Shown here: positions 1-64,000 of the stretch, one piece after another
Layout: each line of letters begins with the position of its first letter
How positions within the stretch are numbered: the stretch's first letter is position 1
NCBI GenBank assembly: GCA_027030245.1
Contig: JALVFE010000021.1
Coordinates: forward strand, 248,001 to 312,000
Length of the DNA stretch: 64,000 nucleotides
Origin: Melioribacteraceae bacterium
GTDB lineage: Bacteria > Bacteroidota > Ignavibacteria > Ignavibacteriales > Melioribacteraceae
Direction of reading: 5' to 3'
Notes under the pieces: model-generated
What the model was told of the DNA's origin: nothing
The model's database searches: none
The model's input: only the letters and a program-made list of their open reading frames with translations
Translations under genes and position numbers: made by a program

Positions 1-1
1 T

Positions 2-286
2 AAAAGAAGAGCATATATTGCTTATAAATTTTTAATTGATATGGAGAAAAACCTTAAAGAAGTTTACAGGACATTAAAAAATGGAAGTAGATATGTTATT
101 GTAATTGGAAATAATAAAATCAGAGGTTTTACATTTGAAAGCTGGAAATATCTAATTTATCTTGCAGAAAAAAATAATTTTAAGCTTGAAACTTATTTTG
201 GATCTGAAATTATTAAACACTTCATAAAAATAAAACGTGATGAACGAATCAATACAGATTGGGTAATAATTTTAAGGAAACCATAA
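2..286 (+). CDS. DNA methyltransferase, C-terminal fragment (partial)
   Basis: The reading frame is open to the left edge of the window, so this is the 3' end of a longer gene; the first ATG at 41 is probably internal. The visible 94 residues fit the C-terminal part of a class I SAM-dependent DNA methylase: a helix with DMEKNLKEVYRTLK, a strand RYVIVIGNN, and a terminal strand DWVIILRK, as in N4/N6 DNA methyltransferases of restriction-modification systems. The catalytic NPPY/DPPY and SAM-binding motifs would lie outside the window. The stop codon is one base before the next ATG (288), so the two genes are probably translated together. The alternative is an RNA or protein methyltransferase with the same fold. 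Confidence 0.55.
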   Translation, partial: KRRAYIAYKFLIDMEKNLKEVYRTLKNGSRYVIVIGNNKIRGFTFESWKYLIYLAEKNNFKLETYFGSEIIKHFIKIKRDERINTDWVIILRKP

Positions 287-287
287 T

Positions 288-797
288 ATGGTTGATGAGC
301 TGGATAAATCCACCCGGGGAAAGCAAGCATCAATTGACGGATTTGCACACGAACATATTGTAGTCGGTATATTGATGAAAAAATTTCAGAATGTTTCATT
401 GGTCGATCTTCCGCTTTCTTCTTATGATATAATTATAGCTAGAAAAAGTAAAAACAGCAAAAAGGAAGATATTATCAGAGTTCAAGTTAAAACTGCGAAA
501 AAAAGCATTTCCTTTATCGGCGGAAGCCGCGGAGGCATTGATAGAACTTATAAATCAAATGTAAAAACTTATACCCAATCTACAAAAATTTCCGATGTTA
601 TCGTTGGTATTCAACCTACGGCTAAACATGACAGTTTTAATTTGTTTTTTGTACCGACAATTTTGGTTGAAAAATGGGGGCAAAAAAGCATTTCTCTAAA
701 TAAAATTCAAGCGTTAAAAAACAATTACGAAATGCTGGAAAATTGCAAGAATCACAAATTCATCTTGAAGAAAGCAAAAGAACTTAACCTAATTTAA
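288..797 (+). CDS. PD-(D/E)XK-like nuclease, possible restriction enzyme
   Basis: A 169-residue protein starting one base after the methyltransferase stop. A short beta-strand with SYDIIIAR followed about 20 residues later by IRVQVKTAKK has the spacing of the PD-(D/E)XK nuclease core, with Gln in place of the usual Asp/Glu before the Lys. A later conserved-looking stretch reads SFIGGSRGG...DRTYKS, and the C-terminal half has LFFVPTILVE. Coupling to a methyltransferase suggests a type II restriction endonuclease, but no recognised family name can be given. It could also be a nuclease-fold protein without cleavage activity. Confidence 0.5.
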   Translation: MVDELDKSTRGKQASIDGFAHEHIVVGILMKKFQNVSLVDLPLSSYDIIIARKSKNSKKEDIIRVQVKTAKKSISFIGGSRGGIDRTYKSNVKTYTQSTKISDVIVGIQPTAKHDSFNLFFVPTILVEKWGQKSISLNKIQALKNNYEMLENCKNHKFILKKAKELNLI

Positions 798-798
798 C

Positions 799-828
799 AA
801 TAATTGATTTAATTATTATTTTTTTTTA
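799..828 (+). terminator. AT-only hairpin terminator between convergent genes
   Basis: AATAATT (799-805) and AATTATT (811-817) form a 7-bp stem with a 5-base loop, followed by a T-rich run to 827. It closes the + strand pair ending at 797 and faces the minus-strand gene ending at 829. The stem is weak because it has only A-T pairs. Confidence 0.45.
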
Positions 829-1512
829 TTATATACTAATCACCGGAATTCCAAAAACCAAAATAAGTAGTAATGCGCTTCTCATAGCGGAATAAGTCGT
901 GTTTTTAGATTGAACCGAATTTGCAACAACCAACAAAACGAAACTCCAGAGAAACATAACGACCTCGATAAAGAACAGAATATTTGCCGTTGCACCGTTT
1001 AATTCAAATGCCAAGGGAATTTGCAGAAACCAGTATTCCCCGAATAAAGCATATTCCACACCGGTTAAGATAAAAAGAGAGATTATCAGCGGAATGAAAG
1101 CATACGTGAAGATTGACAAATTGTCTTTGAACCTTGTTTCTAATCCCAAATTTTTATTTACCACAGTAATTATATAACTGAAAACTATCAACAAAATTAC
1201 GGAAAGAATTGCCGCCGAAATAGAAAAAACCAGCCAGTCAACATTAGGCTTGCCCATAATACTTTTAATCTGCAATTCCATCAAAGCCGCCTTAATACCG
1301 AATAAAACCAGCAACGGTGCGACCATATTTTTATTTTTAGCAAAGATTATATTAAGAAAAGCTTTATTGGGAGAATGAAAAAGCGCCCAAAAAGTTTTCC
1401 AAAACTCGATGTTATTAACCCTTCCCCGCAAAAAAGAATTGCACTCAACACATGTTAGTCTGTAAACCGGATTTTCTGCATTGCACTTTTCACAAATAAC
1501 TATATTCTTCAA
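829..1512 (-). CDS. Zinc-ribbon Yip1-family membrane protein
   Basis: The 227 residues begin with a short zinc ribbon (CEKCNAENP...CVECNSF, residues 8-26) followed by about five hydrophobic segments, the layout of bacterial YIP1-family proteins. The role is unknown; these are inner-membrane proteins often found with housekeeping operons. The start overlaps the stop of the upstream DUF5683 gene by 4 bp (ATGA type), so it is the last gene of the parA-parB-DUF5683 transcription unit. There is no signal peptide. The fold call rests on topology and the ribbon, not on a catalytic motif. Confidence 0.6.
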   Translation of the reverse strand: MKNIVICEKCNAENPVYRLTCVECNSFLRGRVNNIEFWKTFWALFHSPNKAFLNIIFAKNKNMVAPLLVLFGIKAALMELQIKSIMGKPNVDWLVFSISAAILSVILLIVFSYIITVVNKNLGLETRFKDNLSIFTYAFIPLIISLFILTGVEYALFGEYWFLQIPLAFELNGATANILFFIEVVMFLWSFVLLVVANSVQSKNTTYSAMRSALLLILVFGIPVISI

Positions 1513-2030
1513 CGTGTCCCCAATCTATTGAAATAAAATTTAAAGTTTAATTCCGGAGCACGTGTAAATTGATTTTCCGAAATGTCAAAATCGAACAGAT
1601 GAGCATCAACGTAAGCATCGACCAGATTAACAAAATAAGCCAATCCGATAAAAACGGCAAACAAATCGCGTTGGTCTTTATAAAATTCCCGTAACCTTTT
1701 ATAATCATTATCCGGAGCGCCTTTTACAACCGTTTGATAATATAAATCGCGGTATTGTTGCGTCAATTTATTTCTGTCGATCCAACCAAGAACAAGTGCG
1801 GTTGTTCCGCCCCAAATTACCGGAATTTTCCAATAAGATTCGTTGTAAAACTGCCCCCAACCCGGAAGAATTGCACTGCGGAGCACGGCTCCCCACGGTG
1901 ATTTTTTCATGACAAATACAGTATCGTTTTCCGTTTGCTGATCTCCGGCGGAAATGGTTTGCGCGTTTGTTACCGAAATGACGATGAAAGATATTACAAA
2001 AAACAATATTTTAATTTTATTAGCGCCCAA
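1509..2030 (-). CDS. DUF5683 domain membrane protein
   Basis: A 173-residue protein with an N-terminal signal/anchor ending near NAQT, then the DUF5683 signature SPWGAVLRSAILPGWGQFYN, and two further hydrophobic stretches near TTALVLGWI and LFAVFIGLAYFVN. DUF5683 proteins are common in Bacteroidota next to parAB and have no assigned function. It overlaps the parB 3' end by 11 bp and the following gene by 4 bp, which indicates one operon. The family link is recognised from the LPGWGQ motif; the role is not known. Confidence 0.7.
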   Translation of the reverse strand: MGANKIKILFFVISFIVISVTNAQTISAGDQQTENDTVFVMKKSPWGAVLRSAILPGWGQFYNESYWKIPVIWGGTTALVLGWIDRNKLTQQYRDLYYQTVVKGAPDNDYKRLREFYKDQRDLFAVFIGLAYFVNLVDAYVDAHLFDFDISENQFTRAPELNFKFYFNRLGTR

Positions 2031-2961
2031 TTGAGTTAATCAAATCCAATAGCCTTTCCAGTTCATCGTTTGAATAAAATTCTATAACGATTTCCCCTGC
2101 TCCGTCTTTTTTTTGCTTGCAAATTACTTTAGTTCCGAATACGTTTCTAAGTTTATCTTCCAAATCGTTGATGTGAATTGCATCCGAATCGCTGTGTGCG
2201 TTAACTGTTCTCTTTACAGTTGATGTTCTTCCCGAAGTGAGAGCTTTTTTAACCAATTCTTCAACATTTCTAACCGACAAATTTTTCTTAATAATTTGAT
2301 TCTTTATCGAAATCTGGAGTTGTTCGTCGGGAATATTAATCAACGCACGGGCATGACCGGCGGAAATTTTATTTTCAATGATACTTTGTTGTATTTCCTG
2401 CGGAAGCTTCAGCAACCGGATTGTATTTGTTACGGTAGATCTGTTTTTCCCCACTTGTTTGGCTATTTCGTCTTGCGACATATTACATTCGGTCATTAAC
2501 CTTTGATAAGCATGCGCAACTTCAATCGGGTTGAGCTGTTCCCTTTGAATATTTTCAATAAGGGAAAGCGCAAGCATTGCTTCTTTGGTTTCAACTTTAA
2601 TGATGTAGGAAGGAATTTCTTTATAACCTATTTCTTTGCAAGCCCGTAATCTCCTTTCCCCGGAAATCAGTTCGTATTGATTGTTCCCCGTTCTTCTTAC
2701 AGTTACGGGTTGGATTAGTCCGTTCTCTAGGATTGACATTTTAAGTTCGTGCAGAGCCTCTTCATCAAACTCGCTTCTCGGTTGATAAGGATTGGGTTTA
2801 ATGTTATCAATCGGTATTTTAACGAGAATGTTATACGAATGACCGTCGTCCTTGGATATTTTATCTAATGATACCGGTAATTTTGCTTCGTTTTCTTCGT
2901 TAAGTTGGGGTTTTATCAGGGCATCCAATCCCCTTCCCAATCCCGGTTTAATTTTTGTCAT
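2020..2961 (-). CDS. parB: ParB/Spo0J chromosome-partitioning protein
   Basis: A CTP-dependent DNA clamp that binds parS sites and works with ParA in origin segregation. The 313 residues start KPGLGRGLDALI, typical of ParB. Then come the ParB N-terminal domain with NPYQPR and GERRLRACKEIGY (the CTP-binding arginine patch), LIENIQREQLNPIE, the helix-turn-helix near QDEIAKQVGKNRSTVTNTI, and a C-terminal dimerisation segment. It starts one base after the parA stop. No parS palindrome was noticed in this window. Confidence 0.95.
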   Translation of the reverse strand: MTKIKPGLGRGLDALIKPQLNEENEAKLPVSLDKISKDDGHSYNILVKIPIDNIKPNPYQPRSEFDEEALHELKMSILENGLIQPVTVRRTGNNQYELISGERRLRACKEIGYKEIPSYIIKVETKEAMLALSLIENIQREQLNPIEVAHAYQRLMTECNMSQDEIAKQVGKNRSTVTNTIRLLKLPQEIQQSIIENKISAGHARALINIPDEQLQISIKNQIIKKNLSVRNVEELVKKALTSGRTSTVKRTVNAHSDSDAIHINDLEDKLRNVFGTKVICKQKKDGAGEIVIEFYSNDELERLLDLINSIGR

Positions 2962-2962
2962 A

Positions 2963-3745
2963 TCAAACCACTTCGCTTTGTTCTTTGTTTTTTGTCCTGT
3001 TGATAACCTCGGCGGCTAACGAAATGTAATCCCTTGCGCCTTTGGAAACCGCATCGTATAAAATAACGGGTTTAGCATGACTCGGCGCTTCGGATATTCG
3101 CACATTTCTGTTTATTATAGTGTTGAAAACTTTCTCACCGAAATATTTCCGAACTTCTTCGACTACTTGATGCGATAAATTAAGCCGTGTATCGAACATT
3201 GTAAGTAACACACCGCCGATTTTCAAATCGGGATTCAAATGTTTTTTTACGATATTAATTGTATTGAGAAGCTGTCCCAATCCTTCCAAAGCAAAATACT
3301 CGCATTGAACGGGAATAATTACCTGATCGGCGGCCGTTAAAGCGTTAAGCGTTAGAAGTCCCAAAGACGGCGGACAATCGATAATTATGTAATCGTAATC
3401 GTTTTTAATTTCTTTTATTGCATCCTTTAACAAACCTTCCCTGTTGGGAACCGAAACAAGTTCGATTTCCGCGCCCACCAAGTTAATATTTGCGGGCAAA
3501 ACATCCAGATAAGGCATATACGAGTTAACGATACAATCATTAATATTTTCTTCCCCGATCAATACTTGATAGACAGACTTTTCGTCTCCCGTGCTCCCGA
3601 TCCCCGAAGAAGAATTTGCCTGCGGATCAATATCGATTAACAAAGTTTTATATTCAGCCGCGGAAATCGAAGCCGATAAATTAATTGAAGTGGATGTTTT
3701 ACCGACTCCGCCTTTCTGATTCGCAATTGCAATAATGTTAGCCAT
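2963..3745 (-). CDS. parA: ParA/Soj chromosome-partitioning ATPase
   Basis: A deviant Walker ATPase of 260 residues: the P-loop [10 protein letters not shown] follows the first strand, DIDPQANSS carries the second Asp box, and [11 protein letters not shown] is Walker B. This is the standard partner of ParB, encoded just downstream. It heads the parA-parB-DUF5683-Yip1 operon. The 126-bp upstream gap (3746-3871) is AT-rich and separates it from the next minus-strand unit. Length and motifs are normal for the Soj group. Confidence 0.95.
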
Positions 3746-3871
3746 TAATAATTTTTCTTTTCCCTTATATTGATACTAAAATTATAATTTATATATAAAG
3801 TTATAAAATTCCAATCCCAAAATTTAACTTTGGGTTATGCGTATTAATCGATTCTGATGTAGTGGATTTAA

Positions 3872-4549
3872 TTACAAATCAATTTCCTGATCGTAATCCA
3901 TTACAATACACTTTTTCCCCATTCCTTCCACTTTCGACTTAAATTCTTGGGGATCTGCTTCGATTACGGGGAAAGTATTGTAATGCATCGGAATCGCAAC
4001 GCCGGGGTTAACAAATTCAACCGCTTTAACGGCGTCGTCTATTCCCATCGTGAAATTATCGCCTATCGGCACAAGCATATAGTCGACTTTATTCAATTCA
4101 CCGATCAGCTTCATATCCAAAAACAACCCCGTATCGCCGGTATGATAAATTGTTTTGCCGTCTACAGTTAATAATACTCCGCTCGGTTCGCCGGTATAAT
4201 TTCCTTCCGGTGAAATAGAACCGTGATGAGCAATGGTGAATTTAACTCGACCAAAATCAAAATTATACGCCCCTCCGATGTGCATGTTATGAGCTTTAAA
4301 ACCTTTTGAAGCAACATAGTCGGCTAATTCGTTTACGCAAATAAACAACGGGTCTGTTCGCTTGGCAATTTTGAAAGAATCTCCGATGTGATCGCCGTGA
4401 CCGTGAGTTAAAACTATAAAATCGGCAGTAACCTGATCCGATTTAACGGGCGAAGTCGGGTTTCCGTCCAAGAACGGATCGATAAGAATTATTTTTCCGT
4501 CGCCGGTTGTAATTTGAAATGCCGAATGCGAAAAATATTTCAGTTTCAT
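3872..4549 (-). CDS. UPF0173 metal-dependent hydrolase
   Basis: A 225-residue metallo-beta-lactamase-fold hydrolase of the UPF0173 (YtkL-like) group. The metal-binding motif LTHGHGDHIGD gives the HxHxDH signature. IAHHGSISPEG and YHTGDTGLF supply further ligands, and PMHYNTFP is the conserved C-terminal His motif. The substrate is unknown. It lies 4 bp downstream of the CHAD gene and closes the folP-cdaA operon. Confidence 0.85.
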   Translation of the reverse strand: MKLKYFSHSAFQITTGDGKIILIDPFLDGNPTSPVKSDQVTADFIVLTHGHGDHIGDSFKIAKRTDPLFICVNELADYVASKGFKAHNMHIGGAYNFDFGRVKFTIAHHGSISPEGNYTGEPSGVLLTVDGKTIYHTGDTGLFLDMKLIGELNKVDYMLVPIGDNFTMGIDDAVKAVEFVNPGVAIPMHYNTFPVIEADPQEFKSKVEGMGKKCIVMDYDQEIDL

Positions 4550-4553
4550 TTTG

Positions 4554-5018
4554 TCACCTCTTCTTTTTTGTGAGGAACTTGTTCACATATTTATCGTTCA
4601 TAAATTTAATTAATTCCTCTTTTATAATCTCGGTAACTTTAGATTTTTCCTCCTCGATTTGGTTATAAAACCTTTCGGGAATTGAAATTTCGTTTTCCTC
4701 GGCAACCGAAGTTATTTTTTCTTTCAGAACATCCAAATCCCTTCCCTCGCCAACCAAATCTTGCAAATGTTTTACCTTATTATAAACATAATTAAATATT
4801 TTAGGCTTATAGCATGGAGCAAAGACTTCCATTCCGTAGCGGAACCGTCTTATTGCAATACGCATCTTATGAAGATTCCGGACAGTATCGTCTTCCAAAT
4901 ATTTGTCAATAAGTTTGCGTAAAGAGTTTAATTTTTCGCTAAGAATCAATCTGGCCGCTTTACAGAATTTCATATCTCTTTCTATATCTTCGCTGCGGTA
5001 TTTACCGTGAAATTTCAT
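4554..5018 (-). CDS. CHAD domain protein
   Basis: A 154-residue alpha-helical protein with the CHAD core: HKMRIAIRRFRYGMEVF followed by LQDLVGEGRDLDVL, where conserved His, Arg and Lys residues form a basic groove. CHAD domains bind polyphosphate. The protein is shorter than typical CHAD proteins of about 250-300 residues and appears to hold only one half of the helical repeat. It lies 3 bp after the glycosyltransferase stop and 4 bp before the metallohydrolase gene. A link to polyphosphate is inferred from the family only. Confidence 0.75.
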   Translation of the reverse strand: MKFHGKYRSEDIERDMKFCKAARLILSEKLNSLRKLIDKYLEDDTVRNLHKMRIAIRRFRYGMEVFAPCYKPKIFNYVYNKVKHLQDLVGEGRDLDVLKEKITSVAEENEISIPERFYNQIEEEKSKVTEIIKEELIKFMNDKYVNKFLTKKKR

Positions 5019-5021
5019 TTG

Positions 5022-5690
5022 TTAACTCAGTAATATTTTAATAAATCCCTTGATAGCTTTAACCGATTCCATTTTGGATTCGTCGTTACCGTAAATCGTC
5101 GGAATGTTAACAAAACCGATTTTCAAATTTTTTCTTGCGGCTTTAATTATCATTTCGCTCTCTGCTTCGAAACCGTTATTTTCGGGGAGAATTTTTTCCA
5201 AAACTTCCGTTCTGAAAGCACGGAATCCCGACTGGCTATCGAAGATTTTTAAACCTGTTTTTGCGCTTAAAAGTTTCGATGTAAGTTTATTGCTTAAACG
5301 CCTTGGCAACGGCATTGTTTTCATATCATGCAAACGGTTTCCGATAACGATATCGTAATCTTTAAGTCTTTCCAGAAATTTAGGAATTAAACCGGGTTCG
5401 TGCTGACCGTCCGCATCCAAAGTCAACGTAAATTCCGAACCGAGTTCCATACTTTTGATAAACCCGGTTCTGAGTGCGGCGCCTTTACCGGTGTTTTTAT
5501 CATGGTTAATTAAAATCACATTTTCGAGATGCGAAATTTTCTCGGCGGAATTGTCTGTTGAACCGTCGTTTACGGCAATAATTAAATCCACAAAGTTTAA
5601 TGTTTGTTCTGTTACTTTTTCTATATTCTTTTCTTCGTTGTAGAACGGAAGAACGGCGCAAATTTTATTTTTCTTTATTGAATAGTTCAA
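5022..5690 (-). CDS. Family 2 glycosyltransferase, dolichol-phosphate mannosyltransferase-like
   Basis: A 222-residue cytosolic GT-A fold enzyme: VLPFYNEEKNI near the N-terminus, IAVNDGSTDNSA with the nucleotide-sugar Asp, and LTLDADGQHEPGLIP with the DxD-type metal motif. FDSQSGFRAF is typical of polyprenyl-phosphate glycosyltransferases. No C-terminal membrane segment is seen. The gene overlaps the end of cdaA by 26 bp. The sugar and acceptor cannot be deduced. Confidence 0.85.
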   Translation of the reverse strand: MNYSIKKNKICAVLPFYNEEKNIEKVTEQTLNFVDLIIAVNDGSTDNSAEKISHLENVILINHDKNTGKGAALRTGFIKSMELGSEFTLTLDADGQHEPGLIPKFLERLKDYDIVIGNRLHDMKTMPLPRRLSNKLTSKLLSAKTGLKIFDSQSGFRAFRTEVLEKILPENNGFEAESEMIIKAARKNLKIGFVNIPTIYGNDESKMESVKAIKGFIKILLS

Positions 5691-6483
5691 ATATATTTTT
5701 GAATCCTTTTTCTTTTGAACCTTTGGCTTGTTCGGTCAGTAAATTGCGCAAAGCGTCTTTAGACAAACCCCTTTGCAGTTTTCCGTTTTGTGCAACTGAA
5801 ATACTTCCGGTTTCTTCGGAAACAATTATACTTAAAACATCCGCTTGTTCCGAAATTCCCAATCCCGCTCTGTGACGCATACCGAGTGGGATTCCGTCAA
5901 TCGAAGTCTGTGAAGAAAGCGGAAGCGTGCAGCGTGCGGCTTCCAAAATATCGTTGTTAATTATAACGGCGCCGTCGTGCAAAGGGCTGCGTGGGAAAAA
6001 AATCGAAAGCAATAAATTTTTGCTCAGTTTTGCGTTTAAGATTTCACCTGTTTCCACAATTCCTTTAATCCCGACTTCCTTCACAAAAACCATCAGAGCT
6101 CCGTGCTGCACTTGGGCTAACTCGAATGCGGCATCGGTAATTATATTTGCGACGGTATTTTCATCGCTCTTTACAAATTTTTTGAAATAAGGATATCTTC
6201 CCAAAAGCGTAAGTAATCTTCTCAGTTCCGGTTGAAAAAGAACTATAAAAGCTATAACCCAAATATCCGTAACTAATTTCAGCATCCAGCTTACTGTCCG
6301 GAAGTTTGCCGCTTGCGCTAAAAACGAAAGCAATAAAATAATTATCAACCCAACGAATATATTCGCCGCAAGGGTTCCGCGCAATACTTGATACAATTTG
6401 TAAATGATAAACGAAACAAGAAGAATATCAATTAAATCGATAAACGTAAAAGGCAAAAATCCTATTTTAAATATTTCAAACAT
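5665..6483 (-). CDS. cdaA: Diadenylate cyclase CdaA
   Basis: It makes cyclic di-AMP from two ATP. Three N-terminal membrane segments (about residues 12-85) precede the DAC domain. The DGA motif is at residues 170-172 (SPLHDGAVII) and the RHR motif at 203-205 (GMRHRAGLGIS). The 272-residue length is normal for CdaA. The gene overlaps folP by 8 bp, an arrangement common in Bacteroidota, so it is co-expressed with folate synthesis. No cdaR-like partner is seen here. Confidence 0.93.
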   Translation of the reverse strand: MFEIFKIGFLPFTFIDLIDILLVSFIIYKLYQVLRGTLAANIFVGLIIILLLSFLAQAANFRTVSWMLKLVTDIWVIAFIVLFQPELRRLLTLLGRYPYFKKFVKSDENTVANIITDAAFELAQVQHGALMVFVKEVGIKGIVETGEILNAKLSKNLLLSIFFPRSPLHDGAVIINNDILEAARCTLPLSSQTSIDGIPLGMRHRAGLGISEQADVLSIIVSEETGSISVAQNGKLQRGLSKDALRNLLTEQAKGSKEKGFKNIFELFNKEK

Positions 6484-7645
6484 TAGCTACTTCTGCACTG
6501 TTTGGATTTTTAACAAACGAATTAATTTTTTTCGCTTCCAATAATTTTTTGTAATTGTGCGTTCTTACTATTACGGCGCCTTTGCTTACCGCAATTTGCT
6601 CTGAAACGAGAGTTGCGAAATCCCTGTTCTCCACCGGAATATCCAAAGCTTTACCGATAAACGATTTCCTTGAAAGCCCTATTAATATTGGCATTCCCAA
6701 ACCTTTGAATTCATCGAGCCTTGCTAAGATTTCATAGTTATCTTTAATTCTTTTACCAAAACCGATTCCGGGATCAACCATAATATTATTTATCCCGTAA
6801 CTTTTTGCGTAATTTATTTGCCGCTCTATAAATTCATAAATTTCGCCGATTGCATCATCGTAATACGGATTTAATTGCATGGTTTGCGGAGTTCCTTTAA
6901 TATGCATCAAAACTACGGATGCATCGTGTTTTGCCGCAACTTCCGCCATTCTTCCATCGAACGACAAACCGCTTATATCGTTTACAATTTTAGCTCCGAC
7001 ATCCAAAGCCAAATCCGCTACTTTCGCTTTGGTTGTATCAATGGAAATAACAGCTTCGGGGCGTGAAGATAAAATTCCTTCAATAACCGGAATTACTCGG
7101 CGGATTTCTTCTCCCGTTTCAACCTTTTCCGCTCCGGGTCTGGTCGATTCACCCCCAACATCAATAAAATCAACTCCCGCATCATACATTTCAATTCCAT
7201 GCCGAACGGCATCTCCGGTATTATAAAACATTCCACCGTCCGAAAAAGAATCGGGTGTTACATTCAATATTCCCATAACGTAAAAAGTGTTCATCGGGTA
7301 AACTTTGCCGGCAACGGTAAAGCTTTTGCTTTCATATTCAACATAATTGCGATATGCGTTTTCCAATTTTCCAAGAAATCCGGAATCGGCTTGGTTCTTA
7401 CCGGTCAACAATTTCGGAAGTTCGTTCTTCCGAATAAAAATATTTACGGAATTTTGATTTTCGGCGGGAATGACTAAAACATTATTAAAAGTAGTCTTTA
7501 CTTCGTTCAAGGTTTCCAAATTTCCGTTGATGTTAAAACCGGAAACATCACACGGATTAACCCCTTTTCCGAAATAGGAGAAAATATCATTAATAAAACG
7601 TTCGTTGTTGAATAAATACTCGATATTTAACGGGCGTATCTGCAA
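6476..7645 (-). CDS. folP: Dihydropteroate synthase with N-terminal extension
   Basis: It condenses dihydropterin pyrophosphate with p-aminobenzoate in folate synthesis. The catalytic TIM barrel runs from about residue 120: MGILNVTPDSFSDGG, FIDVGGESTRPGA, IVNDISGL, MVDPGIGFGKR and LIGLSRKSFIG are the classical motifs. The final barrel motif reads VRTHN rather than the usual RxHD. About 118 residues precede the barrel and match nothing I recognise. The first available start in this frame is TTG at 7645; a stop lies just upstream, and no ATG occurs before the barrel. A start at the internal Met would give a standard DHPS. Confidence 0.9.
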   Translation of the reverse strand: MQIRPLNIEYLFNNERFINDIFSYFGKGVNPCDVSGFNINGNLETLNEVKTTFNNVLVIPAENQNSVNIFIRKNELPKLLTGKNQADSGFLGKLENAYRNYVEYESKSFTVAGKVYPMNTFYVMGILNVTPDSFSDGGMFYNTGDAVRHGIEMYDAGVDFIDVGGESTRPGAEKVETGEEIRRVIPVIEGILSSRPEAVISIDTTKAKVADLALDVGAKIVNDISGLSFDGRMAEVAAKHDASVVLMHIKGTPQTMQLNPYYDDAIGEIYEFIERQINYAKSYGINNIMVDPGIGFGKRIKDNYEILARLDEFKGLGMPILIGLSRKSFIGKALDIPVENRDFATLVSEQIAVSKGAVIVRTHNYKKLLEAKKINSFVKNPNSAEVANV

Positions 7646-7840
7646 TTCGGTTTCGTATCAACTTTTATTTATAAGATTTATAAAGTTATAAAATTTGTTT
7701 GAAATAAGTTTTGAAAACTATGTAAAACTTCCCAAAGTTTTCCCCGGTAAAATTGCGGATTTATTTGTTCCGCAAATATTATTTTAACCGGCGTAATTTT
7801 TCAAATTATTCCAAAGTATTTTTTAGTTACTGCGATTTCT

Positions 7841-7848
7841 TATATTTG
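7841..7848 (+). promoter_or_regulatory. Bacteroidota-type -7 promoter element for gltX
   Basis: TATATTTG matches the TAnnTTTG -7 consensus used by Bacteroidota primary sigma factor. It lies about 29 bp upstream of the gltX ATG in the divergent folP/gltX gap (7646-7876). No clear TTTG -33 box is seen at the proper distance, so this is only a candidate. Confidence 0.35.
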
Positions 7849-7876
7849 TGTTTTATTTTAATAAACTTTGAGAGAA

Positions 7877-9352
7877 ATGATTAATCCAAAACCAAGAGTA
7901 AGATTTGCACCAAGTCCAACCGGATATTTACACGTCGGTGGTTTGAGAACCGCACTGTATAATTATTTATTCGCAAAAAATAAAGGCGGAGAAATTATTT
8001 TAAGGATTGAAGACACGGACAGAAGCAGATATGTTGAAGGCGCCGTAGAAAATTTGATTGAAACTCTGAACTGGTCCGGAATAAAATTCGACGAAGGACC
8101 TGAAACCGGAGGCGATTACGGTCCTTATTTTCAATCCGAGAGATTGGATTTTTATCATAAATATGCCGATGAATTAATTTCCAAAGGAAAAGCTTACCGT
8201 TGTTTTTGTAGTCCGGAAAGGTTGCAAAAATTAAGGGAAGAACAACAGAAGCTGAAACTGCCGCAGATAAAATATGACAAACATTGCTTAAACCTTACGG
8301 AAGAAGAAGTGGAAGCCAAACTCTCAGCCGGTGAAAAATATGTAGTAAGACTGAATGTTCAACCCGGACAAATTGTTAAGATAGATGATGTGATTAGAGG
8401 AACGGTGGAATTTAATACGGACAATATCGACGATCAAATTTTGATAAAGAGCGACGGATTCCCTACGTATCATTTGGCGAATGTCGTTGATGATCATTTA
8501 ATGAAAATCACGCACGTAATTCGCGGTGAAGAGTGGTTGTCTTCAACGCCCAAACACATTTTGCTCTATGAGTTTCTCGGTTGGGAAAAACCTGTTTTTG
8601 CACATTTGCCGCTTTTGCTTAATCCCGATAAATCCAAATTGAGCAAAAGGCAAGGCGATGTTGCTGTTGAAGACTACAGAAAAAAAGGTTACCTGAAAGA
8701 AGCGCTTATTAACTTTGTAGCTTTGTTAGGATGGAATGCCGGCGACGATCAAGAATTTTATCAAATGGATGAACTGATTGAAAAATTTTCACTTGAACGC
8801 GTAAACAAAGCGGGCGCTGTTTTTAATATAGAAAAATTAAATTGGTTAAACGGCGAACATATAAGACACAAAAGCGTTGACGAACTTTTGCCAATGTTAA
8901 AAGAGGAATTGAAAAATTCTAAATATGCTGAAAATCAATACTCCGACGATTATCTTAAATCAGTTATCGAAGCAATGCATGAACGAATTACTTTCGTTAG
9001 AGACATCATTGAAAAAAGCTTTTACTTCTTCGAGCGTCCGCAAAACTACGATGAAAAAATTGTTAAAAAAAGATGGAAAGAAGATACCCCGGGACTTCTG
9101 GAAAAATTAATGGAAGAATTCGGTAAATTGGAAAATCCGTCTAAAGAGGATTTTGAAAAAGCAATGCGTGGGTTAGCCGAATCGCTTGGAATAGGAGTAG
9201 GAAAATTAATTCATCCGGTAAGACTGGCATTATCGGGCGTTGGTCAAGGTCCGGGTATTTTCGATTTAATTCACATACTCGGCAAAGAAGAGACTATCGA
9301 ACGCATAAAAATTGCACTTAGCAAAATCAAACATTCACAAGAAGAAAATTAA
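7877..9352 (+). CDS. gltX: Glutamyl-tRNA synthetase
   Basis: It charges tRNA-Glu with glutamate. The class I signature [13 protein letters not shown] is at the N-terminus and the second ATP motif is KLSKR ([13 protein letters not shown]); the C-terminal helical anticodon-binding region is complete. I place the start at the ATG at 7877, preceded by GAGAGA, giving 491 residues beginning [10 protein letters not shown]; an upstream in-frame TTG at 7868 is less likely. glnS follows 2 bp after the stop. Because GlnRS is present, this enzyme is probably discriminating for tRNA-Glu. Confidence 0.95.
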
Positions 9353-9354
9353 TC

Positions 9355-11034
9355 ATGGAAAACACCGAAAAAAAATATTCGAATTTTATTACGGAAATAA
9401 TCGACGAAGATTTAAAGACGGGAAAATATAAGAAAGTGCATACCCGCTTTCCGCCTGAGCCGAACGGTTTTCTACACATCGGTCATGCCAAATCGATTTG
9501 TTTGAACTTCGGACTTGCCGAAGATTACGGCGGTTTGTGCAATTTAAGATTCGATGATACCAATCCCGAAAAAGAAGAAGACATCTATGTAAAATCAATA
9601 ATCGAAGATATAAAATGGTTGGGATTCGATTGGGGCGACCGTTTATATTACGCTTCCGATTACTTTGAACAACTTTACGAATATGCAATCAAGTTAATCA
9701 AGAAAGGGAAAGCGTACGTTGACAGTTTAAGTCCTGAAGAAATTAGCGAATACCGCGGAACCCCAACTACACCGGGGAAAGAAAGTCCCTATCGGAACCG
9801 GAGCGTGGAAGAAAATCTCGACCTTTTCGAAAGAATGCGGGCCGGGGAATTTAAAGACGGTGAACATGTTCTCCGGGCAAAAATTGATATGTCTTCACCG
9901 AATATGAATTTGCGCGATCCTATTATGTATAGAATTAAACACGCACATCACCATCGTACCGGGGATAAATGGTGCATTTATCCTATGTACGATTGGGCGC
10001 ACGGTCAATCGGATTCAATTGAGGGAATTACACATTCAATTTGTACGTTGGAGTTTGAAAACCACAGACCGCTCTACAATTGGTTTCTTGACGAACTCGG
10101 GATTCACCATCCGCGTCAAATCGAATTCGCCCGTTTAAACTTGAACTATACGGTAATGAGCAAACGTAAATTACTCGAATTGGTGGAAAATAATTACGTT
10201 GACGGTTGGGATGATCCGCGCATGCCTACTCTTTCCGGTATGAGAAGAAGGGGTTACACACCGGAATCAATCCGTAATTTTGCTGACAGAATCGGTGTGG
10301 CAAAGCGCGACGGCATTATCGATATTGCCCTTCTCGAACACAGCGTTCGCGATGATTTAAACAAACGCGCTTGGAGGGTTATGGCGGTTCTGCGTCCCCT
10401 TAAAATTACAATTACAAACTTCCCCGCCGATAAAACGGAATGGCTTGATGCCGTAAATAACCCCGAAGACGAATCTTACGGAAAAAGGCAAATTCCCTTT
10501 TCCAACGAAATTTATATCGAACAAGGTGATTTCCAAGAAGAACCGCATAAAAAGTTTTACCGGCTGGCGCCCGGCAGAGAAGTCCGTTTGCGATATGCAT
10601 ACATTATCAAATGTGAAGAAGTGATAAAAGATGAAAACGGAAATGTTATTGAGCTAAAATGCACTTACGATCCCGATACGAAAAGCGGTAGCGGAAAAAG
10701 CAACAAAAAAGTTAAAGGCACAATTCACTGGGTTTCCGCCAAACATGCCATTGATGCTGAAATACGGCTTTACGACAGATTATTCAGTGTGGAAAATCCA
10801 ACAGGCGACAAAGAAAAAGATTTTAAAGAATTCATTAATCCGGATTCCTTAGAGATTCTGCATAGCTGCAAAGTTGAACCGAGTCTTGCCGATGCTACGT
10901 TGGAAAAACATTACCAATTCGAACGAACCGGTTATTTCTATTTGGATTCCAAATACTCAACGAAAGAACATCTTGTTTTGAACAGGACAGTTTCATTAAG
11001 AGATACATGGGCAAAGATAGCTAAAAAACAATAG
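9355..11034 (+). CDS. glnS: Glutaminyl-tRNA synthetase
   Basis: It attaches glutamine directly to tRNA-Gln. The 559 residues carry the HIGH-type motif [15 protein letters not shown], the characteristic [21 protein letters not shown], and the KMSKS-equivalent VMSKRKL. The C-terminal half has the two beta-barrel anticodon domains ([40 protein letters not shown]). It starts 2 bp after gltX and is co-transcribed with it. A hairpin at 11095-11117 probably ends the unit. Confidence 0.96.
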
Positions 11035-11068
11035 TTTCCATGAATTCTGCCGGAATGAGAATTTTAAG

Positions 11069-11203
11069 ATATTCTCCAGAAACTTATGAACTGATGTCGA
11101 GGCCCCACGCCTCGACATTTCTGATTGAAAAAATTTTGCCGGTATACACTCATGTATGGAAATCGGCATTAATGAATTTTTAATATATTCTCCAGAAACT
11201 TAT
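11069..11203. repeat. Short direct repeat pair downstream of glnS
   Basis: The 19-base sequence ATATTCTCCAGAAACTTAT occurs exactly at 11069-11087 and again at 11185-11203. The bases in front of each copy are also alike (CGG...AATGA...TTTT), so the repeat unit is about 45 bp and imperfect. The copies flank the hairpin at 11095-11117. Its function is unknown; it could be a remnant of a small non-autonomous element or a duplicated 3' region. Confidence 0.5.
11095..11120 (+). terminator. Hairpin terminator after glnS
   Basis: TGTCGAGG (11095-11102) and CCTCGACA (11110-11117) form a perfect 8-bp GC-rich stem with a 7-base loop, followed by only TTT. It lies 61 bp after the glnS stop. The short T-run makes the termination call moderate. 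Confidence 0.5.
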
Positions 11204-11318
11204 TTTATACGGAGTGGTAAAAAAAATACAAACAAGTGTATTAACTCTTGAATGTAATCAAAATTAAATATAATTTTACACACCCGATTTATTAAGAGAT
11301 GTTCTCACATTTTTGGAT

Positions 11319-11402
11319 GCCGAAGTGGCGGAACTGGTAGACGCGCATGACTCAAAATCATGTGTCTGCAAAGACGTGCCGGTTCGAGTCCGGCCTTCGG
11401 TA
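11319..11402 (+). tRNA. tRNA-Leu (anticodon CAA)
   Basis: A complete class II tRNA cloverleaf. Acceptor strand GCCGAAG pairs with CTTCGGT and the discriminator is A. The D-arm has GGTAGACGC. The anticodon stem is CATGA/TCATG with loop CTCAAAA, giving anticodon CAA at 11353-11355. A long variable arm follows (GTGTCTGCAAAGACGT), then the T-arm GCCGGTTCGAGTCCGGC. The 3' CCA is not encoded. It decodes UUG. Confidence 0.96.
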
Positions 11403-11405
11403 CAA

Positions 11406-11432
11406 AACCCGGTTACTTAGCCGGGTTTTTTA
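11406..11432 (+). terminator. Rho-independent terminator after tRNA-Leu
   Basis: AACCCGG (11406-11412) and CCGGGTT (11421-11427) form a perfect 7-bp stem followed by TTTTTATTT. The stop codon of the convergent symporter gene (11417-11419) lies in its loop. The A-run on the other side means it may also act on the minus strand. Confidence 0.85.
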
Positions 11433-12826
11433 TTTCCCCGGTTTTTATTATCTATCAAACCGAAAACATGAACGACAATTCCCACGAAAAGACCAAGGAG
11501 CATCGGTTCGATTACGTAAAACATATTGTCCGGTGAAAGTTGTTCACGGATAAAAAACCATGCTCCGCTCCCAAATACAGCCAAAATAATTTCCCAAACC
11601 GCAAATTTGGATGATATTCTGAATTTTTCGTAGTATGCTCCGATTATTAGCAAAATAATGCCGGGGATTAATATGCTCCCAATCAAATACCAAAGTTGAA
11701 TTATCGATTGCACAAAATAAGCTAACGGTATTGATATAAGAATAGTTACCACCAAACCGGTTTTTGTATATTTTACAATTGATTTTTCACCGGAATCCGG
11801 CTTTAATTTATAGATAAAATCCCTTCCGAACGTTGTAGCGCTTAAAAACAAAAAACTGTTGAGGGTTGACAAGATTGTTGCAAACAACGCAGCATAAAAC
11901 AATCCTTTAATTCCCGGAGATAATAGTTTCTCGGCTAAAAGCGGAAAAGCATAAATGGGATTTTTCAATTCCGGTAATGCAGCCCTGCTGTAAAGACCTA
12001 CGGTTGTAGTAAGAAAATCGAACGCGGCCCAGAAAAAAATTGAAATAATCAATCCGTACATAGCCGTTTTACCGTTTTTTGCCGCATAACACCGTTGATG
12101 AAAACCTGGATCGGTGAACGTCCACAACGCAATCAAAAACCAAACGATAATGAACGTTACAGAAGTATTACCGGTTAATTTTAAATGATTTTCCGGCACG
12201 TGGGCTTTTATAAATTCAAGTCCACCCAAATTAGTTTGCGCAATAGCGAAAATAACAATGAACCCGCCGAACATCACAAAAAATTCAAGTGTGTCGGTGT
12301 AAACGTCGGACTTGTAACCGCCTTTGAAAAGGTACAACGCCGATAAAATTACCCCCATTATTATGGAAAGCAGTAAAGGGATATCGAAGATTAAAGTTAA
12401 CAGATTTGCAATCATTAAAATATAAGGCGCCGGCGAGACCAAAAGAAAAACTATTACAGCGGAAAGGAGTCCGGTTTTTCTACCGTAAACGGCTTCTAAT
12501 TTGTCCGGAATGGTATATAAAGCGGATTCACGTATTTTTCTGGCAAAAAATATTGCAAACAAAAAAGCAAACACGTAGTAAGGGAATCCTTGAGTAAACC
12601 AGCTTACAATTCCGTATTTATAAGTGAATTCCCCTACTCCCAAAATACCGCCGTACCATGTGGAAACATTGGTAAGAACAAATAAGAATAAACCGAGTTT
12701 CCTGCCGGAAAGCAAATAATCAGCGGCTGATTCCGGATCTTCCCGTTTTGCTAAAAATCCGGTTAAAAGAACGGCTCCGAAAAAAATCAAAAGAACGGCA
12801 ATATCTAAAACATCAAATGTTATCAT
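11417..12826 (-). CDS. Sodium:solute symporter, probable thiamine or precursor transporter
   Basis: A 469-residue inner-membrane protein with about 13 hydrophobic helices and the SSS-family N-terminal block DYLLSGRKLGLF...NVSTWYGGILGVGEF. It overlaps the end of the thiamine pyrophosphokinase gene by 14 bp and is the last gene of the unit controlled by the TPP riboswitch at 16073-16157. SSS-family transporters under THI-element control have been predicted as thiamine or hydroxymethylpyrimidine importers. That substrate is inferred here from context only; the family also carries sugars, pantothenate and amino acids. The stop codon lies within the tRNA-Leu terminator. Confidence 0.8.
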   Translation of the reverse strand: MITFDVLDIAVLLIFFGAVLLTGFLAKREDPESAADYLLSGRKLGLFLFVLTNVSTWYGGILGVGEFTYKYGIVSWFTQGFPYYVFAFLFAIFFARKIRESALYTIPDKLEAVYGRKTGLLSAVIVFLLVSPAPYILMIANLLTLIFDIPLLLSIIMGVILSALYLFKGGYKSDVYTDTLEFFVMFGGFIVIFAIAQTNLGGLEFIKAHVPENHLKLTGNTSVTFIIVWFLIALWTFTDPGFHQRCYAAKNGKTAMYGLIISIFFWAAFDFLTTTVGLYSRAALPELKNPIYAFPLLAEKLLSPGIKGLFYAALFATILSTLNSFLFLSATTFGRDFIYKLKPDSGEKSIVKYTKTGLVVTILISIPLAYFVQSIIQLWYLIGSILIPGIILLIIGAYYEKFRISSKFAVWEIILAVFGSGAWFFIREQLSPDNMFYVIEPMLLGLFVGIVVHVFGLIDNKNRGNKKPG

Positions 12827-13466
12827 TTGCTTTCACGGCATCGATACTGCGAATAACAAATACTTTCCCGCCGGTAATTTTTAATTCTACCGTATTGCCT
12901 AATGCAACATTACTGGTACTTTCCTTTTTCCCAAAAGGTAACGCAACATTACGCAATTGATATTTCAAACCTTTCGACGTTATTTTTGTTTTTTCATCAA
13001 ACCCGTAAACGGAAATTATTTCACCCGGAGTTGTTATCAGTTTTACTTTGCCTGAATATGCAGCGAGATAAGACCTTTCGTGAATAACCGCAACATGAAT
13101 TTTATCATCATATTTTAATACGATTCCCAAATTGCAAAAAGAATGATCGAGCCGATTACCTGTTGCACCCAGTAAAACCGCATGAGTAAATTTTTTCTTG
13201 ATTGCGAATTTAAGGCATTTTTCCACATCGGTATCGGTTTGACGTTTAATATGAATAACTTTTGAAACATTCTTGAATTTTGCAAGCGCTTCATCACTAA
13301 TGGAGTCCATATCGCCTATAATGAAATCGGGCACAATATTCATATCGTAAAGTGAATTTGCACCACCGTCCGCTGCTATCAAGGTCTTGTAGTATCTTAT
13401 TTTAAGATATGCTATATCCGACCTTCTTGGCGGAGAGCCGTTTGCTACAATTATACATTTTTTCAT
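12813..13466 (-). CDS. thiN: Thiamine pyrophosphokinase
   Basis: It converts thiamine plus ATP to thiamine pyrophosphate in the cytosol. The 217 residues carry AADGGANSLYD, GDMDS (51-55), QTDTDVEKCL (76-84) and GATGNRLDHSF, the active-site motifs of the TPK family; the C-terminal part is the TPK beta-sandwich. It lies 26 bp after the TonB receptor stop and overlaps the symporter gene. The set receptor, kinase, transporter is a thiamine salvage operon: import across both membranes and trapping by phosphorylation. Confidence 0.93.
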   Translation of the reverse strand: MKKCIIVANGSPPRRSDIAYLKIRYYKTLIAADGGANSLYDMNIVPDFIIGDMDSISDEALAKFKNVSKVIHIKRQTDTDVEKCLKFAIKKKFTHAVLLGATGNRLDHSFCNLGIVLKYDDKIHVAVIHERSYLAAYSGKVKLITTPGEIISVYGFDEKTKITSKGLKYQLRNVALPFGKKESTSNVALGNTVELKITGGKVFVIRSIDAVKANDNI

Positions 13467-13492
13467 TTTTTACTCTTGTTTATTCGAGGGAA

Positions 13493-15994
13493 CTAAAATC
13501 CTAATCTTATGCCGGCTAAGAAATTCCTTTCCGCTGCGGGGAAAAACTCTCCGCCAATTGCGTAAGCCGCATACAAATTATCAAAAATATTATTCACTTG
13601 TAAATACACTTTTATTTTTTTCAAAAATGAATTTAGCTCATGCTCATAAGAAACATTCATATTTGCTACGAAATATGCATCAACTTTATTATCGGTGTAT
13701 GAAACAAACGATGGATATTTTGCCAAATATTCATTTAGCTTGGTGTCGTAATTATCCGAGAAAAATTCCCCGACGTATTTTGCGGAAAATTGAGTCTTGA
13801 ATCCTTTGTATTTGAATTTTAAAATTGCGTTGAAAGTTAAATCCGGAAACCCGCTGATTCTGTTACCCGATAAATCTACGCCGGTCACCTTTTTTTCGCC
13901 GTTTTGGTCTTTATATTTTATGAATCTTTCCCCTTCCTTTATGAAATTCTTACTGTACGAGCCATTTACAATTATTTCAAAGTGAGGAGAATATTTATAA
14001 TTTGCCGTCAGTTCCAAACCGGAATGAATTGTTTGATCGATATTTCCGGTAACAGGTTGGCCAAACCTATCGACTTGTCCTTTTTTAACGATTTCGTTAT
14101 CGAATAACATATAAAAAGCATTCAGCCCAAAATTCAGGTTGCCATTTGAATAATTTATTCCCGCTTCTAGGTCATTCATTGTTTCGGGTTTGACCAAAGG
14201 CTTATCGAAATTATAAGAACCGTCCGGATTAACTTCAAACTGCGGAACTTCGCCCGCGCTCGATTCGGCGGCTACGTAGTAGTTTTTTAATCTGGGTTCG
14301 CGTGTTACGCGTGCAAACGAAAGATACGAGCTTAAGTTGTTTTCAAACTTATAATTCAATCCGATTCTCGGATTTAAATACAACCCGGTTATTTCAAATT
14401 CGTTTCCAACATATTTTTCATTGAATAATTTATATTTATGATATGCGATTTGTACTTCGCCCAATAAATTCAAGTGTTCCGTTAGATTGTAATTTTCGTT
14501 TACAAAGAAATTTGCAATATCTTTACCGCCTTGGTAATAATAATATTTGTAATCAGCCGGTACATTAGCCGGAATGTTTTCGGCAAATTTTATGCTTCCC
14601 CAATGAATTGATTCATGTTTGCGGAATTCACCGCCTAAAATCAAGTTTCCGTTTTTGTGATTTATACTTAAACGCGGAATCCAACCCCATTGTGTGTTTT
14701 CCACCATCGCGCGTATTAAAGCGTTTGTCGGGTTTGCGGTTGAATCGTAACCGTTTGCTTTCAAGCGGAAATAATCGTCATAGTAAATCGACCAAGAACC
14801 GTCATAGTCGAAAAATCCTTTCCCGATTACCAAAAAAAGTGCAGAGTTAAGTGTAATGTTTTTATTAATCTTCAAATCATTTAATATCTCAAAATGCGGT
14901 TGGGAAAAATTCTCAATTTCCACAGGTCTGCGGTAAACCTTATACAAGTATTGCAAATCATCAGCTTCCCAATAAGAGAGATTTTCCCTTCTAAGCTTTT
15001 TATCTTTAATTGTAAACTTGGGTAAACCGGTGTATGCAAGTCCGTCGGCAATCGGACCGCCGTAAAAATTAACTTGAGTGGTTAAATTATCGTCGTATCT
15101 AACCGCTGAGATGTGGTAACTGTTAAAATTCACCCAACTTAAGTTCCTGTAGCCGCTGCTTAAGATTTTAGAAAGTTTCGCATAAACGGAATATTTTCTA
15201 TTCACCAAACCGCTCGAAAAAACGGCGCTGTATTTTCTTGTATTGTAACTTCCGAGTGTAGCGGAAAGATCGTACATCGGGCGGTAAGAAAATGCGGATG
15301 TAATAATATTTATTGAACCGCCGATAGCAGGATAACCGATAACTCCCCCGCCGGCGCCGCGTTGCACTTGAACGAGTTCGGTGCTTTCCAACAAATCGGG
15401 CATATCCAACCAATAAACATTATGGTCTTCCGGATCGTTTTGTGGAATACCGTTAACCGAAACGGAAATTCGGCGTTGATCGAATCCCCGTATACTTAAA
15501 TAATTATAACCTATACCGTTTCCGTTTTCAGAATAGAAAGTTGTTGAAGGTAAATAGGATAAAAACTCGGGCAAATCCTGGTTTACATAACTTTCGTCAA
15601 TATCTTTCCGGTTAATTTTGGAAAAAGCAATTGGCGTGGAACCTTTTCTTCCAATCGTTCCTTTTACCAAAACCGTTTGACTTTTCAATAACGTTCGTTT
15701 GAGCCGGAATATTTTTGTTTTTCCGGATTCGAATGCTGAAACGGGAACCCGTAAAGAATTGTATCCCAAATAACTGATTACGAAATAAGTGTCTTTAAAT
15801 TTTTCAGGATTTACTTCTAAGGCAAAATTTCCTTCGCTATCGGTTGTTGTACCGATGAGTGTATTTTCCAAATATACATTTGCCAAATAAAGCGGCTCGC
15901 CTGTTAAATCATCAACTACCTTTCCGGTAATTTTTATGGTTTGAGCCGAAAGTTGAAGAACAAACACAAACATAAAAAAGATTAAGCGTTTCAT
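13493..15994 (-). CDS. TonB-dependent outer-membrane receptor for thiamine (predicted)
   Basis: The 833 residues have a signal peptide (MKRLIFFMFVFVLQLSAQ), a CarboxypepD_reg-like domain (residues about 19-105, ITGKVVDDLTGEPLYLANVY), a plug domain (about 110-235, with SIRGFDQRRISVSVNGIP), and a 22-strand type barrel ending in the usual C-terminal Phe (GIRLGF). Substrate specificity cannot be read from the protein. The TPP riboswitch directly upstream and thiN downstream indicate thiamine or a derivative. There is an AAAGGGA ribosome site before the ATG. Confidence 0.88.
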   Translation of the reverse strand: MKRLIFFMFVFVLQLSAQTIKITGKVVDDLTGEPLYLANVYLENTLIGTTTDSEGNFALEVNPEKFKDTYFVISYLGYNSLRVPVSAFESGKTKIFRLKRTLLKSQTVLVKGTIGRKGSTPIAFSKINRKDIDESYVNQDLPEFLSYLPSTTFYSENGNGIGYNYLSIRGFDQRRISVSVNGIPQNDPEDHNVYWLDMPDLLESTELVQVQRGAGGGVIGYPAIGGSINIITSAFSYRPMYDLSATLGSYNTRKYSAVFSSGLVNRKYSVYAKLSKILSSGYRNLSWVNFNSYHISAVRYDDNLTTQVNFYGGPIADGLAYTGLPKFTIKDKKLRRENLSYWEADDLQYLYKVYRRPVEIENFSQPHFEILNDLKINKNITLNSALFLVIGKGFFDYDGSWSIYYDDYFRLKANGYDSTANPTNALIRAMVENTQWGWIPRLSINHKNGNLILGGEFRKHESIHWGSIKFAENIPANVPADYKYYYYQGGKDIANFFVNENYNLTEHLNLLGEVQIAYHKYKLFNEKYVGNEFEITGLYLNPRIGLNYKFENNLSSYLSFARVTREPRLKNYYVAAESSAGEVPQFEVNPDGSYNFDKPLVKPETMNDLEAGINYSNGNLNFGLNAFYMLFDNEIVKKGQVDRFGQPVTGNIDQTIHSGLELTANYKYSPHFEIIVNGSYSKNFIKEGERFIKYKDQNGEKKVTGVDLSGNRISGFPDLTFNAILKFKYKGFKTQFSAKYVGEFFSDNYDTKLNEYLAKYPSFVSYTDNKVDAYFVANMNVSYEHELNSFLKKIKVYLQVNNIFDNLYAAYAIGGEFFPAAERNFLAGIRLGF

Positions 15995-16022
15995 GACATT
16001 TCCCTTTCATCGTATTTAAAAC

Positions 16023-16049
16023 TAAAAACCGTTTCGTAAGGAAACGGCT
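16023..16049 (-). terminator. Riboswitch-controlled attenuator
   Basis: On the minus-strand transcript CCGTTTC (complement of 16041-16047), loop CTTAC and GAAACGG (complement of 16029-16035) form a 7-bp stem followed by five U. It lies between the TPP aptamer and the receptor ATG at 15994. The 5' arm CCGTTTC can instead pair with the identical GAAACGG at 16074-16080 (read on the minus strand), at the 3' edge of the aptamer. That is a ready antiterminator. Confidence 0.8.
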
Positions 16050-16072
16050 GAAACACTTAATCTTATTTCTCC

Positions 16073-16157
16073 ACCGTTTCCCTACGCTGGTATTATCCAG
16101 ATCAGGTTTCAAGGGTATTCTCTCAGTCCCGATTTCTCTCGGAACACCCCTAACGGT
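16073..16157 (-). promoter_or_regulatory. TPP riboswitch (THI element)
   Basis: Read on the minus strand, the conserved blocks are in order: GGGGTG, GGGACTGAGAGAATACCC, TTGAAACCTGATCTGGAT, AATACCAGCGTAGGGAA. Closing stem P1 is formed by ACCGTT (complement of 16152-16157) with AACGGT (complement of 16073-16078). It controls the receptor, thiN and symporter genes. High TPP should stabilise P1 and free the terminator at 16023-16049. Confidence 0.95.
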
Positions 16158-16192
16158 TAAACTTACAATGTAAAAGTAACTAATGTATTTTA

Positions 16193-18940
16193 TTAATTCA
16201 ATATAACCAGTTTCTGACCGGCTTTTATTTTATTACTTACCAGATTATTCCAATTTTTAATATCGGAAACATGAACGCCGTAAAGATTGGCGATAGTCCA
16301 AAGAGCTTCACCTTTTTTAACCAAATGTATTTTCCGTTTACTTTTACTTTTCTTCGATGCAATTTGTTTCTTTTGTGATTTATAAATTTTCAATTTTTGT
16401 CCGGTAACAATTTTGTTCCCTTTGATATGGTTCCACTTTCTCAAGTCAGAAATCCTGACTCCGTATTTTCGTGCGATCTTACCGAGCGTATCATTTCTTT
16501 TTACTTTATAAGAGATTACTTTTTTACCCGAACCGGTTGTTGTTTTACTTTTATTAACTTTTTCAACATTATTAGATAATTTTAATTCTGTTCCGGCTAT
16601 TATTTTATTCGATTTCAGGTTATTCCATTTTTTTAAATCCCTAACTTTCACTTTAAACTTTCTTGCTATCTTGCCGAGTGTGTCGCCTCTTTTAACAACA
16701 TAAGTTTTCTTAGAATCAGTACTTGATGCTAATTTACCGGAACCGTTTGTATAAATTTTAAGTAGTTTTCCCGCATAAATTCTATTCGAACGCAATCTGT
16801 TCCAACGCCTTAACTGTGCTGTTGTTACTCTGTATCTTTCGGCAATCTCAGAAAGCGAATCACCTTTCTTAATTCTGTATTTAATTAAATTTTTCTTTCT
16901 TTTAGGCGAAGACGAATTTTGAGCGTAAAAATAATCCGTACCAGCTTTGCCGGTATAAATTCTGAGCTTTTTCCCTTTATAAATTCTGCTTGTTCTTAAT
17001 CCGTTCCAACGTTTAAGTTGTCTTACGCTTACACCGTATTTCCTTGCAATAGTTGAAAGTGTTTCTCCTCTTCTAATTCTGTGTTCAATCCAGGTATCGC
17101 CCAAAGTTTCATATAGTTTACGCATTTTTTGGTTTCTGTTCATTTTGTCGATAGCAGCGTAAACTTCTTTTTTACCTTGGGGAACGTAAATTTTCAGTTT
17201 TTGACCGGTATGAATGGAAGTAGTATACGGAAGGTTATTCCAGTTTCTAATATCAAAAACTCTTACATTGAAAAGTGTAGCAATATCTACAAGGTTGTCT
17301 CCACGCTTAACAGTATACTCAACCAAATCCTTATCTTTCGGAATAATTACCCGGGAATTAGCCTCGAGTTCTTGCTGGTATATTTTCATATAATCGTTGT
17401 CACTTTTGGATTCATCTATCACCAGCTTGTACGGAGCTTCATTCGGATCGTAATTATTATCTTCGTCAGTTGGTTCAACCTTTGCACTGAGAACCAAAGA
17501 ATTTGCCGAAAAATTTGAGATAGGAATTTTCAGGTTTACGCCGGGATAAATTCTTGAACGCGTTGAAATATTATTTATCCTTGCCAAATGTCTTAAGCTG
17601 ACTTTATATTTATGAGCAATCCCGGAAAGTGTTTCGCCCCTTTTAACTTTATGCAAAACATATTGCAGCTTTGCCTCGTCGGGAATGTTTTTGAGATTTT
17701 CAACAAAGGCATCGTACGAATTCACAGGTATTTTTAATTGATACCCGCCGGGAAGATTTGGCGGCGTACAATATTGAATCAAATCCGGATTTAATTCTTT
17801 TAATTGTTTCAATGATATGCCGGCACATTTCGCCAGCACATTCAAATCAATTGCTTCGTTGATGGTGTAGGTTGCATATTCAATCGGCTTATGGTAAACA
17901 ATATTTTTGAAGCCGAAGTTTTCCGGTTGGCTTGCAATTAATGTAACAGCGATATATTGCGGAACGTAGTTTCTTGTTTCTCTAGGTAAGAATCTTCTTA
18001 TTTTCCAAAAATTACTAGAACCGGCACGGCGAATAGCCCTTTTAATTCTCCCTTCGCCCGTATTATAAGCGGCAATAGCCAAATACCAATCGCCAAGCGA
18101 CATGTACAAATCGCGTAAATGTCTTGCTGCCGCTCTGGTCGATTTTTCCGGATCCCTCCTCTCGTCCACATAAAAATTGATGTGCAAATCGTATAATCGT
18201 GCAGTACTTTTTACGAACTGCCAAAGTCCAACTGCACGCGCCCAAGAACGGGCATGAGGCTTTAAGCCGCTTTCCATTAAACTTAAAAATATTAACTGTT
18301 GAGGAACTTTTTCTTCAGCAAATATTTTTGCCATAAGAGGGAAATACTTTCCGGTTCTCTCGAGCCATATTTCCATGTGTCTTCTACCCCGACCGGTAAA
18401 GTATTCAATATATTGTTCAACAAATCTGTTTACCTCGAGAGGAAAATCCCCGATAACAATAACATCCTTCGTATTCTCGGCTTCCTCTTCGGCTTTTTCC
18501 TCATCCTCGGGTTTCATTTCCGGGATGTTGTTGTTTAGCCATTCTTCCAAGGCAAAAGTCGGAACATTTGCCGGAAGTTCTTTAAGTGATTTGATGTATT
18601 GTTGATAATCTTCTACAATGGAATTTTCAAGTTCGTTATATTCATCGCTGTTTTCAATATCCGGGAAATAACTTAAACTATTAATAATTGTGAGCGCGGA
18701 ATCAAAAGCGAATATCGTTTTTTCGGTATTGCCCAAATCTTTGTTGGTCAATGCCGTTAAATACATTTGTCTTGCTTCTTCTAACTTTTCGTTAATTATC
18801 GCGGAGGTTTCCGAAACATTCTCGACGGAATCTTGGACAGCGAGTTTTTCTTCGTTGTAGCGGGTTGTTTTTTGAACCGTTCCGCATGAAACAAGCATTA
18901 ATGAGATTAATACAAAAATCGTAAATATCCGCTTTTCCAA
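16193..18940 (-). CDS. MltD-like lytic transglycosylase lipoprotein with seven LysM domains
   Basis: It cleaves the glycan strands of peptidoglycan. The 915 residues start with a lipoprotein signal (LMLVSC, Cys19). A helical acidic region follows, then an SLT domain around 200-330 with catalytic Glu223 ([12 protein letters not shown]), GLWQF and [12 protein letters not shown], as in MltD. After a degenerate repeat near 370-410 come seven LysM repeats, each with a KRGDTL-type start and a G-x-KLKI end, to the C-terminus. MltD usually has two LysM repeats or a few more, so this is a long array. It is monocistronic as far as can be seen and lies upstream of the thiamine operon. Confidence 0.9.
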
Positions 18941-19293
18941 TTTTACTCCAAAATTTTATAATTTCCTTGCAACTTAATGACTTACAAGAATATTTTCAAG
19001 TGAAGTATTAGAATAATTTAGTAATCTATGAAATTATCAATAGTTAAAATTCTAATTTTTACCGTGAAAATCACGCTATATTATCGAAAAATAAATGAAT
19101 AAGTATAAATTTGTCAATCAGTTAACTTAGAACCATGTTATTTTTTTATTGACTTTTTGCCAAAACAATATTTAATTAGAAACAGATTATAACCGATTCG
19201 TTTTTCTGCTGAAACTTTTTGGAAAAGTAAACAATACAAGTAATAGATAAATCGTTCTTATTCCTCCGCAAAATAATAAATATGGAGGTTACA
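18941..19293. other. Divergent intergenic region
   Basis: 353 AT-rich bases between the oppositely oriented MltD-like gene and the 127-residue gene. It must hold both promoters, but no clear TAnnTTTG element, hairpin or RNA gene is recognised. The only clear signal is the GGAGG ribosome site at 19284-19288. Confidence 0.4.
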
Positions 19294-19677
19294 ATGAGTG
19301 TTGCAGAAAAAATAGTCGGTCCGCGTTCAAAATACGACAAATCTTTACCTTACACCTATCATGCAAAAGTATTTCCGATAGCAGGCGATCGAGAGATTTG
19401 TAATCATTATTACAGCGATACAATATGCGGTTTGGTTTTGTTTTTAGATAAGAACCAAATCAAACCTGAAGAAGTTGAGCTTTACGGTGTTTATTTGGAT
19501 GATGAATTGGAGTTAGATAAAAAGTATTGCTTAGACGAAAAAGGCAGATGGTTGAGAATTCCCAAACTCTGCCGGTCGCTTGAAACACATTACAAGGAAA
19601 CTTTAGACAAAAAATATAAAGGTCACGTTGAAAAGGGCGAATGCGAATTTGAGGACAGAGATCAATCTGTAACCTAA
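19294..19677 (+). CDS. Conserved-looking hypothetical cytoplasmic protein
   Basis: A 127-residue protein with no signal peptide or membrane segment and mixed charge; it contains the stretch YHAKVFPIAGDREICN and four Cys spread along its length. I do not recognise the family. The start is set at the ATG at 19294 because a GGAGG ribosome site at 19284-19288 is correctly spaced for it, whereas the ATG at 19282 overlaps that site. It is convergent with ppa, with only 4 bp between stops. Confidence 0.6.
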   Translation: MSVAEKIVGPRSKYDKSLPYTYHAKVFPIAGDREICNHYYSDTICGLVLFLDKNQIKPEEVELYGVYLDDELELDKKYCLDEKGRWLRIPKLCRSLETHYKETLDKKYKGHVEKGECEFEDRDQSVT

Positions 19678-19681
19678 TTCT

Positions 19682-20293
19682 TTATTCGCCGAAATTATCG
19701 TGGTAATCTTCTATAGATGCTTCAACTACTTTGGTTGCGTGCGCTTTGTTGTATACAAGTTCGATAGACGTCAGATTTTCTTCACCGTGTACAAGCTTGT
19801 AAGTAAGGAAGTAATGTTGTAACCGTTCGACCAAAACATCCGGCAAATCCTTTAAGTCTTGCGCATTTCCCCAAATATTATCATTCTCCAAAACAGCAAT
19901 TATTTTGTCGTCCGCTTCGTAGTGGTCAACCATTTGAAATCCACCGATAACCTTGGCGTGTAGAATCACTTCCGATTTGGTGATGGGTCTTTCGCTGATT
20001 ACACAAATGTCAAGAGGATCGCCGTCGCCTTTTTTTGCTTTTGGAGACAAAGCCCCCACACGCTCCCCGCAGAAGGTGCGCGGAATAAAACCGTACAGCG
20101 ATGGCGGTTGTGAAGATGTCCTTTGCGGCCTGTCTACTCTAAGGTAACCGGTTGTTTTATCCACTTCGTATTTAACAAGGTCGAAAGGAGTAATTTCAAT
20201 ATAAGCATTAACGAATATGGGCGGATTTTTTCCAACTTCAAGTCCGTGCCAAGGATGAGGTCGCCATTTGTAAAAAGGTTTCGGGAAATTCAT
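19682..20293 (-). CDS. ppa: Family I inorganic pyrophosphatase
   Basis: It hydrolyses pyrophosphate to phosphate, pulling biosynthetic reactions forward. The 203-residue sequence has the metal-binding signature DGDPLDICV (residues 90-98), [15 protein letters not shown] in the substrate Lys/Arg region, and [11 protein letters not shown]. The active-site set of soluble family I enzymes looks complete. The upstream 66-bp gap contains TAATTTTG on the minus strand (20341-20348), a possible -7 element. It lies just outside the secreted-enzyme cluster. Confidence 0.92.
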
Positions 20294-20359
20294 ATTAATT
20301 CCTTAAAAATTTTTTAGTCGATAAATAAATTTATAAAATTCAAAATTATTTTCCGTGTT

Positions 20360-22774
20360 TTATTGCGGAACTGCCGTAGTAATATTTCTATTATTCCAAA
20401 CCTTATTTCTATCTGCGGCATCCACAACACCGCTCAAATCGATATCCGGGTTTTCGTATCCCGTTTTATTTCTGTTGTTCCACGTCGAATTTCTATCAGC
20501 TGCATCAATAACGCCCGAACCGTCTGCATCTCCGCCCCACATTCCCCAAACACCGCTTTCCAATTGTACGGCTCCCCCGCTTCCGTAAAACTTGGATTCA
20601 GCGGTTGTAAAGTCATAAACATAGGTGACACCGTTTGAAAGCGAGATTAAATTGGAAGTCATTACGCTCAAATGATTTCTATGATGAACTACCAAATGAT
20701 AATTTCCATCATTTAATCCGTCAAAAGTTACGGGAGAGTTTCCGTCCAGGTCAACAATTTTTCCATCGGATTTAAGAAAAGCCGCACGCATTTTTGCCGT
20801 GGAAGTTCCCGTTAACCCGCTTCTCAATTCCACAAGAACCCAATCGACAATTTGATTATCCGGAATTGCATCAACTCTTTCGGCGCCATCGTAACTAAAG
20901 GGTGATTGTGAATAAGGTTGAAAAAGTGGAAGCAAACCGCTCGAATTCAATTCCGTAGTCATTGAACCGTTTGAATAATTCCCTTCCAAAAAGATTTTTA
21001 CGTCCACATAAAATTTATTTCCCGAACACACTCTTTCGCCTTTTAATCCCAAATTATAATGCTCCGTTACTTCCGTATCTTTCAATTCGCGATCGTAAAT
21101 TCTTACTTCATCAATTTTCCCCGAGTAAAAATAATTATCAACGAAACTGCCTATCGTTAAAGAATTAGCTCCCGAGAAATTACCGTTAAAAGTTGAGGAT
21201 ACGGAATTTTCAAGAACACCATCAACATATATTTTAATATTTGAATTATCAAAACTTTTAACACCGACGATATAATGCCACTTACCGTCATTAATACTTG
21301 AAACTCCCGTAACTTCTGCATAGTCGTCGCCCGTAGAAGAACGGAAGCTAAATTTTGCAAACCCCGTGTTCGAATCGAACCCGAGCCACCATGCGGGATT
21401 TCCATCGTGTTTGCCGATAATTACTTTATTCCCCGATCCGCTTTGAGTTGTTTTCACCCAAACTTCCGCCGAGAAATTCAGTGCATTGCTCCAATTGATT
21501 GTGGGATGTGAAGCTACGGTAATTTGGTCGTTAATTCCATCAAAACTCAATGCTCCGAAATTCATTCCGTCAACCGGTTGAGGACATTCGCCGCTTTTAC
21601 ACGAACCGTTATTAATATTCATTTTATCTTTAACAGTTGCATAAACCCCTTTCTCATTCATTTCCCAATAAGAGATTAAATTTTCCGGACATTGTTGCAA
21701 ATACGAATGGAGAGGCACAAACCATTGATAAGCCATCTTTTCGTAACCGTTATCATTGGGATGGATTCCGTCATCCAAATCCGTCGGATATTGCAATGCC
21801 GCTTCTTGATTTAGCATTATAATTTTATCGCCGGAAGAAATTCTATTTTCCGCCATTTGCTGAAGCTGCAAATTAAATGCAGTTGTAGTATCTGTTTCGT
21901 TAACCGTAGAAGTTGATCCGTTATCAGTTCTGTTGATTATGCGCGCAAGAAACACAGGTATTTCAACAGCATAATCCGATTCATATTTATCAATTGAATC
22001 GAGAATTGCGCTGACATCGTTAACTTGCTGAAGACTTGTTTGATTAAAAATTTCCAGTTCACCCAAATCATTTGTTCCTATATGAAGCAACACGTAATCC
22101 GCCGGATTTTTAACAAGCCAAGTGTAAACGCTATCTACAATAGATAAACTGCTGTAATTCGGATGATCGGCATGCCAACCGCCGTGTCCTTCGTGGTCTT
22201 TATCAAAATCGTTTGGAATACCGGTATTTTGTGAACCCACGAAATCGAATGAATACGAATGAAAATTAAGTAATGAATCGAGTGTACGTCTGTAGCCCGT
22301 TTCGTTCGAACTACCAACCACACCTTCGGTAATTGAGTTACCAAGCAGCATTATTCTTATTGCCGAACCCGTGCTTTCAGTTTTATTTGTTGAAGTATTA
22401 ACTTTTCCCAACTGTTTTGAACTTAATTTGAATTTCCTTACTGAAAATACCGAAGGATTATTATGATCGGATATTTTTATAAAAAATTCTTTTTTATTAG
22501 AAGAAGGAACTCTAAATTGATAACTGCCAGGCAACGAAGGCAAATTTTCAGCTAAAGTTTCCCATCTAGTATTATCTTGCCCAAAAGAATATTTAATATC
22601 CACCACGGTTATGTTCAACGATGACCATGTTAAAAAATATTCTTTATTGATCTCTAACGTTTTCTTTTTAGCAGGCGATGTTATTTCAATTACTTTTTTT
22701 TGTGCCGTTACCGAAGATGTTAACAAAAAGAATATTACCGCAAAAGTTCCGTATCTTAAAATATTGATAATCAT
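20360..22774 (-). CDS. Secreted SGNH/GDSL esterase with LamG domain and dockerin-like module
   Basis: An 804-residue protein. I use the ATG at 22774 because it begins a proper signal peptide (MIINILRYGT...SVTAQ); a longer frame to 22840 exists. Next is a small Ig-like beta domain, then an SGNH hydrolase with IMLLGNSITEG, HIGTNDLG and DGIHPNDNG, which carry the Ser, Asn and Asp/His residues. A LamG/concanavalin-like domain (YWEMNEKG... to EVRIYDREL) follows. The last 212 residues are the shared module with EF-hand loops DADGSGVIDAAD and DIDLSGVVDAAD. Such esterases often deacetylate hemicellulose; the substrate is inferred from neighbours only. The module belongs to the FSYDGAERV subgroup. Confidence 0.85.
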   Translation of the reverse strand: MIINILRYGTFAVIFFLLTSSVTAQKKVIEITSPAKKKTLEINKEYFLTWSSLNITVVDIKYSFGQDNTRWETLAENLPSLPGSYQFRVPSSNKKEFFIKISDHNNPSVFSVRKFKLSSKQLGKVNTSTNKTESTGSAIRIMLLGNSITEGVVGSSNETGYRRTLDSLLNFHSYSFDFVGSQNTGIPNDFDKDHEGHGGWHADHPNYSSLSIVDSVYTWLVKNPADYVLLHIGTNDLGELEIFNQTSLQQVNDVSAILDSIDKYESDYAVEIPVFLARIINRTDNGSTSTVNETDTTTAFNLQLQQMAENRISSGDKIIMLNQEAALQYPTDLDDGIHPNDNGYEKMAYQWFVPLHSYLQQCPENLISYWEMNEKGVYATVKDKMNINNGSCKSGECPQPVDGMNFGALSFDGINDQITVASHPTINWSNALNFSAEVWVKTTQSGSGNKVIIGKHDGNPAWWLGFDSNTGFAKFSFRSSTGDDYAEVTGVSSINDGKWHYIVGVKSFDNSNIKIYVDGVLENSVSSTFNGNFSGANSLTIGSFVDNYFYSGKIDEVRIYDRELKDTEVTEHYNLGLKGERVCSGNKFYVDVKIFLEGNYSNGSMTTELNSSGLLPLFQPYSQSPFSYDGAERVDAIPDNQIVDWVLVELRSGLTGTSTAKMRAAFLKSDGKIVDLDGNSPVTFDGLNDGNYHLVVHHRNHLSVMTSNLISLSNGVTYVYDFTTAESKFYGSGGAVQLESGVWGMWGGDADGSGVIDAADRNSTWNNRNKTGYENPDIDLSGVVDAADRNKVWNNRNITTAVPQ

Positions 22775-22893
22775 TTTTCCAAATCCAATTAAATAAAATA
22801 CCAATATGAAGAATAAACAAGCGTTAGACAACAAAAACAAGCAAATAATTTTTATTGTGTGATTTGGAATACAAATTAATTATTCTGATATGT

Positions 22894-25764
22894 TCACGGC
22901 AACGAAGAACTTTTATTTCTATTGTTCCAAGTTTTATTTCTATCTGCGGCATCTACAACTCCGCTTAAGTCAACATCGCTATTTTCATACCCGTATTTGT
23001 TTCTGTCGTTCCATGTCGAGTTTCTGTCGCCGGCGTCAACTACCCCCGAACCATCAGTATCGCCGCTCCACATTCCCCAAACGCCGCTTTCCAATTGTAC
23101 AGCCCCGCTGCTACCGTAAAACCGCGATTCGCTTGTCGTAAAATCATAAAGCGTTGAAGTTGTACTGTTAAGAACTACAGTATTTGCGCTCATAACTGCC
23201 AAATGATTACGATGTTTAATTACGATATAATAATTACCTTCCGGTGCAACCAATTCAATTTCCGTATTTGAACCGTCATCGGCAACAATTCTTCCATCTT
23301 TACGCAAGAAAGCGCTTTTGGACGTTGTCGCATTTCCCGTTTCTGTTTCTCTAAGTTGAACTAAAATCCAATCAACAACATCTGCCGGTATTGCATCGAC
23401 TGTTCTAGCGTCTTCGGAATATGGCGATGTTAAAGGTATGTTGGAATTTAATGTGGTATTCATTTGATCGGTATTTATATTATATGCGCCTTCTAAAAAT
23501 ATTTTTGTTTGCAACAAAACGAATATCCTCTCTTTAATTGCAACAATTCTATCAACATATAAATTATTTATTGTTTCCTCTTCCGGACTTAACCAAATAT
23601 CTTTGCCGGTTTGATAAACTACCGGCATTTCAGGGAATTCAAAAACGTGATATTGCCCGTCTTGAACTTCTGCGACTGTCGGGGAAATCCAACTACCAGG
23701 GTCAACCCCCATATTAAAAGCTATTGCATTAGGATCCGCGCCGGGTTTAACATCAGCTTTCACATATGCATAAAATGTCCATTCACCATCGGGCGGCAAT
23801 AAATCTAATTTTAACTGTATTGCCCATTCGGGTCCAATATATTTAACAGCTCCATGATCCGAAGCAAGTTGATCTTCAGTATATGTTACGCCACAGCAAA
23901 TCCAGAAATCAAGGTCTTGAAAATCAATCCACTCATCATTTTCCGATACGATATCCGGATCGGGAGGAACAACGCGTTCAATATCCATAGCGTCATATAA
24001 AACTTGAATCGGTGAATCTTCATTATAATTTTCAATATTAGCATCTGCCGAATACTGATCGAATCTTGCACGTCTATTGGGATCTTCTGTCCACGTTTCG
24101 CCTCTGGCTTCGGCATCTGCTTTATATAAATGTTCTCTAAGTAATATTGTCATGTCAACACCAAGTCTAACATCATGAACATGTGATAAATACTCACCTG
24201 TAGCAGCGGCTTCGGCATTTGCCATTAAATCATCTGCTTGCCTTATAAAATCCAAATTCAAATAGTCGGATGTAATCCTTTGTTTAGCCGCAATTCTATC
24301 GTCTGTATCTATAACAGATTGATGCATTAAATCGATGTATTGCTTAATATAAGTTGATGCCGGTCCGTAATAACCGTCGCAAAATTCATCAATCAATGTT
24401 TGATAATCTTGATACGGGTCCCATAACAACCGTGCGGCAACCCATGCTCTTAATTCGGCAAACTCCGCTCCTTGTGTATTATAAGAACCTTCTCCAAAAT
24501 ATGATTTAACGCTGTTAAAATCGGCTAAATATTGTATGTTTTCACACATGGGTTTAATATTCGGCAGTGGTTGTAAGTAGTTTTGAAAATTAGCATTATA
24601 ATCCCAAATAGCTAAAGATGACGATATCTGATTCCATTCGGTAAAAGCATTGTTTGCTTGTTCGTTTTTAGTTTCATCGCTATATGGATAACCGAAATTT
24701 GCTTCAATTGGAGATATTTCAATCATTACATATTCCGGTACCGTCATTCCGCTTGGCGCATCAAAACTCCATTGATATGCTGAAGTTGCGAGATGAGCAT
24801 CGGGATGAGTTTGACGCACACGATTGGTAACATCAATCAACATATCGGCAATAGGCGCAGAAAGCTTGCCGCCATGGGCATCGGCAAAGGATTGGCTGGA
24901 TCCGTCCGGTTCCCAGCCGTTATCTTCCTGAGCAAACATATACCAAGTACTATCGCCTTCATTAGTAATTTTATTGGTGAAATAATCTGCAGCTTCCGAA
25001 CGCGTTCCTTCTTCCATAGTTAAAATTTGTCCGCCGTACCAATATGTCTCACTAATAATATCATGGAAATTATGCCCACCGGAAGGTCCGTCTTTCGACC
25101 ATGTATTAATTTCGGAAGGATAATCCATGTTAGAACGATGAGTTTCTCCCCTGCTGCCATTCAACCTGTTGTGCTGTCTAAAGTACGGATCATCTGTATC
25201 ACCATTAAAAATTTCACGGTACTGAAAACGCGGATTTTGCAAATCGTTTGTATCATCCGATATTGTTAAAGTACTTTGGTGAGGGACATAATCGAATTCC
25301 GGCGAAAACCAACGCACTCCATAATAAGCATCAAGTAGATAATATACGCCATAAAGGACGCCTCTGTCATTATTACCAACAATATACACATCACCATTAT
25401 ATGTATATATTCTAAATCCGTCATCATGAATCGAATTAAAATCCAATTGATCCGATATAGTTTGTGCAAACGGGTTGTTTTTACCTACAATTATTTTGTC
25501 TTGTATATTGTTATCATCGGTAGTTGTTTGAAAATTGGCGCCGCTAATTTCATCGAGCCATTGCCCTAATTCCAAAGCCGCATGTTCTACAATTTCACTT
25601 TCTGAACTTGAATAGTAAATAACATAATGAGCTACTCCGTTGCTGGCAAGAACTAATTCCTCTGCCAATTCATCATAATTGTTTTGTGAATAACTTATCG
25701 ATTGCAAAAATAGAAGACAAAATAACAATATAAAAAAGGAATTAAATTTTTCATTAAAGAACAT
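22894..25764 (-). CDS. Secreted DUF4838/alpha-glucuronidase-like glycosidase with dockerin-like module
   Basis: A 956-residue protein with signal peptide (MFFNEKFNSFFILLFCLLFLQSISYSQ). Residues about 35-150 resemble the GH67-type alpha-glucuronidase N-terminal domain (AALELGQWLDEISG, GVLYGVYYLLDAYYGVRWF). A DUF4838-type barrel follows, with FAQEDNGWEPDG and EISPIEANFGYPYSD. A beta-rich region of about 150 residues, possibly carbohydrate-binding, comes before the module. The module starts with KIFLEGAYN at about residue 753; its EF-hand loops are DTDGSGVVDAGD and DVDLSGVVDAAD. Activity on acidic side chains of xylan is plausible but unproven. A GAGG ribosome site lies upstream. Confidence 0.8.
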   Translation of the reverse strand: MFFNEKFNSFFILLFCLLFLQSISYSQNNYDELAEELVLASNGVAHYVIYYSSSESEIVEHAALELGQWLDEISGANFQTTTDDNNIQDKIIVGKNNPFAQTISDQLDFNSIHDDGFRIYTYNGDVYIVGNNDRGVLYGVYYLLDAYYGVRWFSPEFDYVPHQSTLTISDDTNDLQNPRFQYREIFNGDTDDPYFRQHNRLNGSRGETHRSNMDYPSEINTWSKDGPSGGHNFHDIISETYWYGGQILTMEEGTRSEAADYFTNKITNEGDSTWYMFAQEDNGWEPDGSSQSFADAHGGKLSAPIADMLIDVTNRVRQTHPDAHLATSAYQWSFDAPSGMTVPEYVMIEISPIEANFGYPYSDETKNEQANNAFTEWNQISSSLAIWDYNANFQNYLQPLPNIKPMCENIQYLADFNSVKSYFGEGSYNTQGAEFAELRAWVAARLLWDPYQDYQTLIDEFCDGYYGPASTYIKQYIDLMHQSVIDTDDRIAAKQRITSDYLNLDFIRQADDLMANAEAAATGEYLSHVHDVRLGVDMTILLREHLYKADAEARGETWTEDPNRRARFDQYSADANIENYNEDSPIQVLYDAMDIERVVPPDPDIVSENDEWIDFQDLDFWICCGVTYTEDQLASDHGAVKYIGPEWAIQLKLDLLPPDGEWTFYAYVKADVKPGADPNAIAFNMGVDPGSWISPTVAEVQDGQYHVFEFPEMPVVYQTGKDIWLSPEEETINNLYVDRIVAIKERIFVLLQTKIFLEGAYNINTDQMNTTLNSNIPLTSPYSEDARTVDAIPADVVDWILVQLRETETGNATTSKSAFLRKDGRIVADDGSNTEIELVAPEGNYYIVIKHRNHLAVMSANTVVLNSTTSTLYDFTTSESRFYGSSGAVQLESGVWGMWSGDTDGSGVVDAGDRNSTWNDRNKYGYENSDVDLSGVVDAADRNKTWNNRNKSSSLP
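22907..23013. repeat. 107-bp exact repeat, copy 1 (module 3' end)
   Basis: This stretch of the module coding sequence is identical base for base, including synonymous positions, to 28994-29100 in another gene. It covers the second EF-hand and the linker before it. Confidence 0.9.
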
Positions 25765-25974
25765 ATTAAAAAACCTCGATTAAATTAATTGTTTTATAGT
25801 ATAAAGCAATATAATTATTTTTTAATAACATGACAAACAGTCCTTTTTACAGTTTGTTCAATATTATCAAAAAAACATTACTTCTATTGTATAATTATTG
25901 AAAGTAGGTGTAATATAACATTCGGAAAAATACTTTTAGGCTTATGAATCGCTTGATGCTTACCATATCTAAAT

Positions 25975-26260
25975 GCTAAACAATATGTAATCCGTTACAA
26001 GTAATTCAGTTTCAGAAGTTGAACCATGACGGGACACAATATAACTTTTTTTAGGAAATTGCTTTCAGAAACGCCAGCATTTGCGTTTGGTAATTTTATC
26101 AATTCAACAAAAACCCCTTTGACAATATCCGTCGGAATATTGGCTATTTGGCGTTTATTTCCGGAATGAAGTGATTGCAAAAGAATTGATGAGTTGATAT
26201 CGCTTTCCATAACAATGGTGTTGACATCATACAAACCTTGTAATGGATTTTTACCCGTAA
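25975..26260 (-). pseudogene. Decayed dockerin-associated module fragment
   Basis: Between two intact module genes the minus strand encodes a recognisable relic: GLYDVNTIVMESDINSS, then SGNKRQIANIPTDIV and VELIKLPNANAGVSESNFL. These align with GPYDVNTHAMKTDINSS, SENKRTVDNIPANVV and VELRKSPNSNATVSKSVFL in the 28981-31821 gene. After a frame change the text continues HGSTSETELL, matching DDGSTTEIEL. The DW residues and the EF-hands are lost. It starts right after the stop of the beta-helix gene. The 505-bp gap (25765-26269) holds nothing else I recognise. Confidence 0.8.
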
Positions 26261-26269
26261 CTTAATTTT

Positions 26270-28417
26270 TTACGGTAATGTTGAACTTTTATTTCTATTG
26301 TTCCAAGTTGTATTTCTATCCGCTGCGTCAACAACTCCGCTTAAATCAACATCGCTATTTTCATAACCGGATTTGTTTCTGTCGTTCCAAGTAGAATTTC
26401 TGTCGCCTGCATCAACAACGCCCGAACCGTCCGCATCTCCGCTCCACATTCCCCAAACTCCGCTTTCCAATTGTACCGCTCCGCCGCTGCCGTAGAACTG
26501 CGACTCGCTTGCCGTAAAATCATATAGCGTTGAAGTTGTGCTATTTAACGGAATTGCATTCATACTCATCACTGCAAGATGATTTCGATGCTTTATCACT
26601 ATAAAATAATTTCCTTCCGGCACCGATAGTTCAATTTCTTCCGTTGTTCCGTCATCGGCAACAATCCTTCCGTCCTTACGTAAAAATGCACTTCTCGAAG
26701 TTATCGCGCTTCCGGTTGCCGTTTCTCTAAGCTGTACAAGAACCCAATCAACAATATTAGCCGGGATTGAATTTACCGCGCGTGCATCTTCGCTGTACGG
26801 AGAAGTTAAAGGAAGTTGTCCGTTTATATCTGTTGTCATTTCACCGGTATTTGAATTATATGCTCCTTCAAGAAATATTTTTACTTGCAGTAAAATTTTT
26901 CCTAAATATTCGTAAGCTCCAATATCCCAGCCGTTTCCTATGGGTCTGGTATTTCCGTCAAAATCAGTAAGGGGCGCACCTTCGGAAGTTCCCGCATCAA
27001 TACAAGGGGACGTTTCCGTTAAATGATAATCGAAATTGGGTAAATCAACAAAAGCCGGATTAAATGTGAACACATTATTACCTGTTGGCGCGTCAAACCC
27101 GTTATTCCAAAAATCCGAATATTCAAATTCAAAATTCAAAGGGTATTCTATAGGTTGGTCGTATGCAGTCGTATAGTAATTTTGTACGTTTGTTACAATA
27201 CAATTTATCATTTTATTCGCATTGTTTTCACGATCGCAAACGAACAAATAATTTCCACCGTCAAAAACGCAATTAACGAATGTGTTGGAATCAGCTATTG
27301 AAGGTAGTTCATAAAATGTGAAGTTTATTACATTTCCTTGTGTGTTTTGAAAAATGCAGTTTTCAAATCTATTATGCCTGCCGGTATATTGTACGCTACT
27401 GTCTTCGTCCGTATAATAAAAAAGAATTGCAGAGTATGATGCATCGATTGTTTTACAATTTTTTATAGTGTTGTAACTTGCTCCATCTCGAATAGTATAT
27501 CCACAATTAATTGCAGTGCAACTGTCTAAAGTATTATATTTTACTCCACTGTGACGCAACTCGTAACCTTCATATTTCATACCTTTGGAAACACAATTAA
27601 GAATCAAATTGTTTTCGCAGTTTCCTTTCAAATCAATGCCATGACCTCCATGCTCCAAATCACCGATACGTTCGACATAACAGTCTTCTAATGTATTATT
27701 ATTACCGCCAACGTGAATATAGTAATCTGCAGCGCTTTTATCACCGGTTGAATTATCATCTGCATAAACGCGGCAATTTTTCAAATAGTTGTTATCACCA
27801 TATATTGAAATACCTTCAGCAGCTGCATTTAAAACCGAACAATTTTCTATTGTATTGTTACTTGACAAAGAATCGAAAACAATACCGAAACCATTATAAC
27901 GATCATTAATATCACCAAAATTCATTGTGATAATATTGTCAATTCCAATGTTATCTGCATCTTCAGCTTTAAGACCAAACTCATAATTCTTTATCTGAAT
28001 ATTTTTTATAATAATATATTTCCGGTTCGATAATAAAAGACATTTTCCGGTGGTTCTGTCACTGCCATCTAACAGAGGCATTACGCTCGCATCAAGAGGA
28101 TCTCCGTATTCCCAGTCAAGATCAGGATTATCGCCAGGTACGAATTGGTATCCTTCAAAAGTAATCCGGTTTGTAGCTGTGCCGTCCTTTTCAAAAATTA
28201 CGTACTCATTTCCGTAATCCCCTGCTTTGATAAACACCGTATCCCCCGGTGATACGGGACTTGCCGATGAAGCGGCAAAGGCAATTGTTCTCCAAGCATT
28301 TGTTTCGCTTAATCCGGAATTGCCGTCATCTCCAGTCGTGGAAACATAGTAAACATTTTGAGCTACGCCAATGGTTGAGATAGTAAACAATAAAATAATT
28401 GTTATTACTTTTTTCAT
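26270..28417 (-). CDS. Secreted right-handed beta-helix protein with dockerin-like module
   Basis: A 715-residue protein with a signal peptide ending GVAQ. Residues about 22-500 are an Asn-rich parallel beta-helix of the pectate-lyase/chondroitinase-like type, with repeated NNTxENC turns. It ends in the choice-of-anchor-type segment PCIDAGTSEG...RPIGNGWDIGAYEY. The last 203 residues are the shared module (KIFLEGAYNSNTGEM...), with loops DADGSGVVDAGD and DVDLSGVVDAAD. Such helices bind or cleave polysaccharides; no catalytic residues can be assigned. CAAAATTA at 28448-28455 reads TAATTTTG on the minus strand, a possible -7 element about 30 bp upstream. Confidence 0.82.
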   Translation of the reverse strand: MKKVITIILLFTISTIGVAQNVYYVSTTGDDGNSGLSETNAWRTIAFAASSASPVSPGDTVFIKAGDYGNEYVIFEKDGTATNRITFEGYQFVPGDNPDLDWEYGDPLDASVMPLLDGSDRTTGKCLLLSNRKYIIIKNIQIKNYEFGLKAEDADNIGIDNIITMNFGDINDRYNGFGIVFDSLSSNNTIENCSVLNAAAEGISIYGDNNYLKNCRVYADDNSTGDKSAADYYIHVGGNNNTLEDCYVERIGDLEHGGHGIDLKGNCENNLILNCVSKGMKYEGYELRHSGVKYNTLDSCTAINCGYTIRDGASYNTIKNCKTIDASYSAILFYYTDEDSSVQYTGRHNRFENCIFQNTQGNVINFTFYELPSIADSNTFVNCVFDGGNYLFVCDRENNANKMINCIVTNVQNYYTTAYDQPIEYPLNFEFEYSDFWNNGFDAPTGNNVFTFNPAFVDLPNFDYHLTETSPCIDAGTSEGAPLTDFDGNTRPIGNGWDIGAYEYLGKILLQVKIFLEGAYNSNTGEMTTDINGQLPLTSPYSEDARAVNSIPANIVDWVLVQLRETATGSAITSRSAFLRKDGRIVADDGTTEEIELSVPEGNYFIVIKHRNHLAVMSMNAIPLNSTTSTLYDFTASESQFYGSGGAVQLESGVWGMWSGDADGSGVVDAGDRNSTWNDRNKSGYENSDVDLSGVVDAADRNTTWNNRNKSSTLP

Positions 28418-28679
28418 TTTTTATTTGTTGTTTATGTTATTGGATGCCAAAATTACGGTTAACATATTAATAGCTTTAAAAGCTGATTTGATAAACCTCT
28501 ACTTTTCACGTAAAAACTAACTTTTAAAAATAAAAAATATTGCTTTGAGATTTGACGATAGACTCATTTTTAAACTTAATCTTAGTCACCGCTTCCATTG
28601 CTGCGAAAACAACAAAAGTACTTTCGTAAATTTTATATTGGGAACATAACCTTGAGTTAACGGTTATGCGTTAAAACTT

Positions 28680-28960
28680 ATACCGTTCGTGCTTCTATAA
28701 ATACCTTCATCCGTTCCAGGTAAAATTCAAACCGGCATTGCCCCAACCAGAACCTATCGTAATTACATTGGGAGTATTCAAGCCTTTCTTTTACTGACCG
28801 GTTGCAATATCTATCTTGGATATATAATACGATAAGATCATTGGAAACCAATTTAATCCAGACAGCATTTGTATTAGTATAATTAACCATCAAATTTAGT
28901 TTGCATCCGGTTACAAATCTTTATTACATTTAATAATATTTATATTTCGTGAGTTTAATA
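28680..28960 (-). pseudogene. Decayed BNR/GH74-like gene start
   Basis: Minus-strand fragments in three frames match the N-terminal part of the propeller gene at 28981-31821 in the right order: KLVSNDL for IMVGSDL, KKGLNTPNVITIG for KKEGLNTTHAISIG, and PGTDEGIYRSTNGISF for AGTDEGIYKSSDGGLSF. Several frameshifts and stops are present. It sits directly after the stop of that gene, in the position where an intact propeller gene follows the module gene at 31841. The rest of the gap 28418-28980 is AT-rich with no gene. Confidence 0.75.
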
Positions 28961-28980
28961 TTTTTTTTAATCTTATTACC

Positions 28981-31821
28981 TCACGGTAATGCCGAACTTT
29001 TATTTCTATTGTTCCAAGTTTTATTTCTATCTGCGGCATCTACAACTCCGCTTAAGTCAACATCGCTATTTTCATACCCGTATTTGTTTCTGTCGTTCCA
29101 CGTTGAATTTCTGTCGCCTGCATCAACAACGCCCGAACCATTCGCATCGCCGCTCCACATTCCCCAAACGCCGCTTTCCAATTGTACCGCTCCGCCGCTA
29201 CCGTAAAACCGGGATTCGCTTGCCGTAAAATCATATAGCGTTGAAGTTGTACTGTTTAGAGCGACAGTGTTTGCGCTCATCACTGCCAAATGATTACGGT
29301 GTTTAATTACGATATAGTAATTCCCTTCAGGCGCAATCAATTCAATTTCCGTGGTTGAACCGTCATCGGCAACAATATTACCATTTTTATGAAGGAAAAC
29401 ACTTTTTGAAACAGTAGCATTTGAATTGGGTGACTTTCTCAATTCAACTAAAACCCAATCTACAACATTTGCCGGAATATTGTCTACGGTACGTTTATTT
29501 TCGGAGTAAGGCGATTCCAAAGGAATTGAAGAGTTTATATCTGTTTTCATTGCATGTGTGTTAACGTCATAAGGACCTTCCAAAAATATTTTTACTTGTA
29601 ATTTAACCGATGGAACTTTTGCTTTTTGAAATCCGGTACCGGGCGAACCGACAAAAACCCAAGATTCGGCTTTGGTACTTACCGCAACGGGGATTGCGAA
29701 TTCCCACGTCATATCCCCGCTAATTTTTTCCCAATTAGTTCCACCATCGGTTGAATAAAATATTCCGTCATCGGCAGAGGGATCATAATTGCCATCGACG
29801 TAAACACTTGAAGAAGTTAAATATAAAACGTTATTATTGGCTTTCGAAACCGCTACACTTCGTAAATATCTTCCGGTTTTAATTTTAGTCCAATTTGTTC
29901 CTTTATTATCGCTTTTATAAATTCCTTTGCTATCACCGTTCCCGTAAGCAACCACATAAACTCTTTCCGGTGTGACCGGATCGGTTTCAATATCCCAAAT
30001 ACCTTTGTAATCTTCGTCCCATCTGTCTACACCTTTTACGCCTTTCATTTCGGTCAAACTTATATCCGACCACGTGTTTCCCCCATCGGTAGACCTGAAC
30101 ACACCGTTTTCCCCTCCGGCGTAAACTAGGGAACCGTCAAATCTATCAACTGCTGTTATTCTCATTCCGCCGTTTGTAAGAATTTTTGACCAATTATTTC
30201 CGTGATTAGTGCTTCTGTAAACATCTCCGTCAACGCAAACAAAAAGCGTTCTGTTATTTTTATCGCTTTGTTTACTAACGGATAGCCCGGAAAATTCCGC
30301 CGATGAATTTAACGGCAAGCCCGTATGCACCATTTGCCAGGAACCCGGATTTCCGTAAGAAGTACTTCTTAACATAAACGTTGTATCGGAAAAATCCCCT
30401 TGCATTGCCGCCCAAACCATACCATCTACATCCGGGTCGGCAACGAACGCATAAGTGTTTCCGCCGAATCCTTCCCAACTTCCGGTGTATTTTCTCTCGT
30501 TGCACGATTGCCAACTTGCTCCATTGTCGTTGCTTCTCCACAGACCAATGTCAAAATAACCGAGATAAATCACATCGGGATTTGCTTCGCTAATTGAAAT
30601 ATCGTACATCGTTATGTTGTCTATTCCCCTCGATTGCCAATGACCGGAGCTAACTTCATTCGTATATAAATTATTAAAATTTATACCACCGTCAACCGTT
30701 GAATAGACAAATTGACTCGTTATCCAATAAAGCTTATCGGGATCCGACATATCTTTACCCAATGTTTTCACAATACCTTCGAATGCACTCCCGTAAGACC
30801 AATAAATTGATTCGTCCGTGCAATTCCCGTTAACCTTTTGATAACCGCAATCCCAATTTTCAACAAATCCTATTTTTGTCCATGTATTTCCATAATCGGT
30901 GGATTCGAAAGTTCCGGAACTTTTATAATCAGTCCACGGATACGGTTCCCGTACATCAATAATTCTGATAATCGAAGAGTTACTGTGATTAATCCATATT
31001 AATCCGGTTAGCGTGTCATTCAGTGTCGTCCAAGTATTTCCGTAATTATTACTTTTGTAAAGCTTCCCGTTCAAATCTGTCCAGTAATAAGGTGCGCTGC
31101 AACTTGCATTCATTGTGGAAAGATAAGTTATTTGCGGATCGATGGGATCAACTTCAAAATCCATAATTTCGCCTAAACTTCCGGAAATATTTGTAAACGT
31201 TGCCCCACCGTTTGTGCTTTTGTACACTTCTGCCGGACCGCAAACATATCTTCCCATTCCCGTTAAAAAATACACGATATTTTCGTTACTTGGGTCTACA
31301 ACAATCTTTAAGATATGTCTGTTACTAAAATCACTGCTTATTTTTGTCCACGTATCTCCATGATCCGTGCTTTTATAAATTGACGCCACTGCTACATTAT
31401 GAGCAGGATGATAAGATGCATAAACAATAGCGGAATTACTTTTAGCAAATTTTATATCGGTAATATAGCCGGAGCTTAACGGCTGAGAGGAGAAACTTAA
31501 ACCCCCATCGGAACTTTTATAAATACCTTCATCCGTTCCCGCTAAAACCAAATTAGAATTATTCGGATCGAAGCCAATCGAAATAGCGTGTGTGGTATTC
31601 AATCCTTCTTTTTTACCGATTGGTTGCCAAGTTTGTTCGTTATCCGTACTGCGATAATATCCACTGAGATCGCTTCCGACCATTATAATCCCCGTAGGAC
31701 CTGCGGCTACACAGTTAAATGCCCCACCGGCGCCGGGGTTAGTTCTTATCCAATTATGCGTAGTTTGAGAGAACAAGTTAAAATAAAAGAGAGTGAGTAA
31801 AATAAAAGTATATTTTATCAT
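28981..31821 (-). CDS. Secreted GH74/sortilin-like beta-propeller with dockerin-like module
   Basis: A 946-residue protein. I choose the ATG at 31821 because it begins the signal peptide MIKYTFILLTLFYFNLFSQ; the longer frame to 31899 only reads through the upstream gene's module in another frame. Residues about 20-740 consist of BNR/Asp-box repeats (YRSTDNEQTW, YKSSDGG, YKSTDHGDTWTK, YKSTNGGATF, FRSTDGGNTW), the twin-propeller layout of GH74 xyloglucanases and related proteins. The module starts with KIFLEGPYDVN and has loops DANGSGVVDAGD and DVDLSGVVDAAD. Xyloglucan is a plausible substrate, but catalytic Asp residues cannot be assigned by eye. Only 19 bp separate it from the stop of the upstream paralogue. 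Confidence 0.82.
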   Translation of the reverse strand: MIKYTFILLTLFYFNLFSQTTHNWIRTNPGAGGAFNCVAAGPTGIIMVGSDLSGYYRSTDNEQTWQPIGKKEGLNTTHAISIGFDPNNSNLVLAGTDEGIYKSSDGGLSFSSQPLSSGYITDIKFAKSNSAIVYASYHPAHNVAVASIYKSTDHGDTWTKISSDFSNRHILKIVVDPSNENIVYFLTGMGRYVCGPAEVYKSTNGGATFTNISGSLGEIMDFEVDPIDPQITYLSTMNASCSAPYYWTDLNGKLYKSNNYGNTWTTLNDTLTGLIWINHSNSSIIRIIDVREPYPWTDYKSSGTFESTDYGNTWTKIGFVENWDCGYQKVNGNCTDESIYWSYGSAFEGIVKTLGKDMSDPDKLYWITSQFVYSTVDGGINFNNLYTNEVSSGHWQSRGIDNITMYDISISEANPDVIYLGYFDIGLWRSNDNGASWQSCNERKYTGSWEGFGGNTYAFVADPDVDGMVWAAMQGDFSDTTFMLRSTSYGNPGSWQMVHTGLPLNSSAEFSGLSVSKQSDKNNRTLFVCVDGDVYRSTNHGNNWSKILTNGGMRITAVDRFDGSLVYAGGENGVFRSTDGGNTWSDISLTEMKGVKGVDRWDEDYKGIWDIETDPVTPERVYVVAYGNGDSKGIYKSDNKGTNWTKIKTGRYLRSVAVSKANNNVLYLTSSSVYVDGNYDPSADDGIFYSTDGGTNWEKISGDMTWEFAIPVAVSTKAESWVFVGSPGTGFQKAKVPSVKLQVKIFLEGPYDVNTHAMKTDINSSIPLESPYSENKRTVDNIPANVVDWVLVELRKSPNSNATVSKSVFLHKNGNIVADDGSTTEIELIAPEGNYYIVIKHRNHLAVMSANTVALNSTTSTLYDFTASESRFYGSGGAVQLESGVWGMWSGDANGSGVVDAGDRNSTWNDRNKYGYENSDVDLSGVVDAADRNKTWNNRNKSSALP
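28994..29100. repeat. 107-bp exact repeat, copy 2 (module 3' end)
   Basis: Identical to 22907-23013. Together with the shorter near-identities in the other modules this points to recent duplication or gene conversion. Confidence 0.9.
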
Positions 31822-31840
31822 TTTAATTTCCCTTTTATTT

Positions 31841-34717
31841 TTAAGGTAATGTTGAACTTTTATTTCTGTTGTTCCATGTTTTATTTCTGTCTGCGGCATC
31901 TACTACTCCGCTTAAATCAACATCGCTATTTTCATAACCGGATTTGTTTCTGTCGTTCCATGCCGAGTTTCTGTCGCCGGCGTCAACAACCCCCGAACCA
32001 TCCGCATCGCCGCTCCACATTCCCCAAACACCGCTTTCCAATTGTAACGCACCGCCGCTACCATAAAATTGAGATTCACTTGTAGTAAAATCATAAAGGG
32101 TTGAAGTTGTGCTGTCCAGCGCTACAGAATTTGCGCTCATAACCGCAAGATGATTACGATGCTTTATTACTATAAAATAATTTCCTTCCTGTGCCGAAAG
32201 TTCAATTTCTTCCGTTATTCCGTCATCGGCAACAATCCTTCCGTCTTTACGCAAGAAAGCGCTTTTGGAAGTTATTGTATTACCAGTTGCTGTTTGTTTT
32301 AATTGTACAAGAACCCAATCGACAATATTAGCCGGAATTGAACTTACCGTTCTTGCATTTTCAGTATACGGCGATGTTAAAGGAAGTTGTCCGTTTATAT
32401 CTGTGTTCATTTCATTTGTAGTGGAATTATATGGGCCTTCAAGGAATATTTTTGTTTGAAGCAAAACTTTACTATTGGATAATTCAGTAACATTCCCCAC
32501 TTTTAATCCGTTTCCAAAACTTGTAACCCAAACTTTATCGGAATGATAAGGATCATAAAAAACTCTTATCGGATGTTTAAACGGATATGACTCCACTTGA
32601 TTAAACGTTGGAGTTGCGGCATGAAGATTTTCAGTAGACCAGAGTCCGCTTCCGTAAGATGTAACGGTCATTTCTTCTGTATTGTTGGGATTAATTGTAC
32701 ACGATTCGACTCTTGGTAAATCCAATATTTTATTCCACGTTAAACCTTTATCTGTTGTTTTGAAAAGACCGCTGAGCCCATAAGCAACTCCCCAGCCGCT
32801 ATTTACACAAACATACCAAGTACTTTGTGTGTTGTCCGTCGGGTCTATGATTATATCTTTTGTCCAATATTTCATATCATCATGTGACCTGTCTTGCCAA
32901 GTCTGTCCGTCATCTGTACTAACAAACACGCCGGAACTTTGTGTAAAATTATCATTATTATCAATTCTACCGGAATAAGTAACCACAAGTGTCCCATCGT
33001 TTAATATTTTTATGTTGTAAGGATGCCCTTCGGTTCTCGGCGGATTTGTTAATTTTGACCAGGTTGTCGGATTTGCCTCGATATTATCGCAACGATAAAT
33101 TCCACCCGAAGAACTGTTTACAACACTTGCATACATTTTATTCGGATTATTCGGATCAAAAGCAATCCAAACAACGGGATGACCGAAATTATAAAGAATA
33201 TTCCAGTTCTCACCGTTATCCGAAGAAACTCTGATATCACCAGAACCGTTGTCAATAGGATAATCTCCCAGTCTTGTTTCCTGATACATATCGTGAACAT
33301 CTGAAGTAGCTGCATAAAGCTTGTTATTCACCGGATGCTTTATCGTCATATAAACGGAATTGATTGACAAGTTATTATATTTTTTTGACCAAGATTCCCC
33401 AGCGTCGGTACTTCGTATTGCCGTAATATCGGTAAAACTTGCAAAAATATTATTCGCATCCAACCAGGTAAGCCACCACACGCTTGTATTTTCAATACCG
33501 ATACCGTGATAGTTTTTCCCTTTCGGTGTCGGTTGATTCATGGGATTTTGATCTGTCGGATCAACATAGTTTTGCGTCCATGTATTCCCGCCGTTATCGG
33601 TAGAATGAATAAAGCCCAAATCTGTCATTATTGCTATATCGGAATTATTTCTTGCAACTGTTAAACCCAAAGCATATTCTCCGTACCACCAATTAAAGTC
33701 TCCTTGATATCCGCTCCATCCCGTATAAATATTTTCATTGTTATAGGTTTTAAAAACATCCGACCAAGTATTACCGGCATCGCTTGTTTTAAAAACTATC
33801 GGGAAAGAAGTATTTACATTACCGCCGGCAATATAGACAACATCGATATTATTTTTGGCGTTTGCAATAAACATAAAGCGGTAATCCGTGCTTAAAGCCG
33901 GGGAAATTTTAGTCCAATTATTTCCGCTGCCATAATCCGTTTTGTAAACATTCTTGTAATCGTAAAAATCGCTGTTGTTAATAAGGCCGGCATAAATTGA
34001 ATTTGTATCCAAAGTAACACAATACATCCTTGTTATTCCATTTTGTTTTGATGCCGTAAATGAAGACATTCCTTCATCCGCAGGTAAAGTTAAATATGGT
34101 ATAACTGCAAATGTATTTCCTCCGTCGGTCGATTCTAAGACACCGAAATTAGTACCTAATAGAATTACGTTCCCATCCCAAAACGCTCCGCTTACAAGAA
34201 TACCACTTCCCGAAGTTGTTGAGTAAATTTGAGTAAAGGTATTACCGCCGTCATTACTGAAGTAGATATGGGAAAAATCGGATACGATTAACCGGTCGGT
34301 TCTTGTATCGTCGGCAAAAATATAAATCGCCTCACTATTTGTCGGATCCGAAACGGTTGGCTGCCAAGTGATTCCACCATCGGTACTTTTAACGGGAATC
34401 GGATAATCCCAATCGCGAATACCATATAAAATATTGGGATCGGAAGTAAACTGTACGGCCGCTTTAATTGACGGAATCATTTCCTTAAAGTGAATTTCAT
34501 TCCACGAAGTACCTTTCGTTGTTGAGTGAAACATTACACCCATATCGGTAGGGACAAAAAACTCGTTGTTATCATGAATGCTTATGGAAGGAACAAACAA
34601 TCCTCCGCCTGCACCGATACCTTTCGAAATCCAATCGGATGTTTGAGCCGTTAAAAAACGACCTAAAAATAAAGACAAAAAAATTATAATATATCTTTGG
34701 AGAATTAAATTCTTCAT
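31841..34717 (-). CDS. Secreted GH74/sortilin-like beta-propeller with dockerin-like module
   Basis: A 958-residue protein with signal peptide (MKNLILQRYIIIFLSLF...LTAQ). Many Asp-box repeats are visible (FHSTTKGTSW, KSTDGGITW, STDGGNTF, STDNGGNTWT, RSTDAGESW, STDDGQTWQD), giving about 700 residues of propeller like GH74 enzymes. The module starts KIFLEGPYNSTTNEM and has loops DADGSGVVDAGD and DVDLSGVVDAAD. It is a distant paralogue of the next gene downstream and is separated from it by 19 bp, so they are co-transcribed. GH74 versus a non-catalytic sortilin-type propeller cannot be settled from motifs. Confidence 0.82.
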   Translation of the reverse strand: MKNLILQRYIIIFLSLFLGRFLTAQTSDWISKGIGAGGGLFVPSISIHDNNEFFVPTDMGVMFHSTTKGTSWNEIHFKEMIPSIKAAVQFTSDPNILYGIRDWDYPIPVKSTDGGITWQPTVSDPTNSEAIYIFADDTRTDRLIVSDFSHIYFSNDGGNTFTQIYSTTSGSGILVSGAFWDGNVILLGTNFGVLESTDGGNTFAVIPYLTLPADEGMSSFTASKQNGITRMYCVTLDTNSIYAGLINNSDFYDYKNVYKTDYGSGNNWTKISPALSTDYRFMFIANAKNNIDVVYIAGGNVNTSFPIVFKTSDAGNTWSDVFKTYNNENIYTGWSGYQGDFNWWYGEYALGLTVARNNSDIAIMTDLGFIHSTDNGGNTWTQNYVDPTDQNPMNQPTPKGKNYHGIGIENTSVWWLTWLDANNIFASFTDITAIRSTDAGESWSKKYNNLSINSVYMTIKHPVNNKLYAATSDVHDMYQETRLGDYPIDNGSGDIRVSSDNGENWNILYNFGHPVVWIAFDPNNPNKMYASVVNSSSGGIYRCDNIEANPTTWSKLTNPPRTEGHPYNIKILNDGTLVVTYSGRIDNNDNFTQSSGVFVSTDDGQTWQDRSHDDMKYWTKDIIIDPTDNTQSTWYVCVNSGWGVAYGLSGLFKTTDKGLTWNKILDLPRVESCTINPNNTEEMTVTSYGSGLWSTENLHAATPTFNQVESYPFKHPIRVFYDPYHSDKVWVTSFGNGLKVGNVTELSNSKVLLQTKIFLEGPYNSTTNEMNTDINGQLPLTSPYTENARTVSSIPANIVDWVLVQLKQTATGNTITSKSAFLRKDGRIVADDGITEEIELSAQEGNYFIVIKHRNHLAVMSANSVALDSTTSTLYDFTTSESQFYGSGGALQLESGVWGMWSGDADGSGVVDAGDRNSAWNDRNKSGYENSDVDLSGVVDAADRNKTWNNRNKSSTLP

Positions 34718-34837
34718 TGAATATCCAAATTTAGTTTCCTACGAAATTAAAACAATTACTTAATCAATGGTTTAGGCTTCTTAACTATCGTAGATAACAA
34801 AATCTGATAATACGGAATTATTGATTTACTATTTTGC

Positions 34838-36349
34838 TTAAGGTAAAGCCGAGCTTTTATTTCTGTTGTTCCACGTTTTATTTCTGTCCGCTGCGTCTAC
34901 AACTCCGCTTAAATCAACATCGCTGGTTTCGTATCCGGATTTGTTTCTGTCATTCCATGTTGAGTTTCTGTCGCCCGCATCAACAACACCTGAACCGTCT
35001 GCATCCCCGCTCCACATTCCCCAAACACCGTTTTCCAATTGCACCGCTCCTCCGGTGCCGTAAAATTTTGATTCGCTTGTCGTAAAATCGTAAAGTTCCG
35101 AAGATGTTTTGTGCAATGTAATTTTATTTTTACTCATAACCGGCAAATGATTTCTATGTTTAATAACAACATAATAATCATTCTCTAATGCATTTAATTT
35201 TATTATTCCCGACGTTGCATCATCATTTACAATTCTACCGTCTTTATGTAAAAAGACACTTTTCGAAACTACAGCAGCGCCGTCCGGAGTTTCCCTTAAC
35301 TCGACCAAAACCCAATCAACAACATCGGAAGGAACAGATGAAACAGTATGTGAATCTTCAGGATATGGGGATTCAAGAGGTATGTTAGAATTTATATTAT
35401 TAAACATTTCATTATTTCCGGAATTATAAGCCCCTTCCAAAAAAACTTTTACTTGGAGTTGAACAAATTCCTTTCTAAAAACACGAACATAATCAATCAA
35501 AAAATAATCCGGCAAATCATCCGCATAATCCAAAATATTTTCATTCAATCCCCAAGCATCATCAGGCGGAGCGTCATATTCAATCGAAAGTATAATCGCT
35601 TGCGTAACATTTTGAGCAACACCTTGAGTGGTTGAAAAAACCGAATCGCCATCCAAATAATAAATGGCTTTATCTTTATACCATTCTACTCCGAATTTAT
35701 GATAATTTCCGTCTCTTAAATTTTTACCGTAGTCTGCGGCATAAACATATTTACCGACACTTGGGTCGTCATTCGGGTTCCAATGATTTGCAACATTAAA
35801 ATAATTAAGTGTATTACCGCCGTTAAGCAAAGCCGTCCAAGAGCCCGGAGCACCGTAACCAAGCGGATATTCCATAATATCCATTTCCGTTCCTGTTGCT
35901 GGATTACCGTCATAAGTGTTTGAAGGCGAGTATAACCAAAAAGCACACCATAAACCTCCCGCTACAAGTTCGGTAAATTTTATACTTGCTTCCATATAAG
36001 TTCCTTCTTCCGGTCCGAATAAAGTCCATTGCGATTGATCGACAGACCAATTATAAGTTTGAAGGTAGGATGTTTTTAAAGTATCGTTTTCCAATCTTGC
36101 GCGAATAACCAACTTTCCGTTTCCGTCCAAATAAGCATCGTTGTTGGTATAAACCGCATCACGCCATAAATGATTTTCATCTCCCCACGCATCAAAAAAA
36201 AACCAATGCGATGCAGGTTGCGAATTTGCCGGTCCGTCAAACTCATCACTCCAATCCAGTTTCCAATTACCTTCTGGCAAATAACTTTGAGAAAGTAAAT
36301 TTATTCCGGTAAGAAAATATACAAAACAAAAGAAATGTTTTATCCGCAT
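34838..36349 (-). CDS. Secreted GH16 beta-glucanase with dockerin-like module
   Basis: A 503-residue protein. The ATG at 36349 starts a signal peptide (MRIKHFFCFVYFLTGINLLS); the frame extends to 36436, but that part is the tail of a decayed module and is not natural coding sequence. The GH16 jelly-roll runs from about 27 to 290, with WSDEFDG at the start and the catalytic motif EMDIME at 155-160 (nucleophile Glu155, acid Glu160). IDYVRVF ends the domain. It acts on beta-1,3/1,4-glucans, laminarin or related galactans. The module follows from KVFLEGAYNSGNNEM, with loops DADGSGVVDAGD and DVDLSGVVDAAD. The 119-bp gap to the next gene holds no clear signal. Confidence 0.92.
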   Translation of the reverse strand: MRIKHFFCFVYFLTGINLLSQSYLPEGNWKLDWSDEFDGPANSQPASHWFFFDAWGDENHLWRDAVYTNNDAYLDGNGKLVIRARLENDTLKTSYLQTYNWSVDQSQWTLFGPEEGTYMEASIKFTELVAGGLWCAFWLYSPSNTYDGNPATGTEMDIMEYPLGYGAPGSWTALLNGGNTLNYFNVANHWNPNDDPSVGKYVYAADYGKNLRDGNYHKFGVEWYKDKAIYYLDGDSVFSTTQGVAQNVTQAIILSIEYDAPPDDAWGLNENILDYADDLPDYFLIDYVRVFRKEFVQLQVKVFLEGAYNSGNNEMFNNINSNIPLESPYPEDSHTVSSVPSDVVDWVLVELRETPDGAAVVSKSVFLHKDGRIVNDDATSGIIKLNALENDYYVVIKHRNHLPVMSKNKITLHKTSSELYDFTTSESKFYGTGGAVQLENGVWGMWSGDADGSGVVDAGDRNSTWNDRNKSGYETSDVDLSGVVDAADRNKTWNNRNKSSALP

Positions 36350-36419
36350 AGTTTTACAATAAAAATTTGTTTGCTTTACAATTATGATAAAAGTTACCAC
36401 TATATTTTTCAAAAAGAAA

Positions 36420-36793
36420 GGTTCATTTGCTGACAAATGATTCCTATGTTTTTATTACTATAAAATATTTATTTGGATGTACGTTTAATTCAATATCTTT
36501 GTTCGTCCCCTCCTCTGTTGAAGTTTCGTATTCACCTTCGGTATAAAATTTTGAAGTATTTGGGTATAATTCGTTGTTTTTCCCCATGGAATTTTCAAGT
36601 GTAGTTTTCAAATTCTCATCAACTTTCATGTTCGTCCGTTATCAGTACTTCGATAATATACGCTCACATCACTACCGACCATTATAATTCCGCTAGATCT
36701 TGCACCAGTAAATTTAAATACCAGATTCAAGTTGCATCCGATTATGAGTGAATTAAAGTAATCAAGCAGAAATAAAACAAAAATATATTTCAT
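36420..36793 (-). pseudogene. Internally deleted propeller-plus-module relic
   Basis: From an ATG at 36793 the minus strand reads a short secretion-like leader (MKYIFVLFLLDYF), then SGIIMVGSDVSVYYRSTDNG and a stop. That matches TGIIMVGSDLSGYYRSTDN near the start of the 28981-31821 propeller. After an overlapping ATG at 36629, 61 residues end with KDIELNVHPNKYFIVIK, matching the module. A frameshift then gives KHRNHLSANE, matching KHRNHLAVMSANT. Almost the whole propeller, the start of the module and its EF-hands are deleted. It directly follows the GH9 gene stop and accounts for most of the gap 36350-36823. Confidence 0.85.
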
Positions 36794-36823
36794 GATTTTA
36801 ATATTTTTTCTTATTTTTTTGCC

Positions 36824-39310
36824 TCACGGTAATGTTGAACTTTTATTTCTGTTATTCCAAGTTTTATTTCTGTCCGCTGCGTCTACAACTCCGCTTAAAT
36901 CAACGTCACTATTTTCATAACCGGATTTGTTTCTGTCGTTCCATGTCGAGTTTCTGTCGCCCGCATCAACAACACCTGAACCATCTGCGTCTCCGCTCCA
37001 CATTCCCCAAACTCCGTTTTCAAGCTGAACAGTTCCCCCGTTGCCGTAGAACTGGGATTCGCTTGTTGTAAAATCATAAAGCGTTGAAGTTGTACTGTTA
37101 AGAGCAACTGTATTTGCGCTCATAACCGCCAAATGATTCCGGTGTTTAATTACAACATAATAATTTCCTTCGGGAACGTTTAACTCAATATCTTCGGTAG
37201 TTCCGTCATCATTGATTAATTTGCCGTTTTCATTTATGAAAACACTTTTGGAGATGATTGTACTTCCGCTTGGTGTCGTTCTTAATTGAAGCAAAACCCA
37301 ATCCACCGCTTCAACCGGTACGGTGTTTACCTGTCGCGGGTCTTCGCTGTAAGGCGATGTTGTTGGTATTTGAGAATTTAAAGTCAAGTTCATCTTATGC
37401 GAACTAACATCGTAAGCACCTTCGAGGAATATTTTCACTTGAAGTAATACATTACCGCTTGCTGTGCTAATAAACTTTGAAAGCAGTCTTGCAAAAGCAC
37501 TCTCGTAATAAATTGCATTTTCGGTTACTTCCCACGAGTTTTCGGGATAACTTGTATTCCAATCTTTATAAGACTTTTGCGGAGGTTGATTTTGCGGAGG
37601 TGCAATCGGTGGACCAGTATAATCCGCATCAGGTTGATAATTCTTATTCGGTCCTCCCGTTAATATTGCCGGAGCCGGTGATGTATCCCACACCGTTCCA
37701 TCTCCGAACCATTCGTGATAAACTTCACTAACCGAGTTTTCGAATCCGTAATTACTTAAATTAGATAAATAAGCATAAGCCGTGGGATTAACACCAAACA
37801 TGTAATGAATTATACTTACTGCCGCATCATTATAATTATCTTGATTCGAGGGATCAATCCCATAATAATTTGCGGAAGTATAAAGACTGGCTTGATCGCT
37901 TTTAATATGATTACTTCCCCAATCGTAATCGTCAGTAGGCAAATAAGCTCTGTATGCATCAACATTTTGTAAATGGTAATCGAGCCATTCTTTTACTTGC
38001 CTTTCGTAAGTAATAAGAACGTTATTAACCACGCTGCTTGTTGCATTCGGAGTTTTGGTATAATATAATAAAGCATCTTGATAAGGAACATCATAAGGAT
38101 TAAGGTAATCTTCGGTAAACATTCTCAATTCGGTATAATGCGCATCAACATAATCTCTATATTTGGTTTCTCCGGTTTTATAAAAAAGATAAACGGCAGA
38201 AAGCAACCTGTTAGCATATTGATCGTAAGATTCGTCTTCTGTTGCGGGATTTAGAAATCCTTGGTTATTATAATTGGAAGGGATTTTATCGGGATTTGCT
38301 TCTAACCATTCCCAAGCTTTTACAGCTCTACTTAATAACGTATCGGCATAAATTTGCATCGTAGAATTGTTAAGTGTAGAAAAAATAATCGATGCATGAG
38401 CAAAAGCACCGCACGTGGAAACAGTAGCCGAGGAAGTTGCTTCGGCGTAGCGTCTGGCTTCTACATCGTTGCTTGGCGGACTTGCAGTTGCCCAAGTAGT
38501 TACGGAAACTTTATGCAAAACCGAACCATCGCCAAGTTGCATTTTTAACAACCAATCGAGTTCCCATTTAACCTCGTCTATTATATCGGGAATCCCGTTA
38601 TTCGATTCCGGAATACCATAATCATCCGTCCATACTTGCGGTGCTTCTTCATAAGCCGAAAGTAAATCGTGAATTGCATTGTCTGCAGTGTTTGTGTATT
38701 TATTATAATCGCCGGCATCGTGCCAACCGCCCGATAAATCTTTAGATGTTGAAGGTGAAGTATCCAGAACCCAACGACAATCTGCATCTTGTTCGGCACC
38801 AACATGGCAAGCTGTTGGGTCTTCCCATTCCGTTTCCGCATAAGGTACCGCTTTTGCAATTCCGCATCGTTGATAATAAAATGTTCGCATTACTTGTCTC
38901 AAAATTTCCGTATAAACATTAACGGAGATTTTAAATGTGTACGAAGAAACATAATTGGCGACATCGTAAATGTAGTATTCGCCTTCCGCTGTTAAGTTGG
39001 AAAAATCGAACCACCATACTTGATCGCCCGATTGCGTATGGGTGGAACCGTTATTCCACGCTGTCAGGCTTCCAGTGAATACAACGCTGTTATCAGAAGC
39101 TTTTCTGACTTCGTAAGTGTTGCCGGGATTAAAATTTTCTCCGGAATTATAACCTGTTTTTGGATTTGAAATAATGGCTATCTTTTTTGAACTTGCAAGA
39201 TACCCTAATTGATTAACTTTAATGTGATTATCAATTGAGCCAGTTTGAGGGTAAATTCTTCCTAAACCGAGTGTTGAGAAGAAGAATAGAAATAGGATGA
39301 TTCTTCGCAT
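36824..39310 (-). CDS. Secreted GH9 endoglucanase with dockerin-like module
   Basis: An 828-residue protein with a signal peptide ending near IYPQ. An Ig-like CelD_N domain (IKVNQLGYLASSKKIAI) is followed by an (alpha/alpha)6 GH9 barrel to about residue 615. The catalytic base motif is GGWHDAGDYNKY (Asp198 and Asp201). The acid is probably the Glu in WEVTENAIYYESAF near residue 595. The enzyme cleaves beta-1,4-glucans such as cellulose or xyloglucan backbone. The module starts at KIFLEGAYDVSSHKM and has loops DADGSGVVDAGD and DVDLSGVVDAAD. In canonical cellulosomes, GH9 plus dockerin is the commonest enzyme architecture. Confidence 0.93.
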   Translation of the reverse strand: MRRIILFLFFFSTLGLGRIYPQTGSIDNHIKVNQLGYLASSKKIAIISNPKTGYNSGENFNPGNTYEVRKASDNSVVFTGSLTAWNNGSTHTQSGDQVWWFDFSNLTAEGEYYIYDVANYVSSYTFKISVNVYTEILRQVMRTFYYQRCGIAKAVPYAETEWEDPTACHVGAEQDADCRWVLDTSPSTSKDLSGGWHDAGDYNKYTNTADNAIHDLLSAYEEAPQVWTDDYGIPESNNGIPDIIDEVKWELDWLLKMQLGDGSVLHKVSVTTWATASPPSNDVEARRYAEATSSATVSTCGAFAHASIIFSTLNNSTMQIYADTLLSRAVKAWEWLEANPDKIPSNYNNQGFLNPATEDESYDQYANRLLSAVYLFYKTGETKYRDYVDAHYTELRMFTEDYLNPYDVPYQDALLYYTKTPNATSSVVNNVLITYERQVKEWLDYHLQNVDAYRAYLPTDDYDWGSNHIKSDQASLYTSANYYGIDPSNQDNYNDAAVSIIHYMFGVNPTAYAYLSNLSNYGFENSVSEVYHEWFGDGTVWDTSPAPAILTGGPNKNYQPDADYTGPPIAPPQNQPPQKSYKDWNTSYPENSWEVTENAIYYESAFARLLSKFISTASGNVLLQVKIFLEGAYDVSSHKMNLTLNSQIPTTSPYSEDPRQVNTVPVEAVDWVLLQLRTTPSGSTIISKSVFINENGKLINDDGTTEDIELNVPEGNYYVVIKHRNHLAVMSANTVALNSTTSTLYDFTTSESQFYGNGGTVQLENGVWGMWSGDADGSGVVDAGDRNSTWNDRNKSGYENSDVDLSGVVDAADRNKTWNNRNKSSTLP

Positions 39311-39397
39311 AAATCAAAACTTTTCTCTAAAAATACAAAATTTAAATAAATAAAGAAAATGTAAAAAATATTATCCGGTTATATTGTTTTGATTGCT

Positions 39398-40570
39398 TTA
39401 ATTTACATTGTCGAACACACTTTTATAAATTATACTATGAATTAGAGAACGGAACGGATAAATTTTTCTATTTTTTCTAGTTGGATAGACTCTGTTCGAT
39501 AAAAGAATCACAAAAAATTTCTTGTCTTTATCGACCCATATCGACGTTCCCGTATATCCCGTATGTCCAAAAGAATGGTTCGAAAAATATTTTCCACAGG
39601 GAGCGATACTGTCAATTTTGGTGTCCCATCCTAAACCTCTGCTGCTTTGACTTGTTTGCCTGTCTGTCCATTCTTCAATTATCTTTGCATCGATAATATG
39701 TTTGCCGTTATATTTCCCATCGTTTATCAACATACGAACAAAATGGGAAAGGTCTTCTACTGTTGAAAAAAGTCCGGCATGACCGGCAACACCGTGTAAC
39801 ATATAAGCCCGTTCATCATGAACCTCTCCTTGCAAAGGTCTCATTCTGAAAAACGTATCGATTTCAGTCGGCGCACATTCATTTTTCAAGCTATCCGGAG
39901 GGTTATACATTGTACGCGTCATATCCAAAGGTTCAAATAAATTCTTTTTTAAGAATTTATCCAATCTCATTCCGGTAATTTTTTCAATTACTTTTTGCAG
40001 AGTTATTATTCCCAAATCACTATAAACGTATTTGGTGCCCGGTTCATAAACCAAATCCGTATTCATTATATCGTTAATAACTTCTTCCGATGTATTATAT
40101 ACGTCGTAATACTTTTTGAAAGCTGCCAAACCGGAATTATGAAGTAACAAATTTCTTACAGTGATTTTATCTTTACCGTGATTATTAAATTCCGGCAAAT
40201 ATTTTATCACTTTATCGTCCAGATTCAGTTTTCCTCTTTCTACCAGTATCATTGCAGCGGATGTTGTTCCGACAACTTTGGAAACCGAAGCCAAATCGAA
40301 TATTGTGTTGAGCTTCATTTGTGGGGAAGATTTATCATATGTGTAATTACCGTAAGCTTTTTCGTATATGAATTTATTATCGATACCGAATAGCAAAACT
40401 GCTCCCGGGAAAATTGAATCGGCAATCGCTTTTTCCATCGTTTTATCCACTAAAGAAAAATCCGATTTAATTTTCATTGGAACAGAAGAAGTGAATAGAA
40501 ATAATGCAATGATGATTATTCCCCAATATTTATAGTTATTTCGGGATTCTGTTAAATTATTTTTCTTCAT
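39398..40570 (-). CDS. Serine hydrolase, beta-lactamase/DD-peptidase family
   Basis: A 390-residue protein with one N-terminal hydrophobic segment (WGIIIIALFLFTSSV), so exported or membrane-anchored. The class C beta-lactamase-like fold has the SxxK motif in LASVSKVVGTT, the YxN position as YSD (KYVYSDLGI), and HTG in FGHTGYTGTS. Such proteins are esterases, amidases or peptidases and frequently sit in polysaccharide utilisation loci. It carries neither the module nor a T9SS tail, so it is probably periplasmic. It lies between the beta-helix T9SS gene and the GH9 gene. Confidence 0.88.
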   Translation of the reverse strand: MKKNNLTESRNNYKYWGIIIIALFLFTSSVPMKIKSDFSLVDKTMEKAIADSIFPGAVLLFGIDNKFIYEKAYGNYTYDKSSPQMKLNTIFDLASVSKVVGTTSAAMILVERGKLNLDDKVIKYLPEFNNHGKDKITVRNLLLHNSGLAAFKKYYDVYNTSEEVINDIMNTDLVYEPGTKYVYSDLGIITLQKVIEKITGMRLDKFLKKNLFEPLDMTRTMYNPPDSLKNECAPTEIDTFFRMRPLQGEVHDERAYMLHGVAGHAGLFSTVEDLSHFVRMLINDGKYNGKHIIDAKIIEEWTDRQTSQSSRGLGWDTKIDSIAPCGKYFSNHSFGHTGYTGTSIWVDKDKKFFVILLSNRVYPTRKNRKIYPFRSLIHSIIYKSVFDNVN

Positions 40571-40632
40571 TTGAATAAATTCACTTTAATGATTAATAAA
40601 ATATTTCCCTTATTAATTTATTTTATGAATAT

Positions 40633-40668
40633 ATAAAAATGGCACAACCATTTCTGATTGTGCCATAA
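40633..40668 (-). terminator. Rho-independent terminator after the T9SS beta-helix gene
   Basis: ATGGCACAA (40639-40647) and TTGTGCCAT (40658-40666) form a perfect 9-bp stem with a 10-base loop. On the minus strand it is followed by TTTTATAT. It lies about 28 bp after the stop of the gene at 40695. Confidence 0.75.
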
Positions 40669-40694
40669 CCCCATTATAGGATACAGGAGGCTCA

Positions 40695-42413
40695 CTACTT
40701 AAGCAGTAACATTTTCTTTGTTTGTACAAAATTATCGCTTGTTAAAGTATAGAAATAAATTCCGGAGGTTAAATCCTTAGCGTTAAATTGTACATTGTAA
40801 GTTCCGGGTTTCATTGTCTTATTAACAAGAGTAGTAACTTCTTCACCCAAAACATTAAATACTTTTAACGTAACATCTGCTTCGCGAGGAACAGAAAATT
40901 TGATATTTGTAGAAGGATTGAACGGGTTCGGATAGTTTTGATAAATTCTGAACTCGTTAACGATCTTATTGTCTTCCTGTTTCACATCGGTTAACCATTG
41001 TGCTTTTTCATCCGGATACCAGTTTAAGTCTCCCAAATGTAATCCTTCCGTACTGGCAGTCGCTAAATTTGCATTACTATAAGTAAGCGGTGTTTCAGGT
41101 AAAGGCCATGGTAAATCAAATATATCACTGGTGAAATCATATTGACGAATATGACCCTCTGGAGCCCCGAATTCCAAACCGGTACCTCTCCACCAAGAAA
41201 CCCATGCAACAACACTATCAACCATTATTTGTGTCATTGTCGGATCAAATTGAGGATCTTCATACATAGTATTTTCGTCAATTAAATTTGGGTAAGTTGC
41301 ATCGTCATCAAACATTGCTTGGGTAAAAGTGTTCATCCAAGTTGTTGGCTCTAATGGTCTTTCTTCGTAACCGGTTGTATCTCCGTTTTCATCAACAACC
41401 GCAGCTGTATCTGTAAAACTATTCCAATAATCAACAAACTTTTGCGGGTTAAACCAAACATTGTTTTTTTGAACAATTCTACGATCCGCTCTATCAATGC
41501 CGAATTCCGTTAATAAATCCCCACTTAAAGTATCGTAATCCATAATTCCTATCGGTAAACCCTCAAATCCAAACCAACCACTTTGGTATTCTTTTTGTCT
41601 TTGACCTAAAGCTAATATTCCGTAGAAAACATTATTTGTAAATTCCGCATTGGTAATTACCCGAACATAGAATGGATTAACTATCGTAGTAAAAACGGTA
41701 TTGTGATCGAATTTTAAATAAGTTGTTTTTTGGTTTGGATTTGTCAGAATAATATAAGAGTTAGTATTAAAGAAAGTATTGTTTGTATAAACTAAAGTAT
41801 CTTCATTACTGTAAGTAGTAACACTTTGTCCGTTAAACGGATGAGTCGGATTTACAAGGTTTCTGAAATAACTGTTAGTTACAAATAACCTAATATGACT
41901 AATGCGAAAACGGATAGCTCCACGGGTCCAACCGTTAAATACACAATTATCAACAACTATTCTAGCGCCCGTGCCTGTACCACCAATACCGATTGAGTGT
42001 TTTTTGGTGTAATTACCATCGATTGGAACACCTTGGAATAAAAGATTTCTAAATACAGCATTGACACTATCGCCGTTGATATTAATTAATTGATCTACAG
42101 TTGAACCATCGCTGTGAAAACCTCTAACAAGCATCGGTGGTCTTGTTGGGTTATTGGGATCATCATCGTCGGCAACAAGATAAAAATCGAAATCGACTTC
42201 CAAAGTTTCGGTAAAAATATAAACTTTCCCTCTTTCCAGTTTGTAAATTCTACCTGGCACATTCCTTTCACCGGTGGCGGTAGTGTCGCCAGTAATAAAA
42301 TCAAAAATTGCTGTTCCATCCGGAACAACCACTTCGTCTGCTAAAACGGGTTTAACTAAATAAAGCAGACTGAAAAGGGTTAATGAAAAAATAATGAATA
42401 GTTTGTTTCTCAT
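40695..42413 (-). CDS. T9SS-secreted beta-helix surface protein
   Basis: A 572-residue protein with a signal peptide ending VLAD. Residues about 30-290 look like a parallel beta-helix (FRNLLFQGVP, VVDNCVFNGW, VTNSYFRNL, YTNNTFFNT, FTNNVFYG). The C-terminal 80 residues are a T9SS type A sorting domain with NYPNPFNPSTNIKFSVP, GEEVTTLVNKTM and a final KKMLLLK. It is exported across the outer membrane and attached to the surface. It follows the STN-containing TonB receptor and has a strong AAAGGAGG ribosome site. It occupies the place a SusD-like binding protein would take and may bind the same glycan; that is inference. Confidence 0.8.
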   Translation of the reverse strand: MRNKLFIIFSLTLFSLLYLVKPVLADEVVVPDGTAIFDFITGDTTATGERNVPGRIYKLERGKVYIFTETLEVDFDFYLVADDDDPNNPTRPPMLVRGFHSDGSTVDQLININGDSVNAVFRNLLFQGVPIDGNYTKKHSIGIGGTGTGARIVVDNCVFNGWTRGAIRFRISHIRLFVTNSYFRNLVNPTHPFNGQSVTTYSNEDTLVYTNNTFFNTNSYIILTNPNQKTTYLKFDHNTVFTTIVNPFYVRVITNAEFTNNVFYGILALGQRQKEYQSGWFGFEGLPIGIMDYDTLSGDLLTEFGIDRADRRIVQKNNVWFNPQKFVDYWNSFTDTAAVVDENGDTTGYEERPLEPTTWMNTFTQAMFDDDATYPNLIDENTMYEDPQFDPTMTQIMVDSVVAWVSWWRGTGLEFGAPEGHIRQYDFTSDIFDLPWPLPETPLTYSNANLATASTEGLHLGDLNWYPDEKAQWLTDVKQEDNKIVNEFRIYQNYPNPFNPSTNIKFSVPREADVTLKVFNVLGEEVTTLVNKTMKPGTYNVQFNAKDLTSGIYFYTLTSDNFVQTKKMLLLK

Positions 42414-42503
42414 ATGTTCCTCCTTTGAAATTGAGTTAGTATGTTTTAAATTTTATTATAAATGTTATTCATATTTTGCCCCATTAAAGTTATTATATTT
42501 GCT

Positions 42504-45500
42504 TTAATGTACATTCCAGCGAAGGCCGAGGTCCATCGTCATTCCGTAATGTTCGATAGATGTTGGCAACTTCCTTGCGTCGTTAAGAACTACGTCGGTA
42601 GAACTTGTGATATTATTCGCATTGAAAAATAATTGTAACCCCTCGATTGGTAATTTTTGTTTTACCGAAATATCCCAACGCAAATAATCGTCGGTACTTG
42701 CTCTTAATTCCGGGTAAAAATTTGGTTTTTTGAAAATATTGGCTTGATATAACATAGATATTCTGAAAGAAAATCCTTTATAATCATAACCGAGCGACAT
42801 GTGTAAAATATTATCCGGTTGATCAATTAGTCTTTGAGTATAAGTAGTATCTTTATTGGTCATTTTAACGCCGTAAGGTGGTTCCAAAATATATTCTGTT
42901 TCAATGACGGTTCGCGGATATTTTGCTTGTGAGAATATATGCGTATAGTTAATATTAAACACCAATCCTTTTAAAAACGAAGGTAGATACCAAAAGTTCG
43001 TTTGCCAATCTAATTCAATACCTCTAACTTTTGCAATTTTGTCCATATTTTGTTGGGTTATTATGAATTTGCCTTTTTCTTTATCGCTAAAATTATATTC
43101 TTCAGGGTTTAACAGTACTCTTCTGTCCAACCAGAAAATCATATCTTTTATATTTTTTTGAAATAGTCCTACTGTGAATAAACCTAAATGGTTTTCAAGT
43201 AGTGCCAGATACAAATCTATATTTTCAGCTTGTTCCGGTTTTAGTAAATAATTATTATAGATTATATTTTCAGATCCAACATCGATGCGTGGAACTATTA
43301 AATTAAAATTAGGTCTTGCAAGAGTTTTTGTATAAGCCATTCGCAATTGCAACCATTCAAACGGTTGAACTTGCAAGTGAATCATCGGTAAAATGTACTG
43401 GTTTGTTCTTTGGGTAGTTGTATCCGTATGCGGGTAATTTTGTTCGGGGAAAGCGGATTCGGAGCGTCCTCTAATTCCGTTATATTCTGTAATGTTATGT
43501 TCGTAACGAACGCCGGGAATAAACTTTATAAATGAAAACATATCCAAGTTTGCCATAATGTATGCAGCGCTTAGATATTCATTTCCTGTGTAGTCTTTTG
43601 TAACGGAAGTCATCTTTAGCTTACTATACGTATCAATAGCATTTGTTTTAACTCCACGCATAACTTTAATAACCTCACGCATTAAATCTATATCGACAAC
43701 CGGACCTAATGAATATTCCCCTTTTAAAAATTCTCTGTGGTCAAAATTTTTATCAATAAATAGTTTATAGGGTAAGTAAGAGGTTCCAATCGGAGCAGTA
43801 TCTTGCATCCACGGGAAAGCCCGTAAAATTGCATTTTTAACATCTCTACCGCTTGCTAAAGCCATTGTTCCACCTGTAGCTTCTAAATTATGGCTTCGGT
43901 CTTTTACTCTGTATTTGCCTCCGAATTTTAATATACCATGAATTTGCTTTGAAAAATCAAGATCCATTTCCACATCGGCTTTGGCTGTGAATTGTCTTTC
44001 CTTTGTTATTGACCAATTGTCTTCCACACTACTCCAATAAGCCCCGTCAATATTATTAAAAGCAACATGCGGAATGGAATCCGGTGGTAAATCCGTAACT
44101 CCTTGCGGTAAAGCCGGGGTTGGCTCTATAAATCCGAATGTTATGTCTTCCGGTGTTTCATTTTGTGAAAATGCATGCGACAAAGAAGCTTCTACTTTTA
44201 TAGTTCCGAATGTTTGTTCATAATTAAGAATATTACTTAAAACCATTAAGTCGTTTTTGCTTGTGGTAGTATAATAATTATGCCCTCTGTTACGAACGTC
44301 ATATCTTTCTTCATACTTATTAATATTTGTTTTACCAACACTTAAAAAGTTTTTAAAGAAAATATTTCCATCCGGAATATCGTAATCGAGAGTTAAAGTA
44401 CCTCCATATCTTTTTCTTATTCTGAAAGCATTAGTCAAATATAAATTTTCAAGTTTGGTAGGGTTGACTTTATTAATATCGTGAGTAAGCAAGTAATAAT
44501 TAGCACCAAGTTGGTTCGAGCCGCGGTCTTTTTGCTCAATATTACCTTGAACGAAAACACCTAATTTATCATCAAAAAACCTGTCCCCCGCAGAAGCTAC
44601 AAAAGTATAACTTGAAAAGTCCTTTCTTAAATTATTATAAGTATTGAACGCAATTATATCATAATTGAAACCTTTGTCGGCTTTTTTTATTTTGAAATTA
44701 ACAGAACCTCCGACATAATCTGCATCATGATCGGCTGTAGCAGCTTTAATTACTTCAATTCCTTCCAAAGAATACGGGGAAATCATACTTATATCCGTAC
44801 TGCGGTCATTGTTATCCGTAGAGGCCATATCGATTCCGTCGACCATGATCTTATTGTATTTCGGTGAAAGACCTCTTATAACTATTTTATTTCCCTCGCC
44901 GCCGTCTCTTAAAACCGAAACTCCCGAAAGCCTGCCAACAGCTTCGGCTGCATTCGCATCCGGTAATTCCTGAATTCGGTCTTTCGATACCACATTTTTT
45001 AATTCTTGAGAGGAGAGCTGTTCGTTAATCGCGGATATTTGTCCTTTTGCCTGAGCTGTTACTTCAACTTCTTCCAAACCAATTGAACCGCTGTATTGTA
45101 ACTTAATTTCCAGATTAATCGTTTTATTGTTTTGGACTTCTACGGGTATATCCTTTTTTTCATAACCTATGTAAGATATGCGTAAAGTGTATTTACCGGA
45201 GGGGACATTGGTAATCGAAAAATGGCCTTCCCCGTTGGTTGCCGCTCCGTACGATGTATTCAAAATAAAAACATTTGCACCAATGAGGGGATCGTTGTTT
45301 TGAGCATCAAGTACAACCCCGGTTATGTTGCCTTTTCCCTTTTTTTGTTTCTTGTTTTTCCTTACAACAATTTGAGAGTTTATTACTTTGAAACTTAAGT
45401 TATGTTTTGTTGCAATGTTTTTTAGTACTTTTGAAAGAGGAGCGTTATTAACATTTATGGATACATTGGCATTCAGAGGAATTTCATTTTTAATGTAAAA

Positions 45501-45713
45501 GAATTTGTACTTTGTTTGATTTTCTATTTCGTTAAAGAATTTTTCCAGATTGGAATTTTCTAATTTCAGACTTACAAAAACATTTTTTAAACTTTGCCCA
45601 TTTAACGGAGATGTAGCAAAAATAAAATTAACGATAAAAATTTGAAGAAAAAGACCTATGGTTGTGTAGGTTACAGCTTTTTTTATAAAATTTTTAAGTA
45701 GATTCGTTTTCAT
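42504..45713 (-). CDS. TonB-dependent receptor with STN signalling domain
   Basis: A 1069-residue outer-membrane receptor. After the signal/anchor, residues about 40-117 form a secretin/TonB N-terminal (STN) domain, which in FecA-type systems signals to a FecR-like anti-sigma factor. A CarboxypepD_reg domain (about 128-213, ITGVVLDAQNNDPLIGANV), a plug (about 230-350, VIRGLSPKYNKIMVDGI) and the barrel follow. The genes for FecR and the ECF sigma lie immediately upstream in the same direction. No SusD gene is adjacent. The substrate is presumably an oligosaccharide released by the neighbouring hydrolases. A GGAGGAGG ribosome site precedes the ATG. Confidence 0.9.
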   Translation of the reverse strand: MKTNLLKNFIKKAVTYTTIGLFLQIFIVNFIFATSPLNGQSLKNVFVSLKLENSNLEKFFNEIENQTKYKFFYIKNEIPLNANVSINVNNAPLSKVLKNIATKHNLSFKVINSQIVVRKNKKQKKGKGNITGVVLDAQNNDPLIGANVFILNTSYGAATNGEGHFSITNVPSGKYTLRISYIGYEKKDIPVEVQNNKTINLEIKLQYSGSIGLEEVEVTAQAKGQISAINEQLSSQELKNVVSKDRIQELPDANAAEAVGRLSGVSVLRDGGEGNKIVIRGLSPKYNKIMVDGIDMASTDNNDRSTDISMISPYSLEGIEVIKAATADHDADYVGGSVNFKIKKADKGFNYDIIAFNTYNNLRKDFSSYTFVASAGDRFFDDKLGVFVQGNIEQKDRGSNQLGANYYLLTHDINKVNPTKLENLYLTNAFRIRKRYGGTLTLDYDIPDGNIFFKNFLSVGKTNINKYEERYDVRNRGHNYYTTTSKNDLMVLSNILNYEQTFGTIKVEASLSHAFSQNETPEDITFGFIEPTPALPQGVTDLPPDSIPHVAFNNIDGAYWSSVEDNWSITKERQFTAKADVEMDLDFSKQIHGILKFGGKYRVKDRSHNLEATGGTMALASGRDVKNAILRAFPWMQDTAPIGTSYLPYKLFIDKNFDHREFLKGEYSLGPVVDIDLMREVIKVMRGVKTNAIDTYSKLKMTSVTKDYTGNEYLSAAYIMANLDMFSFIKFIPGVRYEHNITEYNGIRGRSESAFPEQNYPHTDTTTQRTNQYILPMIHLQVQPFEWLQLRMAYTKTLARPNFNLIVPRIDVGSENIIYNNYLLKPEQAENIDLYLALLENHLGLFTVGLFQKNIKDMIFWLDRRVLLNPEEYNFSDKEKGKFIITQQNMDKIAKVRGIELDWQTNFWYLPSFLKGLVFNINYTHIFSQAKYPRTVIETEYILEPPYGVKMTNKDTTYTQRLIDQPDNILHMSLGYDYKGFSFRISMLYQANIFKKPNFYPELRASTDDYLRWDISVKQKLPIEGLQLFFNANNITSSTDVVLNDARKLPTSIEHYGMTMDLGLRWNVH

Positions 45714-45787
45714 CTTTGTGATACCTCCTCCGACTACCGATAAATTTTATTTTAGTAGTGAATAACTAATGAATAATATGGGGTTAT

Positions 45788-46834
45788 TTATTTAGCTCTA
45801 CTAAATATTACTTTCTCAATTTTATTGTCTTTCGAAACAATTTTATAATTCAACTTGGTAGCATATTTTATTGCTTCAATTATTGTCCAAAACGATTCAT
45901 TATTAAAGTTGGCTTTGATTTTATATTGACGGTTGTCCGGTATTTTCAATTCGAATTTAACACCGAACGCCCTGCCGAGCTTCATTAAAGCGCTGCTTAA
46001 CGATTCGTTATCAAAAATATATCTGTTGTCTTTCCAGCCAATTTCTTTTATCAGATTAAATCGCCTTACTTTCCCCTTTTTTGATTTTACGTTATAAACA
46101 AATTGCTGATTGGGAGAAAGTTGAACTTCGCGGGAGTTATCAAAAAATTTTTCTCCGGAAACAACCACTTTGCCTTCAACCAATGATACTTTTATGTTGT
46201 TGTCAAGCGGAAATGCCGAAACATTAAACTTTGTTCCTAATACCTTAGTTGATAATTCTCCGGAATGCACTACAAACGGTTTTTGCGGATTATGTTTTAC
46301 CTCAAAATAAGCTTCACCTTCTAAAAAGACTTGACGAAGAGAATCATTAAATCTGGAAGGATATTTTAATTTGCTATCGGCATTCAATATAACCTTGGTT
46401 CCGTCAAAAAGAGTAATAATACTTTTTTGACCCGGCAGTGTTTTTTTTACATTAAAAGTGATTTGTTTGTTTTCTTGTATATTCCGGTTGGAATGATAAA
46501 GTCCGAAAATTCCGATAAAAATAAATATCGCAACAATTGCCGCTACTTTCAAAAAGGAATTTCTTCTGTGTAATCCGACATACTTTTGATCTTCCCAAAC
46601 AAAATCCGGCTCAAATAGAGTAATTTTTTTGGTTAACTTGTGTAAACCCCTTTCAATATTAAAATCATGTGTGGATTTTTTAAGACTGAAATTTTGCCAA
46701 TTTTCGGAAAGCCAAATAAACATCTCGTTGTATTTCTCATCCTTCAAAAATTCACTAAGTTGTTCTTTTTCTTCGAAAGTGGCTTCGTTTGATAAGTATT
46801 TGGTAGCAAGTTCTATAAATTTGTCTTTATCCAT
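45788..46834 (-). CDS. FecR-family anti-sigma factor
   Basis: A 348-residue single-pass inner-membrane protein. The cytoplasmic N-terminal domain (FIELATKYLSNEATFEEKEQL) binds the sigma factor. One membrane helix lies at about 115-135 (FLKVAAIVAIFIFIGIFGLY). The periplasmic FecR domain has LFDGTKVILNADSKLKYPSRF and GEAYFEVKHNPQKPFVVHSG, followed by the DUF4974-like C-terminal part that contacts the STN domain. It sits between the ECF sigma gene (77-bp gap) and the receptor gene (74-bp gap), a standard trans-envelope signalling trio. Confidence 0.93.
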   Translation of the reverse strand: MDKDKFIELATKYLSNEATFEEKEQLSEFLKDEKYNEMFIWLSENWQNFSLKKSTHDFNIERGLHKLTKKITLFEPDFVWEDQKYVGLHRRNSFLKVAAIVAIFIFIGIFGLYHSNRNIQENKQITFNVKKTLPGQKSIITLFDGTKVILNADSKLKYPSRFNDSLRQVFLEGEAYFEVKHNPQKPFVVHSGELSTKVLGTKFNVSAFPLDNNIKVSLVEGKVVVSGEKFFDNSREVQLSPNQQFVYNVKSKKGKVRRFNLIKEIGWKDNRYIFDNESLSSALMKLGRAFGVKFELKIPDNRQYKIKANFNNESFWTIIEAIKYATKLNYKIVSKDNKIEKVIFSRAK

Positions 46835-46911
46835 TAGTATCCGCTAAAAATGGTCATTTATTTATTAAGACAAGTTGTAAGATTAAAATCTACTACTCAA
46901 AAAAAATTTTT

Positions 46912-47514
46912 TTATTGGAGTAATAAAAAGAGCAGTAAAAAATGGAAGGATTTAATTTTCGGATAATGCTTCATCATAAATTCAATTGCCTTAACCATGT
47001 GGTTTTGAACTGTATTGACAGAAATCGAAAGCAGTTCCGCTATTTCTTTGTATTTCAGTCCATAGATTCTATTTAGTCTGAAAATAAGTTGGCGCTTTGG
47101 TGGTAATTGTTGAATAAGCGATTCAATTGCGTTTTCAAGTTCCATTAAAGAAAGTTCGACGTGAGGGGAATTTTCCGAGATAATGTTCGATTCTTTTGGT
47201 AATTCGAAAAATGTTTCGTTTTTTCTTTGTTCGCGGATAAAATAATTTATTGAACGGTTGCGAACGGAAGTATAAAGATATGCTTTAAGATTTGTTTTTA
47301 TAACGATTTTTTTTCTGTTTACCCAAATATTTACAAATACATCCGAAACCACTTCTTCTGCCAAAGCGGTATTGCTGACATAAAACATAGAAAATTCACA
47401 TAACCTAAGGAAATACCGTTCAAACAGCGATTTCAATGCCCTGTTATTACCATCCTTAATCAATTCGAACAATTTGTCGTCGGTATATTTCGAAAAATCC
47501 CTTTTGAGCATCAT
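46912..47514 (-). CDS. ECF RNA polymerase sigma factor
   Basis: A 200-residue sigma-70 family protein of the Bacteroidota ECF group: region 2 with LCEFSMFYVSNTALAEEVVSDVFVNIW, a linker, and region 4 with PPKRQLIFRLNRIYGLKYKEIAELLSISVNTVQNHM as the helix-turn-helix. It lacks its own signal and should be held by the FecR protein until the receptor binds substrate. Its targets are likely the receptor operon and perhaps the dockerin-like enzyme genes. Its own promoter lies in 47515-47745. Confidence 0.94.
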   Translation of the reverse strand: MMLKRDFSKYTDDKLFELIKDGNNRALKSLFERYFLRLCEFSMFYVSNTALAEEVVSDVFVNIWVNRKKIVIKTNLKAYLYTSVRNRSINYFIREQRKNETFFELPKESNIISENSPHVELSLMELENAIESLIQQLPPKRQLIFRLNRIYGLKYKEIAELLSISVNTVQNHMVKAIEFMMKHYPKIKSFHFLLLFLLLQ

Positions 47515-47646
47515 TACAAATTAGTTTTTAAATATACGAATTATGATATACTTTAATTAAATTATAAAAAATCAAAGCATTCTGCATGATTTTTATGTGG
47601 ATTATCGTGCATGAATTTTTATAAATTTAGTAATAATATTCAGTTA

Positions 47647-47689
47647 ATGCAAATTTGAGCGCTAGTAAGAGATACATTCAAATTTGCAT
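47647..47689. repeat. 12-bp inverted repeat upstream of the ECF sigma gene
   Basis: ATGCAAATTTGA at 47647-47658 and its exact reverse complement TCAAATTTGCAT at 47678-47689, separated by 19 bases. It is about 135 bp upstream of the sigma gene start. It could be an operator or an RNA hairpin; no T-run follows on either strand that would suit a terminator. Confidence 0.5.
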
Positions 47690-47745
47690 TTTGGGAAAAA
47701 TAGGGATTACGAGTGTTTTCCGACAAAGTGGAAATATGCTTGCAA

Positions 47746-47789
47746 CCATATAAAAACCGATAAAGATAATTTTACCGGTTTTTATATGG
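47746..47789 (-). terminator. Long hairpin terminator after the subtilisin gene
   Basis: CCATATAAAAACCG (47746-47759) and CGGTTTTTATATGG (47776-47789) form a perfect 14-bp stem, with an extra TAAA/TTTA step after one mismatch and a six-base loop. It begins 29 bp after the subtilisin stop and separates it from the sigma gene. Confidence 0.75.
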
Positions 47790-47817
47790 AAAAAATTAAT
47801 TCTCTACTGACGGGTTT

Positions 47818-49887
47818 TTATTGAACCGAGGAACTTTTATTTCTGTTGTTCCATGTTTTGTTTCTATCCGCAGCATCTACCACACCGCTTAAATCAACAT
47901 CGCTGTTTAGATAACCCGAATTGTTTCTGTCGTTCCATGTGGAATTTCTGTCGGCAGCATCAATTACACCCGAACCGTCTGCATCGCCTCCCCACATTCC
48001 CCAAACGCCGCTTTCCAATTGAACAGCCGACCCGGTTCCGTAGTATTTTGATTCCGAAGTTGTAAAATCGTATGTAACGGCAGTTGAAGTATTCAGAGTT
48101 ACCGGTGTGTTGCTCATAACCGCCAAATGATTACGATGCTTAATAACGATATAATAATTTCCTTCCGGCGCTCCCAATTCTATTGTATTGCTTAGTCCAT
48201 CGTCGGTGACAAGGTAACCGTCGTTTCTTAAAAATACGCTTCGCGATACTTTTGCTGTGCTATCCGGATGTTCTTTTAATTGTACCAATACCCAATCAAC
48301 AATATTTGCAGGAACAGAAACAATTCTACGAGGATTTTCAGAATAAGGCGAGGTTGTTGGGACTAACGAGTTTATATCCATTTTCATATTGTGGTTAGTT
48401 TGATCGTATGGTCCTTCCAAAAATATTTTTGCGGTAAGTTGCAACATAGGAATTTGATTCATCGCATCGAGCGCATTTATAACGCCCCATCCGTAAAGTC
48501 TATCGGGATTGGAGGAATGATCCGATGTTGCTCTTAAAATATCTCTTATTTGCATCGGAGTAATGTAATAATTTTTTTCGAGCATCAAAGCGCCAACACC
48601 GGCTGCTAACGGACATGCGGCGGATGTACCGCTAAAACTTCTGTAATATGTATCGGAACTATTCCCCGCCGCGTACGTACCCGAGCCCATTGCCATAAAA
48701 TCGGGTTTGGTTCTTCCATCCACCGTGTTACCGACACTACTGAAACTTGCCCTAACTTTATTAGCGTCAACCGCACCAATAGCAAAAACACTGTCGCCAT
48801 CAGCCGGAGCCATTAAAGTATTGTGCGTTGAATTATATCCTTCGTTACCGGCAGAATTAAATACAACAATTCCTTTTTTAACAGCGAGATCCGCGGCTAC
48901 CGTAATCTTAGCAGTATTACCGTCCATATCCGTCCAATCATAGCCCGTACCGTCATCGAAACCAAGATAACCAAGTGATGTGGAAAACAGATCGGCTCCG
49001 ATGCTGTCTGCCCATTCGGATGCGGCAATCCAGTTATCTTCCTCTACCGTGGTTTCCGATTCAGTATTTTCTGTTTTGGCTAAAAGATAACTCGCACCGA
49101 ATGACGTTCCTATAAGTTCCCCTTCTTTAAATCCTCCTATTAACGAAAGTGTCCCGGTTCCATGGGAACCGTTACCTGCATCCGAACCGTTTTCAACGTC
49201 CACATCGTTGTTTACAAAATCCCACGTTGCAATTACATTCATACTTTGAAATACTTCGTGAGTGGAAAGTCTATCAAAACCAGCATCCATTAAACAGATT
49301 AGAATTCCATGTCCGGTATATCCTTGATCGTGAACTTCGGGAACATTCATAATTTGCAATTGAGTTAAAGATTGCCCGTAATTATATATCGCAGTTGTAT
49401 TCTGTATGTTATCGATATTCTGTTGCTTTTGCACGGGAATATTATAATCTTTTTCTTTTCTTTTGTATGTGCGAACAAGATCAATCTCTTTAACAAAATC
49501 TAGTTTAGTAATTTTAGATAACAGCAACTTATCTATATAACAACTGACTCCGTTAAGCCATTTGGACTTTTGTTTAATTTTTATTCCGAATCTTTCTAAT
49601 TTATTAATATAATCCGAATTTAACGGAATATCGATAAAATCTATTAATGCGGATTCGGGTAAAACTTTTTTTCTTCTTTTTAAAGATCTTTCAGAAACAA
49701 CCGAAACAGGGTTAGCAAAATATTTTTCAAGATTACTTCCTTTATCGGTGAAGTAAACCCAAACTAAAAGTTTCGATTGTTCAGGTTTTGCCTGCAAATA
49801 AGTTGTTAAACTTTTTGATAATTTGCTTTGAGCATTTATGCTAATAGAAAAAGCAATAAGAATGAAAACAGCTTTTATAATTTTCAT
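47818..49887 (-). CDS. Secreted subtilisin-like protease (S8) with dockerin-like module
   Basis: A 689-residue protein. The ATG at 49887 starts the signal peptide MKIIKAVFILIAFSISINAQ; the longer frame to 49962 reads back through the neighbouring module. A propeptide of about 120 residues is followed by the S8 domain with catalytic Asp in ICLMDAGFD, His in GNGSHGTGTLSLIGG and Ser in FSGTSAACPLAAGVGAL. The module (KIFLEGPYDQTNHNM...) has loops DADGSGVIDAAD and DVDLSGVVDAAD. A dockerin-tagged protease may process other components of a surface complex; this is inference. Only 16 bp separate it from the upstream gene. Confidence 0.9.
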   Translation of the reverse strand: MKIIKAVFILIAFSISINAQSKLSKSLTTYLQAKPEQSKLLVWVYFTDKGSNLEKYFANPVSVVSERSLKRRKKVLPESALIDFIDIPLNSDYINKLERFGIKIKQKSKWLNGVSCYIDKLLLSKITKLDFVKEIDLVRTYKRKEKDYNIPVQKQQNIDNIQNTTAIYNYGQSLTQLQIMNVPEVHDQGYTGHGILICLMDAGFDRLSTHEVFQSMNVIATWDFVNNDVDVENGSDAGNGSHGTGTLSLIGGFKEGELIGTSFGASYLLAKTENTESETTVEEDNWIAASEWADSIGADLFSTSLGYLGFDDGTGYDWTDMDGNTAKITVAADLAVKKGIVVFNSAGNEGYNSTHNTLMAPADGDSVFAIGAVDANKVRASFSSVGNTVDGRTKPDFMAMGSGTYAAGNSSDTYYRSFSGTSAACPLAAGVGALMLEKNYYITPMQIRDILRATSDHSSNPDRLYGWGVINALDAMNQIPMLQLTAKIFLEGPYDQTNHNMKMDINSLVPTTSPYSENPRRIVSVPANIVDWVLVQLKEHPDSTAKVSRSVFLRNDGYLVTDDGLSNTIELGAPEGNYYIVIKHRNHLAVMSNTPVTLNTSTAVTYDFTTSESKYYGTGSAVQLESGVWGMWGGDADGSGVIDAADRNSTWNDRNNSGYLNSDVDLSGVVDAADRNKTWNNRNKSSSVQ

Positions 49888-49903
49888 TTTCACACCCAAT
49901 TGT

Positions 49904-51502
49904 TTAAGGTTTTTCGGAAAATTTATTTCTGTTGTTCCAGGTTTTATTTCTGTCTGCAGCATCCACCACTCCGCTTAAATCGACGTCAGTGTTTTCGTAT
50001 CCGGTTTTATTTCTGTTATTCCATGTCGAATTTCTGTCCGCTGCATCAATTACTCCGGAGCCATCGGAATCGCCGCACCACATTCCCCAAATCCCGGGTT
50101 CTAATTCCACAGCTCCGTTATTCCCGTAAAATTTATTTTTATTCGCGGTAAAATCATAAATGTTATTGTTCGGAATTGAAATACTGTCAGCCGATAGCAC
50201 GTCGAGATGAGTTCTATGAACAATTCCGATATAATAATTTCCATTTTGAACGTTAAATCTAACACCACTTAAACTATCCAAATCTATTACCACTCCGTCG
50301 ATATTAACGAAAGCAGCTCTTGTAGCAATTTTTGACGAATTATCCGGCGAAGAAAAGAGTTCTACCAATACCCAGTCAACTATATCCGGATGAAGCTCGC
50401 TTGCAAATTCACCTCCATTATAATTCCAAGGAGAATTATTATACGGTTGGCTTTTCGGTATAACACCCGCATTAAGCAAAGAAGAGTTCATAGCAGGAGA
50501 ATTGTAAGGTCCTTCCAAAAATATTTTTGCTTTTACAATAACAGGGAGTGAAGTAATTTGTGTTACCTGTTGATTGGCAGCAATCTGCAACGCAGCATGA
50601 ACTATATTCCAACTGTCAAGATTAATTTCATCGAAAGTCTGGTTTCCTGTATCCCAAGAAATATCATTTTCGTTAAAAAACTCAGAAAGATATAAATTAT
50701 CCACATCCGAATTAATTAATACCTCCGGATGATAAGAAAACAAAATTACCGTACCATTACCGTAATTATACTTAATGATTGTGGGCTCTCCCTCTCCGGT
50801 TGTAGCGTCGGCGGGAATACCGGAAGGAGCAATAGCATTTGCCCAAACTTCATATCCGGGTAATTGTGATTTAATATTAGTGAAAACCGGACCGCCATAA
50901 TAAAAAAACCTTGTTGTATCTGGCAAACCGATTGACTGCATTGTGGAATTGTTCAAATTTATATTAACCATTTGTAAACTAGGGTTTGTACCGTTTTGCC
51001 ATGGTTCCCAACCGAATGGGCCTTTTGCTACGCCATCGAATAAATTCAAATTGTAATCGGTATCGGAATAATCCGACGGTTGATTGTATTCTCCCCCGTT
51101 ACCGGTTGCAAACTCCGCCCAACTCAAAGTATCGGCAGCCCAATATGCACCGGCGCAAAATCCTATATAATTTCCTCCGCTGTTAACAAAGTTTCTAATA
51201 TTATCTTCGCCCGTTGGTGTAACGGCTAATTCCCTATATAAAGCATATCCACCCGGAGCAATCAAAGCTTTATATTTTCTGTTTGTTCCGCTCCCAAGGA
51301 TTCCTGTGTTAATATCAATATGATCTATGACTTCATAAGTCCAATTATATGTAACGAATAATGCTTTTAATGCTTTTACTTCTTCTTCCCATACGCCGTC
51401 ATTTTCGTATGAAGGATCGTACAGAGCGAAATCCGCATTATAATTTTGAGAGAATGAAATCCCGCTGATCAATATCCAAAATATGTATGTTATTTTTTTC
51501 AT
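49904..51502 (-). CDS. Secreted BPL_N/glutamine-amidotransferase-like protein with dockerin-like module
   Basis: A 532-residue protein. The ATG at 51502 is preferred over an upstream TTG at 51508 and begins signal peptide MKKITYIFWILISGISFSQ. Residues about 22-300 match the class I GATase-like fold of biotin-protein-ligase N-terminal (BPL_N) proteins: KALIAPGGYALY, VNSGGNYIGFCAGAYWAA with the would-be nucleophile Cys, and YHPEVL. The substrate is unknown. The module (KIFLEGPYNSPAMNSS...) contains WNYNGGE and loops DSDGSGVIDAAD and DVDLSGVVDAAD, so it belongs to the second module subgroup. Confidence 0.8.
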   Translation of the reverse strand: MKKITYIFWILISGISFSQNYNADFALYDPSYENDGVWEEEVKALKALFVTYNWTYEVIDHIDINTGILGSGTNRKYKALIAPGGYALYRELAVTPTGEDNIRNFVNSGGNYIGFCAGAYWAADTLSWAEFATGNGGEYNQPSDYSDTDYNLNLFDGVAKGPFGWEPWQNGTNPSLQMVNINLNNSTMQSIGLPDTTRFFYYGGPVFTNIKSQLPGYEVWANAIAPSGIPADATTGEGEPTIIKYNYGNGTVILFSYHPEVLINSDVDNLYLSEFFNENDISWDTGNQTFDEINLDSWNIVHAALQIAANQQVTQITSLPVIVKAKIFLEGPYNSPAMNSSLLNAGVIPKSQPYNNSPWNYNGGEFASELHPDIVDWVLVELFSSPDNSSKIATRAAFVNIDGVVIDLDSLSGVRFNVQNGNYYIGIVHRTHLDVLSADSISIPNNNIYDFTANKNKFYGNNGAVELEPGIWGMWCGDSDGSGVIDAADRNSTWNNRNKTGYENTDVDLSGVVDAADRNKTWNNRNKFSEKP

Positions 51503-51532
51503 TAACAAAATTCTACAGTGAAATTCAATGAT

Positions 51533-51559
51533 AAAAAAAAGCCTGACGAAGTGTCAGGC
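51533..51559 (-). terminator. Rho-independent terminator after the 740-residue gene
   Basis: GCCTGAC (51541-51547) and GTCAGGC (51553-51559) form a perfect 7-bp stem with a 5-base loop. On the minus strand it is followed by eight T (51533-51540). It lies 16 bp after the stop at 51576. Confidence 0.92.
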
Positions 51560-51575
51560 TAAAATTGAATATTTA

Positions 51576-53798
51576 TTACGGTACTTGAGTCGATTTATTC
51601 CGGTTATTCCACGTAAAGTTTCTATCTGCCGCATCAACAATGCCGTTAAGGTCAACATCACTCACATTGTAACCGGAAATATTTCTGTCGTTCCAAGTAG
51701 AATTTCTGTCGTTTGCATCAATTGTTCCCGATGCATCGGCATCTCCGGCAATCATCCCCCAAACACCGCCGCCCAAATCTGCCGCACCGTTCGAGCCGTA
51801 AAATTGACCGCTTCCGGTTGTGAAATCGTAAGATGCCAAACTTGTTATGGAAAGTGAAACCGTCGTGGAACTCATAACCGATAAATGATTCCGGTGATGA
51901 ACAACAACATAATAATTACCGGGCTCAACTCCGAATCTTAGAGGGCTGGTTCCATCCAAGCCAACGATTGTACCATTACTGGTAATAAACGCAGCACGTT
52001 TTGCTACAGAAGTGGAAGCAGCCGTACCTGTTCTCAATTCCACCAGTACCCAATCCACAATGTCGGGATGATTTTCAAAAAAGTCGGCTATGCCGTTAGC
52101 GGGACTAACATCCACGGAATAAACCCTTTCGGCACCGTTGTAATTCCATGGAGCGGAAGTAAACGGTTGTGTTTCCGGAAGATAACCGTTACTGTTCAGC
52201 GTAGTGCTCATTGTTCCGGCGTTGTAGTTTCCTTCCAAAAATACTTTAATATTTAAATCGGAACCGAAAGTAAACGAACCGATTCTGGTTTTCCAAGGAG
52301 CGCTGCCTGTACTTTGAATATACTCGGTAGTATACCAAAATGTAGCATCGTCTATCGGATCGACCGACATCATGCTATAATCTCCCCATCTACCGGAAGA
52401 ATGTGTTTGAGAACCTCCTCCGGCTATAATTTCACCTTCGGTGATAGTCATTTGTCCAACCGGATCATTTTTATAACGTCCGGTGTATCTTATAGAAGGA
52501 TAGGTGGAACTGCTGGAAACCGAATAACCCAAAGCAATATTTCCGTACGCATCTAACGCTACGCTTCCCATCCACCGGTTTTCACCGTCGGTGGGAGCAT
52601 AAGTTCCTTGTTGATAAATCGACCAGCCAGAACCTGTGTTTCTCAGTTCGTACCATCTCATTCCCGCTCTGTTACTACCGGCATCAACACTATGGGAAAC
52701 AACCATTGCTTGATAATCATTGAAATTTCTATATTGCAAACGGAACATTAAGCGGTCCGAAAGACCGTCTAAACCTTGAGATGTACCCGGCTGCGGCACG
52801 GTTCCAAAATCCGGATCGAATGTTGCTGTATTCAACGAAAAAGCTTCGGCAAATGTTGAATTGGAAGTATTATTCCAATCTACATGGAACTCCCAAAATC
52901 TCAACCGGTCAGGAGATTGATCATAAAACGTAAAGTAGTTCGGTGCTCCGGTCGGAGGATCAATGTTACCGTCCCAATCCGAAGGAAGCATACTTCCAGC
53001 ATTTGACTCGCTAAAAAATACCATTCTTGCATTTCCGCCAACTAACATGGAATCCCTTTCTAATGCAGCTGCGCCTGCGCCGGCAAAGAAAGCTCCGTTG
53101 ACAAATTGATTGACGGATAAATAATAACCGTCGGGCCAAATTCCGAATTTCGGATAATCGGGCATATTGGAAAATTCAAATGCATACCGATACCAAGCAC
53201 CTGTCGGATCTCCCGTTTGAGAGATTGCCACCAATTCATAATATGGGCCAAAAGGATAGTTGGGTAAAGAAAACTGGCTGATTAACCAACGATCTACTGT
53301 GTGGTCATATAATACAACCGGATCACCGTCGTTGGTACCTTCCCAAGGTCCTGTAAAACCATCCCAGATTGTACTCAGGTCGGCCGGACCGTATAACGAA
53401 TTACCGTTTTTGTCCCAGATTTGAAATGATAAATTTACTGTTTGTACATAATGTTCGGGTCCAACATCGCCTTGAGTATCGGGAGGAAGAACACCGTTAA
53501 TGTTTTCCACTCCATCCCAATCAACTATTTTTTTTGACTCTTGGGTTGCAAGCGGAATGCTTTGTGTGACAGGGTCCTTATATCCTTTTTGAACCCTCGG
53601 TTTTGGTTTTCTAAAACCAAACTTATTCGGAATTGATTTCCAAGAACGTTTAACCGAACCGGGCGGAATTAACCGCATATTTCTCAATTCGATTGTTTTA
53701 TCGTGTTTTACAGCATATTTTACAATTGGTCTATTACTTATATTTTGTGCAAATAAGAAATTAACCGAAAGTAAAAGTATTCCAATAAGTCTCAACAT
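51576..53798 (-). CDS. Secreted protein of unknown function with dockerin-like module
   Basis: A 740-residue protein with signal peptide (MLRLIGILLLSVNFLFAQ). Residues about 80-510 contain VLPPDTQGDVGPEHYVQ, SFQIWDKNGNSLYGPAD, DGDPVVLYDHTVDRWL, MPDYPKFGIWPDGYYL and GRWGDYSMMSVDPIDDATFWYTTEY. The Trp/Tyr/Asp-rich pattern suggests a beta-propeller or sandwich, but I recognise no family. The C-terminal module (KVFLEGNYNAGTM, PWNYNGAERV) has loops DADASGTIDAND and DVDLNGIVDAAD. It is a close paralogue of the next gene upstream, 20 bp away. A role in binding insoluble substrate is only a guess. Confidence 0.75.
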   Translation of the reverse strand: MLRLIGILLLSVNFLFAQNISNRPIVKYAVKHDKTIELRNMRLIPPGSVKRSWKSIPNKFGFRKPKPRVQKGYKDPVTQSIPLATQESKKIVDWDGVENINGVLPPDTQGDVGPEHYVQTVNLSFQIWDKNGNSLYGPADLSTIWDGFTGPWEGTNDGDPVVLYDHTVDRWLISQFSLPNYPFGPYYELVAISQTGDPTGAWYRYAFEFSNMPDYPKFGIWPDGYYLSVNQFVNGAFFAGAGAAALERDSMLVGGNARMVFFSESNAGSMLPSDWDGNIDPPTGAPNYFTFYDQSPDRLRFWEFHVDWNNTSNSTFAEAFSLNTATFDPDFGTVPQPGTSQGLDGLSDRLMFRLQYRNFNDYQAMVVSHSVDAGSNRAGMRWYELRNTGSGWSIYQQGTYAPTDGENRWMGSVALDAYGNIALGYSVSSSSTYPSIRYTGRYKNDPVGQMTITEGEIIAGGGSQTHSSGRWGDYSMMSVDPIDDATFWYTTEYIQSTGSAPWKTRIGSFTFGSDLNIKVFLEGNYNAGTMSTTLNSNGYLPETQPFTSAPWNYNGAERVYSVDVSPANGIADFFENHPDIVDWVLVELRTGTAASTSVAKRAAFITSNGTIVGLDGTSPLRFGVEPGNYYVVVHHRNHLSVMSSTTVSLSITSLASYDFTTGSGQFYGSNGAADLGGGVWGMIAGDADASGTIDANDRNSTWNDRNISGYNVSDVDLNGIVDAADRNFTWNNRNKSTQVP

Positions 53799-53818
53799 TT
53801 TTACTCCTATAATTTGAT

Positions 53819-56116
53819 CTAATTAGGAACAGTAGTCGATTTGTTTCTATTGTTCCACGTTAAATTTCTATCAGCTGCATCAACAACACCGCTTAAATCG
53901 ACATCGCTTGTTTGATATCCGCTGTTGTTTCTATCGTTCCATGTTGAATTTCTATCGCCCGCATCAACAACTCCGGAAACATCGGCGTCACCTGCAATCA
54001 TCCCCCAAACACCGCCGCCTAAATCTGCCGCGCCACCCGAACCGTAAAACTGAGAAGATCCGGTGGTAAAATCGTAAGAAGCAACGGTCGAATTTGAAAG
54101 GGATACCATAGATGAACTCATTACCGAAATATGATTTCGGTGATGAACTACAACATAATAGCTACCAGGCATAACACCTAAACGTAAAGGACTTGTTCCA
54201 TCCAAACCAACAATTGTACCGTCACTTTTAACAAAACCCGCTCTTTTTGCAACAACCGAACTTGCTGCAGTTCCGGATCGTAATTCTATGAGAACCCAAT
54301 CAACGATATTGGGATTATTGTCAAAGAAATCAGCCTTACCGTTTGCATCGGCATCAACTAATGATACTTTCTCGGATCCGTTATAATTCCAAGGAGCAAC
54401 ATTGTACGGTTGGCTTGTCGGTAAATCACCATTACTATTTAAAGTTGTAGACATCGACCCCGAATTATAATTTCCTTCTAAAAATACTTTTAAGTTTAAG
54501 TCGCTGCCAAATGTAAAAGATGCAATACGAGTTTGCCAGTTAGCATCGCCTGTTGTCTGAACATATTCGGTGGTATACCAGAAAGTTGCTCCGTCAATAG
54601 GATCAACAGACATTGCGCTGTAATCCCCCCATCGTGAGAAGAAAGATGTTTGCGAACCGCTACCATCAATAATTGTTTGTTCGGCAACTGATATGGTGCC
54701 GAGCGGATCATCTTTCATTCTTCCGGCATAACGAATCGAGGGATATACAGATTTACTCGATACCGAATATCCCAATGCTATATTACCATATTCATCCATC
54801 GCCACACTTGCCATCCATCTGTTTTCGGCATCGGGTGCGTAAGTACCTTGTTGATAAATACTCCAACCCGAGCCTGAATTTCTTAATTCGTACCATCTTA
54901 CACCGGCATGATCGGTGCCATCTACATCAACAGTATGATTTGTAACAAGAGTTTGGTAATCACCGAAATTACGATACTGCAATCTGAACATCACCCTGTT
55001 AGATAATGCATCTAAACCTATATTGGTATTGGGTTGATCAATATGGCTTCTTCCCGAAATATTACTCGAAGTAAATTGATAATCGAACGGTGCGGTTGTT
55101 AAGTCGGTTACATGTGAAAATGTTGAGTTGGACGGATTATTCCAGTCGGTTGAAAATTCCCAAATCGATAAATGGTCAGTGGAATAACCCATTCCGTCGT
55201 CTCCCATGTAAATAAAATAGTTAGGAGTTCCATCAGGAGGAGGCGTTCCGTCAAAATCAGAGGGTAACATTCTTACCGCATAAGGATTTGAGGTAAAATC
55301 GAGTTTGAATATTTGCATAGTAGCGGTTGAATCGCCGACCAACATTTTATCTCTTTCAAAAACAACGGCATCAACACCTCTGTAACTTCCGCTAAAGGCT
55401 ACCGTTGATAAATAATATCCGTCATTCCAAATTCCGAACTTCGGATAATCCGGCATATCCTGAAATTCAAAACCGTACCGGTACCACGAGCCCGTTGGGT
55501 CGCCGGTTTCTGTAATGGCAAGCAACATGTAATACGGAGGTGTACTGCTTCCATTGGGTAATGAAAACTGCGTAAATAACCATCTATCAGCTTCTTCGTC
55601 GTATAATACAATCGGGTCTCCATCATTAGTTCCGTCCCACGGATCACCAAAACCATCCCACAAAGTGGAATTATCTGCCGGACCATATAAAGAATTTCCG
55701 TTTTTATCCCAAATTTGGAAAGATAAATTTAACATTTGTACATAATGGTTAGGACCAACATCTCCGTCTGTATCGGGTGGTAATACATGGTTGATATTGC
55801 CAATCCCCTCCCAGTTTTTTAACGGGGAAAGTTGCTGGAATGAATTCCCCATTGTTTTTTGTAGAACAGGATCTTCACCAATAGGTAATGATCCCGGTTT
55901 TTTATCTTTCACGGGGTCATCAAAGTTCGGAATAACATATAAACCTTTACCTCTGAAAACCGAAGCTGGATCGATTGGCGGTATTTCTCTCAACGGTCGT
56001 GTTTTATCAAATTTAACTGCTTTTACGACTATCGGATTTGTATAAATTTGCTTTTGTCCATGCGCAGTAATTTGTGCAAACAAAATAACTGCGAGTAAAA
56101 GTAATCCTTTCCTCAT
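53819..56116 (-). CDS. Secreted protein of unknown function with dockerin-like module, paralogue
   Basis: A 765-residue protein with signal peptide (MRKGLLLLAVILFAQITAHGQ). It shares the whole architecture of the downstream gene: VLPPDTDGDVGPNHYVQ, SFQIWDKNGNSLYGPAD, DGDPIVLYDEEADRWLFTQFS, MPDYPKFGIWNDGYYLS, SRWGDYSAMSVDPIDGATFWYTTEY. The module (KVFLEGNYNSGSM, PWNYNGSEKV) has loops DADVSGVVDAGD and DVDLSGVVDAAD. The two genes are a tandem duplication, presumably one transcript ending at 51533. The function is unknown; the repeated ISQTGDPTG/ITETGDPTG-type segments suggest a repeat fold. Confidence 0.75.
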   Translation of the reverse strand: MRKGLLLLAVILFAQITAHGQKQIYTNPIVVKAVKFDKTRPLREIPPIDPASVFRGKGLYVIPNFDDPVKDKKPGSLPIGEDPVLQKTMGNSFQQLSPLKNWEGIGNINHVLPPDTDGDVGPNHYVQMLNLSFQIWDKNGNSLYGPADNSTLWDGFGDPWDGTNDGDPIVLYDEEADRWLFTQFSLPNGSSTPPYYMLLAITETGDPTGSWYRYGFEFQDMPDYPKFGIWNDGYYLSTVAFSGSYRGVDAVVFERDKMLVGDSTATMQIFKLDFTSNPYAVRMLPSDFDGTPPPDGTPNYFIYMGDDGMGYSTDHLSIWEFSTDWNNPSNSTFSHVTDLTTAPFDYQFTSSNISGRSHIDQPNTNIGLDALSNRVMFRLQYRNFGDYQTLVTNHTVDVDGTDHAGVRWYELRNSGSGWSIYQQGTYAPDAENRWMASVAMDEYGNIALGYSVSSKSVYPSIRYAGRMKDDPLGTISVAEQTIIDGSGSQTSFFSRWGDYSAMSVDPIDGATFWYTTEYVQTTGDANWQTRIASFTFGSDLNLKVFLEGNYNSGSMSTTLNSNGDLPTSQPYNVAPWNYNGSEKVSLVDADANGKADFFDNNPNIVDWVLIELRSGTAASSVVAKRAGFVKSDGTIVGLDGTSPLRLGVMPGSYYVVVHHRNHISVMSSSMVSLSNSTVASYDFTTGSSQFYGSGGAADLGGGVWGMIAGDADVSGVVDAGDRNSTWNDRNNSGYQTSDVDLSGVVDAADRNLTWNNRNKSTTVPN

Positions 56117-56144
56117 ATTACCCTCTAAAATTTATGAAGGAAAT

Positions 56145-56168
56145 ACCCCCGTGCATGAGCACGGAGGT
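56145..56168 (-). terminator. Hairpin after the T9SS subtilisin gene
   Basis: ACCCCCGTGC (56145-56154) and GCACGGAGGT (56159-56168) pair over 10 bp with one G-U pair on the minus transcript and an ATGA/TCAT loop. It lies 7 bp after the stop at 56176. The following sequence TATTTCCTT is only moderately U-rich. Confidence 0.45.
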
Positions 56169-56175
56169 TAAATTT

Positions 56176-58506
56176 TTATTTCACTAATAACATTTTTTTT
56201 GTTTGTACAGTATTTTCCGTTTTTAATTTATAAATATAAATTCCGTTTGATAATCTCGTAGCATCAAAGTTTACATTATGGAAGCCTGCACTTAAATTTT
56301 TATCTATCAATGTTGAAATCTTCTCGCCCAAAATATCGTATATTTCTAATTTTACATTTTGAGCTTTTGCCAAACTGAACTTAATGTTTGTCGTCGGATT
56401 AAACGGGTTGGGATAATTTTGTAACAATTCCGTTTTATTAGGAAGAACATTTATCATCACTTCACCTGAATATTCAAATGTTCCATCTATATCAATTTGT
56501 TTTAGTCTGTAAATGAAAGTCGAACCGTTGCTCGGATTATTATCAACATACCGATAAATTTTAGGTACATTGCTGTTACCCGCCCCTCGAACAAATCCGA
56601 TTTTTTCCCAATCAACTACTTTTTGTTCTTCGGGATTGCCAATAACCGCTCTTTCAATTTCAAAACCGTAATTGTTTACTTCCGTTGCGGTTTTCCATTC
56701 TAGTTTAACTGCTGATGAATTAATTAAATTTGCATTAAAGTTAACGAGTTCAACCGGAAGTGGTGTAATATCTCCACTTACTATTAATGAAAATGCTTGC
56801 GAACCGTTTGTGAGAGTTCCCTTATGAGAAACTTCTATTGTGTATGTTCCCGCTAACGGAGCGTCACCACTTGGGCTAGCGATATAAACTTTTTCTACAT
56901 TATCCACATCATTTGTTCCGCTTTTTGTAGCTGCAGCAGAAGGATTCAATCTATCCAATTTATAAGGATAATAAGTAGTTCCGTTCTTTATAACTTTAAG
57001 ATCCAAATCGTTTACAAGCATTGGTGTAGCGGGATCGAGAGCTGGTGCAGTAGGTGTACCGGGAACATCCGTCCAGCAAATGGTAACAATAAGCGGTTCC
57101 GATCCGTCAACCGAAACGTTTCTAGTATAAGTTGTACCGTTATTTAGAACCAATTCATCAATTGTATTGTTTGAAGTAACATCTTCGTCAATTACTTGTG
57201 CAGCACGTTCTGCATTAAGCAAACCCCAGCCGAATTGATAATCCGGTCCTTCCGCAGGACCGGCTTCATCCGCAGTATGTATCACAAGAGCTTTTAACGT
57301 GGCAGCCCTTATCGGCTGACCGGAATGTTTTTTCTGGTAATAATTTTGTAATAGTGCTAAAGTACCTGAAACATTAGGTGCAGACATAGAGGTTCCTGAA
57401 TACGTTGTGTAAGCATCATCAGCAGCATCAGAAGAAGAATATAAACTAACACCATTGCCTACTATGTCAGGTTTTATTCTACCATCGTCTGCAGGACCCC
57501 AGCTACTGAAAGAAGACATTACCACATCACTTGGTTGTGTATAATTATCAACATCTTCAACAGCGCCCACTGTTAAAATATTTTTAGCTATTCCTTTAAT
57601 ACCAATACAATCATAACCTGTTGCACCCCCGTCAACATCAGGTGTTGAACCTGCGGGAATAGTCACCCAATCACCGAGTGCGCTATCCCACCAATAATTC
57701 GTCAGACCACCAACCGGGCCTTCACCTCTATCATTTCCTGCTGACTTCACAATCAGATAGTAAGGAGCATCAAAAGCAATTTGATCGATATCTTTTGTTA
57801 AATCGTCGTAAAAACCGAACCAATAATCTTCTGTTGTGGATATATCTTTATCACCATACCAATAGTTTCCAAGTCCTTTATCACCGAAAGTTGTTGTCCA
57901 TCCTCGTATATACCCGTATGAATGGTTCGATATTTCCAAACCGTTTGCTGCAGCTGTTGCCATTTCGGCTTCATCATCGTTCCAGTCCCACGCTTTCAAC
58001 AAACCTTCGTAAGCCATTCCTTTAGCATTGGGATCTACTCCCGCTGCAATTAATGTGCCTGCCACATGAGTGGAATGTGTACTTGTACCGGATGGTGAGT
58101 CTTCTTGCGTAACCCTTCCACCAAATTCTTGGTGGGTCAGCCTAACGCCTCCGCCGTCCCATTCACCCAGTTTGTTATATCCTGCGCCGGTTTCGTTAAA
58201 AGGCGCCGCCCATAATTTGTCGGTTCGGGTTGTTTTTGCAGCGTTAATGTTAGAAGTAGAATAATATTGGGGTATCCCGCGAATTAAACGTTGCACTTCG
58301 ATAATTCGGCCGTTCGTTTCCTCTAATTTTATGTTGTAACCTTTATCCAGCAATAATTTTTCTACTTGCGTTTTCATTGCTTGAAACTGTGCACTTTTTT
58401 CTTGCGCAAACTTCAATAATTTTTCTTTGTTAGTTTCAGTCTGTGCATTAAGAACAAGCGTAAACAGAAACATTAACAATGTAAAGTTTGTTATCCATCT
58501 TTTCAT
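56176..58506 (-). CDS. T9SS-secreted subtilisin-like protease (S8)
   Basis: A 776-residue protein with signal peptide ending LNAQ and a propeptide of about 80 residues. The S8 domain has Asp in GEWDGGGVRLTHQEF, His in GTSTHSTHVAGTL and Ser in YSGTSMSAPNVSGTLAL. A beta-sandwich domain follows (EPLIVTICWTDVPGTPTAP, APLAGTYTIEVSHKG), then an FN3-like segment (VELVNFNANLINSSAVKLEWKTATE is the start region). The T9SS type A tail has NYPNPFNPTTNIKFSLA and a final TKKMLLVK. It has no dockerin-like module. It is surface-exposed and could digest protein substrate or process its neighbours. Confidence 0.92.
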   Translation of the reverse strand: MKRWITNFTLLMFLFTLVLNAQTETNKEKLLKFAQEKSAQFQAMKTQVEKLLLDKGYNIKLEETNGRIIEVQRLIRGIPQYYSTSNINAAKTTRTDKLWAAPFNETGAGYNKLGEWDGGGVRLTHQEFGGRVTQEDSPSGTSTHSTHVAGTLIAAGVDPNAKGMAYEGLLKAWDWNDDEAEMATAAANGLEISNHSYGYIRGWTTTFGDKGLGNYWYGDKDISTTEDYWFGFYDDLTKDIDQIAFDAPYYLIVKSAGNDRGEGPVGGLTNYWWDSALGDWVTIPAGSTPDVDGGATGYDCIGIKGIAKNILTVGAVEDVDNYTQPSDVVMSSFSSWGPADDGRIKPDIVGNGVSLYSSSDAADDAYTTYSGTSMSAPNVSGTLALLQNYYQKKHSGQPIRAATLKALVIHTADEAGPAEGPDYQFGWGLLNAERAAQVIDEDVTSNNTIDELVLNNGTTYTRNVSVDGSEPLIVTICWTDVPGTPTAPALDPATPMLVNDLDLKVIKNGTTYYPYKLDRLNPSAAATKSGTNDVDNVEKVYIASPSGDAPLAGTYTIEVSHKGTLTNGSQAFSLIVSGDITPLPVELVNFNANLINSSAVKLEWKTATEVNNYGFEIERAVIGNPEEQKVVDWEKIGFVRGAGNSNVPKIYRYVDNNPSNGSTFIYRLKQIDIDGTFEYSGEVMINVLPNKTELLQNYPNPFNPTTNIKFSLAKAQNVKLEIYDILGEKISTLIDKNLSAGFHNVNFDATRLSNGIYIYKLKTENTVQTKKMLLVK

Positions 58507-58562
58507 TTTATCTCTCCATTTGAGTTAATCACCTTTTCTTTTCTCATGGTACCTCAAATGGG

Positions 58563-58601
58563 AAAAAAAACGGACGTCCAATTCGGAAAATTGAACGTCC
58601 G
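58563..58601 (-). terminator. Strong rho-independent terminator after the cohesin-like gene
   Basis: CGGACGTCCAATT (58571-58583) and AATTGAACGTCCG (58589-58601) pair over 13 bp with one G-U pair. On the minus strand it is followed by eight T (58563-58570). It lies 10 bp after the stop at 58612. Confidence 0.93.
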
Positions 58602-58611
58602 CTTAAGAAAT

Positions 58612-59799
58612 TTACTTCATTAAAATCATTTTCTTAATTTGAGTAAAATTACCGGCTTGCAATCGGTATATATAAATACCGTTGCTCAATTGAGATGCAT
58701 CAAATCTAACGCTATGGAACCCTGCTTCCATTTTGCGGTCGAGCAACGTAGCAACTTTTTCGCCCAGCACGTTATATACATCGAGTTTTACATTGCGGGT
58801 TTCCGGTAACGTAAATCTGATGTTCGTCGAAGGATTGAATGGGTTCGGATAGTTTTGCAATAATTCAAATTTATTTGGTTTAACTTCAACGTTAATTTCA
58901 TCGGAATATTCAAAACTTCCATCTATATCCAATATTTTCAATCTATAAACAAATTTGGTACCGCCAACCAAATTTTTATCAACGAAAGTATAGGTTCTTG
59001 GCGAATTACTGTTACCAGCGCCTTCTACAAAACCTACTTTAGTCCAGTTATTATTTTCGGCTTTCTTTTGAATCTCGTATCCGTAACTGTTAACCTCGGT
59101 GGCGCTTTTCCATACTAATTTAACTGCGCTTCCCTGTACTTTTGCAGAAAACGATGTCAATTCAACCGGTAACGGAACGTCATCCGGATTAACTGCATTT
59201 ATATTTGCTGCACTACCGTTGAAAGTAACGGGATCGAGAGAAAATACTTGTGTTACAGTACCGCTACCGCTTGTTTTCCACTGTAATCCGGCAGTTCCGG
59301 AAGTATTTGAGATTCCGGTGATTTTAAATCTACCTAATCTATGCGTAGATGCTTGCTCATCAATTTTAGCTACTCTGCCGTCAAAAGCTGTTTGATCTGA
59401 AGGAGTAGGTCCGTTTAGATTTATAATTATTTCATTACCGTTTAACTCTGGCGATGTATTATCATAATAATTGATTCTCGTAATTTCGGTGTTACTTCCG
59501 CTTGGGTCCGAAGGGACAAAAGTACAATAACCATAAGAGACACCGGCTTGCGGTTCTTTAGATATTGTAGGATTTGTGAAATTATCGACATTAAAAGTTA
59601 AAACAAAATCCGCATTTCCCAAATACAATGGGTTAGACGGTGCAGAAGTAGCTTGAAGGTATATATCGAAGAAGAAATCGCTACCCACCACGTTTTGGTT
59701 TTCCACTGTTAAAGTAACATCCACTTGTGCAGTTGAATATGTGAAATTACCGAATAGTAACACAAACAGAGCTACAAAGATTGTTAATTTAGTTTTCAT
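58612..59799 (-). CDS. T9SS-sorted surface protein with cohesin-like N-terminal domain (candidate)
   Basis: A 395-residue protein with signal peptide ending YSTAQ. Residues about 25-205 form one beta-rich domain with the pattern VGSDFFFDIYLQAT...YLGNADFVLTFNVDNF...LGRFKITGISN. It resembles the opening strands and hydrophobic rhythm of cohesin/CBM-type sandwiches (VGDxxxVxVxxxN...GADFxLxYDP...). Residues 210-305 are FN3-like, and 315-395 are a T9SS type A sorting tail (NYPNPFNPSTNIRFTLP, final IKKMILMK). There is no dockerin-like module. Sitting among twelve module-bearing genes, it is the best local candidate for their surface receptor. The cohesin assignment is by eye and uncertain; similar domains may simply be structural in T9SS proteins. 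Confidence 0.6.
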   Translation of the reverse strand: MKTKLTIFVALFVLLFGNFTYSTAQVDVTLTVENQNVVGSDFFFDIYLQATSAPSNPLYLGNADFVLTFNVDNFTNPTISKEPQAGVSYGYCTFVPSDPSGSNTEITRINYYDNTSPELNGNEIIINLNGPTPSDQTAFDGRVAKIDEQASTHRLGRFKITGISNTSGTAGLQWKTSGSGTVTQVFSLDPVTFNGSAANINAVNPDDVPLPVELTSFSAKVQGSAVKLVWKSATEVNSYGYEIQKKAENNNWTKVGFVEGAGNSNSPRTYTFVDKNLVGGTKFVYRLKILDIDGSFEYSDEINVEVKPNKFELLQNYPNPFNPSTNIRFTLPETRNVKLDVYNVLGEKVATLLDRKMEAGFHSVRFDASQLSNGIYIYRLQAGNFTQIKKMILMK

Positions 59800-59840
59800 T
59801 ATGGTTTTCTCCTACTTATTTGACTAAAACTTTATTTATT

Positions 59841-62444
59841 TTATGGTAATTGACTGTTTTTATTTCTGTTATTCCAAGTTATATTTCGGTCTCCAGCATC
59901 TGTTACTCCCGATAAATCGACATCGCTGTCTTCGTAACCGGTTTTGTTTCTATCGTTCCATGTTGCGTTTCTATCTCCGGCATCAACAACACCGGATTGA
60001 TCAGCATCACCGGAAATCATTCCCCAAACATTTGTCTCAAGTTCAATTGCCCCACCTGTTCCATAAAATTGGGAAGATGATGCAGTAAAATCATAAAGAG
60101 ACGATGTTGTGCCATTAAGAGACACACTATTCGCACTCATAACAGCAAGATGATTTCTGTGTTTTATCACAATGTAGTAATTTCCGTCCGAAACGGGCAT
60201 TTCTATCACTCCGGAGGAAGCATCATCATTTACTATCCTGCCATCCTTATGTAATAACGCACTTTTTGATGCAACTGCCGTGCCATTAAATGTTTCCCTT
60301 AATTCAACTAGAACCCAATCCACTACATCAGCCGGAATTGAAGATATTGTTCTTACATCTTCGCTATATGGAGAAGTTGTAGGAATATAATCGTTATCAT
60401 TCAAGTTTGTATTCATAATACTGTTATTAACGTCGTATGGTCCTTCCAAAAAGATTTTAGTTTCCACTAAAACTTTTGCTTCATATCCGATTGCGAATTC
60501 AGAAAAGGAATTAACTCCCGTGGAAAAAATTGTGTTACCAATTATATCGGTATTAACCGGTGTCCATGAGGAAGAACTATTTACCCTTTTCAAAATTACA
60601 ACATTCTCGGCACTTAATCCAGAGGGCAAATTAGAAGCATCAAAATAAACCGTTGCGGTAAAATTTCCTGTTAAACCGCTTTCGGTAATTGACCAATATC
60701 TATCGTTTACAACAGCATTAGGAGTAACGGAATTTCCTCCCGGATTTGTTGCCGAACTTCCGTCGAAAGTGCCGCCCGGATCGGAATTGAATTTTTCAAC
60801 TGTTAATGTGCCTCCGTCTCCGTCCGTATTCGACGTGAATTCGACCGCTGCTTTTGTGTTCCCGAATAAATACATAAAATTTTGATTCGGAATGACAGAA
60901 GCAGATACATTTAAATCGCCTTGTTTAAATCTCATAATTTTATTTGGGGGTAAATCTGTCATTGAATTTGTTGTAGCCGGACCAGGCCACTTAATGCTTG
61001 CCGTATTAATTTTATTTGCGTCGCCCAAACCAAAATGAGTCCTCAAATCGTTGTGACTGCCTCTTCCGGATTGGGAAGAAACATCACGGATTTGGGTATA
61101 TGTATTTGAGTTAATAGTTGCATTAACTTTAACCAAAGCCCCAATTGCTTTTGAATTTGTTGTAATACCGTCGCCTATAGCTTCGATTTCCACCCAGTTA
61201 TTTGAATTACCGTTATTGATAAACAGACGGTTAGGCCCTTCGCGCCCCATCATCAAATCCAAATCACCATCATTGTCAACGTCTGCCCATGCGGCGCTTC
61301 GCGCAAAATCGTTATCAATCGTTAGAGTTGTACTATTATCGTAAGTAAATACCCCACTTCCGTCGTTATTATACAAACGACATCTATATCCGTCGGAATA
61401 CTTTCCGTCATTTCCTACAAATAAATCCAAATCTCCGTCGTTATCGTAGTCGCCGAAAGCGGAAGCATAAGAAAAATCGACATCGGTAATTAAAGGACCA
61501 ACGCCAGATGTTATATGTACCAAAGTACCGTTATCATTTCTAAAAAGATCGTTTGCGCGCGGATTTCCGTTATCATCGCCACCACTGACCAAATAAAGGT
61601 CTAAATCGCCATCGTTGTCAATATCCCCCCAACTTGCGCCTTGAACGGGCTTCCCATCTGTACTTCCGGAATTTAGTAAAACAACGGCAGTAAAATTGAA
61701 ATCGGGGCTTCCATCGTTAACATACAATATGTTTCTTTTATATTCCGTTCCGGATGCTACAAAGATGTCCATATCGCCATCTTCATCAAAATCGGCAAAC
61801 GTAAGCCCTGCCCTTTTTGTATCTTCCGTGGTGGTGAAATTATTTGTTACTTCCGTAAATGATACTGGTATAGAGCCGTTACTTTTATATAAAAAATTAC
61901 TAGCTGCGGTACCGGGCCAAACATTCTGATTGCTTGTTGCAGCATCTAAGAATCCGTCATTATTATAATCAAGCCACGCCACCGCACCCGAGGAAGTGCT
62001 TTGGGTTTTTACAATATCGCCAACGCTTGCGGTAGTTTCCTTGGTGAACGTTTCATTTCCGTTATTCGTATGAAGACTGTTAGGGGAAGGTGATGTACCG
62101 GAACCGGGATTAACATTCGCAATGTAAAGATCGAGATATCCGTCGTTATCATAATCTCCCCAAGACGAACCGCCTGAAACATACTTTTCGGTAACAATAT
62201 CACCTGCCGTACTTACGGAATCGAAGGTTCCGTCTCCATTGTTTTTGTATAAAAATCCTTCCCATTGATAATTTTGTAAGCCGTTTGAGAGGTAAAGATC
62301 AACATACCCGTCATTGTTGAAATCGCCCCATACAGTTCCCCAGGTAACATATTTGCCAAAATTTTCCTGAGGATTCTGAAATTGTTGAGCAAAAATTTGC
62401 CCAGTGATACATAGAATTACAAAAAAAACGTAAAAATTTTTCAA
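59841..62444 (-). CDS. Secreted FG-GAP/UnbV-ASPIC protein with dockerin-like module
   Basis: An 867-residue protein with signal peptide (MKNFYVFFVILCITGQIFAQ). It starts at TTG (62442-62444) with a well-spaced GGAGG ribosome site and no better ATG. FG-GAP/VCBS repeats with calcium-loop motifs (DFNNDGYVDLYLSNG, DYDNDGYLDLYIAN, DFDEDGDMDIFVASG, DIDNDGDLDLYLVSG) form a propeller. An ASPIC/UnbV domain follows (RGSHNDLRTHFGLGD), then a beta domain and the module (KIFLEGPYDVNNSIM...). The EF-hand loops are DADQSGVVDAGD and DVDLSGVTDAGD. It is probably an adhesive or glycan-binding surface component. Confidence 0.85.
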   Translation of the reverse strand: MKNFYVFFVILCITGQIFAQQFQNPQENFGKYVTWGTVWGDFNNDGYVDLYLSNGLQNYQWEGFLYKNNGDGTFDSVSTAGDIVTEKYVSGGSSWGDYDNDGYLDLYIANVNPGSGTSPSPNSLHTNNGNETFTKETTASVGDIVKTQSTSSGAVAWLDYNNDGFLDAATSNQNVWPGTAASNFLYKSNGSIPVSFTEVTNNFTTTEDTKRAGLTFADFDEDGDMDIFVASGTEYKRNILYVNDGSPDFNFTAVVLLNSGSTDGKPVQGASWGDIDNDGDLDLYLVSGGDDNGNPRANDLFRNDNGTLVHITSGVGPLITDVDFSYASAFGDYDNDGDLDLFVGNDGKYSDGYRCRLYNNDGSGVFTYDNSTTLTIDNDFARSAAWADVDNDGDLDLMMGREGPNRLFINNGNSNNWVEIEAIGDGITTNSKAIGALVKVNATINSNTYTQIRDVSSQSGRGSHNDLRTHFGLGDANKINTASIKWPGPATTNSMTDLPPNKIMRFKQGDLNVSASVIPNQNFMYLFGNTKAAVEFTSNTDGDGGTLTVEKFNSDPGGTFDGSSATNPGGNSVTPNAVVNDRYWSITESGLTGNFTATVYFDASNLPSGLSAENVVILKRVNSSSSWTPVNTDIIGNTIFSTGVNSFSEFAIGYEAKVLVETKIFLEGPYDVNNSIMNTNLNDNDYIPTTSPYSEDVRTISSIPADVVDWVLVELRETFNGTAVASKSALLHKDGRIVNDDASSGVIEMPVSDGNYYIVIKHRNHLAVMSANSVSLNGTTSSLYDFTASSSQFYGTGGAIELETNVWGMISGDADQSGVVDAGDRNATWNDRNKTGYEDSDVDLSGVTDAGDRNITWNNRNKNSQLP

Positions 62445-62694
62445 ACCTACCTCCAGATATATTGTTTTGAGTAGATTAAGCCCTATTAGAAATTTGTAGT
62501 CCCATAATAAAACAAATAGTACACTTATTCCGTGATGTTTGTCACATACGATAGTAAAGGTAGACTGATAATGCGGATTTTATGATTGACTCCCTACCAA
62601 TCAGCCCTAAATTTCTTTAAAAAGTATCTGTCCTATTAATACGTTTTAAAATTAATAATTTGAGATCAATTCACAAATATTTTCAAACTACTTT

Positions 62695-63522
62695 TTAGGG
62701 TAAAATTAAGCCACCAAACGACCATCTATACAAATTTTGCGGAATATTATAGTAAAATGTATTCATCACTTCACCGTTTTCGTAAACAATAACCTTTGCT
62801 CGGTTTGAACCGTTGCATTTTACTATTGCTCTATAATTATCCATTGTGATTGTAATTCTACCAACAAGGGAATATGTTTGACCCATTTTATAAAATTTTA
62901 AGTTTTTTACACGGATTTTGAAAACGTTGTCGAATGTAACATCTTCGTGATTGTAGATACCAACCCATTTTCGTTCATATTTACCGTTAGCATTAAATAC
63001 CGGTGTCGAAAATAAATCCGTCCAAAGTCCGGTTAATTGATAAACAGTCTTATCTCCATAATTAGGTGCCGGACTAGCAAAACCGAATTGTCCCCAAATT
63101 AATCCGTAAGTATAAAGTTGAACAGCTCCATTTGGACTTTTTTGAGGATTTCCGTTTTCGTCTTGGTATTGTAATTTTACCGTAAATTCCCCATCGTAAG
63201 CATTCGGAAAACTTTGACTTTCCAAAGTTCCCTCCCATACGTGATAGCTTCCGTCAAAATGATATTTTTTCCCACCATTTGTTTTATTAAGAACTACGTT
63301 TTCGGATGTCAAAATCGAATGATCGGTTAAAAATTCACTTGCCGTTTGAAACGTTTCCGTTAATATTATGTTTGTTTGATGTTCAATTGCCTGAGTACTA
63401 AATTCGATTTTCTGCTCTGACGGCATTTCCGGTTCAACCGGTTTTGTGCACGAATAAATGAAGAGCGATAGTGTAAATAAAACTAAGATACTGAACAAAC
63501 TTTTACGTTTAATACTTCCCAT
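62695..63522 (-). CDS. Hypothetical lipoprotein
   Basis: A 275-residue protein. The ATG at 63522 has a GGAGGGA ribosome site; the frame to 63573 is longer but lacks one. A lipoprotein signal ends at the Cys of SLFIYSC, after which the sequence is Pro/Glu-rich and then beta-rich (YHFDGSYHVWEGTLESQSF, YDGEFTVKLQYQDENGNPQ, YSLVGRITITMDNYRAIVK). I recognise no family. Being a lipoprotein without module or T9SS tail, it should sit in the periplasm or on the outer-membrane surface. It precedes the FG-GAP gene in the same direction with a 250-bp gap, so they need not be co-transcribed. Confidence 0.65.
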   Translation of the reverse strand: MGSIKRKSLFSILVLFTLSLFIYSCTKPVEPEMPSEQKIEFSTQAIEHQTNIILTETFQTASEFLTDHSILTSENVVLNKTNGGKKYHFDGSYHVWEGTLESQSFPNAYDGEFTVKLQYQDENGNPQKSPNGAVQLYTYGLIWGQFGFASPAPNYGDKTVYQLTGLWTDLFSTPVFNANGKYERKWVGIYNHEDVTFDNVFKIRVKNLKFYKMGQTYSLVGRITITMDNYRAIVKCNGSNRAKVIVYENGEVMNTFYYNIPQNLYRWSFGGLILP

Positions 63523-63892
63523 GGTTCCCTCCGATTTATGTATTTTATTTAATCTTTGTGTCGAATAAATCAATAAGTGTAAAGATTTGTAATGTATAGT
63601 AAATACTTATTAATGAATTAACTAATTGATTTAGATTACCGCCTGAATAATTAGATAAATGAAGATATTTGTTGTTAAAAAACATCTTGATTTGGGAAAT
63701 GTTATTGATTTGTAATTTATGTTATGTTTCATTTTTTTCGCTCTTCTCCAAATAATACAATTCACCCCTTATTTTTCATCATTTATCGAAGAAAAATATT
63801 GGTACATACTTTGTAATAAATTTAAGTTGGAGTGTGAACAAAGCGAAAAAAAAACCGATAATATCAAGGTAAGGACAATTTACACGGTTAAA
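63523..63892. other. Divergent intergenic region
   Basis: 370 AT-rich bases between the lipoprotein gene and a + strand gene running off the window. It must hold both promoters. ATACTTTG near 63808 is close to, but does not match, the -7 consensus. No RNA gene, hairpin or repeat is recognised. Confidence 0.35.
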
Positions 63893-64000
63893 ATGACTAA
63901 AATATTAGTAATAGACGAATTTGGTTTTTCCAAAGACAAATTCCCCTCCTTTTTCGGGGATAAAAATATTAATGTCTTATCAATCGGAGAAACGGATAAT
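63893..64000 (+). CDS. Unknown protein, N-terminal fragment (partial)
   Basis: From the ATG at 63893 an open frame of 36 codons runs to the window edge, beginning MTKILVIDEFGFS. The TKILVIDE start resembles the first strand of response-regulator receiver domains, but the following residues (KDKFPSFFGDKNINVLSIGE) do not settle it. Too little is visible to name a function. Confidence 0.4.
   Translation, partial: MTKILVIDEFGFSKDKFPSFFGDKNINVLSIGETDN

Follow-up and report, generated by a model that had tools for sequence, protein, structure and literature searches.

A candidate single-cohesin receptor with a T9SS tail for X-dockerin-like modules in a Melioribacteraceae bacterium

Most known assemblies of the cellulosome type are those of Gram-positive anaerobes. 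The closest described counterparts of the locus treated here are the type II cohesin and X-dockerin pairs of clostridial cellulosomes (CipA, ScaA and relatives), in which, as is predicted here, a cohesin-fold receptor is matched by an X domain followed by a two-F-hand dockerin. In the clostridial pair it is the scaffoldin that bears the X-dockerin, and an SLH protein serves as anchor, whereas in our locus a predicted X-dockerin is carried by each enzyme-type protein and the anchor candidate has a T9SS tail; the likeness is also remote, with 12 to 19% identity in the structural alignments and no Pfam match. A further comparison is offered by OlpA and OlpC of C. thermocellum (3ul4 and 4dh2), single-cohesin anchors that take enzyme-borne dockerins and that are both among the structural matches of the domain described below. 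Those proteins are SLH anchored in a Gram-positive cell, and the dockerins of their enzymes have no X module.

For Candidatus Stygibacter (Cloacimonadota), passages of PMC8542988 describe a cohesin scaffoldin of 3,755 residues, found via InterPro domains, with tandem cohesins, CBM2/CBM3 domains and a C-terminal domain proposed to serve surface attachment (a T9SS review is cited), together with enzymes that have C-terminal dockerins. By contrast, the protein considered here has 395 residues and a single cohesin-like domain that is unseen by Pfam, it is encoded behind the gene of its presumed partner, and X precedes the dockerin. In Melioribacter roseus, a cultured member of the family of our source genome, sections of PMC3534657 link cellulase activity to the cell surface; they report cellulases with neither dockerin nor scaffoldin domains, and an absence of cellulosomal structures. 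Literature searches on cohesins or dockerins in Melioribacter, the Ignavibacteria group, Bacteroidetes or Saprospiraceae, or in connection with T9SS, gave no title or abstract describing such a system among the matches listed, in a literature where subscription papers are little covered.

By a criterion given in part of PMC11557425, a cellulosome requires one or more multi-cohesin proteins and also a glycoside hydrolase with a dockerin; a word search of that text found no Bacteroidota system, and the relevant part of PMC11700989 places cellulosomes only in its two endospore-forming strains. Our source genome has two genes with one cohesin each of the type described here (alignment A4) and one match to the Pfam cohesin family PF00963 over the cut-off, and we saw no tandem cohesins or multi-cohesin protein in it, where a divergent one could be missed. 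The system is not classed as a cellulosome. As a separate observation, the only Pfam cohesin over the cut-off in this genome belongs to an 850-aa protein with repeats and a T9SS-like end (L079 5289-7838, G000:C30).

The window, by which we mean the whole stretch of 64,000 nucleotides that was analyzed, contains the candidate receptor gene on its minus strand. This ORF opens with ATG and translates into 395 aa (P0001), and the opposite, plus strand has many stops across 58612..59799. The parts of the gene are as follows.

58612..59799, minus strand: cohesin-like receptor gene, 395 aa, with signal peptide, cohesin-fold domain, fn3-like domain and T9SS type A tail (from the ORF, domain matches and predicted fold)
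59728..59799, minus strand: putative signal peptide, residues 1-24 (translation, by eye)
59173..59727, minus strand: predicted cohesin-fold domain, residues 25-209, about 185 residues (AlphaFold2 and structural matches, given below)
58885..59169, minus strand: fn3-like domain, residues 211-305 (PF00041, E 0.00039, below the cut-off; matches of the C-terminal half)
58624..58851, minus strand: T9SS sorting tail, residues 317-392 (PF18962)

The T9SS tail, which the first-pass annotation had asserted, is well founded: Por_Secre_tail (PF18962) matches residues 317-392 at E 6.5e-13, with 49.2 bits against a cut-off of 27, and TIGR04183 matches at E 1.7e-11. With a signal peptide, recognized by eye, and a C-terminal sorting domain, P0001 has both features of T9SS type A cargo, and since SprA is encoded in the source genome (E 1.5e-47), the tail can work there. 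T9SS cargo may be released instead of being anchored, and the tail of P0001 argues for export, not for lasting attachment. BLAST comparison within the genome sets the two halves of the protein apart, the C-terminal half being common to many T9SS proteins and the N-terminal domain not. The stretches in the latter that had suggested a cohesin rhythm are VGSDFFFDIYLQ (residues 38-49) and GNADFVLTFN (residues 61-70).

By sequence, the cohesin likeness of this domain, judged by eye in the first-pass annotation, found no backing in Pfam, NCBIfam or the PDB. Neither Pfam nor NCBIfam has a family that covers it; a phmmer search of PDB sequences gave weak and unrelated matches (best E 0.36), and a profile of 34 relatives found no related PDB sequence (best E 0.3). 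No Pfam family is common to these relatives, and PF00963, which is a diagnostic and not a biological definition, matches neither P0001 nor any of the 34. In the predicted structure, the claim was confirmed. An AlphaFold2 model built on the 34-row alignment A4 reached pLDDT 82.4 and pTM 0.81; its one weak stretch is formed by model residues 63-80. Foldseek placed the R. flavefaciens ScaC cohesin 5lxv on top (E 1.4e-5, TM 0.50-0.55); three chains reached E 0.001 or below, the last of them belonging to a cellulase that has a carbohydrate-binding domain. VIA-align filled rows 1-40 of its 50 with cohesins or modules like them, at Z 10.9-8.6 over 120-144 residues; one of these is 2o4e, whose title is that of a protein-protein interaction module. 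Below them come N-termini of GH20 proteins (Z 8.3, 7.9 and 7.7), CBM3 (7.7) and integrins (7.7). The predicted fold of the domain thus lies within the cohesin/CBM group and is the cohesin jelly roll, so that the outcome which the first-pass annotation had named as a refutation, a confident assignment elsewhere, did not arise.

The receptor gene lies inside a cluster of module-bearing genes and has no module itself, as the first-pass annotation had it. Twelve of the window's proteins have the module at their C terminus, where it spans 207-227 residues with 52-87% identity to the first row of an alignment of all 12. Directly upstream of the receptor gene, after a gap of 41 bp, is one such module-ending gene (59841-62444); the downstream neighbor of the receptor gene (56176-58506) encodes a subtilase with a T9SS tail. 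The predicted X-dockerin modules are listed by position.

59844..60470, minus strand: module of gene 59841-62444 (FG-GAP/ASPIC protein), directly upstream of the receptor gene
53822..54502, minus strand: module of gene 53819-56116 (no Pfam family)
51579..52259, minus strand: module of gene 51576-53798 (no Pfam family)
49907..50539, minus strand: module of gene 49904-51508 (BPL_N domain)
47821..48441, minus strand: module of gene 47818-49962 (subtilase S8)
36827..37447, minus strand: module of gene 36824-39310 (glycosyl hydrolase family 9, GH9, E 2.7e-58)
34841..35461, minus strand: module of gene 34838-36436 (GH16-like, slightly below the Pfam cut-off)
31844..32464, minus strand: module of gene 31841-34717 (sortilin/BNR repeats)
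28984..29604, minus strand: module of gene 28981-31899 (sortilin/BNR repeats)
26273..26893, minus strand: module of gene 26270-28417 (right-handed beta-helix)
22897..23517, minus strand: module of gene 22894-25764 (GH67 N-terminus and DUF4838)
20363..21010, minus strand: module of gene 20360-22840 (GDSL lipase/acylhydrolase and laminin-G-like)

The two BNR-repeat proteins (31841-34717 and 28981-31899) are putatively GH74-like. At E 0.001, none of the 12 proteins has a Por_Secre_tail. In 80 loci retrieved with the module as the sole query, no Y[PF]NP pattern was seen behind it. Several smaller features of the cluster were also recorded. The listed starts of two ORFs (28981-31899 and 47818-49962) fall within a region that looks like the tail of a module gene read in a different frame, and their true starts are probably later Met codons ahead of the signal peptide. 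An X-domain fragment at 26046-26246 (profile positions 7-73, in an 88-aa frame) sits beside a complete module gene and is perhaps the remnant of another copy. Also inside the cluster, at 42504-47514, are genes that by eye resemble a TonB-type outer-membrane receptor, FecR and an ECF sigma factor, a possible substrate sensor.

That these C-terminal tails are dockerin-like, another claim of the first reading, agrees with both their predicted fold and the repeat anatomy of X-dockerin dyads. The Pfam dockerin family PF00404, itself only a diagnostic, matched none of four scanned modules and had no match over the cut-off in the source genome. For the fold, we used the closest relative, G008, in which a module gene reads through naturally into the cohesin gene in a shared frame (locus L077), so that one linked AlphaFold2 model could be built (62-row alignment, 9 rows linked). 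The module part (residues 1-208) has pLDDT of 85-98 by blocks of ten and contains two short helices, each behind a loop. Eight of the first nine PDB structure matches pair residues 1 to 203-209 with type II X-dockerin chains (4wi0, 4u3s, 4fl4, 3kcp, 5m0y, 5g5d, 2b59 and 5k39), at Z 9.9-11.2 over 139-147 residues and 12-19% identity, led by 4wi0_B (Z 11.2, 3.7 A, 144 residues, 19% identity). The remaining one of the nine and the lower rows match the cohesin half, which also dominates the Foldseek matches of the linked model. By predicted fold, then, the module is an X-dockerin. An engineered cyanovirin dimer, which had come up as a match to the module in a PDB sequence search (E 0.0012), was dropped, the fold search having given X-dockerins.

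The repeats were compared in 32 modules with a cohesin-like neighbor. Position 12 of the F-hand-like loop is Asp in both repeats of all 32, and position 1 is Asp in 27 of 32 first repeats and in all 32 second repeats. Over the ten residues from position 12 on, identity is 0.606 between the two repeats of one module versus 0.272 between modules (10,000 permutations, p 1e-4). The modules thus carry two duplicated F-hand-like loops, putatively for calcium. In known dockerins, internal repeat symmetry of this kind is the basis of dual binding.

Module matches in the source genome number 23, of which 17 reach the dockerin repeats. Fifteen of these are of the DRNxxWNxRN type, namely, the 12 of the window and those on contigs C38, C35 and C16, and for this reason P0001 is taken as the candidate receptor for up to 15 proteins. 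The other two are a module of SDKD type on C20, beside a cohesin-like gene of its own, and one of VLDN type on C13. The divergent pair on C20 probably serves its own dockerin type, and the repeat types of the modules vary (DRNxxWN, SDK, ADY, VLDY and DDF). Four genes of the source genome have the X domain only (L040, L041, L042 and L044). On C20, we also noticed a separate ORF of 132 aa, flanked by an X-only gene and the genome's second cohesin-like gene, that by eye has a signal peptide of its own and that encodes the dockerin half only (L076 5697-6092, G000:C20). Programmed frameshifting was considered for module genes split between X and dockerin (G034:C116 and G000:C20) and was set aside in both cases, as the C20 case is a second ORF with a signal peptide of its own and the G034:C116 case shows a change of frame but in a fragmented assembly.

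The position of the receptor gene behind a module gene recurs elsewhere. The matches listed include 60 cohesin-like genes that differ in sequence (E 1e-8 or better; one further gene was excluded for lack of flank). Directly upstream of 36 of them, and on the same strand, lies a module, and without the five seed genes (those of the window, C20, G008, G034 and G003) the count is 31 of 55. The other 24 of the 60 have no module within 700 bp upstream, three of them being second genes behind a first with a module. An approach from the opposite side used the 80 loci found by module alone, over which, as over all loci examined, the cohesin-like profile was iterated. This gave 25 ORFs with a cohesin-like domain. 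Of these, 21 follow the module directly, three lie further downstream and one is the module's own ORF. The 21 direct cases, out of 83 modules with room for one, come from Kapaibacterium, Saprospiraceae, Flavobacteriales, Bacteroidales, Ignavibacteria, Calditrichota, Cloacimonadota and unclassified bacteria. No cohesin-like ORF of these 80 loci lies upstream or on the other strand (77 kb of upstream versus 232 kb of downstream sequence), and the upstream absence carries less weight as a control than it first suggests, because only 35 of 85 modules had at least 700 bp upstream of the ORF. Across all loci examined, and within 700 bp, 69 cohesin-like genes have a module directly upstream, four have one directly downstream and none has one on the opposite strand.

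Presence and absence in the family point the same way. Modules that reach the dockerin repeats, by profile range, occur in 12 of 79 genomes of the family, and the cohesin-like domain was found in 9 of 79 by profile versus 3 of 79 by single-sequence search. A cohesin-like match is present in 8 of the 12 genomes with dockerin repeats versus 1 of the 67 without (Fisher p 1.6e-7, uncorrected for relatedness); two of the eight, G003 and G034, had supplied seed sequences found by position. The single match in a genome without dockerin-repeat modules (G039) is weak, at E 4.7e-4. At E 0.001, the four repeat-bearing genomes without a cohesin-like match are G031, G032, G035 and G037, and G037 has a weak local one directly behind its module. 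Two genomes of the same genus as the source, G006 and G007 (91% and 95% complete), have no cohesin-like match, and all 11 of their module matches have stopped by profile position 145 of 207, short of the repeats. Receptor and repeats are thus missing together in these two, with X kept at the C terminus. In the inspected loci (L052, L054, L065, L066, L074 and L075), the protein stops directly ahead of the repeats or at the end of X, and the same truncation affects both module matches of G047 (locus L051), likewise a genome with no cohesin-like match.

Distances across 32 cohesin/module pairs, compared by Mantel test with 1,000 permutations, separate the two halves of the module. Cohesin and dockerin distances correlate with rho 0.61, and with 0.59 given the X distance (p 0.001 for both), whereas cohesin and X correlate at only 0.19 (p 0.037) and X and dockerin at 0.22, though they share a polypeptide. 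Against the repeat helices alone, rho is 0.37, lower than against the whole dockerin. In the 23 pairs with a standard tail, the cohesin-dockerin value given the C-terminal part of the receptor is 0.69 (p 0.001), with some correlation contributed by lineage (cohesin-tail 0.45, dockerin-tail 0.33). Cohesin divergence tracks the dockerin half and hardly the X domain.

Taken with the predicted folds, the gene order, co-occurrence and dockerin-specific co-divergence support a link between the cohesin-like domain and the modules, and with it the single-cohesin receptor idea from which this study started. We consider it very probable that the gene encodes a single-cohesin, T9SS-tailed receptor for module-bearing proteins, a one-socket surface-display system for plant cell-wall enzymes. 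The receptor would be exported via T9SS and then held at the outer surface, or released, and its cohesin domain may bind the C-terminal X-dockerin modules of up to 15 secreted proteins, with GH9, GH16-like, the two BNR-repeat proteins, GH67N/DUF4838, GDSL esterase, subtilase and others as partners. Binding would probably involve calcium and could occur in two orientations, the latter probable because the two repeats are near-copies. With one cohesin per receptor, the outcome would be display and not a multi-enzyme particle, simpler than a cellulosome. Complex prediction, a check proposed in the first-pass annotation and run on the linked G008 pair, did not bear it out: each half is confident and their mutual position is not, so that with pTM 0.55 docking is not predicted with confidence.

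Other explanations need to be set against this. The jelly-roll fold is shared with carbohydrate-binding modules, and the N-terminal domain might be one of the CBM2/CBM3 group that fixes the cell to cellulose and is in the operon for that purpose, as the CBM3 chains at Z 7.7, the Foldseek chain with cellulase catalytic and carbohydrate-binding parts (E 1.0e-3) and the plant cell-wall enzymes among the neighbors could suggest. Cohesins rank higher, however, filling rows 1-40, and a carbohydrate-binding module would have no reason to recur behind dockerin-bearing genes or to diverge in step with the dockerin repeats and not with the X domain of the same polypeptide, which makes this explanation very improbable. 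We find it just as hard to believe that the domain is a cohesin for other partners, with the modules binding, for example, T9SS or a surface polysaccharide and the neighborhood reflecting a shared operon only. A gene order that recurs across families and phyla, a co-divergence specific to the dockerin half, and the two genomes, G006 and G007, in which the receptor is unmatched and none of 11 module matches reaches the repeats, all run counter to it. In its favor are the failure of the linked model to dock, the 4 of 12 family genomes that have dockerin repeats but no cohesin-like match and, among the matches listed, the 24 of 60 cohesin-like genes that do not directly follow a module.

A different possibility accepts the binding and adds a role in export: the cohesin protein, with its T9SS tail, might ferry enzymes that have no such tail through the T9SS pore, or else retain them in the periplasm. 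The distribution of tails would suit it, as the receptor has a Por_Secre_tail where the 12 module proteins have none at E 0.001, and Y[PF]NP is likewise missing behind the modules of the 80 module-first loci; X-only proteins nevertheless persist in genomes without a cohesin-like match, and we judge such a role unlikely.

The one-socket display that we favor would explain how tail-less enzymes stay at the surface in such bacteria and would make many loci annotatable, there being at least 578 relatives of the module in one scan. Genome surveys rest on cohesin and dockerin domain models, and both partners here lie below the Pfam models. Cohesin-like matches at E 0.001 were found in at least 75 of 391 genomes of the class and 25 of 392 of the phylum, and modules in 175 of the 391. 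A broader proposal, possible though doubtful, is that Bacteroidota and neighboring phyla hold a large unrecognized cohesin/X-dockerin world in which tail-less enzymes carry an X-dockerin and X, or the dockerin bound to a T9SS-tailed cohesin partner, is the ticket through T9SS, export and display being one act. X domains alone at C termini in receptor-less genomes could point to a separate, export role of X, and the export of tail-less enzymes becomes a testable question. If the pairing holds, the varied repeat types could supply protein assembly with new plug-and-socket pairs.

More elaborate architectures occur among the relatives. Two cohesin-like domains and a partial C-terminal X-dockerin are combined in proteins of G235, G248, G367 and G376 (L287, L288, L252 and L281), and one protein of G139:C44 has both a cohesin-like domain and a module. 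Among the matches listed, cohesin-like domains also lie in very long frames of 3,487-4,051 aa in four genomes. The genes for the proteins at L287, L288, L252 and L281 are followed by another small module gene, and the proteins may be adaptor scaffoldins. Eight genomes (G139, G231, G162, G209, G253, G190, G167 and G224) gave 74-140 first-look module candidates each, with seven scored per genome, and perhaps have very large dockerin repertoires.
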